Source: Tridacna crocea (Eukaryota; Mollusca; Bivalvia; Cardiida; Cardiidae). From it: DNA of 64,000 nt. The notes under the pieces are model-generated. The model was not told the origin of the DNA and did no database searches. It saw only the letters and a list, made by a program, of their open reading frames with translations. Of the stretch, positions 1-64,000 are shown one piece after another. How positions within the stretch are numbered: position 1 is the stretch's first letter; every line of letters begins with the position of its first letter. A program made the translations under genes and the position numbers. The stretch spans positions 255,501 through 319,500 of the forward strand of contig OX031065.1 of the NCBI GenBank assembly GCA_943736015.1. The letters are read 5' to 3'.

Positions 1-85
1 CATTGCAACCAGGATCTCTTCAACTTTATTTGTCCTATATAAGGTTATTCAGGTAAGCACTTTAGGGCCATTGGCCCTCTTGTTT
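1..85 (+). mobile_element. 3' end of an F2 (pearl/HINE-like) element
   Basis: TTCAGGTAAGCACTTTAG, then the hairpin GGGCCATTGGCCC and CTCTTGTTT, match the 3' ends of the F2 copies at 8.58, 35.31 and 50.60 kb. The rest of the element is outside the window. Confidence 0.75.
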
Positions 86-307
86 GTCAAGGTTGTAATG
101 TTTGTTGGGTTGATGGGTAAAATGTTAATTAATGTATTGATATTCACTGAACTAGACTGGACAGGGTTTGCAGGTTGACTGCATTTCTAAGGGCTTCGAG
201 ATCTGTATGCTTATAGCATGAATAATTTGATTCCTTTTTCCTCATAATTTATCATTGTCATCAATTCTGTTTTGGGAAAAAAAATATGTTGACAAATGGA
301 GAAAATC
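86..307. other. Intergenic/intronic stretch, nothing recognised
   Basis: AT-rich sequence between an F2 end and the first hairpin-MITE remnant. No exon-like open frame with splice sites is seen. Confidence 0.6.
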
Positions 308-459
308 AACTCTTTAACGAATGACAAAATATATACTTGTCCAAATTGAAAGCATTTGCAGATGACAAATTTAGTGTAACTTACATTTTCGATAGGGTAG
401 AAAATATTGTAGAAAAGGGCTTGTAACCAGTATTTTCTCCTTTTGCTACAAAGGAGGAA
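308..459. mobile_element. Hairpin MITE, decayed partial copy
   Basis: CTTGTCCAAATTGAAAGCAT and GTAGAAAATATTGTAG identify the left arm. The palindrome is reduced to TTGTAACCAGTATTTTCTCC and the right end is lost. Confidence 0.7.
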
Positions 460-516
460 ATGAAGGTGACCATTTTGTAGATGTGAAAAAACTGAATTAT
501 ATATAGAGATGCCCCG

Positions 517-587
517 GTAAGTGCAAGACTATTGTAAGTGCATATACATGTACGTTGTATATGCACTTACAATAGTCTTGCACTTAC
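517..587. repeat. Perfect 32-bp-arm hairpin
   Basis: The arms 517-548 and 556-587 are exact reverse complements around a 7-base spacer. The arm begins GTAAGTGCAAGACTATTG. It is unrelated to the MITE palindrome (see findings). Confidence 0.95.
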
Positions 588-744
588 CCATCGATATGGT
601 AATGAAAGAATATATTAATATTTTCAAGGAATTTTTAAACCTTTGACCAAACATTGTAAAAAAAGGAGAAAAAATCTAGGTTCAAAGGCCTTGAGAAAAA
701 CAGCTTTGAACAGGCTTTTAGAAGGCTTTATCTGTAGGATCGCA

Positions 745-1162
745 GAGCCCTGGTAGCTAAGTCAGTAGCGTACAGGACTTCAGTACAGGGGGTCCCTACT
801 TTCCAAAACTTGGATCGGCCAATTTTCTTACCGAGAATAGATGAGAGTCGTTGCCACACGATTCATTTCTCTCCCACCCTTGACCATTGTTTTGACAGTA
901 GTTATGTGGGAAAGCAGCCAGTGGCTTGGAAAATAAATGTGTATGGAATACTGGCAAAAGAAAATACAGGAAAGCATGGATAGATGCTGTGGCACTGTGC
1001 TTTAACTAAAATAATGTTGAAAACAGCTATAAAAACCATAAAATCAATCATTCATTCAATCAATCAATCAATTAATCAATCAATCAGTCAACAGATCAAT
1101 CAACCAATCAATCAGCCAACCAACCAACCAATCAATCAAAATGAATAATCAATCAATCAATC
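745..1162 (+). mobile_element. tRNA-derived SINE with (ATCA)n tail
   Basis: The head GCCCTGGTAGCTAAGTCAGT resembles a tRNA A box. The body contains GTTATGTGGGAAAGCAGCCA, shared with the other copies, and the element ends in an (ATCA/AACC)n simple repeat from about 1040. This is the most complete copy of the family in the window. Confidence 0.85.
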
Positions 1163-1597
1163 CTTAGGACTGTCAAACCTTAGTATTGTGTGGTGAAGGT
1201 TTAAAGTGCAAGAGTCTGTTTGCTACAGGCCATATGGAGCTGACTGTCACTGCAGTACAAAACTTTTTGAATGAATATTTTTATCTCAAATGAAATGCTT
1301 TTAAAAATGAAGAATCTGAATTATTCATTAGATGACAGTAGAATTATTTATTTATGTATCTAATCAACCTTGAAGCCAAACATGTATAGAAATATTTCAA
1401 TTGACGCAATAAGGACATTTCCCCCCTTTCACTTCTACAAAGGTCTACTTTGGTCATTTGATGGCTGATTTGATTCCGTTTCGTGCTTGAAATCTTGTTT
1501 TGTTGTTTTGTCGCCGAGTAAATGCTCTTGTTTTTATGAACCTTTGGCCCTGCCCGGTAGCTTACTGAGTCTCAAGTGATAACATAATATTATGTTT
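1163..1597. other. Unassigned stretch
   Basis: AT-rich sequence after the SINE tail. No exon or repeat that I can match elsewhere in the window. Confidence 0.5.
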
Positions 1598-1723
1598 TAG
1601 ACAGAATTGAAAATATGGTAGGAAAAGGAGAAAATGCTAGTATGTTTTCTTTTTCTCACAATGTTTTCAAAATTATTTTTTCTAAAGGTTATTTAAACTC
1701 CAGATAGTGTGGAAAGGGGTTAA
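1598..1723. mobile_element. Hairpin MITE, right half
   Basis: It begins in the left palindrome arm (GGTAGGAAAAGGAGAAAATG) and runs to GGAAAGGGGTTAA. The left TIR is missing. The terminal TTAA is shared with the next copy. Confidence 0.75.
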
Positions 1724-3514
1724 CTCATTACACAAGATTTTTAACAAATCTGTGACATTAGACTTTTGAAAATATCATAGGAAAAGGAGAAAATGTTGGC
1801 AACAATCTTGATGGAGATGACTTTGGAAAATGTAGTGGAAAAATGAGAGATTGCTGGTTATTAGCTTTTTTAGCTCACCTGAGCACAACGTGCTCAAGGG
1901 GAGCTTTTAGGGTCACTGGGTGTGCGTCGTCCGTCGTCAACAATTCTTTAAACATCAACTCCTCCTAAACCGCTGGGCCAATTTGGACCAAACTTGGCAG
2001 GAATGTTCCTTAGGAGGTCCTCTTTAAAAACTGTTCACAGAATTTGATTCCGTCAAAACAACTGGGAATTTTTAAGCAAATTCTTTAAAAATCTTCTCCT
2101 CTGAAACCGCTGGTCGGATTTTAGAATTATTTCACAGATATGTTCCTTGGGTGAGTCTTTACAAAAATTGTTCGTGAAATTTTGATCCGTCAAAAAATGT
2201 GGCTCTGGTGAATGGGGGCTACTTGCACTATACAGAAATCAAGGAATTCTTTTAAAATCTTCTCCTCTGAAACCACTGGTCGGATTTTGAAATAATTTCA
2301 CAGATATGTTCCTTGGGTGACCCTTTTCAAAATGTGTTTGTGAAATTTTGATCCGTCAAAAAATGTGGCTCTGGTGAATGGGGGCTACTTGCACTGTACA
2401 GAAATGAAGGAATTCTTAAAAAATCTTCTTCTCTGAAACCGCTGGTCAGATTTCGAAATAATTTCACAGAGTTGCTCCTTGGGTGACCTTTTTCAAAAAT
2501 TGTTCGCGAAATTTTGATTGGTCTAGAAACATGGCTCTAGTGAATGGGGGCTACTTGCACTATAGGGAAATGAGGAAATTCTTAAAAATTTTTCTTCTCT
2601 GAAACAGCTGGTCAGATTTTGAAATAATTTCTCAGCGATGTTCCCTGGGTGACTCTTTTCAAAAAGTGTTTGCGAAATTTTGATTGGTCAAGAAACATGG
2701 CTCTGATGAATGGGGGCTACTTGCACTATAGGGAAATGAAGAAATTTTTAAAAGTTCTTCTACTCTGAAACCACCAGTCGGATTTTGAAATAATTTCACA
2801 GATATGTTCCTTGGGTGACCCTTTTCAAAAACTGTTCACAAAATTTTGATCCATCAAAAAATGTGGCTCTGGTGAATGGGGGCTACTTGCACTATATGGA
2901 AATGAAGAAATTCTTGAAAATTCTTCTTCTCTGAAACCCCAAGTCAGATTTTAAAATAATTTGACAGAGATGTTCCTTGGGTGATCCTTGCTCTTGTGAA
3001 TGGGGGCTACTTGCACTATATGGACATGATGAAATTCTTGAAAATTCTCTTTCTCTGAAACCCCTGGTCAGATTTTAAAAGAAATTTTCCAAAATGTTCC
3101 TTGGGTGACCCTTTTCAAAACTTGTTCGTAAATTTTGATCCATCAAGAAACATGGCTCTCGTGGATGGGGGATACTTGCTCTTATACAGAAATGAAGAAT
3201 TCTTAAAAATTCTTCTTTTTGAAACTGATGGTCAGATTTCGAAATGAATTTTACAGGTGACCTTTTGAAAATTGCTTAGCAAAATTATAAATTTGTTTCC
3301 AATGTTTCAATACCTCAGAAGAAAATAGGCTGTGGTCATCTCAAAAATTCAAGTGAGCGATCCAGGGCCATCTAGGCCTTGTTTCCTTTTCCAACAATGT
3401 TTTCTACCCTACCACAGACTGAAATGATCATTTTGGCAACTTTCTAGAAATTGTCATCTGCAAAAGCTTTCAACTTGGTTCTGTCCCAAATTTTTTCATG
3501 TGGAAAATAGTTAA
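1720..3514. mobile_element. Hairpin MITE split by an F2 element
   Basis: The left part is 1720-1865, from TTAACTCATTACAC to GCTGGTTATTAGC. The right part is 3385-3514, from CCTTTTCCAACAATGTTTTC to AATAGTTAA. The F2 element occupies the right palindrome arm. Confidence 0.85.
1866..3384 (+). mobile_element. F2 pearl/HINE-like element, ~165-bp unit variant
   Basis: The start TTTTTTAGCTCACCTGAGCA is followed by the hairpin GAGCACAACGTGCTC and GTGCGTCGTCCGTCGTC. The interior is a tandem array of about 160-170-bp units, each with CTGAAACCGCTGGTC, TGTTCCTTGGGTGA and GAATGGGGGCTACTTGCACT; about seven units run from 2090 to 3250. It ends GTGAGCGATCCAGGGCC...CCTTGTTT. It has no coding capacity and is presumably mobilised in trans. 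Confidence 0.85.
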
Positions 3515-3726
3515 CTCTTTGCCAAATGACAAAATTTTAGATAGTTCCAAATTCAAAGTATTTGCAGATGACAGAATAAAAGTGACTGAAAATTTGAAAT
3601 TTGTTTGGGGAAGGTAAGAAAAAATTGTGGGAAAAGGGGAAAATGCTGGCTACCATTTTCTACAGTGTTTTCATTGGCTTCTTTCACAAAATTGTGAAAA
3701 CCAGGGATTGTTTTGTAAAGAGCTGA
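3511..3726. mobile_element. Hairpin MITE, full length, palindrome partly eroded
   Basis: It starts TTAACTCTTTGCCAAATGAC and ends at GTTTTGTAAAGAGCTGAA. The palindrome has lost bases in the right arm (GCTGGCTACCATTTTCTACA). Confidence 0.85.
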
Positions 3727-3957
3727 ACACGAAGTAAATGCTAAAAGTAAAAGTCAAATATTTCTCAATCTAGAGGAAAGCTGCTATAGCTGAAAACAAG
3801 CTGTTGGTGTGTCAAGGTTTGCTTTGTTCCGATGATAAGTCAATCAGTGCAAAATCCATTAGAGCGTTAATTTACATTAAAGCTTGACCCCAGACCTTTG
3901 ACCTTGCAGATGGGTGATTTTTTTTTTGTGATCTTTTGAGAAACTGTGAAAAAAAAA

Positions 3958-4408
3958 TTAACTCTTTACCACACGAGAAAATTTTAGACTGGTCCAAATT
4001 GAAAGCATTTGCAGACGACAAAATAAAGCCGACTAAAAAATAGATATTTTTTCTGGAAAGGGTAGAAAACACTGGAACAAGGAGAAAATGCTGGTTACCA
4101 GCATTTTCTCCTTTTCCCACAGTGTTTTCATAAGGCTTCTTTCTCAGGGGCGTCAAAAGTAGGATTGTGTGGTAATGGGTTAACCCTTTACTCCACAGAT
4201 ACTCATTTCAATGCATTGCTTGTATGAGCCTTTGGAAAACATTGTGGCAAAAGGTGAAATTGCTCGTAACGAGCAATTTCACCTTTTGCCACAATATTTT
4301 CTACACTATCAAAAGGTGTCATATACACTTAAGAAACAGCTTCATCCTTGCTGTTATATAGGGTCAATTAGAGATACCATAGAAATGCTTTATGGGGTAA
4401 AGGGTTAA
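3958..4408. mobile_element. Two hairpin MITEs sharing one TTAA; the second is of the GCTCG subfamily
   Basis: Copy 1 is 3958-4183 and copy 2 is 4180-4408, overlapping in the single TTAA at 4180-4183. Copy 2 has a different palindrome: GTGAAATTGCTCG/CGAGCAATTTCAC, flanked by GTGGCAAAAG and CTTTTGCCAC. Its outer arms (GATACTCATTTCAATGC, GTCAATTAGAGATACCATAG) also differ from copy 1. Confidence 0.93.
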
Positions 4409-4508
4409 TGAAAATGTATTATTAAACAAAAAACTTGCTGAAACACTCGATATTGCCAGCTTTCAGGGCTTATAGGACATTCCAAAAGGATAACTGATTT
4501 ATTAGTGT

Positions 4509-4737
4509 TTAACTCATTACCAAACGACAATATTTTAGACTGGTCCAAATTGAAAGAATTTGCAGGCGACAAAATAAAAGTGACTGGGAATTTGAAATTT
4601 GTTTTGTGAAGGGTAGAAAACATTGTGGGAAAAGGAGAAAATGCTGGTAACCAGCATTTTCTCCTTTTCCCACAATGTTTTCTAAAGGCTTCTTTCTCAG
4701 GGGTGTCAAAAGTAGGGATTGTGTGGTAGTGGGTTAA
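4509..4737. mobile_element. Hairpin MITE, intact reference copy
   Basis: This 229-bp copy is TTAA-bounded, with CTCATTACCAAACGAC at the left and GTGTGGTAGTGGG at the right. The palindrome spans about 4619-4682: AACATTGTGGG, AAAAGGAGAAAATGCTGG, TAACC and the mirror. It represents the family layout: TTAA, ~13-bp TIR, outer arm (TTTGAAATTTG, GGGTAGAAAA), palindrome, second unrelated outer arm (AGGCTTCTTTCTCAGGGG), TIR, TTAA. There is no ORF of note. Confidence 0.95.
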
Positions 4738-4757
4738 CACAGCTTATTTGTGTTATA

Positions 4758-5031
4758 TCATGGCACCCTGTACACCTATCCATGCTTTCCTGGAGGTTCC
4801 TTTACAGGTATTTCACACAATATTCTTTCAAATCCACTAGCTGCTTTCCCACATAACCATTGTGGAAAATATGCTCAGCAGTGAGAGAGGAATGAATCCT
4901 GTCGCAATGACCTACCATCAATCCTTGGATAGAAATTGGTGGAGCCATGGGATTTGAGACATGGGATTGAACTAGAAACCCACTCTTCTCAAGTCTAGTA
5001 TGCTACCAACTGACCTATAGGGGCTTCTCTC
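4758..5031 (-). mobile_element. tRNA-derived SINE, minus strand
   Basis: Read on the minus strand it has the same body as the 745 copy (ATGTGGGAAAGCAGCTAGTG). The tRNA-like head lies at 5000-5031 (CCTATAGGTCAGTTGGTAGC on the minus strand). Confidence 0.8.
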
Positions 5032-5068
5032 CAAAAGGATTGATACAATTATATTGTATGGTAAAGAG

Positions 5069-5462
5069 TTAACCCTTTACTGCCTAACAGAATTTTAGAC
5101 TTTTACAAACCTGAAGTATTTAACCCATTTCCACACAATCCCTACTTTTGACGCCCCTGAGAAAGAAGCCTTTTGAAAACAGACTACCCTTCCTAGAACA
5201 AATTTCAATTTTTCAGTCACCTTTATTTTGTCGTCTGCAAATGCTTTCAATTTGAACCAGTCTAAAATTTTGTTGTGTGGTAAAGAGTTAAAGCAGACTA
5301 TCAATTTGTCTCAAATTGTGAAACTTGTCATTGATGGGCTGGAAAACATTATGGGAAAAGGAGAAAATGCTGATAACCAGAAATTTCTCATTTTTCCACA
5401 ACATTTTCCAAAGTTGTCTTTGTCAAGATTGTTAAAAGTGGGGAATGTCTGATAAAGGGTAA
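5069..5462. mobile_element. Chain of hairpin MITEs, one lacking the palindrome
   Basis: A left-arm remnant (5069-5118) is cut by a copy at 5119-5291. That copy runs from GAAGCCTTTTGAAAACA straight into GACTACCCTTCC, so nearly all of the palindrome is deleted. A further decayed copy, 5288-5462, shares its TTAA. Confidence 0.85.
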
Positions 5463-5550
5463 AGAAAAGCCCAGCTGTTGTACTAATTTCTTGCAAAAAT
5501 GTTTCTCATATGATTGTAAAAAGACAATTATTTTCCTTTTTACTTACCAT

Positions 5551-5775
5551 GGTTACCTTTACCAAACAATCCAGGATATACGACCCTGAGATAGAAGTCT
5601 TTTGAAAACACTGGGGGAAAAGGAGAAAATGCTGGTAACCAGCATTTACTCCTTTTCCCACAATGTTTTCTACCCTTCCTGAATCAAAAATCAATTTTTG
5701 AGTCACGCTTATTTTGTTGTGTGTTGATGCTTTTAATTTCAACTAATCCAAATTTTTTTGTTATGTAAAGAGTTC
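5551..5775. mobile_element. Hairpin MITE, full length, ends decayed
   Basis: The palindrome GCTGGTAACCAGC is intact at its core (about 5630-5645). The left end CCTTTACCAAACAATCC lacks TTAA and the right end reads GTAAAGAGTTCA. Confidence 0.85.
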
Positions 5776-5852
5776 ACTGCCAAGTTAATGAATAACACTT
5801 TTTCATTGGCTGTAAAATTAGTTCCACTGCAAGATAAAGAGGCAGTTTGACC

Positions 5853-5976
5853 TTAACCCATTACCACACATTCCCTACTTTTGATGCCCATGAGAAAGAA
5901 ACCTTTTGAAAACACTGTGGGAAAAGGAGAAAATGCTGAGAACCAGCATTTTCTCCTTTTCTAAAAGCGTTTTGTA
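5853..5976. mobile_element. Hairpin MITE truncated by SINE insertion
   Basis: It starts TTAACCCATTACCACACATT and runs through the palindrome to CTTTTCTAAAAGCGTTTTGT, where the SINE head begins. The right outer arm is not found after the SINE tail. Confidence 0.8.
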
Positions 5977-6249
5977 GCAGAGCCCTAGTAGCACATTTGG
6001 TAGCATACTGCAGGACGCAAAAACAGGCACTTGTTGTTTTAAAAATCCCTAGCTTGGTAAATTTCCCTTTCGAGAATTGATAGTTATTGTGACAGAACTT
6101 ATTTTACTGTGGTAATTGTTGTTTTGATGAGAGCTATGTGGGAAAACAGCCAGTAGCTTTCATGGGAACATTATTGGAATTATTGGTAAAAGAAACTCCA
6201 GGAAAACATTATAGGTGCACTGACTGCAGCAGTACAACAAATCAATGAA

Positions 6250-6295
<46 letters not shown>

Positions 6296-6300
6296 CCAAC
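5977..6300 (+). mobile_element. tRNA-derived SINE with long (AATC)n tail
   Basis: The head GCAGAGCCCTAGTAGCACAT is followed by GCTATGTGGGAAAACAGCCA in the body and a (CAAT)n tract of about 50 bases at 6247-6296. Confidence 0.85.
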
Positions 6301-6432
6301 CTCCCAACCACTAAGTTAAAGGCAGGTATTTAGATTTTTCACATCTCACCAAATTGAAAATGTATATATCACAGAAATTTATATGAAAAAACAATACAAA
6401 TCATAAATAATTAAGAATCATAAAAATTACAA

Positions 6433-8580
6433 TTTTTAACTCACCTTAGCACAAAGTGCTAAAGGTGAGCTATTGTGATTGCCCAATGTCCGGTGTCCGT
6501 CGTCCGTCAACAATTTCTTTAAACATCTTCTCCTCCTAAACCACTGGGCCAATCTTCATGAAACTTGGCAGGAATGTTCCTTGGATGAAGCTCTACCAAA
6601 ACTGTTCAAAGAATTTAATTCCACTCATAACTCTGGTTTCCATGGCAACAAAACGAAAAAAAAAAACGAAATCTTTGAAAATCTTCTTCTCTGAAACTAG
6701 AAGGCGTACAGCTTTGATATTTGGTATGTAGCATCTCCTAATGGACCTCTACCAAGTTTGTTCAAATTATGCCCCTAGGGTCAAAACTGGCCCCACCCCG
6801 GGGGATAACCCGTTTTAGCGCGTTTACCAAAATTGTTCAAAGAATTTAATTCCACCCATAAAAAAAAACCAAATCTTTGAAAATCTTCTTCTCTGAAACT
6901 TGAAGGCGTAGAGCTTTGATATTTGGTATGTAGCATCTCCTAGTGGACCTCTACCAAGTTTGTTCAAATTATATCCCTTGGGTCAAAACTGGCCCCACCC
7001 CAGGGGTCACAAGTTTGAGCATAGGAACAAAGAAGGAAAACTTTAAAAATCTTCTCCTCTGAAACTTGAAGGCGTAGAGCTTTGATATTTGGTATGTAGC
7101 ATCTCCTAGTGGACATCTACCAAGTTTGTTCAAATTATATCCCTGGGGTCAAAACTGGCCCCACCCCAGGGGTCACAAGTTTGAGCATAGGAACAAAGAA
7201 GGAAGACTTTAAAAATCTTCTCCTCTGAAACTTGAAGGCGTAGAGCTTTGATATTTAGTATCTGGCATCTCCTAGTGGACCTCTACCAAGTTTGTTCAAA
7301 TTATGCCCCTGGGGTCAAAACTGCCCCCACCCCGGGGGTCACAAGTTTGAGCATAGGAACAAAGAAGGAAAACTTTAAAATTCTTTTCCTCAGAAACTAG
7401 AAAGCGTAGAGCTTTGATATTTGGTATGTTACATCTCGTAGTGGATCTCTACCAAGTTTATTCAAATGATGTCCCTGGGGTCAAAACTGGCCCCACCCCG
7501 GGGGTAATTAGTTTGAGCATAGGAACAAAGAAGGAAAACTTTAAAATTCTTCTCCTCTGAAACTAGATGGCTTAGAGCTTTGATATTTGGTATGTGGCAT
7601 CTTCGAGTGGACCTCTACCAAATTTCTTTAAATCATGCCCATGGGGTCAAAACTGGCTCCGCCCCTGGGGTCACAAGAAGGAAAACTTTAAAATTCTTCT
7701 CCTCTGAAACCAGATGGCTTAGAGCTTTGATATTTGGTATGTGGCATCTTCGAGTGGACCTCTACCAAATTTCTTTAAATCATGCCCATGGGGTCAAAAC
7801 TGGCTCCGCCCCTGGGGTCACAAGTTCGAACATAGGAGCAAAGAAAGAAAATTTTAAAATTCTTCTTCTCTTAAACTAGAAGGCATAGAGCTATGATATT
7901 TCGCATGTAGCAATTCCTAGTGGACCTCTGCCAAGTTTGTTCATATTATGCCCTTTGGGGTCAAAACTGGCCCTGTCCCGGGGGGGTCACAGGCTGGAAC
8001 ATAGCAACAAAGAAGGAAAACTTTAGAAATCTTCTCTGAAACTTGAGGGTGCAGAGCTTTGATATTTGGTATGCAGAATCTTCTAGAGGACCTCTACCAA
8101 GTTTGGTCATATGATGTCCCTGGCATCAAAACTGGCCATGCCTGGAGGTCACAGGTTGGAACATAGGAACAAAGAAGGAAAATTTTAAATTTCTTTTTCT
8201 CTTAAATGGGAAGGTGTAGAGCTTTGATGTTTGGTATGTAGCATCTTGGAGAGGACCTCTACCAAGTTTGTTCCAAGGATGCTGCTTTGGTTAAAACTGA
8301 TCCAGCCCTGGGGACCACAAGTTCAAACATAGGACAAAGAAGGAAAATTTGAAATTCTTCTTTGAAACTGGAAGGTGTAGAGCTTTGATGTTTGATTGCC
8401 CTATGTCCGGCGTCTGTCTTTCTATAAAAATCTTCTTCTCCTAACCCACTAGGCCAATCTTGATGAAACTTGGCAGGGATGTACCTTGGGTGAAGCTTTA
8501 CCAAAGTTGCTCAAAGAATGGAATTTCACTCATAAGCTATAGTCTAAGGTGAGCGTTCCACGGCCAATGGCCCTCTTGTT
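6433..8580 (+). mobile_element. F2 pearl/HINE-like element, ~155-bp unit variant
   Basis: The start is TTTTTAACTCACCTTAGC with the hairpin AGCACAAAGTGCT, then GTCCGGTGTCCGTCGTCCGT. An array of about nine units spans 6690-8390; each unit has CTTGAAGGCGTAGAGCTTTG, TAGTGGACCTCTACCAAG and GGGGTCAAAACTGGCCCC. The 5' motif (CTATGTCCGGCGTCTGTC) recurs at 8400, suggesting an internal duplication or nested copy. It ends GGTGAGCGTTCCACGGCC...CCCTCTTGTT. Confidence 0.85.
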
Positions 8581-8586
8581 TTTTTT

Positions 8587-9005
8587 TAATGGTGTTCCCA
8601 CAAAATTCTACGTAGCTTTAGATTTTGCACCAGAAATCAAAAGGAATTGTGGGAATTTCAAGTGACTGGCACGTCACCAATGACGCTTAAATTCCATAAC
8701 ATAACAAACATGTAATTATTTTCCATAATGTCTTCTTCAGATGCTATGTTTGAAGCATTGTCTGCGTATTTCTGGTATGTATGTAAATAAGTGAGTTGCT
8801 CATGTAAAAATAGAATATGTTTCCCATCTGTGTCAACCTGGGCCATAGTAAATCTAAGTAATTTTTTTTAATTTTGATTTTGTTGGAACTGGGTGGTTTT
8901 CGACTATTGGGGTTTAATGAATGACAATTAATGGGCTGTAGGAGCATACAAATAATTTTTTTTTTTTGTAAGATTTTTGTTCCAAACTCAGGAGGGCCAC
9001 CTTTA
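8587..9005 (-). repeat. ~410-bp dispersed repeat, copy 1
   Basis: It is the inverse of 44184-44590. Shared blocks include CAAGTGACTGGCACGT, TCAACCTGGGCCATAGTAAA and GGTTTTCGACTATTGGGGTT. The outer edge AGGGCCACCTTTAA matches the start of copy 2. The class is unknown. Confidence 0.85.
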
Positions 9006-9047
9006 AAACATGCTGCAGACGACAGCTTTTAAATTCATATAAGTGAG

Positions 9048-9260
9048 CTTAGCTCTTTACCAAATGACAGAATTTGGATTTGACGGAAACAAATTAATTG
9101 TAGCTCAAAAGGGGAAATGTCGTCTGGGAAAGGGTAGAAAATATTGTGAGAAATGGAGCAAATGCTGGTTAGTAGCATTTTCTTCTTTTCCCCACATTGC
9201 TTTCAAAAGCCTTCTGCCACAGGGTCTTTTAACACTTAGGATTTTGTGGTAAGGGGTTGA
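9048..9260. mobile_element. Hairpin MITE just upstream of SLC7 exon a
   Basis: It runs from TTAGCTCTTTACCAAATGAC to GATTTTGTGGTAAGGGGTTGA. Palindrome: CAAATGCTGGTTAGTAGCATTTTC, written here only as a gapped mirror around GGTTAGTAGC; some mismatches are present. Confidence 0.85.
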
Positions 9261-9342
9261 GTTTTCGTGGTGCAGAAAGTAGTCTCTGGTAATTTGTGTT
9301 TTTATAATCTCTGTAAAATTAAAACTTCTGTATATTTTTCAG

Positions 9343-9468
9343 GCATTTTGACCTTTGTCAACATTGCCAGTGTGAAAGCTGCGGCCAAGATACAGGATAT
9401 TTTTACGATAGCGAAGCTACTGGCCCTGTTGATAATCATCGTAACCGGAGCTGTCATGATGGGATTCG
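9343..9468 (+). CDS. SLC7 exon a (TM4 end and TM5)
   Basis: The exon follows a pyrimidine-rich tract ending TTTTTCAG and is followed by GTAAGT. It enters with two bases of a split codon and leaves with one. It encodes [20 protein letters not shown] and then the hydrophobic run [34 protein letters not shown] matches the conserved loop leading into TM5 of SLC7 transporters. The upstream exon is more than 9 kb away or outside the window. Confidence 0.93.
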
Positions 9469-12400
9469 GTAAGTATTTATAAGAAAGGTCATGTTCTGCA
9501 AAAACGGGGTTTGTTGCATCTCAGTAATGCATTAACTCTTTACAAAACAATAAAATTTTAGACTGGTCCAAATTGAAAGCATTTGCAGATGACAAATTAA
9601 CTCTTTACAAAATAGTCCCTGGTTTTTAAGATCGGGAGATAGAAGCCTTTTGAAAACATTGTGGGAAAAGGAGAAAATGCTGGTTAAAAGTTAACTGCTA
9701 TCACTTTTTGGTAACCAGCATTTTCTCCTTTTTCAACAATGTTTTCAAACCTGCTGCAAACAAATTTCAATTTATGTTTACTTTGTCGTCTGCAAGTGCT
9801 TTCAATTTGAACCAGACTAGGATTTTGTCATTTGGTAAAAAGTTGAACGTAACTCAAAAATTGAAATTTGTTTCCAGCTGGTTACAAGCATTTTTTCTTT
9901 TTCCCATAATGTTTTCAAAAGGCTTGTATCTCGGAGTCTTAGAAACCAGGGACTTTTTGGTAAAGAGTTAACCCTTTACCACACAACAAATTTTAGAACT
10001 GTCCAATGGAGAGCATTTGCAGACAACAATTGCAGTGTGGCTAATAAGGCAAAATTTGTTCTTGATTGAGTAGAAAACAATGTGGGAAAAGGACAAAATG
10101 CTGGTTACCAGAATTTCCTTGTTTTCCCACTATGTTTTCAAAAAGCTTCTTCCTCAGGGTCGTTAAAAGTTGTGATTGTATGGTAAAGGGTTAAAGGAAG
10201 CAGTAAAGTCATCAGTCTGCAAATGCCCTTAATTTGGACAAGTCTGTGTTGTGTTGTAAAAGACTAGACTGGTAAAATTGGGATAGTATGGCAAAGTATA
10301 CTATAAAAGCTTCTGCTGAAATGTGACTATAAATATTAGCCTCATAACTCAGTGTATTGATATCTGTTTATTGACCATTTAGAAATGTTGACTTAGAGCC
10401 TGATGGGATTTTTATGTAAATTCTGTATCATTTCTACAGAGTAATATCATCAAGATTTTCTTTGGATGACAGAGGACAGATTGTACATTTCATATGTTTT
10501 GTTTGATTGGGTTTGTTTTCACTGCTTTCAACAATAATTTTAGCTCGGCTATTTTCGGAGAAAATGATGAGTTACTGGCAAAGCCCTGTGTCATCCTCTG
10601 TGTTGGCTTTGTCGTTTGTAAAAAATCAGATATTTTGTAAAACCTGGTTGGGACAAACTTTCTATCAGGTGATTTTAGCTTCTCACGTCTGATGCATCTG
10701 AGAACTTTGCAGTAAACATCTTTATTAACTCTTAACCAAACGACAAAAATTTAGGTTTGTCCAAATTGAAAGCATTTGCAGACAACAAAATAAAAATGAC
10801 TGAAAAATTGAAATTAGTTTTGTGAAGGGTAGAAAACATTGTAGGAAAAGGAGAAAATGCTGGTAATCTTTTCTAACAATGTTTTCTATGGGCTTCTTTC
10901 TCAGGGTGGTCAAAAATAGGGATTGTGTGGTAATAGGTCAAGTAAAGAGATATAAAATGTCAAAGTTTCTGCACAACCATGTAGACACAAATAAGGACAG
11001 GGATATAGCAATAACTTGACCTTTGAAAACAGCTGTGCTAAAAAGCTCACCCTTTACAAAACAAGAAAATTTCAGATTCCTTGAAATTCAAAGTATTTGC
11101 CCATGACAAATTAGATCTCTCAAATGATGTGCCTTATCTTGGCAGACACTGTTGGAAAACAAAAAATGTCATTTTTTTTTCAAAAAATGTCATTTTTTTT
11201 TCAAAAAATGTATTCTTCAAAGTTGTTAAATCTTCAGGTTTTGGGATAAATGGTTTAACCCATTACCACACAATCCCTACTTTTGACGCCCCTGAGAAAG
11301 AAGCCTTTAGAAAACATTGTGGGAAAAGGAGAAAATGCTGGTAACCCTTCACAAAACAATTTTCAAATTTTCAGTAACTTTTATATTGTCATCTGCAAAT
11401 GCTTTCAATTTGGACCAGCCTAAAATATTGTCGTTTGGTAATGGGTAAGATGGATGAATTATAAGGGGCATGTATAAATATCATAATATTGTTTTGAAAA
11501 TATCTCAAATGATAAGTTAGGGTCAGCAGCTTTTTCTCCTTTTCCCACAATTTTTTCAAAAGGTTTTTTTCTCTGGGTCGTAAAACCATGGATTGTTTGG
11601 AAAAGGGTTGAAGAGACCAGCCTTCAGAGTCACGAAAACATTATATTTATTGTTAACCCTTTTACTACAACATTCTATGTTCCAACAACCCAGAAGAAAG
11701 TGTTTTTTTTTTTTAAAATAGAATTTTCTTCTTTTCCCATGAAGTTTTCTAACCTCTCAAAGACAGAAATCATCATAATACCCCCGCAAAACAAATGTTT
11801 TCAGGGGTATACTGGAATCAGCCTGTCTGTCCATGTGTTCGTCTGTTTGTGCATCCTAGTGTCTGTCTGTGTACAAATAATTGCCTGTTTCTGTAAAAGG
11901 ACTGATGAGGGTATTAAGTCACATTCATTGACAGCTCTAGTTTGAACTGCACTTACATTGTTGTCTGCGTTTATTTTGGTTGAATCCAAAACTTTGTTCT
12001 TTGTTACAGAGTTAAAAGGTTAGAAATATGTAATCATCAAGGCAGACAACCAAAAAATAGAATTTTGTTGACTCCGGGCTCATCAAAGAGATGATACATG
12101 TTACTGTCGTCTAAATAATGTTAACAGTTTATTGAATGATGCAACTGTCTCTTCCCATCATGCATTGTGTGTTCCCAGTTGTAATACAAGCGTGTCTCTT
12201 AAATTTTTAATTGTTTGTAAAATTCTTATATGAGATAAAATATATTTCGTTTTCTAAATTAGGCTATCATTTTCCTTGGACTGACTCTTTACCAGATAAT
12301 TCTGTTTTCAAACTCTGTACCAGATGACAAAATTTTAGCCTTGTTGAAATTGAAAGCATTTGCAGTGTGACTCAGATGGTGAAATTGTTTTTTGATAGAG

Positions 12401-15400
12401 TAGAAAACTTTGTGGGAAAAGAAGAAAATGCTGGTTACCAGCATTTTCTTCTTTTCCAACAATGTTTTCAAAAGTCTTCTTCTCTAGGGGCATCAGCATT
12501 GTGTGGTAAAAGGTTAACTCTTTATCAAACGTCATTTTTGCGGACTCGTCCGAATTCAAAGCTGTTTGCAGATGACAAATTAACTTTGGTTTAATATATG
12601 AAACTTGACTCTAAAAGGGTTGAAAACATTGTGGGAAAATGTTAACCAGCATTTTCTCCTTTTCACAATCTTTTCAAAAGGCTTTTTCTCTGGGTTTGTT
12701 AACCCTTTCCCAAATGACAAATTTTTGGACTAGACCAAATTGAAAGCATTTGCAGATGACAATTCAACTCTTGCTGGAAAGATGATTTCTGTCTACGATA
12801 GGGTAGAAAACATTGTGGGAAAAGGAGAAAATGCTGGTTACCAGCATTTTCTCCTTTTCCCACAATGTTTTCAAAAGGCTACTCTTCCAGACCTGTAAAA
12901 ACCAGGGATTGTTTGGGAAAGGGTTAAAAGTCTGGATTATGTCATGAACGGTCAGTTGATCAACAACTGTACATCATTTTGAATTTATTTTCATCCTATA
13001 CGAATGCCAGTGTATATGAACCCAATTCAAAAGCATTTTGCAGACAGACACGAAATTGAACAAAGCATACTTTATGTTACTTTTATGTACAAAGATCAGA
13101 AAACAATGGGAATGCACAAGAAATGCTGATTACTAGCATTTTCTCCTGTTCGCGCAGTGTTATTAAAGGCCTAATTTCTCTAGGATCGTTAAAACTCTGT
13201 ATACGTTGATGAAGGGAGAACCATCATAGCCCTTTATATGTGCTGTGTTTTAATAGACTCTTTATTAAACAACAAGATAGAAGAATTGCCTGAATTGAAA
13301 GCATTTGAAGACAACAGAGAAAATGTGGCTCAAAAATTGAAATTTGTTTTGGGAAGGGAAGAAAACATTGTGGGTAAAGGAGAAAATGCTGGTTACCAGA
13401 ACAGAGGGTCGCCTGATCAATCGTCGGCTTGACCAATTTTTCATGCAGGTTGATGATATCGCAACATGATTCATTCCTATCTCACCTCTGACCATTGTTT
13501 TGATGATGGTTATGTGGGAAAGCAGCTAGTTGCTTGAAAAGAATATTGAATGGAGTACTGGTAAATATAGTAAAGTCATAGTCAGATGCATAAGACAGCA
13601 TCAGAAGAACTTCTTCATTCCCTTTACCACATAATCCTGACTTTTAAATACCCTGAGAAAGAAGCCTCTTGAAAACATTGTGGGAAAAGGAGAAAATGCT
13701 GCATTTTCTCCTTTTCCCTCAATATTTTCTCTTCTTTCAAAAACAAAGTTAAATTTTTCAGTTGCATTTATTTTGTCATCTGCAAATGCTTTCAATTTGG
13801 ACCAGTCCAAAATTTTGTGGTTTGGTAAAGGGTTAAACAAGCTGAAGGATATGAAAACATTCTCATCAGAATTCAAAGAAAACTTTGGAATTAAAAGAAA
13901 ATATCAACCAGACCTAAACAATGTTTTTCCTGTGCTATTTTTCAGGTGAGACAGAGTATATACTGTCACCGTGGGACAATCTGGATGGCATGCAGCCTTC
14001 CGTAGGATCTGTATCTTTGTCGTTTTACAGCGGACTGTTCGCCTACGCTGGATGGTAAGTGAATGCTTAAATCTTTACCCAGCAACAAACTTTTGGACTG
14101 GACCAACATTACAAGGCCAATCCACAATCCACAGTGTCTTATACTCTATCATTAACAATTTTCATGCTTTGAGCCAAAATTAATTTGTTGTCTACATATG
14201 TTTTGGATGTAGACAAGACCAAAATTTTGATGTTTGTTAAAGAGTTAATGCTTGTCATATGCAGTTTTTCCTTCTACCACAATGTTTCCTGGGACATCAG
14301 GGATCAAATTTATATGATTCCTGGTTATGAGAAGAAAAACCTGTGTGATAATTTATTTATTCTACTATATCAATTTCAAACTGAGAATATCTACACATGT
14401 CATGGTCTACCATTATGATGTAACATTATTTAAGTCAGTCAGTAAGACAGATAATTCAAGCATACTAATTTTGCACATGCCACATTAATTTAGACCTCGA
14501 GCTTTTATGTCTCGTGTGATTCGGTGTATAATTTGTACTCAGTTACAACTTTTTTATATTGGGGATAAAAGTTGCCTATTGCTTTATTTCACAAACCCAA
14601 GTTTTCAACAACTATCAGTACTGCTGTGGAAAAGCTGGAAAACACATGCGCTGGTGCACTCACAGCCATGATATGAACTAAGCTGTTAAAACTGTTTTAA
14701 CTCTATACCAATCGACAGTTTTTAAGACTTGTCCAATTTGAAAGCAGTTTGCAGAGACAATATCAGTGTGACTCCAAAATTGAAATTTTGTTTATGGAGG
14801 GGTAGAAAACATTGTGGGAAAAGGAGAAAAATGCTGGTTACCAGCATTTTCTCCTTTTCCCACAATGTTTTATAAAGGCCTCTTTGCTGGGGCCGTTAAA
14901 AGTCAGGACTGTGTAGTAAAGGGTTAAACTCCAATACAAATCATTTCGCAGATGCCTCTGATTTGGACAAGTCTAAAATGTTACGTTGGGTTAAAAAGTC
15001 ACTTACTGCAGTATTGGGTATATATCACTCTTTTATTGAAACATGTTAATAAAAAACCTGTAATTTATGCTCTCATGATTTCATTGCCAAGCCACAATTT
15101 TTCTGTAACACTCCCAGACAGTAATAAAATGGTAGTTCTTACAACATCAAAGGAATCCTGCATTTTTATTGGGGTCTGCATACCATGGTGGTTAAGTATA
15201 CAGCTCCTAACCTGGGGGCTCAAGGTTAGAGCTGCACTAGAGCCACTGGGTTTTTTAAGGTAATGTTCTTTGGCAAGACACTTCCGAGTCCATAGCCTAA
15301 TACTGGTTAGACTCGGGACATACATGAATAATTTTACATGATCTGTTGCCTTGATTTTACTGGAATTATGTTGAAAGTGGCATAAAATAATTATCCCATT

Positions 15401-18400
15401 ACCAAACAATCCCTGCTTTAGACGACACTTAGAAAAAAACCTTTAGAAAACATTTTGGGAAAAGGAGAAAATGCTGGTTACCAGCATTTTCTCCTTTTCC
15501 CACAATGTTTTCAAAGGCTTTCTTTCTCAGAGTTGTTAAAAGTCAGGATTGTGTGGTAAAGGGTTGAAGAGTTCAAATAAACAGGACTGGTAGAAAAATT
15601 TGTTGTATCATAAAGAGTAAAAATGGACAATAATAATGTATTCTGTTCTATTCTATGTATTTTTCAGGAATTTCTTAAACTTTGTGACAGAAGAACTGAT
15701 TGACCCATACAGGTAAGTTATCTTTTAAACATTACCAGTAGACTCCTGGATTACCTTTTGCTAAACTGTGTGAGCACAAAATTTCATACCAAGTTTTTTG
15801 GAAGTAAGAACAACCCTTTATCACATGGCAAAACTTTAGACCTATCCAAAATCAAAGCATTTGCAGATGACAATTTCATAGTGGCTCAACTTTTCTTTGA
15901 TAAGGTAGAAAACTTTGTGGGAAAAGGAGAAAATGCTGGTTGCCAGCATTTTCTCCTTTTCCCACAATGTTTTGTAAAGGGTTCTTTCTCAGGGTCGTCA
16001 AAAGTAGGGATTGTGTGGTAATGGGATGATTTCTGAAAACAAGTTCACCAAATTGAATAACTTTATTATTTCAGTCAATATTTTATGCTGGTTCAATCAT
16101 TGGGTAATGCAGGGATCGTTCATGTGTATATGGCTTGCAACACGCTAGAAGGGGCATTCGGACATTTGCGTAACGTGTCATCTAGCGCAGGCTAATCCGA
16201 CTCAACACTTTAGATTTTGCAGTACAGTAGAGGTGCACAAAACAGAAAATTACGTAAAAGCGGAAAGTGTGGTTTCGGATTAGCCTGAGTAGACTGCACA
16301 GGCTGATCTGAGACGACACTTTACCCAAATGTCCGAATACCCCTTTTTGTGTGCTGCAAGCCATGTGGAACCTCTAAAATTTTGTGTAAATCTATGCAGT
16401 TTAGTAAACGATGTCCCTAGTCATCTATTTGGTTATATACGGGACTTGAAACCTTGAGGTCAGTGGTTTGATTCCTGGCTCAGCCAAATTCTCTCCAAAG
16501 TTTGATGATTGTCATTGCCACAGCATTCATTTGAATGATGTTTCAAAAATAAAAGCTATGTTCTGACAAAAGGAGGTTTAACACTTTATGAAACAACAAC
16601 ATTTTAGACTGGTCCAAATTGAAAGCATTTGCAGACGACAAAATGAATATAATTCAAAATTTGAATTTGTTTCCTGCAGAGTAGAAAATATTGTTGGAAA
16701 GGAGAAAATGCTGGTTATCAGCATTTTCTCCTTTTCCCACAATGTTTTCATAAGACTTCTATCTCAGGATCGTAAAAACGAGGTATTGTTTGGTAAAGGG
16801 TTAAAACCAGTTCCATCATGTATTCTTCGGAGCATGTCATCACAATCATATTTATGGATCTAAGATATCCATTTTGTTTTATAACTGACTTGATCATGCA
16901 GTAGTCTGGTCCTTTGACCAGCAGAAAATTTACAAAAAACAAGAAGTTATGACTTGAATCAGTCTAAAAGTTATCCTTTTTGAAAGGGTTAACTCTTTAT
17001 CGAACAACAAATTTTTAGACTTTGCCCAAATTGAAAGCAATATACTGACTACAAAATGAATATGCCTTAAAAGTTTAAATCTGTTTTGGGAAGGGTAGAA
17101 AACATTGTGGAAATTTTTGCTTTTCCCACAGTGTTTTCAAACTTGTCGTCTTCAGGGACATTAAAAGTTGGGATTGTGTAGTAAAGAGTTAAAGCATGTA
17201 ATAGCTTGATTTATATCAAATAATTGTATGTTTCAATGACAAATATGATATCACTGTACATGTATAATTTGTTGTTTTTGTTGTTTAATATTTCAGAAAT
17301 CTGCCGAGAGCCATCTACATTTCTATTCCTATTGTAACATTTGTCTATGTCTTCTCAAATTTGGCCTATTTCACGATCATTTCACCCAGAGAAATGATGG
17401 AATCTAACGCTGTGGCAGTGGTAAGTTTGTTCAGTTTTAGCTCTAGTTTAGTAATAGATATGTAATTAACTCTTTCCCAAATGACAAAATCTTACACTGG
17501 TCCAAGTTGAAGGCTTTTCTTTAGTACAATTTAAGGTTACTAGCATTTTCTCCTTTTCCAACAATGTTTTCTAAAGGTTTCTCTTTCAGGGTCGTCAAAA
17601 GTAGGGATTGTGTGGTAATGGATTAATTGGTCCTCCGTATGTGTCTTCATCTTGGACATGATTGTCTGAAATCTTTTTGTCTGGATTAAAAGATATATCG
17701 ATACTTTAGTTATACACTTCCCTGTGAAAGCGCAGTTAACTATCTAAACAGTAATCATACTTATTAACATAATACTATTAACAGTTGAAAAATGAAAGTT
17801 GCCAGGTAGCTCATGACTAGTGTATCTGACTCTTGACCTGGTGTTGGAAAGTTTGATACCCTGTTGAAGCAAACTTTCACTCTGGCAATTTTCACCTTTC
17901 ACCTCTGTTGCGTTTGAGACAGTGGCATGGAAAAAGCTTGTGTCAGTATAGTGTGAGAAAGCTAATAGCACATGCCTTGTTGCACTGACCTCTCTGAGGG
18001 TATAGTTAGGGTACCATTAAAATCTGTGATAATTATGATCTATGCCGCTAAAATGGCATTAAACTCCAATACAAAGAAAGAGAAACCTATGGATTCCCCA
18101 TCTTTCCCTCGTTACAACTTGAATTGTTCCATAGAAGGGTGGAATGATTTCAAGATAAACTTATTAATCGACAGTTTCCTCATCAATTTCAGACATTTGG
18201 AGACAAAGTGTATGGTGTAGCGGCTTTCATTATACCTCTGTTTGTCTCTCTCTCCACATTTGGAGGTGTAAATGGACTACTCTTCACATCCGGAAGGTAG
18301 GATTGTAATGCTTCTGTTGATTTTGTGATTTGTTCTATTCTGTACACATAACCACATAACATGTTTTTAGCTAGGCTTATTTTTTTAAGAAAATGTCAAG

Positions 18401-21400
18401 GAACTCTCATGGCCCTTGTGTCATCATGCAAAAACTTCAACATTTTGTAGCATATCTGGTATTGCTCTCTCATGGCCCTTGTGTCATCATGCAAAAACTT
18501 CAACATTTTGTAGCATATCTGGTATTGCTGAAGGCATTTACTTCAAAATTGGACAAGCTGTAATCTTTCAAAAAGTACACACACACAAGAGGGGCAGGCA
18601 ACCTTTAAAATATTTTAAAATGCTGGTCACAATGTTTTCTAAAGGCTTTTTACACAGGGGTGTGAAAAGTGTGGTACAGGGTTAAAGGTCACATTTTCAG
18701 TCCAATACTTACAAAATTCGGTCAAAATGTTTGTCTTGATAAACCTTGGATGAGTTTGAAAATGGATCACATCAGGTTTTCAAAGCCTTTTTTGCGAGGA
18801 TGAAATAATGGTACGTCTTTTAGGATTGGACAAACTTTGATGTATATATAAATTCCAGATTGTTCTTTGTTGGTGCTCGAGACGGACAACTGCCACAACT
18901 TATGGCCATGATTAACGTAAAGAGATTCTCGCCCATGCCTGCCATGTTGTTCACGGTATAAACTTTTAATTCCGTATCAAATAATTTAGAGGGTATATGA
19001 TGCTTGAGAAAATCGGGTCTTGAAAGCATTTCAGGAAAAGGAGAAAATGCTGATAGCCAGCTTTTTCTCCTTTTCCCACAATGTTTTCTACCCTTTCTGA
19101 TACAAAGTCGATTGGTTGACCCTCAATTAATTTATCATCTGCAAAAAGGATCTGGTAAGGAGCTAACAGCTATTTTCTACATTGACAGGTATGTTCAATC
19201 TTAAAGGTTTATCTGTAACTTTTAGAGTGAGGTGAAAGTCAAACCCCAGTAGTGCAGTCGGTATTATTATACTGCAAAAAAATTTCTTTTGATCTGATTG
19301 GATAATATGCCCAGAACATATATATATTATGTACAGTGGCAAAACAAACGTAAAAGCAGTTTCCCTCTCGGGAGCCCCGTTTACAGGACTACAATATGGC
19401 TTGCAACACGCGAAAAGGGGCATTCGGACATTTGCGTAAAGTGTCGTCTCGGATCAGCGTCTGCAGTCCGCACAGGCTAATCCAAAACGACACTATCCGA
19501 TTTTATGTGATTTTCTGTTTTACGAAAGTCTACTTTAGCACAAAATCTAATGTAGTCGTAAAGTGCCGTCTCGGATTAGCCTGCGCGGACTGCGCAGGCT
19601 AATCCGGGACGACACTTTACGCAAATGTCCGAATGCACCTTTTCGCGTGTTGCACTCCATATCAACACAACATCCAAAATGGCGGTGTCGACCAAGATTA
19701 ACATCAAGATTATGTCGCAAGCTGCACGTTTTAGCATGTATTACCGAGGTTTCAGTGACGTCAGTTCCCAGTATCGTCAGTTTTCACTGAGTTGGGGCAC
19801 TCAGAAGGGAATGTATATTTGTCAGTGTTGTCAATTTTTTAAACCAAAGAAGAGGTAAAATTTGCTTAACAAATTTATTTTGATATTACATCAAGGCAAA
19901 AATTAGTGTTGATATTATATCAAGGGTGATAATTCATTTTGATGAGTCAAGGGAGATGGTTTATTTTGATATTACACCAATGGATTATATGATATTCTAT
20001 CAAGGGAGATGATTTATTTTTAATTATCTTATTTCTTTCAGGGAGGCCTGTCAATCCTGATGTTAATTTCGGATGATATTTACGCCTTGATCAATTACAT
20101 GAGTTTTGTCCAGTGGTTGTCCGTTGGTATGTCAGTGACGGGAATGTTGTACTTGCGCTACAAAGAACCTAACAGAGACCGACCCATCAAGGTAGGGGAA
20201 TTTACTCATTCAAATTTGCAAACTCTTGTTGCACATAAGTAACTAGGTCCACATTTACCAACCATTCATAAAAACATTCTCAGTCTTATTCTACAGAGTT
20301 TTGTAAATTTAAAAGTAACATAAAACAGATTTGCTAAACCATTTAGTTTAACCATTCAGAAGTTGCCTTGGATTCAAATTTAGAAAAACCTTGGGTAATA
20401 AGAATAAGCATTTTCTACAGTATGGGTGGTGGATACAGACCATGGTTTTAAGATATTTTCAAAGTATAAGTTGAAACTGCTTTGGAAAAGCGAATTTTCC
20501 ATTTTTTTCACTGTTTTCTATGCTATTGTTACATGCTTAGAGTAAATATACTTAATTTTTCACCATTTACCACTCAATACCAAGTTTTATTGACCCTGAA
20601 GAAGAAAATGTTTGAAAAACATTGAGGGGAAAAGGAGAAAATGCTAGTAACTAGCATTTTCTCCTTTTCCCACAATGTTTTTCTTCCTTTCAAAGACATG
20701 TTTGAACCTCATCTAATCTGTAATCTGCAAATGCTTTCAATTTAGACCTCTCTAAAATTTTGATGTTCGATATAGGGTTTAACTCTTCACTACATAATCC
20801 TGGGTTTAAACGATCCAGAGGAAATAGCCTATGGAAAACCTTTTAGAAAAAGGAGAAAATGCTTGTTACTAGCGTGTTCTCCTTTTCTCACAATGTTTTT
20901 CTCCCTTTCAAAGACACATTAAAACATTTGAACCACATCCAATATGTAATCTGCAAATGCTTTCAATTTGGACCACTCTAAAATTTTGACATTCGATATA
21001 GGGTTTACCACATAATCCTGAGTTTAAACAACCCAGAGGAAATAGCCTATGGAAAATCTTGTCGAAAAAGGAGAAAATGCTTGTAACCAGCATTTTCTCC
21101 TTTTCCCACAAGATTTTCTACACTTTTACAGACAATTATAATCATTTCAGATAAATTTAACCCTTTACCAAACAATACCTGGTAAATCTTGTCGAAAAAG
21201 GAGAAAATGCTTGTAACCAGCATTTTCTCCTTTTCCCACAAGATTTTCTACACTTTTACAGACAATTATAATCATTTCAGATAAATTTAACCCTTTACCA
21301 AACAATACCTGGTTTTTATGACCCTGAGATAGAAGCCTTTTGAAAAAATTGTAGGAAAAGGAGAAAAAGCTGGTAACCAGCATTTTCTCCTTTTCCTACA

Positions 21401-23064
21401 ATGGTTTCTACCCTGCTGGAAACGTGTTTCAGTTTTTGAGCTACACGTATTTTGTCATCTGCAAGTGCTTTCAATTGGACTGGTCTAAAGTTTTGTTGTT
21501 TGGTAAAGAGTTCAAGTGTCATCTACAAATGCTTTCAATTTGGACCAGTCTAGAATTTTGTAGTTTTGTAAAGAGTTAAGGATAGGGCAACCTAAATGAA
21601 ATCATGTAACATCACCTTTCATGGCTGAAAAAAAAAATAAAGATTTGGCTAAGACTTTGGTAATTTGTAATCCATCATCCAAAAGACAATATTCCCATGC
21701 AACTATTGTGGTTTACATGAGTCTTAGCCAATACGTCTGATTTCGGTGATGAAGGGCAGTATAACACAAATTCCATGAGTGTGCCGTATCCTTATGATTG
21801 CATCTTTCTATACTTTCAGTTTAACATCATTATACCAGTAACCTTCTTGATTGCTGTTCTGTTCTTACTGATTGTGCCACTATTTGCCGCCCCTTCTGAT
21901 ACTTTGATGGGACTACTTTTAGTCCTGACCGGATTACCTGTGTATTTCATTGGAGTACGCTGGAAAAATAAACCTGCGGCATTCAACAACTTTATGAGTA
22001 AGTTGAAAAATGTTTTTGCCATAAATATTATATGTTGCTCTTAACAAGACTTTGATTCTTTCTTTTATCACAATATTGGAGGGTATTTGGTAGCCTGTGA
22101 TATTTCTACTCCATCTTGCTGAACAAGAAATTGCTTCTTTTGCCACAATGTTTTCATTTTTGCCCAAGATTAAAGCTAAATTATCCAGCAATTTTAAGAA
22201 AATTTGGAGATACTGTCATAGCCCTAGCTTTGTTTGTGTTGCCTCTGTGGTATATAACTTTAGTATATTCATAATACCTTCATAATTATGAAAGATATAT
22301 ACTTAAAACTCAAACTGGTTGTGACTTATTAACCCCTTACCAAACAATCCCTGATTTTTACAACCCTCAGATAAAAACCTTTTGAAAACATCGTGGGAAA
22401 AGGAGAAAATGCTGTTTACCAGCATTTTCTCCTTTTCCCACAATGTTTTCTACCCTTCCCAAATCAAATTTCGATTTTTCAGTCACATTTATTTTGTCGT
22501 CTGCAAGTGCTCTCAGTTTGGTCCAGTCTAAAATTTTTTGTTTGTTAGAATTAATCTTTGGAAAAGCAAGGGTTATATTTTCATGAGTGGCAAAGCTGTG
22601 TGTGAAAATACAGCCTTTGCTTTTCACAAGATGAAAGAATCTTCGATTGTACTTTGAAACAAACATTATTTTTTTTATGCTTTTTATTTTAACCATTCTT
22701 TTTACGTCTAATTTGTGCTCGTCATGGAAATATGTATGTTTTTCAAGTGAAATAGATCTGTCCCATGTGGTTAGATGTGGACTAGCAGTAAAATGATGTC
22801 AATTGTGATGTAGACTAGGTCATGTAATGTGACACTCACAGCTAAGAATTCTTGCATGTTCTATACAAATCAGAGATATGTCAAAAATAGAAAGTTGTAA
22901 TATTCATCTGTGAATTATAACATTTAATGGTGATTACTAGGATTGTGATTCACAGTTAGATTTTTGTAAACATACTGAAAAATATATTGATGCTTTCTAT
23001 TACAGCGTCACTTACAATCTTTGGTCAGAAAACCTGTCTTTTGTTACCCGAAGGCTCAAAATAG
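9343..23064 (+). CDS. SLC7A5/SLC7A8-like: SLC7 L-type (LAT-like) amino-acid transporter light chain, last nine coding exons
   Basis: Exons 9343-9468, 13946-14054, 15668-15712, 17297-17420, 18193-18296, 18859-18955, 20042-20191, 21820-21997 and 23006-23064 join with consistent phases into 329 residues plus TAG. All introns begin GT and end AG. The product is a multi-pass plasma-membrane permease of the APC superfamily. LAT-type members exchange large neutral amino acids and pair with an SLC3A2-type heavy chain; that is family knowledge. Visible hallmarks are [16 protein letters not shown] (broken TM6 substrate site), [29 protein letters not shown] and [15 protein letters not shown]. Family members are about 500 residues, so TM1-3 and the heavy-chain cysteine lie upstream of position 1. 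A y+LAT or b0,+ subtype is less likely: TM6 and the C-terminal WKNKP block resemble LAT1/LAT2 best. Every intron carries hairpin MITEs. No AATAAA is seen between the stop and the repeat at 23250. Confidence 0.93.
9532..9971. mobile_element. Nested pair of hairpin MITEs
   Basis: The outer copy occupies 9532-9596 and 9847-9971. The inner copy, 9597-9846, sits at the internal TTAA of the outer arm (GATGACAAA|TTAA). The outer sequence resumes with CGTAACTCAAAAATTG. The inner copy itself carries an extra piece (AAGTTAACTGCTATCAC) at its palindrome centre. Confidence 0.85.
9968..10195. mobile_element. Hairpin MITE, full length
   Basis: It shares the TTAA at 9968 with the nested pair and ends GTATGGTAAAGGGTTAA. 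The palindrome has scattered mismatches (GGACAAAATGCTGGTTACC against AGAATTTCCTTG). Confidence 0.9.
10196..10723. other. SLC7 intron sequence, nothing firm recognised
   Basis: AT-rich. A remnant of a MITE right arm (CTGCAAATGCCCTTAATTTG) lies near 10218. The rest, including a 61-codon open frame at 10507, shows no splice-flanked coding signal. Confidence 0.5.
10724..10940. mobile_element. Hairpin MITE with shortened palindrome
   Basis: The left arm is intact to GCTGGTAATC; the right arm restarts at TTTTCTAACAATG. About 15 bases around the core are missing. Confidence 0.85.
11042..11448. mobile_element. Two hairpin MITEs: one decayed, one without right palindrome arm
   Basis: The decayed copy, 11042-11258, contains a short (TCATTTTTTTTTCAAAAAATG-like) tandem repeat at 11160-11212. 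The second copy, 11255-11448, passes from GCTGGTAACC directly into CTTCACAAAACAA, so the right arm is deleted exactly at the palindrome centre. Confidence 0.8.
11528..11611. mobile_element. Hairpin MITE, right half only
   Basis: From GCAGCTTTTTCTCC through CCCACAATTTTTTC to GTTTGGAAAAGGGTTGA. Confidence 0.75.
11655..12014. mobile_element. Hairpin MITE remnant split by F5 element
   Basis: The left part (TTAACCCTTTTACTACAACA to AGACAGAAATCATCATAAT) and right part (TTGTTGTCTGCGTTTATTTT to TTACAGAGTTAA) flank the 166-bp F5 fragment. Confidence 0.7.
11778..11943 (+). mobile_element. F5: short pearl/HINE-like element
   Basis: The 5' hairpin has arms TACCCCCG...CAGGGGTA around CAAAACAAATGTTTT. CTGTCTGTCC and GTCTGTCTGTG microsatellite-like sequence follows, and the 3' end is GACAGCTCTAGTT. 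It keeps the plan of F2-F4 without a tandem array. Confidence 0.65.
12310..12927. mobile_element. Chain of three hairpin MITEs
   Basis: Copies 12310-12517, 12514-12702 and 12699-12927 overlap by a shared TTAA. The third is close to perfect: CCCTTTCCCAAATGAC against GTTTGGGAAAGGG at the ends, with an uninterrupted palindrome around GGTTACC at about 12836. The middle copy has lost part of the left palindrome arm. Confidence 0.92.
13253..13400. mobile_element. Hairpin MITE truncated at palindrome centre by SINE
   Basis: The left half runs to GCTGGTTACCAGAAC, where SINE-like sequence begins. No right half is seen after the SINE. Confidence 0.75.
13401..13590 (+). mobile_element. tRNA-derived SINE, partial
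   Basis: The body GGTTATGTGGGAAAGCAGCT and ATTGAATGGAGTACTGGTAA match the 745 copy. The tRNA-like head is mostly missing. Confidence 0.75.
13617..13836. mobile_element. Hairpin MITE with trimmed palindrome core, before SLC7 exon b
   Basis: The core reads AAATGCTGCATTTT, so the GGTTACC centre is lost but the arms still pair. It ends GTTTGGTAAAGGGTTAA, 110 bases upstream of the exon b acceptor. Confidence 0.88.
13946..14054 (+). CDS. SLC7 exon b (TM6, substrate-site segment)
   Basis: The acceptor is TTTTTCAG and the donor GTAAGT. The exon completes a Gly codon from exon a and encodes an extracellular-loop segment ([11 protein letters not shown]), then [25 protein letters not shown] is the unwound part of TM6 that contacts substrate; LAT1/LAT2 have FAYGGW at this place. 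The TGG codon is split after TG. Confidence 0.92.
14067..14247. mobile_element. Decayed hairpin MITE after SLC7 exon b
   Basis: TTAAATCTTTACCCAGCAAC at the left, GTTGTCTACATATGTTTTGG and GTTAAAGAGTTAA at the right. The palindrome is gone. Confidence 0.6.
14248..14696. other. SLC7 intron, nothing firm recognised
   Basis: Apart from possible MITE palindrome debris (CCTTCTACCACAATGTTTCC, 14269), no repeat or exon is identified. Confidence 0.5.
14697..14927. mobile_element. Hairpin MITE, full length
   Basis: TTAA on both sides. The palindrome is almost perfect, with one extra A in the left arm (GGAGAAAAATGCTGG). Confidence 0.93.
15172..15387 (+). mobile_element. SINE-like element, second family
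   Basis: The head CATGGTGGTTAAGTATACAG is followed by CTCAAGGTTAGAGC (B-box-like) and a body with TTTGGCAAGACACTTCCGAG. The end GTTGAAAGTGGCATAAAA is shared with the 35.4 kb copy. Confidence 0.6.
15388..15566. mobile_element. Hairpin MITE, short form
   Basis: CCCATTACCAAACAATCC at the left, perfect central palindrome at 15450-15510, GTGTGGTAAAGGGTTGA at the right. One outer arm is missing, giving about 179 bp, and it ends about 100 bases before SLC7 exon c. Confidence 0.88.
15668..15712 (+). CDS. SLC7 exon c (TEEL segment, 45-bp exon)
   Basis: This very short exon completes the Trp codon and encodes [14 protein letters not shown], ending inside an Arg codon (AG). The acceptor is TTTTTCAG and the donor GTAAGT. 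It is too short to be found without its neighbours, but both phases match them exactly. Confidence 0.9.
15810..16026. mobile_element. Hairpin MITE, full length
   Basis: CCCTTTATCACATGGC at the left and GTGTGGTAATGGGATGA at the right. The palindrome core is GGTTGCC. Confidence 0.9.
16126..16370. mobile_element. Long-TIR MITE (dreissenid-type), copy 1
   Basis: It begins ATATGGCTTGCAACACGC, then GGGGCATTCGGACATTTGCG, and ends with the inverted form CAAATGTCCGAATACCCC...GCTGCAAGCCATG. The TIRs are about 45 bp, with a second inverted pair inside (GCAGGCTAATCCGA, GGATTAGCCTGAG). Confidence 0.85.
16436..16540 (+). mobile_element. SINE head fragment
   Basis: GGTCAGTGGTTTGATTCCTG resembles a B box and GATTGTCATTGCCACAGCAT matches the SINE body near 850. 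It is short and decayed. Confidence 0.5.
16578..16804. mobile_element. Hairpin MITE, full length
   Basis: 227 bp, TTAA on both sides. The palindrome core is GGTTATC and one base is lost in the left arm (TTGTTGGAAAGGAG). Confidence 0.92.
16989..17192. mobile_element. Hairpin MITE with palindrome collapsed
   Basis: The outer arms and TTAA ends are present. The centre reads ACATTGTGGAAATTTTTGC, so most of the left arm and the core are deleted. It ends 104 bases before SLC7 exon d. Confidence 0.85.
17297..17420 (+). CDS. SLC7 exon d (RNLPRAI and TM7)
   Basis: The exon completes the split Arg and encodes [20 protein letters not shown], then [28 protein letters not shown] is a signature at the start of TM7, and the SNAVAV block precedes TM8. 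The acceptor is ATATTTCAG and the donor GTAAGT, leaving in phase 0. A hairpin MITE starts 46 bases after the donor. Confidence 0.93.
17466..17625. mobile_element. Hairpin MITE, left arm deleted
   Basis: TTAACTCTTTCCCAAATGAC at the left, then directly GTTACTAGCATTTTCTCC and the right half to GTGTGGTAATGGATTAA. Confidence 0.85.
17800..18082 (+). mobile_element. SINE-like element between SLC7 exons d and e
   Basis: The head GCCAGGTAGCTCATGACTAG with GGAAAGTTTGATACCCTGT resembles A and B boxes. The end AAAATGGCATTAAACTCCAA is typical of SINE tails. Confidence 0.6.
18193..18296 (+). CDS. SLC7 exon e (TM8)
   Basis: The acceptor is CAATTTCAG and the donor GTAGGA, which is slightly weak. The exon encodes [20 protein letters not shown] followed by [14 protein letters not shown] and ends inside an Arg codon. 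STFGGVNG is the near-invariant TM8 block of LAT-type transporters. Confidence 0.93.
18404..18529. repeat. 63-bp tandem duplication
   Basis: Two adjacent copies of a unit starting CTCTCATGGCCCTTGTGTCA appear identical, in the intron after exon e. Confidence 0.93.
18617..18685. mobile_element. Hairpin MITE, right-end fragment
   Basis: AAATGCTGGTCACAATGTTT joins the left palindrome arm to the right arm across a deletion. It ends GTGGTACAGGGTTAA. Confidence 0.75.
18859..18955 (+). CDS. SLC7 exon f (RLFFVGAR loop, start of TM9)
   Basis: The acceptor is AATTCCAG and the donor GTATAA, the weakest donor of the gene. The exon completes Arg and encodes [20 protein letters not shown], then [12 protein letters not shown]. 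This matches the cytoplasmic loop and the start of TM9 in SLC7A5/A8-like proteins. Confidence 0.92.
19019..19168. mobile_element. Hairpin MITE, partial
   Basis: The palindrome is recognisable (GGAAAAGGAGAAAATGCTG, then GATAGCC core). The right end decays to GGTAAGGAGCTAA; the left outer arm is mostly absent. Confidence 0.75.
19390..19665. mobile_element. Long-TIR MITE (dreissenid-type), copy 2, best preserved
   Basis: ATATGGCTTGCAACACGCGA at the left and TTTTCGCGTGTTGCACTCCA at the right. The TIR of about 48 bp includes GGCATTCGGACATTTGCG/CGCAAATGTCCGAATGC, and inner pairs CGCACAGGCTAATCC/GGATTAGCCTGCGC could form a multi-stem fold. No transposase is encoded. Confidence 0.9.
19877..20020. 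repeat. Degenerate ~30-bp minisatellite before SLC7 exon g
   Basis: TTTTGATATTACATCAAGG and variants with GGAGATGATTTATTTT recur about four times and stop about 20 bases before the exon g acceptor. Confidence 0.7.
20042..20191 (+). CDS. SLC7 exon g (TM9-TM10)
   Basis: The acceptor is ATTTCTTTCAG and the donor GTAGGG. Fifty complete codons start [20 protein letters not shown] and end [12 protein letters not shown]. The R-P-I-K motif marks the TM10-TM11 loop of LAT-type carriers. A degenerate 30-bp minisatellite lies immediately upstream. Confidence 0.93.
20247..20400. repeat. Dispersed repeat, copy 1 (partner at 26.94 kb)
   Basis: ATTTACCAACCATTC, TGTAAATTTAAAAGTAACA and GCTAAACCATTTAGTTTAAC match 26939-27200 with substitutions. 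The class is unknown. Confidence 0.6.
20556..21513. mobile_element. Cluster of hairpin MITEs with a ~130-bp tandem duplication
   Basis: The copies are 20556-20781 (core GCTAGTAACTAGC, a mirrored variant), 20777-21007, and a compound copy from 21004. In the compound copy the segment TCTTGTCGAAAAAGGAGAAA...CCAAACAATACCTGG is present twice (about 21057-21185 and 21186-21314) before the final arm ends at 21513 (GTTTGGTAAAGAGTT). Confidence 0.88.
21514..21580. mobile_element. Hairpin MITE, right-arm fragment
   Basis: AAATGCTTTCAATTTGGACC then AGTTTTGTAAAGAGTTAA duplicates the arm that ends at 21513. Confidence 0.75.
21820..21997 (+). CDS. SLC7 exon h (TM11-TM12)
   Basis: The acceptor is CTTTCAG and the donor GTAAGT. 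The exon encodes [20 protein letters not shown], a short loop, then [19 protein letters not shown] and [11 protein letters not shown]. These are the last two membrane spans, and [15 protein letters not shown] closely resembles the LAT1 end. It leaves one base of a split codon. Confidence 0.93.
22329..22554. mobile_element. Hairpin MITE, full length, last SLC7 intron
   Basis: TTAACCCCTTACCAAACAAT at the left and a nearly perfect palindrome (core GTTTACC). The right TIR is decayed to TTTGTTAGAATTAA. Confidence 0.9.
22555..23005. other. Rest of last SLC7 intron
   Basis: AT-rich, nothing recognised apart from the acceptor tract before 23006. Confidence 0.5.
23006..23064 (+). CDS. SLC7 terminal coding exon (cytoplasmic tail and stop)
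   Basis: The acceptor is CTATTACAG. In the phase dictated by exon h it encodes [19 protein letters not shown] and stops at TAG 23062-23064. This resembles the short tail of LAT-type transporters (Q-K-x-C near the end). In another frame the ORF stays open to 23209 with an acidic sequence (see findings), so the natural C-terminus may differ. Confidence 0.85.
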
Positions 23065-23249
23065 ACACCCGTATCCACCCAAACATGGCTCTTTACGATC
23101 AACGATCATGGAGAAAAAAAATGATGACACAAATGATGATGATTTTGAGAATGGTGATGAAAAAACTGATGATGTTTATGTCAACTTTCATGAAAAGGAA
23201 AGTAATTGACAGATGATATATACATCAAGAATTCTCTATAATGCTCAAC

Positions 23250-24845
23250 TTTTTATGCTCCCCGAAGGGCGAGCATATAGTCGCCGCTTCATCTGTCCGT
23301 CCGTCTGTCCGTCCGTCCGTCCGTCCGAAGCGATTTCTCCACAACCCCTGGACCAAATTAGATAAAACTTCATATATGAACTTTTTGAAGTAAGGCGCCG
23401 ACGTATCTTTCCCGGATTTTCAATTTGACCCCGTGTCATGGAAAAAAGGGGCTTAATGCAAAATTGCAATTTTTGCCAATATCTCATTCAGTTTTCGTCA
23501 GAATATCATGAGACTTCATGGTTATATTGTTTAAGGAAAGTTTTAGCATGTGCCCTTGCTATTTTTAATCTTGGCGTTTTTTAAGTTGACGTTCTGTCAT
23601 GGAAAAAGGGGGTTTCTTGCAAAATTCCAATTTTTACTCTATATTTCATTCAGTTTTGCTCAAAATTTCATTAAACTTCATGGTTATATTGTTTTTTCAA
23701 AGTTTCACCATGTGCTCTTCTTTCTTTATGTGTTTTTCAATTTGACTCTCTGTCATGGAAACAGGGGGTTTCTTGTAAAATGACAAGGAAAAAGGGGCCT
23801 GGAAAAAAGGGGCTTAATGCAAAATTGCAATTTTTGCCAATATCTCATTTAGTTTTTGTCAGAATATCATGAAACTTCATGGTTATATTGTTTATGGAAA
23901 GGTTTAGCATGTGCCCTTGCTATTTTTAATCTGGGCGTTTTTTAAGTTGACATTCTGTCATGGAAAAAGGGGGTTTCTTGCTAAATTCCAATTTTTACTA
24001 ATGTTTCATTCAGTTTTGCTCAAAATTTCATTAAACTTCATGGTTATATTGTTTTTTCAAAGTTTCACCATGTGCTCTTGTTTCTTTATCTATGTGTTTT
24101 TCAATTTGACTCTCTGTCATGGAAACAGGGGGTTTCTTGTAAAATGACAAGGAAAAAGGGGCCCTAATGCAAAATTTCAATTTTTACTAATATCTTGTTC
24201 AGTTTTTGTCAAAATTTCATGAAATTTCATGGTTATATCTTGTTTTACAAGTTTCAACATGTGCCCTTTGTTGTTTTTTTTTTCAATCTATGAATTACAA
24301 ATGCACAAATACGTCTTTCCTGGTTTCTCAAGTTGAGGTTGCATCACGGAAAAAGGCGACTTCATGGAAAAAATTGTTCTTCTCTTGTATCTCCTTTATC
24401 GGTGCTCAAAACTTTGTGAAATTTCACATCTGTACTTGTTGGAATGTTTCCTGTTTCTCAATTTCAGGCTGCGTCTCGGAAAAAGGGGGCTTCATGTAAA
24501 AAATTGTTGTATGTAATATTTACTACATGACTACTCAAAATTTTATGAAATTTCGAATTTTGAAGTATTATTCAAAAATGCCACAAACCACACACCCATT
24601 GTATTTATTTCAATGATGCAATATTGTCTGATGAGAAAAGGGAGCTTAAAGGGGGCTTATTGGGCTTACTGTCCTCTACAAGTTTGTGTTACCTATCTCT
24701 AAGATAGTAATTGCCTTTTCACTTAAAATTTTTGGGGGCATGAACTGGTTCTTTTAGGATAAAAGAAGTGAATTTATATCAATTTCATATATTTTATGAC
24801 AAGCACTTGTTCGGGGAGCATAACCCGTCTTTGACGGCTCTTGTT
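23250..24845 (+). mobile_element. F3 pearl/HINE-like element with 361-bp tandem unit
   Basis: The start TTTTTATGCTCCCCGAAGGG is a hairpin with GCGAGCATATAG, followed by a (CCGT)n microsatellite at 23296-23328. Two 361-bp units follow (23436-24160; marker CATGGAAAAAGGGGGTTTCT), then more diverged units marked GGAAAAAGG. The subterminal inverted repeat TTCGGGGAGCAT mirrors the 5' ATGCTCCCCGAA. The 3' end is GACGGCTCTTGTT. It starts 186 bases after the SLC7 stop codon. Confidence 0.88.
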
Positions 24846-24858
24846 AATTTCAGGGCTA

Positions 24859-25080
24859 GTTATCCCATGACCACACAATCTCAGCTTTTGATGACCCTGA
24901 GAAAGAAGCTCTTAGAAAGCATTGTGGGAAAAGGAGAAAATGCTGGTAATTTCTCCTTTTCCCACAATTTTTTCTATCCTTCACAAAACAATTGTCAAAT
25001 TTTCATTCGCTTTTATTCTGTTGTCTGCAAATGCTTTCGATTTGAACAAGCCTAAAATATTGTCATTTGGCAATGAGTTA
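24859..25080. mobile_element. Hairpin MITE, core shortened
   Basis: AGTTATCCCATGACCACACA at the left. The centre passes from GCTGGTAA into TTTCTCC, losing the CCAGCA half. It ends GGCAATGAGTTA. Confidence 0.88.
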
Positions 25081-25301
25081 TTTAATTGGTTGAGATTTTT
25101 TTTCTAACAGTCAATCAAATGGGCTTGTCTTGATGTTTTGAATTTGAAAGTTGACTTTAGAAGGGTATGTATAGAGCTTTTCTGTTGTACATCTGACAGA
25201 ATTTCAACTGAAATCTTTTACAGATATATGCCTGCTATACTACTTCAAATAATAATAAGCTATGCTCTGGAAAAAGGGGTTTAAGTGTAGTACCTGATAT
25301 A

Positions 25302-25530
25302 TTACTTCTTTACCACACAATCCTGACTTTTAACGCCCCGGAGAAAGAAGCCTTTTGAAAACATGGTAGGAAAAGGAGAAAATGCTGGTAACCAGCATTT
25401 TCTCCTTTTCCCACCATGTTTTCTACCCTTTCCAAAACAAATTTCAATTTTTGAGCCACTTTTATTTTGCCGTCTGCAAATGCTTTCAATTTGGACAAGT
25501 CTGTAATTTTGTCGTTTGTTAAACAGTTAA
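25302..25530. mobile_element. Hairpin MITE, full length
   Basis: The palindrome has a covarying change (ACATGGTAGG with CCCACCATGT) and core GGTAACC. It ends GTTAAACAGTTAA. Confidence 0.9.
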
Positions 25531-25849
25531 AGCAGCATTATATGTTGCAAGTCGTCCCGTAAGAATGGATCCATTAAAATCAATTTCGTCTTACAACTGA
25601 CTAAATCATGTTGTCCTTCAACATACATAGAATTTACCATTAGCAAAAATTGATGATCAATGTCAGACTGCAGGCTGTAATGAGTCGATACGTTTTGCAT
25701 GTGCATAAAACACCATTTTTCAGAGCATGGCGCAAAAATGTTGACAAAAACTGTTCACTTTGCAGGGAATCTTTTATAAACTAGTCTTTCAACATTTTAC
25801 CCTCATTTGTATAACCATTGGTCAGTATTGTCAGTTGATTTTAGGGAAA
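25531..25849. repeat. Remnant of a low-copy dispersed repeat
   Basis: GAATGGATCCATTAAAATC and CAACTGACTAAATCATG resemble sequence at 16840-16930 and 55685-55750. No coding signal. Confidence 0.4.
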
Positions 25850-26434
25850 TTAACTTTTTACCACACTGTCCAAAGTTTTAATGACTCTGAGAAAGAAGCT
25901 TTCAGAAAATTTTGTGGTAAAAAAGAGAAAATGCCTGTAACTAGCATTTTCTCTTTTTCCTACAGTTTTCTACCCCGTCAAAGACAAAAACATCATTTAA
26001 ATTGTTGTTGACAAATGCTTTGAAGTTTGACAAGTGTTTGACTTTGTCGTAAAGAAATAATCTTTTACCAAACATTTCTGAGTATTCGCCAGCCTGAGAA
26101 CATTATTACCACAGTGTTTTGTATCCTTTAACATGAATCTTATCATTTTGGCTACTTTCATTTATTTATTTATTTGTCTGCAAATGCTCTCAATTTAGAT
26201 ATTGTAAGTCTAAAATTCTGAACATTAGCTCATCCAAACTCGAAGCATATGTAGACGACAAATCAGATGTGGTTCAAATGAATTGTAAGTTGAAGGTCAG
26301 AAAACCTTGTGGGAAAAGGAAAAAATGCTGGTTCCCAGCGCTTCTTACAAGCATTTTCTTCTTTTCCCGCAATGTCTTCAAACAGTATCTTTTTCAGAGG
26401 TGTTTATACTCTGAATTGTGTGGCAAAGGGCTAA
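25850..26434. mobile_element. Three hairpin MITE copies, decayed
   Basis: The copies are 25850-26059 (core CCTGTAACTAGC), 26062-26222 (palindrome reduced to TTACCACAGTGTTTTGTA) and 26226-26434 (GCTGGTTCCCAGC plus an extra CTTCTTACAAGC stem). All keep outer-arm motifs such as TCTGCAAATGCT or AAGCATATGTAGACGAC. Confidence 0.75.
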
Positions 26435-26717
26435 AGCCAGCGTAGAGAATGATTTTTATTGGTGCCTAGCTGTCAATTTGACCAGTGTTATACAATTTGT
26501 TGCTACCGAAATGAACTGACCTCAAATATTGCAGAGTTTTATGAAAACATTGTAACAGATGGGTATTACACTATTTTTCTAGTAGTTTCTACTTATTTTA
26601 CTACATATTTTTGTTGGTTTTATTATAACCTCAGTTGCATCAAAGCATCAAAATATGTTTTAACAGTTATCATACCACTGTCAGGACAACATTATCATAA
26701 GAAATACATTCCCTCTT

Positions 26718-26936
26718 TTAACCCTTTACCAGACAACAAAATTTTAAGCCTTTTCAAATTGAAAACATTTGCAGACGACAATTTCAGTATGGCTCAATTG
26801 GTACAACTGTTTATTGATAGGATAGAAAACATCGTGGGAAAAGGAGAAAATGCTGGTTACCAGCATTTTCTCCTTTTCCCACAATGTTTTTAAAAGGCTT
26901 GTTTCGAAGGGTTGTCATTGTGTGGTGAAGGGTTAA
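26718..26936. mobile_element. Hairpin MITE, intact
   Basis: TTAACCCTTTACCAGACAAC to GTGTGGTGAAGGGTTAA. The palindrome around GGTTACC is complete, including ACATCGTGGG/CCCACAATGT with one mismatch. Confidence 0.94.
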
Positions 26937-26938
26937 TC

Positions 26939-27200
26939 AAGGTCCTTATTTACCATCCTTGCTGAAAAGCATTCTTGTTTTGATTTTCAAGAATTTTCTA
27001 AATTTGAAAGTAACACGACCTCTTATTGATAAATTGTTTGGTTTAGTCCATTGCTAAACCATTTGGGTTAGCCAGTCAGAAGATGTGTTATTTCTAAATC
27101 TAGAATTGAGTTTCATATTTGAAAGAAACACAACCTCTGATTGGCTCAACCAAATTTTAGCCTATCAGAAGTTGTGTTACTTTCTATATCTACAAATAGA
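26939..27200. repeat. Dispersed repeat, copy 2, with internal inverted pair
   Basis: It matches 20247-20400. It also holds an inverted pair: GAAAGTAACACGACCTC and GAAGTTGTGTTACTTTC. Confidence 0.6.
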
Positions 27201-27278
27201 CTTACAATCATGTCAAGGCATCTGATCACTGTACTGTTTATTTGTTTTGAATTTTTTTATGTTACTTCCAAAAGCTTA

Positions 27279-27400
27279 ACCTGCCATGTGTTTGCTGGGT
27301 TTCATCTGTACCAGGCCAAGGTACTAATGTGTCTTGCCAAAGGACACCAGTATGGATTGAACCTGGAACCTTAAGATTACCTATCGCAAGCCTTCACCAT
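27279..27400 (-). mobile_element. SINE-like fragment, minus strand
   Basis: GTGTCTTGCCAAAGGAC and GGATTGAACCTGGAACC are the reverse of the B-box and body motifs of the 15.2 kb element. Confidence 0.5.
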
Positions 27401-27544
27401 TGATTTGTCTCCAGCCTCTACATTTATCACACCTGTACCACTGAGCCATTTATGACCTCTTCAACATTTATCATACAACCTCAATTTTCAATGCAATATA
27501 TCCATTACAAATTTTCTTATCCTGCACATGCTTCAGATGAGTAC

Positions 27545-27642
27545 TAGTATTATGTGACATCATATGTGACATTATGTGACATCATATGTGACATTATGTG
27601 ACATTATGTGATATCATATGTGACGTCATATGTGACATCATT
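27545..27642. repeat. TGTGACATCATA minisatellite
   Basis: ATGTGACATCAT and ATGTGACATTAT alternate about eight times. One unit contains TGACGTCA. Confidence 0.9.
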
Positions 27643-27900
27643 TTATACTTCTCTCATGGAAGTGAATTGGGTTTTATTTATGGAAATAACCATTAGATAC
27701 AGTATGTGGTTTTTACATATTCTTATGTATAATTTGTGAAATATCATTTAGTAACAAAAAGGAATCTAACATTTATTGGCTTTTGAGATAACATTTTCTT
27801 TGACTGGTTTAATAAAATTTTATCTCAGATGTCAACAATGTTTCCAAAAATATTTACAACATGACAAAAGAATAATTTGTGTGCAGGGAAGTAATGGGTC

Positions 27901-28582
27901 AATAACTCTTTACCATACAACAAAAATATGGACTTGTCCAAATTGGAAGCAATTGCAGATGACAATTTAGATGTGGCTCAGATAATGGAATTTGCCATGG
28001 AAAAGGATAGAAAATATTGAGGGAAAAGGAGAAAATGCTGGTTACCAGCATTTTTTCCTTTTCCTACAAAGTTTTCAAAATTTTTCTCCCTCAGGGTCGT
28101 TTGAACTCAGAATTATATAGTAACGGGTCAACCATCTTCAATCACAATTCTGAGATTCAAAGACGCTGAAAAAGATACCTTTTGAAAACACTGTGGGAAA
28201 AGGAGAAAATGCTATATACTAGCTTTTTTGGCTTTTTTCCACAATATCTCCAAGCCTTTCAAGAAATAAAATCTATCACTTTGGCCACGTTTATTTTGTC
28301 TTATCTGCAAATACTTTCAATTTGGACAAGTCTAAAGTTCTGACATGCGGGAAAGTTTAACCCTCTCCCAAACAAGCCCTTGTTTTTACGTGTCTGCAGT
28401 TCGTCTTTTGAAAACACTGTGGAAAAAGGAGAAATTGCTCGTAACGAGCAATTTCTCCTTTTCCGACAATTTTTTCTACCCTTTTAGAGAACTTTCTGCG
28501 ATTTTTATCAAATTTGAAATTGTGGTCTGCAAACTCCATGAGTTTGGAAGAGTCTAAAATTTATCGTTTGGGAAAGGGTTAA
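27901..28582. mobile_element. Chain of three hairpin MITEs ending in a GCTCG-subfamily copy
   Basis: The copies are 27901-28131, 28130-28360 and 28357-28582. The last has ends CCCTCTCCCAAAC/GTTTGGGAAAGGG, outer arm AAGCCCTTGTTTTTACGTGT and core ATTGCTCGTAACGAGCAAT. The middle copy has a ragged core (GCTATATACTAGC). Confidence 0.9.
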
Positions 28583-29049
28583 ACAAAAATGACAGAATGG
28601 TAGGGAGAAGTGTCTATAGAATCTCATTTATGAAAATCTATTTTTCTGCTTTTTAATGTGTTCTTGTTAAGTATAAAATGTTGTAGATCTAGGTACGTTT
28701 TATTTTTCATTCTTTTTTGTCTCCGCTGTTTTCAAAGAAAACATTGTGGTATTAGCATAGCCCATTGAACAGTGTCGTCTTTTTGGTTTTGTTTTTTTGG
28801 ACATTTTTTTTTCATGTCCATGTTTTTACTGAAAAAATTTAACTCAGTGTTACTACTATGGATATATACTTCAAACTTGGAGCAGTTTTTTGCTTTTAAA
28901 AGCATAACTCTTGAAATGTTTTTTTTCTATTTTTCACTGAAAAAGTGACTACAGCCAAACATTAGCACCTGCATGAGGTGCTCTATTCTACTATTTTTGC
29001 TGCTATGCTGTTTATTGGTTTATCAAATGTTTTGACGACCTGCTAAAAG
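28583..29049. other. Intergenic stretch, nothing recognised
   Basis: AT-rich with poly-T runs. No repeat copy or exon identified. Confidence 0.5.
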
Positions 29050-29890
29050 TTTTTAGCTCACCTGAGCACGAAGTGCTCATGGTGAGCTTTTGTGATCACC
29101 CAATAATTGCACTCATGGTGAAAAATCGTTTTTTGATTGGTCAGAATCGGGTCATGTGATGAAAAAACCTGCATGATATTTTTCGATGAACGCAATAGCA
29201 CTACTTTTGGTTTTTCCAAATTGTTGTTGGTATCTAATTTTAGATTTCATGCAAACTGTATATGGGCTATATTTAGAGTTTCATCGCTGAATCAGTCAAA
29301 TGCAAAAATATCGATTTCTTTTTCTGTAAAAAAAACTTGCAAAAAGGAAACTAATGAATAAACTTTGACAAAATGATGCATGTTTAACTTTATTTGCACC
29401 CTGAAATAAAAAGAAATACACTATGCCAACAATGAACATAGAGTGTGAATGGTCGACGTCATCAGTTACATCATTCAATACGTCCCCGATCGATTTCTAT
29501 GAAGCCAAGGTCACTGAGTTAAATTTAGTACACTGTGTAAATGGAAAAATCACTCTTGCATAAATGAATTTGATTTCTTGTTTCATGATGGAGTTAAACT
29601 TTTTTATTGCGGGGATTAGGTTGAAAAAATGCTATTGACCGGCAAAAAGTTATCGTGGATTTGATGGAATGTAAGAATGTTCATATGATGCCCCTGGGGT
29701 CAAAACTGGCCGAACAAAGAAGGAAAACTTTAAAAATCTTCTTCTCTGAAAGTATGAGATGCGTTTTGCACAGTTACCCTGTCAGAATTATTTGACCTTG
29801 AACTTTGATATTTGGTATTTATCTTCATTGTAGACCTTTACTGCTTAGTACTCAGGTGAGTGATACAGGACCATCATGGTCCTCTTGTTT
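29050..29890 (+). mobile_element. F2 element with unusual interior
   Basis: Its ends are canonical: TTTTTAGCTCACCTGAGCAC with GCACGAAGTGC, and GGACCATCATGGTCC CTCTTGTTT at the 3' end. Between them is about 600 bp unlike the other F2 copies; only GGGGTCAAAACTGGCC and AAATCTTCTTCTCTGAAA near 29700 match the 155-bp units. It is likely a chimeric or internally replaced copy. Confidence 0.8.
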
Positions 29891-29893
29891 AAG

Positions 29894-30186
29894 ATATTGT
29901 GGGAGAAGAAGAAAAAGCTGGAATCCAGTTTAGAAAGAGTTTTGCTGTATAGAACACTATGTAGCTTTTTTTTTTAATAATATTTTTGTCATTCTGTAAT
30001 CTTCCTCAAGTGTATTTACTTTAAAAATAATTTAAAAGATTTAAATATAATTTAAAAGTTATCATGTTATATTTAAATGTTTAATCCTTTACCAAATAAT
30101 CCAGTTGTCTAACCCATTACCACACAATTCTGAATTTAACAAACCAGGGACATTAGACTTTTGAAAACATTGTGGGAAAAGGAGCT
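29894..30186. mobile_element. Hairpin MITE fragments
   Basis: AAGATATTGTGGGAGAAGAAG follows the F2 end, so the F2 lies inside a MITE arm. At 30079-30186 a left end (TTAATCCTTTACCAAATAAT) and a second left half (CCCATTACCACACAATTC to GGAAAAGGAGC) are joined. Confidence 0.65.
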
Positions 30187-30382
30187 AGTAATGTGTTTAA
30201 TAATTATGAAGTGAGCTTGTAATTTGTGTTTGTTATGATCTAGAGGTGAGTCAGTAATGTGTGTTTATTCCTACGATGAGGTGAGTTAGCAGTAGGTGTT
30301 TATGATGATCATGACATAAGTCAGTAATGTGTGGTTTCCATATGATCAGTACATAAATGAAAACATGTAATGTTGTCATGAC

Positions 30383-30770
30383 ATTTTTAGCTCACCTGAG
30401 CTTGTAGCGCTTAGAGTTCTATTGATCATCCTTTTTTTATCATGAGTTTATTATCAAGTTTTTCATACAGGGACTTACCCTGAATTGCTGAAAATTTTTA
30501 AACCCTTTGCCAAACTATCCAGAGTTTTATAACCCTGTCAAAGAAAGCTTTTAAAACATTGTTGGCAAAGGAGAAAATGCTGGCAAGCAGCATTTTCTCC
30601 TTTTCCTACAATGTTTTCTCCTTTCCAGAGGCAAGTTTAAATTTTTGAGCCGCATCTTGTATGTCGTCTGCGAATGCTTTCAGTTTTGACCAGTCTAAAA
30701 TTCTGTTTAGCATTCTTAGTGTACCATTTTTAGCAGATGAGCGATCTAGGGCAAACCGTATCCTCTTGTT
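30383..30770 (+). mobile_element. Short decayed F2 element with nested MITE
   Basis: The 5' end TTTTTAGCTCACCTGAGCTT and a 3' end GATGAGCGATCTAGGGC...CCTCTTGTT flank a hairpin MITE at 30495-30710. The normal tandem array is missing. Confidence 0.65.
30495..30710. mobile_element. Hairpin MITE nested in F2 remnant
   Basis: TTAAACCCTTTGCCAAACTA at the left, core GCTGGCAAGCAGC, right arm to GACCAGTCTAAAATTCTG. The right TIR is lost. Confidence 0.85.
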
Positions 30771-31207
30771 TAACCGTTTACCAAACGATAAAATTTCAGA
30801 CTGGTCCAAATTGAAAGCACTTGCAGTCAACAAAATAAATATCACAGAATTTAAAATTTGTTTCCAACAGGGTAAAAATCATTGTGGGAAAAGGAGCAAA
30901 TGCTGGTTACCAGCATTTTCTCCTTTTCCCACAATGTTTTCAAAAGGCTTCTATCTCGGGGTCATAAAAACCAGGGATTGTTTGGTAAAGGGTTAAAATG
31001 TTTCTAGTATGTTTCTTATGTACAAGAGATTTGTTTGGGTATTTAACCCTTCACCCGACAACAAAAATTTCAAACTCATCAAATTTGAAAGCTTTTGCAG
31101 ATGGCAATTTAAAAGATGCTCAAATGATTTTATTTTTTTCTGAAATAATGGTTACCAGCATTTTCTCCTCTTCCCACAATCTTTTCTCAGGATTGTTTGA
31201 AGTTTGA
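30770..31207. mobile_element. Two hairpin MITEs
   Basis: 30770-30996 is intact, with CCGTTTACCAAACG and GTTTGGTAAAGGG ends, and its TTAA abuts the F2 end CTCTTGTT. 31040-31207 lacks the left palindrome arm (GAAATAATGGTTACCAGC). Confidence 0.9.
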
Positions 31208-31519
31208 TGCATTTATATTCATTTTCATCATATTCTGAATGTTAAACTTACATTTTTTGAAGATACTATGTGTTTATTTTTAGGTAGTAAATCTGCTTAT
31301 GAAGCATAAAAAAGATAAATACAAAGAGTTGTCATGACAACATTTTTCAAGGTCACAGTACATGTACATTCACACTGTCTAGAATTCTTATACATTTATA
31401 TCACAAAAACTGTTATTTATTTGTTCATTATTTATAGATAGAACTTTTTTTTTTTCTTTATTTTTTTTTTCTCATCTGTTTTTGTTGTTGCGGTGTAGGG
31501 TTTGCTTTTTATCTATAGT

Positions 31520-31748
31520 TTAACTCTTTACCACATGAGAAGAATTTAGACTGATCCAAACTGAAAGCATTTGCAGACGACAAAATAAAGGTGACTGAAA
31601 AATTGAAATTTGTTCTGGGAAGGATAGAAAACACTGTGGGAAAAGGAGAAAATATTGGTTACCAGCATTTTCTCCTTTTCCCACAGTGTTTTCAAAAGGC
31701 TTCTTTCTAAGGGGCATCAAAAGTAGGGATTGTGTGGTAATGGGTTAA
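31520..31748. mobile_element. Hairpin MITE, intact, 229 bp
   Basis: TTAACTCTTTACCACATGAG to GTGTGGTAATGGGTTAA. It is very similar to the copies at 3958 and 60448, which share AACACTGTGGG/CCCACAGTGTT. Confidence 0.94.
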
Positions 31749-33129
31749 GCTTGAACTTCACCCCATAGATGTTTATCACATGTATGTACTTGATATCACA
31801 TGTTTTCCAAATAATTGTTTTATCACATAAAACCACCTAATCTGTATATTTAACCCATGACTTACTTTTAATAATACATTAGTGTTTTATCATTTTGGGC
31901 TCCGGGGGATTCTGGTAATTTTTGTATTTATGAGGGCATGAAGTCAAACACAGCACATGCCCAAATTTGTTCTTCATCGCATTTCACAGGAATATGATGT
32001 CATCGTTGCTAGAAGTAAATGTGATGAAAATGCTATGATTTTTTTTCTGTTTGAAAACAAGAAGAAATGCAGCAAAAGTTATTTATACTCAACAAAATTA
32101 TTGAATTATTTCAATTTGCTCCTTCTATAGAATATTTCATTCTATTTTTCAATGTAAATGTCACAGAGCTATCATATTGTGTTTGTACTCATTTCAAACC
32201 AAGTTACATCTGTAAACATTGATCCGTGAATATTTTATTGCTTCAGGTGATGATGCGGGATATATTTTTGTTTCACGTGATAAATCCATGTTATGCATGA
32301 TATTTTATGAAACTTGTTGACTAAAACCAAATATATAGAGCTTGTATCATAATTATGTATCACATTTGGTGCAGGCTAATCTGAAATGAAACTTTCGGTT
32401 TGTATGTAATTTTATGTTTTGCCAAAATCTGCTATAGCACAAAATCTAATGTAATAGTTAAGTGCTATCTGGGATCAGCCTGTGCAGACTTCAGGGGCTA
32501 ATACGAGACGCCACTTTACGCAAATGTCCGAATGCCCCTTTTCCCATATTGCAGGCAATGTAATTTTAGTCATTTTGTTTCATAAAAGTGACAATTTATA
32601 AGATCCTCTACTTAAAACTTCATACGGATAATAAAATGGAATTGAGTAAAATTATCTCATAACTGTTGATTTTGGGTATTGGTGTTACTGTAAGTCTTTA
32701 AAATTTATGTTTGCTATAAAATGTTACATCGGCTACAATTTGTTGATTTTACTCAACAGTATTACAGAACCAGTAATTCTTCAAAAAAAGGCAGTGACAG
32801 TTTTTAAGTTTTGCTCTGTGTTCCTCATATATTATGCCCTTCTATTTGTGGCTAGCTGAAGAATAGATTCAGCAGCTTTCCTGTATATAAAAGCGAAAGA
32901 AACATTGTGGTAGATGAAAAATTGACTTGCAATAAGCAAGTATTTTATCTGGCACAGTGTTTCCTTGACTGTAGTGGTGAAAATGCATATAGCATCAATG
33001 TATCATCTTCATTCTACAAAACAAGAAATCTCATTTATCAGCACAAAGTAACATAAGCTGTTGATGCATGGATGGTTTGTTTTCTTGTTCATTGATTGAT
33101 TTAATTGATTGATTGATTCATTCATTCAT
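31749..33129. other. Intergenic stretch with a truncated long-TIR MITE
   Basis: Mostly unassigned AT-rich sequence. The piece at about 32370-32560 is a third, left-truncated copy of the 19.4 kb element (GCAGGCTAATCTGAAATG to CAAATGTCCGAATGCCCC). No coding exon is seen. Confidence 0.6.
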
Positions 33130-35378
33130 CCCATTACCAGACAACTCCTATTTTTGACGACCCTGGGAAAGACGCCTTTGGAAAACATTGTGGGAAAAGG
33201 AGAAAATGCTGGTCAATAGCATTTTATCCTTTTTCCACAATATTTTCTACCCTTCACAAAATAAATTTCAAATTTCCAATCACTTTATTTTTTAGCTCAC
33301 CTATGCATGAAGTGCTCATGGCGAGCTATTGTGATCGTGCTGTGTTCGTCGTGCGTCGTCAGTTGTCCGTCGTCAACTTTTTACCTTGTGTACGCTCTAC
33401 AGGCCACATTTCCGGGCTGATACTTATGAAAGTTGGTCAGGATGTTTGCCTAGATGAAATCTCGGACAAGTTCGAAAATGGGTCATGTCGGGTCAAAGGT
33501 CAAATCTTAGAAAAACCTTGTGTACGCTCTAGAGGCCACATTTTCAGTCGGATACTCATGAAATTTGGTCAGGATGTTTGTCTGGATGATATCTCGGACG
33601 AGTGTGAAAATGGGTCATTTGGGGTCAAAAACTAGGTCACTAGGTCAAATTTTAGAAAAATCATGTGTACGCTCTAGAGGCCACATTTTCAGTCGAATAC
33701 TCATGAAAGTTGGTCAGGATATTTGCCTGGATGATATATCGAAGCAGTTGGAAAATGAGTCATGTCAGGTCAAAAACTATGTCACTAGGTCAAATCTTAG
33801 AAAAACCTTGTGTACGCTCTAGAGGCCACATTTTCAGTCCAAAACTCTTGAAAGTTCTACAGAATGTTTGTCTTGATGATATCTCAAACAAGTTCGAAAA
33901 TGGTTCATGTTGGGTCAAAAACTAGGTCACTAGGTCAAATCTTAGAAAAACCTTGTGTACGCTCTAGAGGCCACATTTTCAGTCCGATACTCATGAAAGT
34001 TGGTATGGATGTTTTCTCGATGAAATCTAGGACAAGTTTGAAAATGGGTCATGCCAGGTCAAAAACTAGGTCACTAGGTCAAATCTTAGAAAAACCTTGT
34101 CTAAGCTCTAAAGGCCAAATTTTCAGTCGGATACTCATGGAAATTGGTCAGGATGTTTGCCTGGATGATATCTTAGACAAGATCGAAAATGGGTCATGTG
34201 GGGTCAAAAACTAGGTCACTAGGTCAAATTTGAGAAAAACCTTGTGTATGCTCTAGAGGCCACATTTTCAGTCCAAAACTCTTGAAAGTTGGTCAGAATG
34301 TTTGTCTTGATGATATCTTGGACAAGTTTGAAAATGGGTCATGTGGGGGTCAAAAACTAGGTCACTAGGTCAAATCTTAGGAAAAACCTTGTGTACACTC
34401 TAGAGGCCACATTTTCAGTCCAAAACTCTTAAAAGTTGGTCAGAATATTTGCCTTTATGATATCTTGGACGAGTTTGAAAATGGGTCATGTGGAGTCAAA
34501 AACTAGATCATCAGGTCAAATGTTAGAAAAACCTTTTGTAGGCTCTAGAGGCCACATTTTCAGTCCAAAACTCTTGTAAGTTGGTCAGAATGTTTGCCTT
34601 GATGATATATTAGACGAGTTTGAAAATGGGTCATTGGGGGTTAAAAACTCGGTCACCAGGTCAAATCTTAGAAAAACCCTGTATATGCTCTGGATGCCAC
34701 TTTTTCAGTCCAACACTCTTGAAAATTAGTCAGAATGTTTGCCTTTATAATATCTTGGATGAGTTTAAAAATTGGTCCTGTTGGGTCAAAAACTGGGTCA
34801 ATAGGTCAAATGTTATAAACACCTTTTGTATGCTCTGGAGGACACATTGTCAGTCTAATACTCCCAAAACTTGTTCATAATATTTGTCCTGGTGATACGT
34901 TGAATGAGTTTGAAAATGGGTCATGTGGAGTCAAAAACTAGATCAATTGGTCAGATATTAGAAAAACCTTGTGTACACTCTAGAGGCTACATTTTCTGCC
35001 TGATACTCTTCAGACTTGGTCAGAATGTTTGTATTGGTGATGTCTCAAAAGAGTTTGATAATGGGTAATTGTTGGGTCCAAAACTAGGTCACTTGGTGAA
35101 ATCTTAGAAAAACCTTTTGTATGTTGTAGAGGCCACATTTTCAGTCAAATACTCATGAAACTTGGTCAGAATGTTTGTCTTATTGATATCTGAAAAGTGT
35201 TTGATGATGGGTAATGTCTGATAAAAAACTAGGTTACTGGGAAACTAGATGGTTCATGTTTGGTCAATAGACTCAGGTGAGCGATTTCAGGGCCATCATG
35301 GCCCTCTTGTCTTTTTTTTGTCTGCAAATGCATTCGATTTGGAAAAATTTTAAATTTTGCTGTTTGGTAATGAGTTAA
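33130..35378. mobile_element. Hairpin MITE split by F2
   Basis: The left part is 33130-33288, including the whole palindrome and CCAATCACTTTA. The right part is 35312-35378, from TTTTTTTTGTCTGCAAATGC to GTAATGAGTTAA. The insertion lies in the T-rich outer arm, where intact copies read TTTATTTTGTCGTC. Confidence 0.88.
33289..35311 (+). mobile_element. F2 element with 145-bp tandem array
   Basis: TTTTTTAGCTCACC leads into a CGTCGTGCGTCGTC tract. About twelve units of about 145 bp (33400-35240) follow, each with GGCCACATTTTCAGTC, TTGGTCAGGATGTTTG and GGTCAAAAACTAGGTCAC. The end is ACTCAGGTGAGCGATTTCAG and GGGCCATCATGGCCCTCTTG. It is homologous to the 48.4 kb array. Confidence 0.9.
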
Positions 35379-35384
35379 AGTCCT

Positions 35385-35625
35385 TCAATGCTCTGTAGTA
35401 AAGTGTTGGACTAGTAACCTGCAGGCCTGGGGTTGGGCAGCACCGTAACCACTAGATTTTTTGTGGAAGTGTCTTTTTGGCTAGATGTTTCAGAGCCCTA
35501 GACTAGTACTGGTAAATCCCTTGAAATTCATTTATATGTGAGCTGATGCAGTGATGTGACTAATATAATGTTGAAAGCAGCATAAAACACCAACCAACCA
35601 TCATTCATTCATTTATTCATGCATT
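35385..35625 (+). mobile_element. SINE-like element, second family
   Basis: AAGTGTTGGACTAGTAACCT and GCAGGCCTGGGGTTGGG form a degenerate tRNA-like head. The end ATGTTGAAAGCAGCATAAAA is followed by (CATT)n. Confidence 0.6.
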
Positions 35626-35774
35626 TCTTCTGTCAGATTTAAGCTCATCACACAAACATAGCCATTATTTTTTGTAATTCAAGAAAAAATGCATGTATCT
35701 TTAAAGATTTTAATTCTTGAAACATTAACCCATAATTAAGAACCATGAAGCAAACACAATTTGAAATAAAAATC

Positions 35775-35918
35775 TGAGGAAAGAAGAAATTGCTGGTTAC
35801 CAGCATTTTCTCCTTTTACCACAATGTTTCCTACCTTTTTAGAGCCACATTAAATTTTGTCAGCAAATGTTTTCAAATTGGACAAGTCTAAAATTTTATC
35901 ATTAGGTATCGGCTTTAA
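35775..35918. mobile_element. Hairpin MITE, partial
   Basis: GAAATTGCTGGTTACCAGCA, where the left arm has AAATTGC but the right arm keeps GCATTTT. Right outer arm to CTAAAATTTTATCATTAGGT. Confidence 0.75.
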
Positions 35919-36341
35919 GTGAAAATGTCAAAGTTTTGTATCAATAAAAAATTAAAGTTTTCATATATTCCTGAGTCCAGGATCTTAAGACGGTTCTTCC
36001 CCCCTTCCTCCAAAAATAAGCCAATTTTTCTTAATTTCCTTATTTTTGTTTGATGAATTTTTTGAATTTTAGAATTTTGTATTACTTTCAGCTTTATTAT
36101 ATAACTGATTTTATCTTGAAGGAAATAGTCTAGCAGCAGTCCTATGTGATTGTTTCAGGTCTTCAGATTTTCTGCTACACTGTTTTTGCTAATCATGTCA
36201 GACTGCCAATGCAAATAGTTAGAATTAACATATTTACTAAAAAGAATTATAGCATGTTTTTTATTATAGTGTAAAATTTTGCTGTTCTATGCTGAAATAA
36301 AAACATTTTGATGACCTCATTTCTGATAATTTATTTTTTGC

Positions 36342-36688
36342 TTAACCCATTACCCCACGACCCCTACTCTTGAGGACCGTAAGAAAGAAGCCTTTAGAAA
36401 ACATTGTGGGAAAACGAAAAAATGCTGGGAACCAGCATTTTTTCCTTTTCCCACAATGTTTTCTACCTTTCACAAAACAAATTTCAAATTTTCAGTCACT
36501 TTTATTTTGTCATCTGCAAATGCTTTGGATTTGAACAAGCCTAAAATATTTTCATTTGGTAATAAGTTAATTCATTTACCAAACAATCCATGGGATTTCA
36601 CAATACTCAGAGATAGGATTTTCAAAAACAAAATAGGAAAAAGAGAAAATGCTAACCCTAACCTTGGTAACCAGCATTTTCTCTTTTT
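36342..36688. mobile_element. Hairpin MITE plus truncated second copy
   Basis: 36342-36570 is full length (CCCATTACCCCACGAC; core GGGAACC). 36567-36688 shares the TTAA and is cut in its right palindrome arm by F6. Confidence 0.88.
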
Positions 36689-36850
36689 GTATGCCTGAAG
36701 GTTCGTATTATGTTATGGTCCTGGCATCCGGCTGGCCACTTGTCTGTCCATTAGCAATTTCTTGTGTGCACAACTCCTCCTACAGTTTTTATTGGAATAA
36801 GTTCAAACTTACCACAATGAATCTCTATACTGTTTAGTTTTGCATGTGAC
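36685..36850 (+). mobile_element. F6: 5' fragment of another pearl/HINE-like family
   Basis: TTTTTGTATGCCTGAAGGTT then CGTATTATG forms a 5' hairpin like those of F3 and F4. CCATTAGCAATTTCTTGTGT and ACTCCTCCTACAG follow. No array and no 3' end are preserved. Confidence 0.55.
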
Positions 36851-36893
36851 TTTTAATTTGGATATATGTAGGCATTCTAGATTTTAACCCTTT

Positions 36894-37522
36894 CCCAAAC
36901 GACAAATTTTTGGACTAGACCAAATTGAAAGCATTTGCAGACGACAATTCAAGTCGTGCTAAAAAGATGATTTCTGTCTATGATAGGGTAGAAAACATTG
37001 TGGGAAAAGGAGAAAATGCTGGTTACCAGCATTTTCTCCTTTTCCCACAATGTTTTCAAAAGGCTACTACTCCAGACCTGTAAAAACCAGAGATTGTTTG
37101 GGAAAGGGTTAACCCATTACCACACTATCCCTACTTTTGATGCCCCTTAGAAAAGAAGCGTTTAGAAAACATTGTGGGAAAAGGAGAAAATGCAGGTAAC
37201 CAGCATTTTCTCCTTTTCCCATAATGTTTTCTACCCTTCCCAAATCAAATTTCGATATTTCAGTTACATTTATTTTGTTGTCTGCAAATGCTTTCAATTT
37301 GGACAAGTCTATATTTTTGTTGTGTGGTAAAGGGTTAAGCCATTTCAGTGACACTCCCCTTCTCCCCTTATACCACATTGTGTGTCGCTTGGCAAAGCTC
37401 TTGTTCCACATTGTTTTCTACCCTATAAAAGAGCTGAAACTTGTCCTTTACTATATTGAATTTGTTATCTGCAAATGTTTTGAATTTTAGAAAGTTAAAT
37501 TTGTCGTTTGGTAAAGAGTTAA
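36894..37522. mobile_element. Chain of three hairpin MITEs
   Basis: 36894-37112 (CCCTTTCCCAAACG ends, perfect core), 37109-37336 (CCCATTACCACACT/GTGTGGTAAAGGG) and 37333-37522. The third has its left half replaced by sequence ending GGCAAAGCTCTTGTT, which looks like the 3' stub of a lost pearl-type element. Confidence 0.9.
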
Positions 37523-38786
37523 GACTTTCCCAAACAATGAAATTTTAGACCAGTCCAAGCTAAAAGCAACTTGTTTTGGGGTAGGCAGAAAACATTGTAG
37601 TAACAAGAGCGGCAAATTGTCGCAAGATACGCCCATCTTACCCCAAATTGTAAAGCTGGGGCATGCACCGGACAAAATTCAAGTATGAAAAACAACAAAA
37701 GGCAATAACACAAAAATTAAGCGAGCAAGAGTTATGATTCCTGTGTACTGCGCTCCCCCTTGATGAGATCTATCCACCCATGAAATTTCATAACCCTAGC
37801 TAGTACAGTTTTGGAGATATCCTCCGGACAAAATTCAAGTATGAAAAACGACAAAGGGCAATAACCCAAAAATTAAGCAAGCAAGAGTTATGATTTCTGT
37901 GCACTGCGCTTCCTCTTGATGAGATCTATCCACCCATGAAATTTCATAACCCTAGCTAGTATAGTTTTGGAGATATGCTCCGGAGAAAATTCAAGTATGA
38001 AAAATAACAAAGGGCAATAACTCAAAAATTAAGCAAGCAAGAGTTATGGTTCCTGTACACTGCACTCCCCCTCGATGAGATCTATCCACCCATGAAATTT
38101 CATAACCCTAGGTAGTATAATTTTGGAGATATGCTCCGGACAAAATTCAAGTATGAAAAACAACAAAGGGCAGTAACTCAAAAATTAAGCAAGCAAGAGT
38201 TATGGTTCCTGTGCACTGCACTCGCCCTTAATGAGATCTATCCACCCATGAAATTTCATAACCCTAGCTAGTATAGTTTTCGAGATATGATCCGCACAAA
38301 ATTCAAGTATGAAAAACGACAAAGGGCAATAACTCAAAAATTAAGCAAGCAAGAGTTATGGTTCCTGTGCACTGCACTCCCCCTCGATAAGATCTATCCA
38401 CCCATGAAATTTCATAACCCTAGCTATTATAGTTTTGGAGATATGCTCCGGACAAAATTCAAGAACGAAAAACAACAAAGGGCAATAACTCAAAAATTAA
38501 GCAAGCAAGAGTTATGGTTCCTGTGCACTGCATTCCCCCTAGATGAGATCTATCCACCCATGAAATTTCATAACCCTAGCTAGAATAGTTTTGGAGATAT
38601 GCTCCGGACAAAGAACTGGACGCCGCCCGCCCGCCCGGATGCCACGGGTGATCCCATAATACGTCCCGTCTTCGACGGGCGTATAAAAAGGACAAAATAC
38701 TGGTTACCTACATTTTCTTCTTTTCCCACAATGCCCTCAAAAGCTTTCTTTTTCAGGGGTCATTAAAAGTCGGGTTGTATTGTACC
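37519..38786. mobile_element. Hairpin MITE split by F4
   Basis: The left part (TTAAGACTTTCCCAAACAAT to AAACATTGTAG) and right part (GGACAAAATACTGGTTACCT to GGTTGTATTGTA) flank the F4 copy. The insertion is in the left palindrome arm. Confidence 0.85.
37602..38689 (-). mobile_element. F4 pearl/HINE-like element, ~156-bp units, minus orientation
   Basis: Read on the minus strand it begins TTTTTATACGCCCGTCGAAG, a hairpin with ACGGGACGTAT, then a GGGCGGGCGG tract. About six units of about 156 bp follow, each with GGAGCATATCTCCAAAAC and CATGGGTGGATAGATCTCA. It ends GGGCGTATCTTGCGACAATT and GCCGCTCTTGTT. Confidence 0.9.
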
Positions 38787-38821
38787 AGACAACAAAATTT
38801 TATCTGTTGATTGTATGGTGT

Positions 38822-39050
38822 TTAACTGTTTACCAGACGACAAATTTTAGCCCTGTCTAAATTGAAAGCATTTACAGACAACAAGTTCAATTTGGCTCAA
38901 ACAGAGTGATTGTTTATTGATAGGGTAGAAAACATTGTGGGAAAAGGAGAAAATGCTGGTTACCAGCATTTTCTCCCTTTTCCCACAATGTTTTCAGAAG
39001 GCTTCTTTCCAAAGCTCATCAAAAGTTGTCATTGTGTGGTAAAGGGTTAA
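38822..39050. mobile_element. Hairpin MITE, intact, 229 bp
   Basis: TTAACTGTTTACCAGACGAC to GTGTGGTAAAGGGTTAA. The palindrome has one extra C in the right arm (TTCTCCCTTTTCCC). Confidence 0.93.
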
Positions 39051-39084
39051 CACAGTTTTCTATACGGAGTTCAGAACATGAAAA

Positions 39085-39155
39085 TTGACATACAGACAGA
39101 TAAGGATGGACAGGACAGATGGAAAAACAGACGGACTGATAGACAGACAGACAGA
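39085..39155. repeat. (GACA)n-like microsatellite
   Basis: ACAGACAGATAAGGATGG and TAGACAGACAGACAGAAA; imperfect tetranucleotide tract. Confidence 0.8.
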
Positions 39156-39470
39156 AAACTCTATATGGAAAACAATGATTTATTTCATGCTTTCCGGAAG
39201 GTTATCGAGAAATACAGGTGAACTGTTTGTCGATATTTCATGGTTGCTAGCAGTGAAATTACCAAATTTTATATTCTAACTCTTTCACCTGAAGACAAAA
39301 ACAGTTGCTCCCTTGCACTAGTTACCTAGTTGAAATGCATGTGCCTCACAACTAGATGGAAATATGACATCATTTACCTTACATTTCTTATGCTTGAATT
39401 ATATTGTAATGCATTGCTATGCATATTGGGTTCACCACAGGGTGAACATCATTGCTAATATTTCCAATCG

Positions 39471-39953
39471 TGACTGTGCCCCACTCAAGACTGTGCCCCT
39501 CAAGACTGTGCCCCTCAAGACTGTGCCACTCAAGACTGCCACTCAAGACTTTGCCACTCAAGACTGTGCCACTCAAGACTGTGCCACTCAAGACTGCCAC
39601 TCAAGACTTTGCCACTCAAGACTGTGCCACTCAAGACTGCGCCACTCAAGACTGTGCCACTCAAGACTGCACCACTCAAGACTGCCACTCAAGACTGTGC
39701 CACTCAAGACTTTGCCACTCAAGACTTTGCCACTCAAGACTGCCACTCATGACTGTGCCACTCAAGACTTTGCCACTCAAGACTGTGCCACTCATGACTG
39801 TGCCACTCAAGACTGCCACTCAAGACTGTGCCAATCATGACTGTGCCACTCATGACTGTGCCACTCAAGACTGCCACTCAAAGACTTGCTGCTCATTACT
39901 GTGCCACTCAAGACTTCCACTCATGACAGTGCCACTCAAAACTGCCACTCATG
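39471..39953. repeat. GTGCCACTCAAGACT minisatellite
   Basis: About 30 head-to-tail units alternate between a 15-base form (GTGCCACTCAAGACT) and a 13-base form (GCCACTCAAGACT), with TTTGCC and CATGACT variants. All three frames are open over long stretches because the unit has no stop codon. Confidence 0.95.
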
Positions 39954-39966
39954 AAAAAAGTACTGA

Positions 39967-40213
39967 AGAAGGTGAATGCAAAACTATTCCATCTGCATTT
40001 TGGAAAATTTTACAGGTGAGGGAAAAAACTCATTCCTCTGGAAAGCATTGGTAGATCATCATTCTTAGTTATGTAATGTTGAACTGATTTATTCAAATCT
40101 ACACAACATACCCGAGAAATGTTATCTAACAATGCTTTCAAGAGAAATGGGAAGTTTTTTTCGTCACTTGTAAAATTTTCCAAAATGCAGATGGAATAGT
40201 TTTGCCTTCACCC
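39967..40213. repeat. Inverted repeat, ~60-bp arms
   Basis: The left arm (GAAGGTGAATGCAAAACTAT, then CCATCTGCATTTTGGAAAA) is mirrored at 40152-40213 (TTTTCCAAAATGCAGATGG, then AATAGTTTTGCCTTCACC). The spacer is about 120 bp. Confidence 0.88.
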
Positions 40214-40318
40214 CTCGTGATGTTTACTCGATGAAATAAACTTCTATCTTTCACCGAAAAAAAGGAATTATTCTCTATGTCTTACCCAAATGGGCAACTT
40301 GGGGCATAAAAATTGTGC

Positions 40319-40550
40319 TCAACACTTTACTAAACAATCCCATGTTTTAATTTTCCTACGAGAACAGCCTGTACAAAACATTCTGGGAAAAAGAGAAAAT
40401 GCTAGTATTTGGCAGTTTTTTTCCTTTCCCCACATTGCTCTCTACCATATCAATGACATCTTCCTTGACTTAACCTTTTGTGAAATGTTGTGTGAAACTG
40501 CTAGCAACTTACAATAAGATAAAAAAAAAAAATGGTAACGAGTTAAAAAA
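40319..40550. mobile_element. Decayed hairpin MITE
   Basis: ACACTTTACTAAACAATCCC, GGGAAAAAGAGAAAATGCTA and GGTAACGAGTTAA mark the ends and one palindrome arm. Confidence 0.65.
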
Positions 40551-40586
40551 AACTTGTGTAACAAGTGGTCACACATGCAGCAAATT

Positions 40587-40618
40587 GCCCCCCCCCCCCC
40601 CCCCACACACACACACTC
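40587..40618. repeat. Poly-C followed by (CA)n
   Basis: A run of about 17 C and then CACACACACAC. Confidence 0.95.
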
Positions 40619-40619
40619 T

Positions 40620-41752
40620 TCACACTTCAAGGGAGATAAATAATTTTAAATGCTTGCTACATAATTATTAGGCTATATAGCAACACAAGTTCGTTCCCTT
40701 GCATAGGTTTTATCTAGTGGCTGCAAAAGCTCAAATATTAAAAACATGATACTGAGTTTTTGGAAGTCGATTACGTCAGTAATCGGTCTTCCTATGTGAA
40801 CGCTCAGGCATTTGGGAAATCACCCAACAACACCAATATTCAACCAGCGAAAAAAAAGTTCTATGAAATTCAAGCATTCAAACATATAAAACGATTGAAT
40901 TTCAGATAAAAAATGAAATAAGTCAAACTATTGCACTAAACAGATATTTTCTTTGAACTGTTATGACATTTCAATGAATAATTATCAAATCTTAATATTT
41001 GTTAATACACAGATCCTATATTTTTGTATATGAATGCGGACGAATCTAGCCATTCGGCATTACTCAGGTGTTGAGAGGGTGTCGCACCACTGCTAGACTG
41101 CTTCCGGTTCGTAGTAGTCCAAGTGAAAATTTGCAGTAGCACTTTTGTTGCACTGTTGTATGGGGCTAAGAGGGCTTGGTGGTATATAATTTAGATTTGC
41201 TTCAGATATAGGCATTGGGGGACCACTTAGATGTATTTTTATTGTATATTGAGTGGACCATTTTGTGTCATTAGAGGATCAAAAAATTGGGGTCATGGCG
41301 GTGAACAGGTGTTTTTGAGAGGGAAAATTCTAGGGTGCCCGTTGTTTTTGAGATTTAGCGAAAAACGCAATCGGTTGACATGTTGTTTTTTATGCATTTT
41401 TTCGAAGGACTATGGACGTACTTTAGACAGCAAGAGACGGGAAAGCAAAATTTTTGCCATTAAGCGATCTGTGAGGCTTCAAAGATGGCCAATTTCACTC
41501 TATTTTCAATATGGCCAAAAACCACAGGTGTGACACCAGAGCTATCAAATCGGCCGAGATGTTACGATTACCAATCGGGCATTATTTTATGAATGATATG
41601 TCACTCGGACCCATGTCCACATAAAAAATAGCTTTCGTTAAAAACGAATCATTAATATTCTTACCTAAAAAATTATTGGTTTGTTACACGTTTATTTTTC
41701 AAGGCATTTACATTTTCAACAAATATTTGCTTGAATGTCTGAAGTGTTGAAT
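40620..41752. other. Unassigned stretch with a 100-codon open frame
   Basis: The open frame at 41231-41533 (+) begins MYFYCILSGPFCVIRG. I recognise no domain, it has no splice context, and its Cys/Lys/Arg-rich sequence looks like translated AT-rich DNA. It may be part of an unrecognised repeat. Confidence 0.35.
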
Positions 41753-42150
41753 AGCTAGTAACCTAATTTTCTCTGTTTCCTACAGTGATTTCTACCATGT
41801 CAAAAACATGTTGCAGTGTCTGAGTCACCTTTACTTTGTCGTCTGCAAATCCTATCTATTAAGATCAGTCTACAGATTTATCATTGATTAAAGAATTAAA
41901 TCTTTAACAAAAGACAAAATTGTACTGTGGTCTAGTTTGAAAGCATTTGCAGAAGACAAATTAACTCTTTCCCAAACAATTAATTTTTTTGCACGTGTCT
42001 GCAGTACAAGTCTATAATTGTTAATCATAACATGAAATATGTCTTTCATAGGGTTGATAACATTAAAGGAAAACGAAAAAACGCTGGTTACCGGCATTTT
42101 CTCATTTTCCTCATTGTGTTCAACAGTCCTTTTCCACATGGTCATTAGAA
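41753..42150. mobile_element. Two decayed hairpin MITEs with a nested left end
   Basis: 41753-41899 is a right half. From 41896 a second copy starts, is interrupted at its internal TTAA (GAAGACAAATTAACTCTTTC) by another left end, and reaches a core GCTGGTTACCGGC at 42083. Confidence 0.7.
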
Positions 42151-42336
42151 AAATGAAGCATTCGTGTTATGCTGTGAATAACCAAAACATTACACTACTA
42201 TGTGCATGTATATATATATGTAAATTTTCCACCAGGTCCAGCGCAGGTACTGTGCAGCTGACCATTTCATTTGTTTCGCACTTCATAATTCTCTTATGTT
42301 GCTTCAAATGTTAATTAAAAAAATGGTTAAAAAAAG

Positions 42337-42800
42337 AATGGTTGCTTGATTGATTGATTGAATGAATGGTGTTAAACGCCTTTTTCAACAGTATTTCAGT
42401 TATATCGCGGCGGCTAGTGCACCCATCCATGCTTTCCTGGAGTTCTTTTATCCAGTACTCCACACAATATCTTTCCAAGCCACCTGCTGCTTTTCCACAT
42501 AAATATTGTCGAACCAATGGATATTGATCAGTCCTCTGAAAGAATATTGGCCGAGCCGTGGATCCTGTTCTCAATACACATGGTTGTAAATAACCTTTGG
42601 AATTTGATTGAATAAATTGTGCTTAATGCTGTTTTCAACAGTATTTCAGTAATATCGCGTCGGCCAGTGCACTTATTCATGTTTTTCTGGAGTTCTTATA
42701 ACCAGTACTCGGCACACTATTCTTTTTTTATGCCACTGGATGCTTTGTCGAAACAATGGAAAGCGGTGAGAGAGATATGACAATACCTAGTCATACCTCC
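42337..42800 (-). mobile_element. Two tRNA-derived SINEs in tandem, minus strand
   Basis: Both begin on the + strand with ATTGATTGATTGAATGAA-like tails or GGAATTTGATTGAATAAAT and share CAACAGTATTTCAGT, ATATCGCG and CATGCTTTCCTGGAGTTC. Copies are about 42337-42598 and 42600-42800. Confidence 0.8.
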
Positions 42801-42912
42801 TCGTGCTCGTTGCTGCTTGCTGGAAACTATGTCTATTCTGTGATTTAGCGGCATAAAAGTAGTAATCGACCTCGATAAAGCCCTATTTGTTGTTCCGGCA
42901 TCCGTGTAAATC

Positions 42913-43136
42913 TTAACCTTTTCCCAAATAAGCCCTTGTTATGTAGGTGTCTGCAGCACAAGCCCTTTGAAAACAATGTGGGAAGAAGACAAATTGCTCG
43001 TTACGAGCAATTTTTCATTTTCCAACAGTGTTTTCTACCCTTTTGGATAACCTTCCACCAATTCATCAAACTTTAAATTGTTTACAAATTCCTTGAGTTG
43101 GAAGAATGTAAAATTCGTCTATTGGGAAAGGGTTAA
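42913..43136. mobile_element. Hairpin MITE, GCTCG subfamily
   Basis: CCTTTTCCCAAATAAGCCC to CTATTGGGAAAGGGTTAA. The core is AATTGCTCGTTACGAGCAATT. It is most similar to the 28.36 kb copy. Confidence 0.92.
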
Positions 43137-43280
43137 GAAATCAAGTTCACCTAACAATCAACGCAATTATTATTTTCGCACATCGAGACAAACTTGCACA
43201 CTGCGACGAGTTACTGTCCTTTGATGCAGAGATTGATACTAAAGCAAATTTAGTATTTCGAGCTTACATTTATCTACAAA

Positions 43281-43436
43281 ATACCGTATCTAAAAAATAC
43301 CGTACCTCTAGCCTATATCATAAGAATGTCTAAAGGTACGGTACCGTATCTTTAGACTCCGGGGCTAGAGGTACGGTACCGTATCTCTAGCCATTTCTTT
43401 AATATAGGCTAGAGGTACGGTACCGTATCTCTAGCC
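43281..43436. repeat. Cluster of GGTACGGTACCGTA palindromes
   Basis: Near-perfect palindromes lie at 43330-43355, 43363-43392 and 43407-43436, with a half copy at 43281-43313. The core is TACGGTACCGTA and the arms are GGCTAGAGG / CTCTAGCC (see findings). Confidence 0.93.
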
Positions 43437-43437
43437 A

Positions 43438-43552
43438 CTGCCTTTATTCATACGCGCAACGTGACTCATCCACACCACAGCTTTGAAACGGCGGCGAGTG
43501 AAACGCAAGGAAGCAAGTCACAATTTGATCTGAACAAACCCAAGGCTGCAAA
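43438..43552 (+). other. Candidate first exon / 5' UTR of an unidentified gene
   Basis: A more GC-rich patch contains ACGGCGGCGAGTG and ends at the plausible donor CTGCAAAG|GTAAAG. It has no ATG. One frame is open throughout and ends KSQFDLNKPKAAK, which would join in phase 0 to the candidate exon at 46359. It follows a cluster of KpnI-type palindromes. The composition suggests a 5' UTR; start and function are unknown. Confidence 0.25.
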
Positions 43553-44183
43553 GGTAAAGTGCAATGTATTTTTTTTCTTTTTTGAAATGTGTTTTTGTTT
43601 TAAACGTGAAGGACATTACATGTACGTCCTTCCTTAAGTATTGTTTAGAAACGAAGTAGGTCAGTGGTTGTTTATAAAGATTACAGTCGCCATTTTGATT
43701 GATTGTAAGCTCGTGAAAGCTTTACGCCTGCGTTTCAGAAGGCTACATTAGTATATAAATATGGATGATTTGTATTCCATTTGCTGCCATAACTAGTTGA
43801 TTGTATTGCTCTTCGTCGAAGAAGAATATTTAACGAATCCCAAATGTCAACAGTCCTTACAGTGACTGTAAATTTCGACCGATAACAATTTCGTCCCATT
43901 ACAATTTCGGCCTATTCTCCTAACGTGAGTTTACATGGTTTGCATTTGTGTAAAAAATCTTACACCTTTATAATCTTTTAAACTTACCTTTCAGCACTAG
44001 GATTTTGCAGCCCTAAGGTGAAAGTATATTGAAATATTGGAAAAATATAAAATGGTGATCTATTCTTCACCTTTCATATAGTTAATTTTGACTTTAATGC
44101 TGTCAACCTGGATCTAAGATATAGATGCATTTAAATCTTTAAATTGGCTCAGTCAAAAGTATTGCAGCTTTTGTACTGTCACT
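43553..44183. other. Possible intron, nothing recognised
   Basis: AT-rich sequence after the candidate donor at 43553; no repeat matched. Confidence 0.4.
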
Positions 44184-44590
44184 TAAAGGTGGCCCTTCAG
44201 ATTTTTGGACGAAATTTATACAAAAATATTAAAATTCATCCTGATACTCCCAGTACCTTTTAAATTTCATTCATAAAACCCCAGTAGTCGAAAACCATCC
44301 GACAACAAGAGAAATTAGAGATTTACTACGGCCCAGGTCAACACCGATGGGAACCATGGTCTATTTTTAGATGAGCAACTTGCTCACTCACTTACCGGAA
44401 ATACACAAATGATGCTTCAAACACAGCGACTGAAGAAGAAGTTTATGGAAAATAACATGTTTGTTATGTTGTGGAATTTAAGAGTCATTAGTCACGTGCC
44501 AGTCACTTAACATTCCCACTATGCTTCTTTTGAATTTTGGTGCAAAATCTAAAAATACCTTAAGAGGCTACGTAACCTTTTAAGGGAATA
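44184..44590 (+). repeat. ~410-bp dispersed repeat, copy 2
   Basis: Inverted relative to 8587-9005. It starts TTAAAGGTGGCCCTTCAG and contains CCCCAGTAGTCGAAAACC, GGCCCAGGTCAACACCGATG and CACGTGCCAGTCACTT. Confidence 0.85.
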
Positions 44591-44777
44591 CCATAAAAAA
44601 AAATATACAAAAAGTGTCATGGTATTGAAGTTTTTGAAGTTAATTGACATAATATTTAGTAGATTCATTCAATTTAGCTGGCAAGTATCTTGCAAAATTG
44701 ATACCTGCTTCTGTAGAGAAAAGGGTTAAACATTAATATTGAAAAATAAAAAACTAAATGAATGTGCATGCAAAACC

Positions 44778-44968
44778 GAGCAAAAGAAAGCTTTTGAAAA
44801 CATTGTGGGAAAAGGAGAAAATGCTGGTAACCAATGTTTTCTTCTTTTCCCATAATGTGTTCTTATCCTTTACTGATAAATCTTATTACTTGTGCCACAT
44901 TTACTATGTCTCTTGGAATTTCTTTCAATTTTGATCGGTCTGAATTGTGTTGTGTGGTAAAGAGTCAA
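44778..44968. mobile_element. Hairpin MITE, partial
   Basis: GCTGGTAACCAATGTTTTC shows a small deletion in the right arm; it ends GTGTGGTAAAGAGTCAA. Confidence 0.8.
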
Positions 44969-45034
44969 ATCTGATATAAAAGGTTTTTTGAAAATTGTGT
45001 TTGCATAGGTAAAAAGGCTGTACAGTATGTGTGC

Positions 45035-45492
45035 TTAACCCATTATCACACAGTCCCTACTTTTGACGCCTCTGAGAAAGAAGCCTTTTGAAAACACTGT
45101 AGGAAAAGGAGAAAATGCTGGTAACCAGTGTTTTCTCTTTTTCCCACAGTGTTTTCTACCCTTTCAAGAACAAGTTTCAATTTTTCAGTCACCTTTATTT
45201 TGTCGTCTGCAAATGCTTTAGATTTGAACAAGTCTAAAATTTTGTCATTTGGAAATGAGTTAACTCTTTTTCAAACAACAAAATTTAAGAGTGGTCCAAA
45301 TTGAAAGCCATGCTGATGACATAATAAATGTGGCTCACAAATTGAAATTTGTTTAAGGAAGAATAGAAAACATTGTGAGAAAAGGAGATAATGATGGTTA
45401 CCCACACTTTCTTCTTTTCCTACAATATTTTCAAAAGGCTTCTGTCTCAGGATCGTTGAAAGTCGGGATTGTTTGGTAGTCTTAAGAGTTAA
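45035..45492. mobile_element. Two full-length hairpin MITEs sharing TTAA 45260-45263
   Basis: The first is CCCATTATCACACAG to TTTGGAAATGAG, the second CTCTTTTTCAAACAAC to GTTTGGTAGTC. Their palindromes carry independent mismatches (CCAGTGTTTTC; GGTTACCCACAC). Confidence 0.92.
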
Positions 45493-45671
45493 AGGTAACC
45501 AGTGGCACTGTTGAGTTGATGCAGAATGCAAACCATTTTAGATATGTCTGTTCGGACTACTTTAGCTTTTAACAATTGCCACAGTCAGGGAGATTTGTCT
45601 GAAATGATTATGATCCTTGATTGAACATTAAAACCAATATTTTATCATCTACAAAAGATGTGAAGCATTCT

Positions 45672-45860
45672 TTAACCTTTTACCACTCAGTGATGAGTTT
45701 TGACACCCCAAGGAAAGAAGCCTCCTTTTCCCACAATATTTTCAACTATGTCATAAGAACAATTGCAGCATTTGATTCAGATAATGAGATTGAAATTGTT
45801 GTCTGCAACTGCTTTCAATTTGGACAAGGCTAGAATGTTGTCAATTGGTAAAGGGGTTAG
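45672..45860. mobile_element. Hairpin MITE, left arm and core deleted
   Basis: GGAAAGAAGCCTCCTTTTCC joins the left outer arm directly to the right palindrome arm. It ends TTGGTAAAGGGGTTA. Confidence 0.82.
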
Positions 45861-46358
45861 ACCTGGTTTGTATGTGTTAGCATGATGCTTTCAAGTGGGA
45901 TAAAGCAGTTAAGCTAAAGAAATGCGGGCTGAGCTTAATGGGAAGCCATAACCCCTATCTTGCCTATTGCAACATTGGTCATATTTGCTAATAGTGTAGA
46001 CCAATGATCAACCTGCATAGCCATTCAGTCGGATTTTGGTCTGCACTGTTGGCAAATTTTACAGTGACTGAAATTCTGAAGCAAATCTGGAATAGTCTAT
46101 TCTGGGAAATCAGCAGCATAAGAGGTAAAATTGACCCTTGAAAAGATTTTTGAAAAACGTTTTTGTTAAAGAAAAAATTGCTCAACAGTAAGGTGGGTAA
46201 TTTTAGACAATCAAGGCCCTCTTCAATTCTTTGGACAATAACTTGATGTTGCATCAATCTACAATATGCATCTTTGATAAAAGAAGAATGTTAAGTTAAA
46301 TACTGTTCAGATTTTTGTATGGCTATCATTTGGTTATATTTCTTTGTATCTGTTTTAG
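45861..46358. other. Unassigned stretch before candidate exon
   Basis: It contains GATTTTGGTCTGCACTGTTG, resembling short phrases at 54.63 and 59.93 kb (AGATCAGACTGC), perhaps an old dispersed repeat. Confidence 0.4.
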
Positions 46359-46439
46359 GAAGAGATTGTGAAGATTGTGCAGGTCAGAGGGACAGACGTC
46401 CAGGTCAAGACAGTTAAGATCTCAAGATGGCACAGATGA
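46359..46439 (+). other. Candidate exon (unidentified)
   Basis: It follows the acceptor-like CTGTTTTAG. The open frame reads EEIVKIVQVRGTDVQVKTVK then ISRWHR and TGA at 46437. After the TGA the same frame stays open for 35 codons with a coding-like start (LKGVTLEGVEGDEFKEPNG). It could be a terminal exon, a decayed exon or chance. An early donor (CAG|GTCAGA, 46383) would allow joining to 47779. I recognise no family. Confidence 0.25.
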
Positions 46440-46827
46440 CTTAAAGGTGTCACTCTGGAGGGAGTGGAGGGAGATGAGTTCAAAGAACCTAATGGGTCAA
46501 TACATATACATGTAGCTAACAATTGTTGTCAATACATACAAAGATGAGATGTCAGTGTCAACCAAAACAAAGACTGAAATTAAGGTATTAAATCCACTCT
46601 AGTCTTCCCAGGTTATCCCTAGTGCTCATGGTGAACAGTTGTGATGGGTTGGTATTTTGACTATTGTGTGTCTGTTCACCATTAGCACAAGCACATTTAC
46701 ATGTTGCTCCTGAAGTTCTATTTGACAAAGCCCAGAAAAGCAATGTCACAAACTGGCTTTCAGTATCTTTAACAGAATCATTAAGATGTAAAAGGATAAT
46801 TAAACTTTTGACAGTATTGTCCTCAAG

Positions 46828-47056
46828 TTAACCCATTACCACGCAATCCTTACTTTTGACGACCTTTGGAAACAAGCCTTTTGAAAACATTGTGGGAAAA
46901 GGAGAAAATGCTGGTAAGTCGCATTTTCTCCTTTTCCCAGAATATTTTCTACCCCTCACAAAACAAAGTTCAAATTTTCATTCACATTTATTTTTGGTCT
47001 GCAAATGCTTTCAATTTGGACAAGCCTAAAATATTGTCATTTGGGTAATGAGTTAA
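46828..47056. mobile_element. Hairpin MITE, full length, core mismatched
   Basis: TTAACCCATTACCACGCAAT to TTGGGTAATGAGTTAA. The core reads GCTGGTAAGTCGC. Confidence 0.93.
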
Positions 47057-47421
47057 TCTCTTTCAGACCTTGCATGGCCCAACGTAAGATCTGGAAAAAG
47101 ATTGATCTTACGCCGTTTGTTTACTAACATGGTGGGACATTCTTATTGGTGTATCAGCATTGATGATAATTCAACATTTTTTTTCAGGAGACTGAAATAG
47201 GGCTATCTTGACTCACTTGTTTCCTCAGTCATTTGCTATTGAAAATAATAGAACCACTATGATTCTCTAAAATTCTCAAAGTAAATGTGACTCAAATTAT
47301 ATATTTCCATTATCACCAGAAATTCTAATTTCTATGGGCATAGATCAAGAAAAGTGCAGAGATACTGCAGAAAATCCTTACATTGCTAATGCATATTGCA
47401 GCTGATTATTAGGAAACATAG

Positions 47422-47637
47422 TTAACCCATTACCACAGAATCCCTACTTTTGATGACCCTAAGAAAGAAGCTTTTCGAAAACAGTATGGGAAAAGGAGAA
47501 AATGCTGGTAACCAGCATTCTCACAATGTTTTCTACCCTCCACAAAACAAATTTCAAATTTTCAGTTACTTTTATTTTTGGTCTGCAAATGCTTTTGATT
47601 TGGGCAAACCTAAAATATTGTTGTTTGGTAATGTTAA
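47422..47637. mobile_element. Hairpin MITE, right arm shortened
   Basis: TTAACCCATTACCACAGAAT to GTTTGGTAATGTTAA. GCTGGTAACCAGCATTC passes directly into TCACAATG. Confidence 0.92.
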
Positions 47638-47778
47638 CTGCTACTAACACAAATTATGTGTGAAAAATAGCCCAGAATATTTTTTTTGTGTGGGAATTTC
47701 ATACTAACTTGTTTGTTTGATTTTCAAAAGTAAATTCTTTTTTTTTTTTTTAATTTCAATGGCTTTTTTTTTTTTCAG

Positions 47779-47877
47779 ACTTGCCAGGAGCCATCCTCCC
47801 AAGTTGAAGGGGAGTTGCAGGCATACATTGCAGAAAACAAGTACACCATCGTTAAGAGCGACTACGTAAAGCACTAA
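47779..47877 (+). other. Candidate terminal coding exon (unidentified)
   Basis: A long T-tract ending TTTTTTCAG is followed by an open frame TCQEPSSQVEGELQAYIAEN then KYTIVKSDYVKH and TAA. The strong acceptor and coding-like residues make this the best of the orphan exons. I recognise no family. The sequence after about 47930 is decayed F2 repeat core. Confidence 0.35.
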
Positions 47878-47929
47878 ACTACAGCAGTGCAGACTCCGAC
47901 TAATCTCTACAAAAGAAGATGTTTAAGTG

Positions 47930-48330
47930 CGTGCATCCGTAAACTTTTTCTTTAAAAAAACTTCTTCTCAGAAACTATGGTCTGGATTTCTACCAAATTT
48001 TACAGGAATGTTCCTTAGGTGGTCCTGTTTCAAATAATTGTGTTCCATGAATAATTCTGGTTGCCATATGGCAACCAAAGTAAAAAAACCTTCTCCTCCC
48101 AAACCGCTAATTGGATAGCATTATTTTTTTGCAGGAATGTTCCTTAGATAGAGGTCTACAGAATTCCTTAAAAAAAAAAAAAGATCCGCCAAAAAACATG
48201 GCTTTTATGGGAGATTCATTTTCCTTTTATGGTATAAAGTGAAATCTTCGAAAAATTTCTTCTCTCATACTATTCATTTTGATTTCATTGTTCTGTTGGA
48301 GGTTAGTTCCTATGCTGGTAAGTCTTTACC
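47930..48330 (+). mobile_element. Decayed F2 core fragment
   Basis: TTCTTCTCAGAAACTATGGT, GGAATGTTCCTTAGGTGGTC and CCTCCCAAACCGCTAATTGG match the units of the 1.9 and 6.4 kb F2 copies. No element ends are seen. Confidence 0.65.
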
Positions 48331-50727
48331 ATACAGTCCTGACTTTTAACAACCCTAAAGAAGAAGTCTTTAGAAAACACTCTTGGAAAAGGAGAAAATG
48401 CTGGTAATCAGCTTTTTAGCTCACCTGAGCACGAAGTGCTCATGGTGAGCTATTGTGATCGTGCTGTGTCCGTCGTCCGTCGTGCGTCGTGCGTCGTCCG
48501 TCGTCAACTTTTTACCTTGTGTACGCTCTACAGGCCACAGTTTTGGTCGGATACTCATGAAAGTTGGTCAGGATGTTTGTCTCGATGAAATCTCGGACGA
48601 GTTCGAAAATGGGTCATGTGGGGTCAAAAACTAGGTCACTAGGTCAAATCTTAGAAAAACCTTGTGTACGCTCTAGAGGCCGCATTTTGAGTCGGATACT
48701 CATGAAAGTTGGTCAGGATGTTTGTCTCGATGATATCTCGGACGAGTTCGAAAATGGGTCATGTGGGGTCAAAAACTAGGTCACTAGGTCAAATCTTAGA
48801 AAAACCTTGTGTACGCTCTAGAGGCCGCATTTTGAGTCCGATACTCATGAAAGTTGGTCAGGATGTTTGTCTCGATGATATCTCGGACGAGTTCGAAAGT
48901 GGGTCACGTGGGGTCAAAAACTAGGTCACCAGGTCAAATCTTAGAAAAACCTTGTGTACGCTCTAGAGGCCGCATTTTCAGTCGGATACTCATGAAAGTT
49001 GGTGAGGATGTTTGTCTCGATGATATCTCGGACGAGTTCGAAAGTGGGTCACGTGGGGTCAAAAACTAGGTCACCAGGTCAAATCTTAGAAAAACCTTGT
49101 GTACGCTCTAGAGGCCACATTTTCAGTCGGATACTCATAAAAGTTGGTCAGGATGTTTGTCTGGATGATATCTCGGACGAGTTCGAAAGTGGGTCACGTG
49201 GGGTCAAAAACTAGGTCACCAGGTCAAATCTTAGAAAAACCTTTTGTACGCTCTAGAGGCCACATTTTCAGTCGGATACTCATGAAAAATGGTCAGGATG
49301 TTTGTCTGGATGATATCTCGGACGAGTTTGAAAGTGGGTCACGTGGGGTCAAAAACTAGGTCACCAGGTCAAATCTTAGAAAAACCTTTTGTACGCTCTA
49401 GAGGCCACATTTTCAGTCGGATACTCATGAAAGTTGGTCAGGATGTTTGTCTGGATGATACCTCGGACGAGTTCGAAAATGGGTCACGTGGGGTCAAAAA
49501 CTAGGTCACCAGGTCAAATCTTAGAAAAACCTTTTGTAGGCTCTAGAGGCCACATTTTTAGTCGGATACTCTTGAAAGTTGGTCAGGATGTTTGTCTGGA
49601 TAATATCTCGGACGAGTTTGAAAATGGGTCACGTGGGGTCAAAAACTAGGTCACTAGGTCAAATCTTAGAAAAACCTTTTGTACGCTCTAGAGGCCACAT
49701 TTCAGTCGGATACTCATGAAAGCTGGTCAGGATGTTTGCCTGGATGATATCTCGGACAAGAACGAAAATGGGTCATGTGGGGTCAAAAACTAGGTCACTA
49801 GGTCAAATGTTAGAAAAACCTGTTGTAGGCTCTAGAGGCCACATTTTCAGTCCGAAACTCTTGTAAGTTGGTCAGAATGTTTGTCTTGATGATATCTCAG
49901 ACAGGTTTGAAAATGGGTCATTGGGGGTTAAAAACTAGGTCACCAGGTCAAATCTTAGAAAAACCTTGTATATGCTCTGGATGCCACATTTTCAGTCCAA
50001 CACTCTTGAAAATTAGTCAGAATGTTTGCCTTTATAATATCTTGGATGACTTTGAAAATGGGTCATGTTGGGTCAAAAACTGGGTCAATAGGTCAAATGT
50101 TATAAACACTTTTTGTATGCTCTGGAGGACACATTTTCAGTCTGATACTCCTAAAACTTGTTCATAATATTTGTCCTGGTGATACCTTGAATGAGTTTGA
50201 AAATGGGTCATGTGGAGTCAAAAACTAGGTCAATGGGTCAAATATTAGAAAAACCTTGTGTACACTCCAGAGGCTACATTTTCTGCCTGATACTCTTCAG
50301 ACTTGGTCAGAATGTTTGTTTTGGTGATGTCTCAAAAGAGTTTGATAATGGGTATTTGTCGGGTCCAAAACTAGGTCACTTGATGAAATCTTAGAAAAAC
50401 CTTTTGTACACTGTAGAGGCCACATTTTCAGTCCAATACTCATGAAACTTGGCCAGAATGTTTGTCTTATTGATATCTCAAAAGTGTTTGATGATGGGTA
50501 ATGTCTGATAAAAAACTAGGTCACTGGGAAACTAGATGGTGCATGTTTGGTCAATAAACTCAGGTGAGCGATTTCAGGGCCATCATGGCCCTCTTGTTCT
50601 CTCTTTCCCTCAGTGTTTTCTACTCTATCAAGGAGAGAAATCATCATTTCATCAATGTTTAATTTGTTGTCTGCAAATGCTTTCAGTTTGGTCACATCCC
50701 AAATTTTGTCGTTTGGTAAAGAGTTAA
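48322..50727. mobile_element. Hairpin MITE split by F2
   Basis: The left part, to GCTGGTAATCAGC, and the right part (50599-50727), from CTCTCTTTCCCTCAGTGTTT to GTTTGGTAAAGAGTTAA, flank the F2. The insertion is in the right palindrome arm, as at 1.87 kb. Confidence 0.88.
48413..50598 (+). mobile_element. F2 element with 145-bp tandem array, partly homogenised
   Basis: TTTTTAGCTCACCTGAGCAC with GCACGAAGTGC leads into GTCCGTCGTCCGTCGTGCGT. About fourteen 145-bp units run from 48530 to 50520. The first eight are nearly identical, while the last five are diverged and match the last units of the 33.3 kb array one by one. It ends GGGCCATCATGGCCC TCTTGTT. Confidence 0.92.
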
Positions 50728-50887
50728 AGATGGTTGCTTTACATAATCTATAATCCTTTTCATACAAAACAGGAGAACCTCTACACTTTGATTAGTTCTG
50801 GTAAAGGTTTGTTGACCTACTGGTGACCTAGTACAAAGAGGGACAGGGCTTCACTGTTGTGTTAAGGCATTTTGTTATCCAATCAAA

Positions 50888-51297
50888 CTGATCCCTGACA
50901 AAGAAGACTTTAGAAAACATTGTGGGAAAAGGAGAAAATGCTGGTAACCTTTTCCCACAATGTTATCTACCCTTCACAAAACAACCTTTAAATTTTCAGT
51001 CACTTTTATTTTTTCATCTACAAAATGCTTTCCATTTTGACAACCCTAAAATGTTGTCATTTGGTAATGAGTTAACTATAACCAGAAGACAAAATTTTTA
51101 TAACTGGCCATAATTGAAAGATGTTGCAGACAACATAATAAATCTTCAAATTAGTAAAACTTGTATCAAAAAGGGTAGAAATTATTGTGTAAAACTAAGA
51201 AAATGCAGGTTACTTTTATTTTCTTCTTTTCTCACGTTTTCATAGCTTTTTTTCTTTTAAAGTGACCTAAAATGCAGGAATGAATGGTAATTGTTAA
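50888..51297. mobile_element. Two hairpin MITEs, the first without most of the right arm
   Basis: In 50888-51075, GCTGGTAACC passes into TTTTCCCACAATG. 51072-51297 is decayed (TTAACTATAACCAGAAGAC; centre AAATGCAGGTTACTTTTATT). Confidence 0.82.
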
Positions 51298-51704
51298 AAA
51301 CTTCTCTTCGCCGTTACAGAAAAATCAGGCCTGTGGAGCAATACAGGCGCTCAAGCGCCTCTAGTTTATAGACTTGAGGTAGAATGCTTTCGGAAATTTT
51401 CGGTATACGAGAAAGTGCTTGTAATGCATATTTACTCCATTGGTCACCATGTTTTCTTTCTTCAAAAGGCTACTGCACACTTTGAGCGAAAGTTCATTTC
51501 TTGTTTGCAAATCTTTTCAAAACTAAATTTTTTTTATGTAGATAGAGTGATAGATTGATACTTTACATGCACATCATCTGGCTAGTCAGGTTTTTGTGTA
51601 TATATTTTCACTTGATTACTTTTTGGTACATGTTCATTATATTTTTGCCACTACCTTTATGTTTACATGCTGTATCTTACTATATTTGCCTGTTCTATAA
51701 CCAA

Positions 51705-53202
51705 TTAACCGTTTACCAAATCATCCCTGGTTTTCACGACCCTGAGACAAAAGGCTTTTGAAAACATTGTTCGAAAAGGAGAACATGCTGGTTACCAGTA
51801 ATTTCTCCTTTTTATACGCCCGTCGTAGACGGGACGTATTATGGGATCACCCGTGGCGGGCGGGCGTCCGGGCGGGCGGGCGGGCGTCCGGGCGGGCGGG
51901 CGGCGTCCAGTTCTTTGTCCGGAGCATATCTCCAAAACTATTCTAGCTAGGGTTACGAAATTTCATGGGTGGATAGATCTCATCGAGGGGGAGTGCAGTG
52001 CACAGGAACCATAACTCTTGCTCGCTTAATTTTTGAGTTATTGCCCTTTGTTGTTTTTCATACTTGAATTTTGTCCGGAGCATATCTCCAAAACTATACT
52101 AGCTAGGGTTACGAAATTTCATGGGTGGATAGATCTCATCGAGGGGGAGTGCAGTGCACAGGAACCATAACTCTTGCTCGCTTAATTTTTGAGTTATTGC
52201 CCTTTGTCGTTTTTCATACTTGAATTTTGTCCGGAGCATATCTCCAAAATTATACTAGCTAGGGTTACGAAATTTCATGGGTGGATAGATCTCATCTAGG
52301 GGGAGTGCAGTGCACAGGAACCATAACTCTTGCTCGCTTTATTTTTGAGTTATTGTCCTTTGCCGTTTTTCATACTTCAATTTTGTCCGGTGAATATCTC
52401 CACAACTATACTAGCTAGGGTTATGGAATTTCATGGGTGGATAGATCTCATCAAGGGGGAGTGCAGTGCTCAGGAATCATAACTCTTGCTCGCTTAATTT
52501 TTGAGTTATTGCCCTTTGTCTTTTTTCATACCTGAATTTTGTCCGGAGCATATCTCCAAAACTATACTAGCTAGGGTTATGAAATTTCATGGGTGGATAG
52601 ATCTCATCAAGGGGAAGTGCAGTGCTCAGGAACCATAACTCTTGCTTGCTTAATTTTTGAGTTATTGCCCTTTGTTGTTTTTCGTACCTGAATTTTGTCT
52701 GGAGCATATCTCCAAAACTATACTACCTAGGGTTATGAAATTTCATGGGTGGATAGATCTCATCAAGGGGGAGTGCAGTGCACAGGAACCATAACTCTTG
52801 CTCGCTTAATTTTTGAGTTATTGCCCTTTGCCGTTTTTTATAGTTGAATTTTGTCCAGTGAATATCTCCAAAACTATACTACCTAGGGTTATGAAATTTC
52901 ATGGGTGGATAGATCTCATCAAGGGGGAGTGCAGTGCACAGGAACCATAACTCTTGCTTGCTTAATTTTTGAGTTATTGCCCTTTGTTGTTTTTCATGCT
53001 TGAATTTTGTCCGGTGCATGCCCCAGCTTTACAACTTGGAGTAAGACGGGCGTATCTTGCGACAATTTGCCGCTCTTGTTCCACAGTGTTTTCCGCCTTG
53101 CCTGAAAGAAAACTTTAATTTTTGAGTTGCCTTTATTTTGTTGTCTGCAAGTGCTTTCAATTTAGACCAGTCTAAAATTTTGTTGTTTAATAAATAGTTA
53201 CT
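51705..53202. mobile_element. Hairpin MITE split by F4
   Basis: The left part (TTAACCGTTTACCAAATCAT to CCAGTAATTTCTCC) and right part (53081-53202, CCACAGTGTTTTCCGCC to AATAAATAGTTA) flank the F4. The insertion is in the right palindrome arm. Confidence 0.87.
51809..53080 (+). mobile_element. F4 pearl/HINE-like element, ~156-bp units, plus orientation
   Basis: TTTTTATACGCCCGTCGTAG with ACGGGACGTATTATGGGATC, then a GC-rich GGGCGGGCGTCC tract at 51855-51905 and about seven units with GGGTGGATAGATCTCATC. It ends AGACGGGCGTATCTTGCG and GCCGCTCTTGTT. It is the inverted partner of the 37.6 kb copy. Confidence 0.92.
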
Positions 53203-54851
53203 ATGAGACAAAAATTAAATTGTCCCAGATTTCAGCAGACAATTCAAAAAAGGGCCAAAAAAGTGGAAAAGGTACTGAAAGGATAAATATAAACATTATT
53301 GGAAAGAGACACTATTTGGATTATATGAAGAAAGCATTGTGTTGCAATGTACCAGTGTTTATCTTTAGATTCCTTTGACATAGTGTGCAAGTTGTTGGCT
53401 AAATACATGTACTCATGTTTTCTTTTTAAAAATCATTATCAAGTATAAGATTTTGAGCTTTTTTTACTTTCATTTATTTGCAACTCAAAGCATCAGCAGA
53501 GATGAAAATGCTTGTCGCAAGCATTTTTACCTTTGGACACAGTGTTTTCAAAAATATACCGAACAACTTTAAAAATCGGGCTAGTTGGCTATGGGTTAAG
53601 TTTTGATTCAAGGGCCATTTATTTCTCTTTATACAAGTGGTATGGTCCCTAAATTTGTCTTAGAAGTATTCTCTGCATTAAACAAATTTAACAGTATGAG
53701 AATATACTCTAGCTGAAGTATTAAAATATACTTTCAATGTTCATCATACTACAAGGGCATACAATTAAAAAAATATCAGAAAGATCTTTACAAGCTATTA
53801 TTACTTATTTTGATGTTTCGAAAATATAAGAAAAATATGAGATTTTTGTTTTGGCCCCTTGAAATATTATGCAATAAAAGCCACATTTACTTTTTTATGC
53901 AGTTCAAAGTTAAACTTCCTAGTCTTTTTGCGAGCCTTTTTGACAGGTCTTAATTGAGACCAAGCACTGGGATAAGAATGTAACACTTAGTATTCAATTG
54001 TTTTCTACTTTTGCCACAATATTTTCAAGCTGTTTCTCTCCAAGAGTAGTCAAAAGTCGTCATTGTATGCGAAAGGGTATTGACATGTCCTGCTTGAGAT
54101 GGAGGTGTTTATTCACAAAATATACTGTTTACTTGTTTCAACTCCCTTTACATAATATTTATTTTGTTGTGGTACTCGATTCATGTTACGAGAAGATGAT
54201 ACTTCTTTCAAATTAAAATGAAAAAAAAAAGAAGCTTTGTTTATGTTCTTCTTTTTATTTAACTGTTTCATCTTAAATAGTATTGAGTTTTGTTGACTAT
54301 TTCACTCTGCACATGATGAGAAACTTTTGGTCACATCCAAATTGAATGCACCTTGGTTTAAACGCACCTTCAGACTAGGGGGAACGATTTCTTCATTTAC
54401 TCAATCTAATTCTAAAATCGACTTCCATGAGTACTTTCAGTACTTTGATTACAGTCATAAGGATGAAGCCCTTTAAAACTTGGATAAAGGAGAAAGTGGG
54501 GGTCACAATATCTCTATCTTTTTCCACAAATGTTTTGTACCTTCTAAAGGACAGTACCTATTTTTTGAGACGAGCTTAATCATCCAGCTACTAAGCACAA
54601 CCCAATGGCCTTTTGCAGACATTGTAGATTAAGATCAGACTGCAAAGAATGTGCAGATCAATCTTTGATTTAAACTGTCCAATTAGAATATATTTTCTCC
54701 AACAAAAATAACTGTGAAAGACGAACATATGGGCTTTTTCTATCGGCTTGAAAGTTTTATATAATTTACTTAGCAGTTTAAAGTAACAACAGCTGCCAAA
54801 AATAAACAAACATGGTGTTAAAATGTTTTTGAATTTTTATCATACAATTTA
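53203..54851. other. Unassigned stretch with MITE debris
   Basis: Decayed MITE pieces lie at 53489-53599 (GAAAATGCTTGTCGCAAGCA, still a mirrored core) and 54000-54080 (TTTTGCCACAATATTTTCAA). The rest shows no exon or named repeat. Confidence 0.5.
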
Positions 54852-55079
54852 TAACCCATTACCCCATAAGGCATTTCTATGGTATCTCTAATTGACCCTA
54901 AATGACAGCAAGGATGAAGCCGTTTCTTATGTGTAAATGACACCTTTTGATAGCATAGAAAACATTGTGACAAAAGGTGAAATTGCTCGTGACGAGCAAT
55001 TTCACCTTTTGCCACAATGTTTTCCAAAGGCTCCATCAAGCAATGTGTAGAAATGAGTATCTTTGGAGTAGAGGGTTAA
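54852..55079. mobile_element. Hairpin MITE, GCTCG subfamily, inverted sister of the 4.2 kb copy
   Basis: It shares GGCATTTCTATGGTATCTCT and AAATGAGTATCTTTGGAGTA with the 4180-4408 copy in reverse orientation. The core is AATTGCTCGTGACGAGCAATT. Confidence 0.92.
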
Positions 55080-55438
55080 AAGAAAATAGTGTAAAGAAGA
55101 CAGTCTAGTACTGTACAGTCAATCCATTTGTTAGTTGCTGGCACAGATACTGGTTTCAAAACTAGGTCAAAAGCTGCCAGATCATTCCATCTTATTGTTT
55201 TACTTTTTGCTTGCTTTTGAAATTTCTTGCATCAACTGACACTTAGACTGACGAGACAGTAACAGATTGTCATCTTTATGGTATTTTCCATACTTTCAAA
55301 TGGTACGATTATATTTCAAGTAAAAATCTTACCGAGTTTCAGTGAATAACAATCACAGTTATATATAGAAGGTGAGTTTACATGTACCACTTATTCTATG
55401 GCAAATGGGGGTTTAATTGTCTCCAGGTATTCATTACC
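55080..55438. other. Unassigned stretch
   Basis: Contains ACTAGGTCAAAAGCTGCCAG, similar to AGTAGGTCAAAAGCCGGCAG at 56211 and AGTAGGTCAAAAGCCTGTAC at 55970: a low-copy dispersed repeat. Confidence 0.4.
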
Positions 55439-55667
55439 TTAACCCTTTCCCAAATGGCAAATTTTGGACCAGACCAAACTGAAAGCATTTTGCAGATGAC
55501 AAATTAACAGTTGCTAAAAAGATTATTTTTCTATACCATAGGGTAAAAAACATTGTGGGAAAAGGAGAAAATGCTGGTTACCAGCATTTTCTCCTTTCCC
55601 CACAATGTTTTCAAAAGGTTTTTATTCCTGACCTGTAAAAACCAGGAATTATTTGGGAAAGGGTTAA
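55439..55667. mobile_element. Hairpin MITE, intact
   Basis: CCCTTTCCCAAATGGC/ATTTGGGAAAGGG ends and core GGTTACC. Same subfamily as 12699, 36894 and 60771. Confidence 0.94.
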
Positions 55668-55899
55668 GAAGGTTGACACATCATGTATGGATCTAGAGAA
55701 TCCACCTGGTCTAAAATCTGACTAAATCATATAGTAGAATGGTCTTTTGAAATGCTTAAAACGCTGATAGCTAAATGCTATGACACGCCAGCCTGCACAG
55801 AATGGATAGGCTTACCTGGGTCAGGGGTCATACATACAACAAGAAACATAGAACAGGATAGAGGGCTTTACTTTGTCCGCAGATAGACAGGGGGCCCTT

Positions 55900-56260
55900 A
55901 GAATAAACATCTCTACATTTTTTATCAATCACATATTTCTATTTATTCATTCGTAATCAGTACCTAAAAGTAGGTCAAAAGCCTGTACATTCAGCTTTGT
56001 CGAAAAACTTTGAGCTGCAAACAGATGGACTGACTCTTTGAGGGAAACTCCGCTCTCAAAAGAAATGAAACTTTTATGACAAAAGTAACAAGAAATTGAT
56101 ATCTTTAAAAAAAGATGGAAGGCATAAATTTGCTAGCTCTTAGATGATTCATCTCTACATTTCTGACCACTCACTAGTCTCTATTTATTCATTTGTTATT
56201 GATAGCAAGAAGTAGGTCAAAAGCCGGCAGATTTAGCAATGCCGAAAAAAAACCCCCAAA
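55900..56260. repeat. Imperfect ~240-bp duplication
   Basis: CATCTCTACATTT...CTATTTATTCATT...AAGTAGGTCAAAAGCC occurs at 55909-55990 and again at 56149-56228, with divergence. Confidence 0.6.
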
Positions 56261-56586
56261 ACTTTATTTCAAAGGTATTTTTGCGGAAAAATATCTCACT
56301 ATCGGACTGTATAGATCTAAGACCAGACTGCAGTCTGATCTTGACCTACACTGTCCGCAAAAGTTCCTGGAATCATGCTTAACCAGCCCAAGGAGAAAGT
56401 TTACCCAGAAAGACAGCCTCTATGTGGGAACTCTGATCTCAGGAGAAAATAAACATGGATGAGTAATGGCGGCATACCGAAACACGTGTTTCCTGTCTGC
56501 AACTGAAACAGGTGTGACCTATCCTCGTGTTCTATAAAACTTTCTGCAGCCCACTCACAACCTTGTCTCTCGATAATCCTTAACGC

Positions 56587-56880
56587 CAAGCCCCAGTAGC
56601 TCAGTTGGTAGAAATTTGATTGATAAGATTTGAACATGGGGTCGTTGGTACTCGGCCAATTTCTTTCCGAGAAATGATAATAGTCATTGCGAGAGGGTTA
56701 ATTCCTCTTTCATCGCTGACCAGTGCTTCGGCGATAGTTGTCTGAGAAAGTAGCCAGTGGCTTAGAGAGAATATTGTGTGGAGTAACGGTAAGATAAACT
56801 CAAGGATGCATAGATAGGTGTACTGATCACCGTAATATACCTGAAATAATTCTAAAAAACGCCATTGCGAGTTATTTTGG
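56587..56880 (+). mobile_element. tRNA-derived SINE with clear A box
   Basis: GCCCCAGTAGCTCAGTTGGT is a near-perfect tRNA 5' half with A box. The body shares GGCCAATTTCTTTCCGAGAA and GAGAAAGTAGCCAGTGGCTT with the 745 copy. There is no complete tRNA cloverleaf, so it is not a functional tRNA gene. Confidence 0.88.
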
Positions 56881-57215
56881 TCAAAATAAACCCTCGTAAT
56901 ATCTGACAAAAGATCAGGTTACATTCTCTGCAGTCTTATCTATGTCTACACTGTCAGGTATTCAAAGCAAATAGAGTCGCGTTTAGGATTAATTCTTAGA
57001 AGTAATTTTTGGCAATTTAAGTTTTAATGGACAGAGTAGATCAAGATCAGAATTCACAGGACCAGGGATCGTATATGTATATAAGATCCCTGGCAGGACC
57101 CACAGTTTGATCAGAGATAAATACTATCTTTGATTTTATACAGCTAAATCAGCAGCTGCCAGGGCCTGTGTGTAGGCCTTTTCACCAACCAGTCTTGAGA
57201 ATATTCTTGGTCATA

Positions 57216-57326
57216 TTCTCTAAGGTTTTCTACCCTATCATCTTTTCAGCAAGAGTTGAAGTGTCGTCTGCAAATGTTTTCAATTTAGTCTAGTCCAAAA
57301 GCTTGTCGTTTAGGAAAGGGTTAAGA
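57216..57326. mobile_element. Hairpin MITE, right half
   Basis: AAGGTTTTCTACCCTATCAT to GTTTAGGAAAGGGTTAA; CCCTTTCCC subfamily. Confidence 0.8.
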
Positions 57327-57631
57327 CACTGGCTTACAGTCCGTTATCTTTGGTAATATTCTAGCTAAGAATATTTTGGTCCAAGCGCTATACGATCGAG
57401 TTTTGGATGCTTAACATGTCTGTAGTTCTCGATCTATTAACGTGGATTAGATTTACAGTTGAAGATTAGTCCTGCAGTTAACCAAGCAAAATTGCAAAAC
57501 GAATTTTAAAAATAATAACAGAAATAAAGCATTGCCTACGGAATCTTAAAGCAGCCATCAAAGGTTCCTTACATGTATTACCCGACAGGAATCTGGCATT
57601 CTATAGTGAAAATATATGATTAAATAACAGG

Positions 57632-57778
57632 AATTTGACATTCTATAATCAAAATAAATGATAAAATATGGAGAAAAAATATCCCCTGTATATGTTTATA
57701 TATTATATAGGGGAGATTTTTTTCATATTTTATAATTTATTTTGGTTATAGAATATCAATTTCCTGTGATTAAAAGTT
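57632..57778. repeat. AT-rich inverted repeat, ~60-bp arms
   Basis: CAGGAATTTGACATTCTATA...AAAATAAATGATAAAATATG is mirrored by CATATTTTATAATTTATTTT...TATAGAATATCAATTTCCTG around a loop near 57700. A third arm-like piece (GTCAAATTCCTGTGATT) lies at 57861. Confidence 0.85.
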
Positions 57779-57887
57779 TAAAAGATACCAGTTTCTTTAG
57801 ATAGTGGGGGTATTTCTTTTTTTTTTCATATATTTAATCATGTATTTTCACTTTCAAAAAATGTCAAATTCCTGTGATTCTCCGAAA

Positions 57888-58028
57888 CAGTCTTGCAAAT
57901 CGGAAGCCACTTTTACTTTATGTACAAAAAACACCTCGTTTTTCATGAAACTTATACATATATATGATATAGCACATAAATTTAACTGACTTTGGGTGTA
58001 CAGTGAAAGCAGCCTTCCGATTTGCGAG
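57888..58028. repeat. Short inverted-repeat element
   Basis: CTTGCAAATCGGAAGCCACT at the left and GCAGCCTTCCGATTTGCGAG at the right are inverted; about 140 bp in total, MITE-like. It lies 370 bases upstream of the proposed EF-hand first exon. Confidence 0.75.
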
Positions 58029-58199
58029 CCTATAGTCCACTGAAAAAATCAGCACTTTTCTCATGCTGCGGCGCCGACATACTGGAACTATTTCTTGTAG
58101 AGCAATACATGTATATCTACGCGGTCATTAGGTTTGGACAAAAAATGTTAGGTGGGTGCTTAAAAGTGAATTTAGGCAATTAAACGAGAACATTTTATA

Positions 58200-58393
58200 G
58201 CTTTCTATGAGCCATGAAGGAGAGAACAAATTAATCGAGGTTTTTGAACAACAGCACCGTTGTAGAAGTAGAGACCAGAGTTAGAAAAGTTGAGTTTTCT
58301 CGGAATTTTTGTTGATAGAATAGATCTACAAACTGTTGTTACCTAGAGACTCGGAAGTTAGTTAATCTCGAGTTACAGTAGAGTAGCGCCAAG
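58200..58393 (+). promoter_or_regulatory. Presumed 5' UTR/promoter region of EF-hand gene
   Basis: Inferred only from its position before the ATG|GTGAGT junction. No TATA box or other core element is convincing. Confidence 0.25.
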
Positions 58394-58396
58394 ATG
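58394..58396 (+). CDS. Putative first coding exon: start codon only
   Basis: The sequence GCGCCAAGATG is followed at once by the strong donor GTGAGTACAG at 58397. The next recognised exon, at 61678, begins in phase 0 with an open frame, so an ATG-only coding exon joins to it perfectly. The 5' UTR would lie before 58394. No other ATG-plus-donor in a matching phase was noticed in the 3.3 kb between, but I did not search this exhaustively. Confidence 0.5.
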
Positions 58397-61300
58397 GTGA
58401 GTACAGATAATTATTTCGCTCGTTAACAAAACCACAAAAACTTGGGCAGGTCCAAAATCAAAGCATTTGCAGACGACAATGACGACTTCTGTGTTTGGTT
58501 TGGTAGAAAAATATTGTGGGGAAACTCTAAACATTTGCAGAAAACCTGTTGATTCTTTACCAAAAGACAAAATTTTAGACTGGTCCAAATTGAAATCATT
58601 TGCAGACGATTAAATAAACATGACTCAGAAATTGAAACTTGACTTTAGAAAAGTAGAAAACCTTGTTGGAAAAGGAGAAAATGCTGGTTTCCAGCATTCT
58701 CGGTTTCCCTCAATGTTTTCTAGAAAGCTTCTTCCTCAGGATCGTAAAAATCAGGGATTGTTTAGTAAAGTTAAATCTAGTCAAAATTATGATTTCTGTC
58801 TGTGATAGAGTAAAAACATTGTGTAGAATTGAAAGCATTTGCAGTCGACAAAATAAATCTAGTTCAAATGATGATATCTGTCTTTGAAAAGGATAGAAAA
58901 CATTGTGGGGAATGAAGAAAATGCTGGTTTACAAGCATTTTCTGTTTTTTCCACAAAGTTTTTAAAAACCTCTTCCTGCAGGCTTGTTAAAACTCGCAAT
59001 TGTGTGGTAAAAGATTAAGCCTTTTAGGCTGATAAGCATGGCTTGATGAGCTTTTGTTGATTCGGTAAACCTACAGTAAAAATGCTTGTTACCAGCTTTT
59101 TCTCCTTTCCCACAATGTTTTCTACCTTATTAAAGACTGATTCAGTCTTTTGAACTCCACTTGAATTGGCGTCTGCAAATGCTTTGAATTTGGACAAGTC
59201 TAGAATTTTGTCTTTTGGCAGAGAGTTAAAACTTTTTACCAAACAACAAAACTTTAGACTTGTCCAAACTGAAAGCACTTGCAGACGACAAATTAAACCC
59301 AACTCAGAAATTTAAAATTGTTTCCAGCAGGGTAGAAAACACTGTGGAAATGGAGAAAATGCTACCAGTATTTTCTTTTTTGCCCACAATGTTTTCAAAT
59401 GGCTTCTATAAAAGGGTCATAAAAAAACAGGGATTGTTTGGTGAAGAGTAAATCATGGCAATACCTAAAAATAGAACAATTTACATCTGCAGCAGAGAGC
59501 TTGCCAGGAAGTAGTGTAGTCAATCAGGAATTTTGCCTAGATCTGTAATTTATGATTTGTTTGATTGTTTGATTGGTTGGTTATCTATCTGGTTTTAACC
59601 CTTAACTCATTACCACACAATAAAATTCCAGACTTGACCAAATCAGAAGTATCTGCAGACAACAATATGAATGTGAGTGAAAAATTAAAATTTGCCTTGG
59701 GAAGAGTAGAAAACATTGTGGGAAAAGGAGAAAATGCTGTTTACCAGCATTTTCTTCTTTTCCTACAATGTTTTCTACCTAATCAATTAACAATTGCACC
59801 ATTTGAGCCACACTAAAATTGTCGTCTGCAAATGGTTTCAATTTAGACAGAGCTAAAATTTTGTCGCCTGGTAAAAGGTTAACCATTAGGCTGCTAAGAG
59901 TGATTCACTAAGTTTTTGTGGACAGTTTAGATTAAGATCAGACTTCACAGATTGTCTGTTTCCAAACAACAAAACTTTGAACTTGACCTATTCAATGCAG
60001 CAACAGGCAACAAAATAACGTACATCGTTCCAGAAAGAGGGAATGATTTTGATTTTGATATTAAAAATATTAATCTCCACTAAACCCTACATTATGGGTA
60101 CTCATTGGAATCGTCTCATTAAGGCGATTCTAATGAGTACCCACAACACAACATAGGGTTTGGAAGAGAAATAATAGATTAAGGATACCATCACTCCCTC
60201 TTATCTAGAGCTCTTATATATGTAGCTCAGGTAGTGATGTCTGGGATGTAAAACATAGTGAGGTAACCAGCTTTTGGGTCCTGGCTAATGAGAGAGGGGC
60301 ATAGTGCATTGTTCTAGTTTACATAGATTGCTGCATTTTTCTACCTGCTGATGAACATTCTACAGGTGTGCACTTAGCACAGACACAATTTGATGGATTA
60401 CATAAGGTGCCAACCATATCTCTTGCCACCTGCCCACGATCTATGGATTAACTCATTACCACATGAGAAAATTTTGGACTGGTCCAAATTGAAAGCATTT
60501 GCAGACGACAAAATAAAGGTGACTGAAAAATTGAAATTTGTTCTGGAAAGGGTAGAAAACACTGTGGGAAAAGGAGAAAATGCTGGTTACCGGCATTTTC
60601 TTCTTTTCCCACAGTGTTTTCAAAAGGCTTCTTTCTCAGGGGCGTCAAAAGTAGGGATTGAGTGGTAATGGGTTAATTAAACATAATTAACCTTCTATCC
60701 CTAGTTATAAAAATCCTACAGAAGAGGACCTTTGAAAACATTGTGGAAAAAGGAGAAAATGCTGGTTAGTTTAACTATTTCCCAAACAATCCCTGGTTTT
60801 TACAGGTCTGGATAAGTAGCCTTTTGAAAACATTGTGGGAAAAGGAGAAAATGCTGGACCAGCATTTTCTCCTTTTCCCACAATGTTTTCTACCCTATCA
60901 TAGACAGAAATCATCTTTTCAACAAGAGTTGAATTGTCGTCTGCAAATGCTTTCAATTTGGTCTAGTCCAAAAGTTTGTTGTTTGGGAAAGGGTTAAGTT
61001 ATTCATTTTACATTGATTGAGTAATTAGTTCTTACAACTTCTATTATTCTCTTGATTTTGCTTTCACTTGTGCTGAATATGTGGGCCCATGAAAAATCCC
61101 AAAGTAGCCACCCGCTCTTGGGTATTGAAATCAGGACTTTGTGGTTACCAAGCTGATGCTCCACCTCACAGCCATGGACAGCATGCTGGTTACCAGCATT
61201 TTTTCCTTTTACTCAATGTTTTCTTTCCTTTCAAATGCCCATCCTTGGGTTTAAACCTTTATCATGTTATCTCAAGTATTAGTGATCATACAAATGATAA

Positions 61301-63839
61301 ACTTAGTAAACATTGTGGAAAAAGGAAAAAATGCTGGTTACCAGCATGTTCTCCTTTTCCCACAATGTTTTCTTTCCTTCCTAGTAAAATTTCAGATTTT
61401 TCACATTAATTTCATTTTGTCATCTGCAATTACCCACTTTTTTGAAGTAGCTTAATTTCATCATTTTGTTTGAAAGGACAGATAACAATGTAAGAAAAGG
61501 AGAAAATAGTTTCTGGGATTTTCTGCCTTTCTGGGAATGTTTTCAACGCTGTCTACTTTAGATTAGGATCGTAACTATGGTAAAGAATTAATATACTTTT
61601 TGTGCTTTTCAAAAGCAAAAAGCTTAAACTTTTAATGATTGACAGAATGTTGTAACTGTTGTGTTGTTATATTTTAGGATAAAATCAAGGCACTACGGCT
61701 CAAGTTTGACACGATGCGGGAACGTCGTTCCAATATGCAAAGCTCAGACTTGAGTGATTTGGGATTTGAAGCCAAAAGAGAAGCAGACCCGAAGGTCAGA
61801 GTTGTTCCGATAAAGGTTGAGGGTCCGAAAACTGCTCCAAAACCTCCCCCAAAACCTGCTCCAAAACCATCCAAAAGCGTTGAGGGTGAGAAACAGGAAT
61901 TAAAGACGACCGCAAGTGACCGAAAATCAAGTATATCAGACGAAAAATTGCAAGGTTGTTGTTATAGCAGTTACCATTTACCAGCATTTTCTCCTTTTCC
62001 CAATATGTTTTCAGAGGGCATTTTCCTCTGGGTCATTAAAAAACCAGGGATTGTTTGGTAAAGGGTTAACTATACATGCATTTTTATTATACTGCAAAGA
62101 AAATGATCTGATTGTTTAACATGCCGGGGACATATATCAGGTATACATATATCAGCCAAAGGGTTAAATATCAATAGGGGAACCCATATAACATGGGCAG
62201 GAAACCATCAAGTTATGACAGAGTTATGCCCCTTATTCAACCTACGGTATTTCCTGAAAATTATTCTACATGTATATCTAAAAGCAATTGCAGCTTAGCG
62301 TAGGCAGCTGTATACACTGCACTGTTTTTCTTTCAGAGTTGGAAGAAGCATTTCACTTGTTTGATATGAACAGAGATGGGATGATAACAAAGGAAGAGTT
62401 AGGGGCGGTGCTTTACGCCCTCGGGCAGAGACCCACAGTGATGGAGGTACAGGACATGATCCGTTCCGTTGATATAGATAGTAAGTGGTTCATTTGTAAA
62501 TCATGTCAAACTGTCTATATTGTTCATTCTGTCTGTCAGTGCTTTACCAAACAATTCTGTGACCCAAAGATTCAAAGCCTTTGAAAACCCCGTAACCATT
62601 ATTTTCTCTACTTTCCAATATATTTTCTGCCCTTTCCAAAACAAATTTCAAATTTTGAGTCACATTTATAATGTATTCTGCAAATTCATTCTATTTGGTC
62701 CAGTGCAAAGTTTTGTCCTTTGGTAAAGAGTTTAGGTATTATCAATACATCACACTTATAAAGCAAGATTGGTTATAATTAAAACTTGCACAAGCATTCT
62801 CAAAAAACTGATTTTTTCAGGAATAAAATTACTGGATATCTACTTGTGAAGAAAATTGTTGTCATAGTTATTTGATCATATGTATTAATTATCTTTTAAA
62901 ATAGACCCCTGCATGTACACTGAGATAATCTTGGCATCGTGGCGCGCTGATAAACATGACTTTCTTTGGGCAAGGTCCTTTGTCTCTTTGCAAGACAATC
63001 GTTTTGCATAAATGAGTTAAAAGTGGTAGAGGGAGTGTTACTGGTTGGAATGCCCAGCACTGCCAAATTCTTTTAGGGTATTACTGATAGTTGTTTGCTG
63101 CTTGTTATTTCAACAATGGTTATGTGGGAAAGCAGTCAGTAGCTTGGGGAGAATATTGTGCAGAGTTCTAGTAAAAAAAAGCTCAAGGAGAGTATGGCTA
63201 AGTGCACTGGCCACAGAGATATAACCTAATTGATGTTGAAACACCATTACAGACAAGGAAAATATTTATCTATGAGATATTGTATCATCTTGTATCTCTT
63301 GTTAGCCTGTTTTTTTTTTTCGAAGACAAGGTTGAGTTATGGGAAAAGCTATGTCATTGTCTGCATTGTCATTGTCATTCAAGATGATATTTACTTCAAA
63401 CTTGAGCGAGTTGGTTACCATCAAAGGGGAACCCATACAGCAGGTGAGGTAATCATCAATTTATTTTTCACAGACTTATGCCCCTTTTTGGACTGAGACT
63501 TTTACTGAAGTCAAACTACTGCACCCTATAGTTGGCACCTGCTTAAGTATGATGGTCTTGTTTTGTATGACCTGTTTCAACAACATTTTAAGTTTTATCA
63601 CAACTAGCAGTCACTTAGTTATTATTTCATTCTTAGAAGTGGATTATCATTTTAATTTTTCAGGAAATGGCAAGATTGATTTTGAAGAGTTTGTAAAAAT
63701 CTTCTCAATGAAGATTTCAATCGACCCCGAGGAGGAATTACACGAGGTGTTTTGTATCTTTGACCAAAACAGTGACGGCTTCATTACGGCAGACGAACTC
63801 TATGAAATGTTAAAAAAGCTGGGAGAGAGCATTACAATT
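58394..63839 (+). CDS. Calmodulin-like EF-hand protein with Lys/Pro-rich N-terminal extension (3' end outside window)
   Basis: Proposed exons are 58394-58396 (ATG only), 61678-61954, 62337-62480 and 63664-63839, joining in phase to 200 codons open at the right edge. Residues 2-93 are polar, with a Lys/Pro run (APKPPPKPAPKP, about residues 52-63). EF-hand loops are DMNRDGMITKEE (103-114), DIDRNGKIDFEE (139-150) and DQNSDGFITADE (175-186). All have acidic residues at positions 1, 3 (N in loop 3) and 12 and Gly at 6. The 36-residue spacing is that of calmodulin, so a fourth EF-hand is expected beyond the window. A calcium sensor role is family knowledge; its target is unknown. The extension of about 90 residues before EF1 is unlike true calmodulin. 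The three downstream exons are near certain; the ATG exon is inferred. Confidence 0.85.
58423..59452. mobile_element. Cluster of five hairpin MITE copies in EF-hand intron 1
   Basis: Pieces are 58423-58540 (left part), 58550-58772, 58769-59017 (two left halves fused), 59062-59228 (left end lost) and 59225-59452 (shares TTAA). Cores include GCTGGTTTCCAGC and GCTTGTTACCAGC, mostly decayed. Confidence 0.82.
59602..59882. mobile_element. Hairpin MITE with both outer arms of the same type
   Basis: Left arm: TAAAATTCCAGACTTGACC...ATCTGCAGAC. Right arm: GTCTGCAAATGGTTTCAATT...GCTAAAATTTTGTC. In other copies only one side carries this sequence, so here the whole 281 bp is an inverted repeat. Confidence 0.88.
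60066..60178. repeat. ~110-bp hairpin
   Basis: ACCCTACATTATGGGTACTC...GGAATCGTCTC and its mirror GGCGATTCTAATGAGTACCC...AACATAGGGTTT, with outer ATTAATCTCCACT / AGAAATAATA. It is unrelated to the MITE palindrome. Confidence 0.9.
60448..60676. mobile_element. Hairpin MITE, intact, 229 bp
   Basis: TTAACTCATTACCACATGAG to GAGTGGTAATGGGTTAA; core GGTTACC, one mismatch in the arms (CCGGCATTTTCTTC). Confidence 0.95.
60689..60997. mobile_element. Half hairpin MITE followed by an intact copy
   Basis: 60689-60768 stops at GCTGGTTAG. 60771-60997 is of the CCCAAAC/GTTTGGGAAAGGG subfamily with core GCTGGACCAGC. Confidence 0.9.
61181..61590. mobile_element. Decayed hairpin MITE pieces before EF-hand exon 2
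   Basis: 61181-61240 (GCTGGTTACCAGCATTTTTT), 61257-61450 (perfect core, decayed ends) and 61470-61590 (TAAGAAAAGGAGAAAATAGT). Confidence 0.75.
61678..61954 (+). CDS. EF-hand gene exon 2 (Lys/Pro-rich extension)
   Basis: The acceptor is TATATTTTAG. The exon encodes DKIKALRLKFDTMRERRS at its start and SISDEKLQ at its end, leaving one base (G) for a Glu codon completed by the next exon. The donor CAAG|GTTGTT is weak, but it is the only cut that gives ...DEKLQ-ELEEAF in frame. The interior is rich in K, P, E and S, as expected of a disordered linker. A half hairpin MITE begins 17 bases past the donor. Confidence 0.85.
61971..62068. mobile_element. Half hairpin MITE adjacent to the exon 2 donor
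   Basis: Starts in the palindrome centre (GTTACCATTTACCAGC), ends GTTTGGTAAAGGGTTAA. The left half would overlap the exon end and is absent. Confidence 0.82.
62337..62480 (+). CDS. EF-hand gene exon 3 (EF1 and start of EF2)
   Basis: The acceptor is TTTCTTTCAG and the donor GTAAGT. The exon encodes ELEEAFHLFDMNRDGMITKE and continues EELGAVLYALGQRPT to RSVDID. This is the classic helix-loop-helix EF1 and the incoming helix of EF2; the intron cuts the second loop after its third residue. Confidence 0.95.
62540..62734. mobile_element. Decayed hairpin MITE after exon 3
   Basis: CTTTACCAAACAATTCTGTG to CTTTGGTAAAGAGTTTA. The palindrome is mostly lost (CCGTAACCATTATTTTCTC). Confidence 0.75.
62735..63663. 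other. EF-hand intron 3 with a SINE fragment
   Basis: About 63030-63245 (+) has the SINE body: GGTTATGTGGGAAAGCAGTC and GAGAATATTGTGCAGAGTTC. The remainder shows no exon. Confidence 0.65.
63664..63839 (+). CDS. EF-hand gene exon 4 (rest of EF2 and EF3)
   Basis: The acceptor is AATTTTTCAG. The exon completes Arg and the second loop (NGKIDFEE), then FVKIFSMKISIDPEEELHEV and the third loop DQNSDGFITADE with its exit helix LYEMLKKLGESITI. The donor is GTAAGA at 63840, leaving phase 0. A hairpin MITE starts at TTAA 63856, only 16 bases beyond the donor. Confidence 0.94.
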
Positions 63840-63855
63840 GTAAGATATTGTATCT

Positions 63856-64000
63856 TTAACTCTTTACCACACCTTCCTGAGTTTTGAAGACCCTCTGTAA
63901 GAAGCTTTTTCAAAAACATTATGGGTAAAGGAGGAAATGCTGGTTACCAGGTTCTCAAAAATCTGTCTTGCAGAGGATCGTTAAAAATGTTAGAATTTGA
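63856..64000. mobile_element. Hairpin MITE at the right edge
   Basis: TTAACTCTTTACCACACCTT, GGAGGAAATGCTGGTTACCA; the right arm is shortened to GGTTCTCAAAAATC and the copy runs off or nearly off the window. Confidence 0.82.

Follow-up and report, generated by a model that had tools for sequence, protein, structure and literature searches.

What makes the two arms of a palindrome change together? The question is raised by a DNA palindrome that recurs in the genome of Tridacna crocea and whose core takes several forms. For the whole stretch of DNA analyzed here (64,000 nt, called the window), the original prediction was that the palindrome core differs between subfamilies with both arms changed together, and that the hairpin itself is maintained, either by selection or by arm-to-arm correction. 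We followed the palindrome in the window, in 20 stretches of 10 kb fetched elsewhere in the genome (200 kb), and in searches of the genome (1.05 Gb, 31 contigs).

The element and its copies in the genome

The palindrome centered on window position 4268 consists of GGCAAAAGGTGAAATTGCTCG and its complement, and as single-stranded DNA it has a strong predicted fold (-33.7 kcal/mol, z -14). The element that contains it (Table 1) has inverted ends, TTAACCCTTTACTCCA and TGGGGTAAAGGGTTAA, that match at 94% over 16 bases. When 154 oriented copies, a set picked by the palindrome, were aligned, the palindrome was conserved within an otherwise variable interior bounded by TTAA. TTAA was kept at roughly 80 to 90% at both edges and the columns beyond were near-random, as was also the case in the alignment of subfamily B. 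Next to the TTAA are CCC-type terminal inverted repeats (TTAACCCTTTAC.../...GTAAAGGGTTAA), the left end of the main type being most often TTAACTC. MITEs of the piggyBac superfamily share a TTAA target site and ends beginning with CCC. Because of its TTAA target, its CCC ends, and its small size without coding capacity (229 bp), the sequence fits a very abundant nonautonomous TTAA DNA transposon, a piggyBac-like MITE, of which the palindrome would be an internal part.

Genome-wide, the 14-base half core was found 346,075 times in forward and 345,467 times in reverse orientation, while the same letters read backwards were found 2 and 0 times. Perfect 31-bp cores of the main type numbered 191,599 and alternative cores 25,805, the alternative pattern read backwards giving 0. 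Flank-based searches that were blind to the palindrome gave 196 left-right pairings; 118 of these had centers that differ from the main palindrome at no more than 10 positions (ungapped), and many of the others were deleted or decayed. All scans target this palindrome or these flanks, so that subfamilies with a very different palindrome would escape them. A palindrome scan of the window listed 28 palindromes, 27 of the same family and one, at 19587, of another sequence; the latter belongs to a different hairpin family (GCGCAGGCTAATCC / TTAGCCTGTGCA) that was also seen around position 336 of one fetched locus (L098).

The genome contains 118 matches to PF13843, a family of piggyBac transposases, some of them pieces of one locus. 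Paired ends were seen at 5 of the 11 loci inspected, all beginning with TTAACCC: TTAACCCTTTATATAC twice, TTAACCCT[TA]GTCATGC twice, and TTAACCCATTTATGCC once. None of these 11 of the 118 matches was an autonomous partner with TTAACCCTTTACC ends, 8 of the 11 having been inspected in the domain flanks only, and the family palindrome was not seen between the paired ends of transposase loci in the fetched stretches.

TABLE 1 Features of the palindrome family in the 64,000-nt window
Feature	Position	Strand	Remarks
Subfamily B element, TTAA to TTAA	4180..4408	-	229 bp (55 + 67 + 107 bp on the + strand)
Palindrome at the center of the B element	4235..4301	.	33-bp arms, loop base 4268, arms 97% complementary
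Terminal inverted repeat of the B element	4180..4195	+	includes TTAA
Terminal inverted repeat of the B element	4393..4408	-	includes TTAA
Main-type copy adjoining the B element	3958..4183	+	TTAA 4180-4183 common to both
Main-type palindrome	4614..4684	+	35-bp arms without mismatch
Second subfamily B element of the window	54851..55079	+	ends computed from 107/55 spacing
Palindrome of the second B element	54958-55024		A.C mismatch at -21, loop G
Subfamily C palindrome	28410..28476	-	GGAGAAATTGCTCG
Subfamily C palindrome	42969..43035	-	outer arms decayed
Main-type palindrome	20616..20682	.	GCTAG/CTAGC paired change at -3
Palindrome with GAAG/CTTC	12403..12469	+	A.T at -14

Subfamilies and paired arm changes

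The prediction that the core differs by subfamily with both arms changed together was borne out: flank-defined groups differ by paired changes. The alternative core was recovered at all four window copies for which it had been claimed (centers 4268, 28443, 43002, and 54991), the positions of 4.2, 28.36, 42.91, and 54.85 kb originally given being element starts rather than palindrome centers, and the GCTAG/CTAGC copy at 20.6 kb was likewise found (center 20649). The alternative-core copies sort into distinct flank groups. Compared with the main type, subfamily B carries paired changes at 4 of 33 arm positions (-20, -13, -8, and -3), all four of them pair swaps (G.C to C.G, A.T to T.A), and subfamily C at 2 of 33 (-8 and -3); a single copy, D (L022:513), has T.A at both -3 and -8. 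If the arms changed independently, the probability that four differences are all paired and complementary would be about 3e-7.

The 220 palindrome matches in the window and the 200 kb, for which up to 24 mismatches were allowed so that some are remote or spurious, were classified by their core at -20, -13, -8, and -3 (left/right arm); 91 were GAAG/GAAG, 16 CTTC/CTTC, and 5 GATC/GATC. Complementary both-arm changes in this set cluster at the same positions: 29 copies at -3, 24 at -8, 20 at -13, and 24 at -20, where a crude expectation gives 6.3, 4.1, 3.0, and 8.3, respectively. At -26, a group of main copies is set apart by one more paired change, from T.A to C.G, which 11 of 93 copies show on both arms.

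The spacing is shared as well. Its medians are 107 + 67 + 55 = 229 bp in the 38 main and 12 B copies with recognizable ends, and the flanking medians are 106/54.5 in the 4 such C copies. The long side is exactly 107 bp in 18 of 38 main and 9 of 12 B copies, with a range of 81 to 118 bp among the main copies, and the short side exactly 55 bp in 26 of 38 and 12 of 12. The arms of main and B copies have identical bases at 29 of 33 positions, and their inner flanks match at 30 of 80 and 13 of 33 (shuffled means, 22 and 8). Thus, the place, sequence, and symmetry of the palindrome outlasted its flanks, with the proviso that strongly altered palindromes would have escaped the searches. Arm identity of this extent despite divergent flanks agrees no less well with a symmetric site that is recognized by its sequence than with base pairing.

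One fetched locus, L132 (C9:56032756-56033056), has nine identical paired changes relative to the main type, including that at -8, and one site changed differently in each arm; it may be a member of an unsampled subfamily.

Changes within single copies

The fate of individual copies was followed in 93 main copies, kept if both flanks fitted and if -3 and -8 were of the main type, a selection that makes these two positions invariant in the set. They contained 214 one-arm cells, 21 complementary pairs (11 of them at -26), and 7 other doubles. The idea that complementary both-arm changes are common outside the diagnostic positions was rejected, there being 10 against 3.4 expected once -26 is set aside. 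In otherwise perfect cores throughout the genome, one-arm changes at -3 numbered 10,065 (5,089 + 4,976) versus 551 doubles, and those at -8 numbered 3,941 (1,947 + 1,994) versus 111. We also rejected the idea that paired changes keep individual copies perfect, because one-arm changes far outnumber double changes.

In the parts not used for picking, private changes in 57 B copies amounted to 10/681 and 18/1197 in the outer arms (28/1878), against 92/5697 and 33/2900 in the flanks (125/8597); private mutations in the outer arms are as frequent as in the flanks. For the whole palindrome, 17 B copies that had been found by their flanks were used, an eighteenth group (that of copy D) being left out. 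With the 57-copy panel defining what is private and two known variable sites masked, the palindrome had 11/1102 and the flanks 29/2616 (P = 0.86), a comparison in which the panel favors equal inner-arm rates because 40 copies had been added to it on the strength of their inner palindrome. When only the 17 unpicked copies were counted, the values were 15/1102 and 68/2616 (P = 0.02), and the inner arms of resident copies may enjoy some modest protection.

Variants common to several B copies behave otherwise. Among the 17 copies, the palindrome had shared variants at 11/1102 when the loop and the left -21 site were masked and at 28/1136 without masking, versus 125/2616 in the flanks (P = 7e-10 and 8e-4, respectively), that is, they are 2- to 5-fold rarer in the palindrome. 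Since private rates in the outer arms equal those of the flanks while shared variants are rarer, constraint acts mainly on the transposing lineages and not on resident copies. Groups with a mismatch have also spread unrepaired: A.C at -21 is carried by 37 of 57 B copies, and G.T at -14, the one-arm form GGAG/CTTC, by 7 of 20 fetched relatives of the copy centered on 12436.

Near window positions 10830, 12620, 47535, and 50969, copies were observed in which part of one arm is missing; these are possible traces of hairpin-mediated deletion.

Arm-to-arm copying at -8 and -3

Double changes are nevertheless more frequent than independent mutation predicts. At -8, the expectation for 191,599 perfect main cores is 20.3 doubles, and 111 were observed; complementary ones made up 40 of the first 50 listed, where the one-arm spectrum gives an expected fraction of 0.38 (P = 1.7e-9). 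In that spectrum, T accounts for 1,466 of 3,941 changes, and 100 listed places comprised 49 G, 33 T, and 18 C. At -3, 551 doubles were observed against 132 expected, with a weaker excess of complementary ones (30 of the first 50 listed, against an expected fraction of 0.46; P = 0.03); two of these 50 doubles had the core changed to C at -3 only, and two lie 120 bases apart. The numbers of complementary doubles, one-arm bases, and loop bases were read off the first places in each list by eye, some of them being obtained by subtraction; these places lie on contig C1 for one-arm changes and doubles at -3, one-arm changes at -8, and loop rows, and on contigs C1 to C6 for the -8 doubles.

All 34 T.A doubles at -8 in the genome were fetched. 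Flank identity of at least 88% over 80 bases was found in only 3 pairs among them, which leaves 31 flank groups. As the flanks are mostly unrelated, the doubles arose many times, and the proposal that the sporadic -8 pairs form one small subfamily was rejected. The flanks of three of the 34 (L123, L125, and L126) resemble those of C; these copies may be remnants of an intermediate.

Differences in copy age and subfamily heterogeneity inflate doubles of any kind, and noncomplementary doubles also exceed expectation, about 3-fold at -3 and 1.8-fold at -8. Because age differences inflate all doubles alike, the split between complementary and other doubles is the fair yardstick. By this yardstick, and on the basis of the first 50 of each list, the excess of complementary pairs at -8 is about 75 for 3,941 one-arm changes and that at -3 about 145 for 10,065, or 1.5 to 2% of one-arm changes at both sites. 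In 33 of the 34 -8 doubles, all but L132, an ungapped comparison of the outer arms gave 118 differences confined to one arm, 5 that were paired, and 9 of other kinds, indels inflating the first of these numbers; with so many one-arm differences, any copying tract must be short.

Arm-to-arm copying, as a statistically shown outcome, is therefore a process that occurs at a low rate. The correction envisaged in the original prediction does happen, and it is too rare to account for lineage-wide conservation. That prediction had also named what would speak against it, namely arm differences that accumulate independently and covarying pairs no more common than chance. Independent differences are largely what individual copies display; the pairs are more common than chance.

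Loop base

The single loop base varies as well. Oriented by their flanks, the 17 unpicked B copies had C in 9, G in 7, and T in 1. All 57 B copies had 37 C, 17 G, and 3 T, but 34 of the 40 added copies were selected for their loop base and the other 6 for having A in both arms, and 17 G in 57 is thus not a frequency. The 93 main copies had 77 T, 10 A, 5 C, and 1 G. Transversions to the complement at other sites average about 1%; one flank site of B, -55, reaches 19%, presumably as a sublineage marker.

The lineage with A at -21 gave 4,433 + 4,377 matches genome-wide. Twelve of 100 listed rows represented 6 places that match on both strands, with A on both arms, and the remaining 88 had C (70), G (12), T (4), or A (2) in the loop. 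When the flanks were read at 40 of these places, 4 of the 34 single rows (L052, L058, L060, and L072) proved to have been seen from the other arm, and 9 of 12 G loops were true. Both states of the -21 variant, and both of a neighboring flank variant, are found with differing loop bases. A tree of the B flanks had no strongly supported branch, a resolution too weak for flips to be counted. Complementing of the loop matches the inversion of a spacer between inverted repeats, which, with a loop of one base, has the same appearance as a point mutation in any one copy.

Other repeats

Several further repeats were noticed. A tandem array with a 145-bp unit occurs twice in the window (33497-35238 and 48514-50525), with very similar units and an interspersed, satellite-like character, and a satellite-like array with a 156-bp unit occurs twice in opposite orientation (37663-38612 and 51914-53019), also with very similar units. 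Other tandem arrays, with units near 161 to 166 bp, lie at 2078-2989, 6871-8394, and 23417-24143, and a 15-bp tandem repeat of about 32 copies at 39481-39951 is open in overlapping reading frames. Tandem repeats of a similar sort occur in bivalves. The MITE palindrome itself is contained in tandem duplications at 20630-21313 (218-bp and 130-bp units). Around position 3856 of one fetched locus (L026), two palindromes follow each other with the inner AAAATGCTAGTTACTAGCATTTTCTCC part repeated and the GCTAG variant in both. Another family of odd-length palindromes, with arms ending in AGGACCAT or AGGGCCAT, was seen in the window and the fetched loci; six of its palindromes represent four 15-base forms, and one repeat form comes in addition.

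Comparison with known systems

With piggyBac MITEs the element shares TTAA at both ends, CCCTTT-type ends, short length, and the absence of coding sequence. It also has an internal 67-bp palindrome at conserved spacing, which, in the stretches fetched, was not seen within the paired ends of piggyBac loci of the same genome. The TTAA target is also common to Kolobok, another TTAA superfamily. Fold-back transposons, of which Tm1 is reportedly one, have long terminal inverted repeats that make up most of the element and whose arms snap back. The arms of the MITE can snap back too, but its terminal repeats are short and its long palindrome is internal; the terminal match in the element at 4180 is 16 bases, and no longer one was found.

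In piggyBac, the transposon ends contain 19-bp palindromes bound by two cysteine-rich domains (CRDs) of a transposase dimer (PMC11707139), and by analogy a symmetric protein site would be a natural model here: in both cases palindromic transposon DNA is involved, and that of the MITE is plausibly bound by a dimer. The CRD palindromes of piggyBac and piggyBat described there are about 14 to 19 bp long and near the ends, whereas that of the MITE is 67 bp long and internal. Homogenization of arms together with spacer inversion has been described as template switching in yeast genes (PMC8604942), and template switching has been proposed for RNA stems (PMC8794818); both outcomes have their likeness here. 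Those studies concern yeast coding genes and RNA genes, while the present case offers nearly 200,000 replicas beside one-arm counts at the same site. We found no description of the element in the titles or abstracts listed, a text search for its sequence gave a zebrafish paper as its single hit, and the MITE is absent from the passages on bivalve MITEs in PMC10294476.

Interpretation

The account that we regard as probable combines lineage-level selection on a symmetric cis-acting site with rare template switching that supplies paired changes. A replicating polymerase would now and then switch template between the arms, a molecular step suggested by the yeast work, and would thereby copy a change from arm to arm and invert the one-base loop. 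New amplified lineages would be founded only by elements whose palindrome is symmetric, has changed little, and lies roughly the right distance from both ends, most likely because the palindrome must be bound by a dimeric protein (a transposase or a host factor) or must form a hairpin. A paired change, whether made by template switching or by two successive mutations, would pass this selection and could give rise by amplification to a subfamily like B or C. Inserted copies would then decay, mostly by changes in a single arm. As arm copying is too rare for lineage-wide conservation, selection must be assumed; template switching also leaves the kept sequence and spacing unexplained, which makes selection on transposition the simplest reading.

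Arm-to-arm correction alone, by gene conversion or template switching, might instead be supposed to keep every copy perfect without selection. The complementary doubles in excess of expectation at -8, and weakly at -3, the loop flips, and the fewer private changes in the inner arms of the 17 unpicked B copies are what it would lead one to expect, yet there are some 30 to 45 one-arm changes for every complementary pair, outer-arm private rates equal those of the flanks, the inherited mismatches at -21 and -14 have spread unrepaired, and the conserved spacing goes unexplained. We consider it highly improbable. The opposite extreme, pure descent with selection on the two-fold symmetric site of a homodimer (piggyBac-type CRDs, for example) whose half-sites must match, without arm copying, accommodates the conservation of the sequence itself and not of pairing alone, as well as the conserved spacing to the ends, and has a precedent in the CRD-bound palindromes (PMC11707139). 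Scattered complementary doubles at -8, in 31 flank groups among 34 copies, and the 40 complementary ones among 50 doubles there call for a process at the level of the copy, loop complementing remains without an explanation, and the palindrome stands 55 to 107 bp from the ends instead of at the tips, so that we hold this version unlikely.

The palindrome could also do its work as a hairpin or cruciform, serving, say, as a nuclease or replication signal when the element transposes, with selection seeing the pairing. The 33-bp arms with a 1-bp loop and their strong predicted fold agree with this, as do the compensated pairs at -3, -8, -13, -20, and -26, the loop flips, and the nine paired changes of L132. 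If pairing alone mattered, however, paired drift should have carried the arms about as far as the flanks, yet main and B are unlike at no more than 4 of 33 positions (our scans would have missed very different palindromes); moreover, groups with A.C and G.T mismatches have spread. Such a working hairpin therefore seems quite unlikely. Viral terminal hairpins exist in flip and flop orientations, and a comparable, rather improbable scheme would have the hairpin extruded, resolved, and resealed in each round of transposition, so that the loop flips and an arm is copied while selection keeps the sequence and the 107/55-bp spacing. Founders of new subfamilies would then carry freshly rewritten, perfectly paired arms, and the gap between core types (191,599 main, 25,805 alternative, and 34 with -8 alone) would reflect the rewriting of several bases in one event.

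The original prediction offered selection and arm correction as alternatives, and under the combined account both act, at different levels. Its further claim, that of a maintained hairpin, goes beyond the data: the near-identity of the main and B arms fits recognition of a symmetric site at least equally well.

This is no new kind of system; its worth lies in its scale, with a single palindrome serving as a natural mutation-rate experiment. It has long been asked whether paired changes in stems result from selection on two separate mutations or from copying in one step. With nearly 200,000 near-identical palindromes at independent places, arm copying and loop inversion can be measured against one-arm mutation at the same site, and the effect of selection on founder lineages can be told apart from the fate of resident copies.
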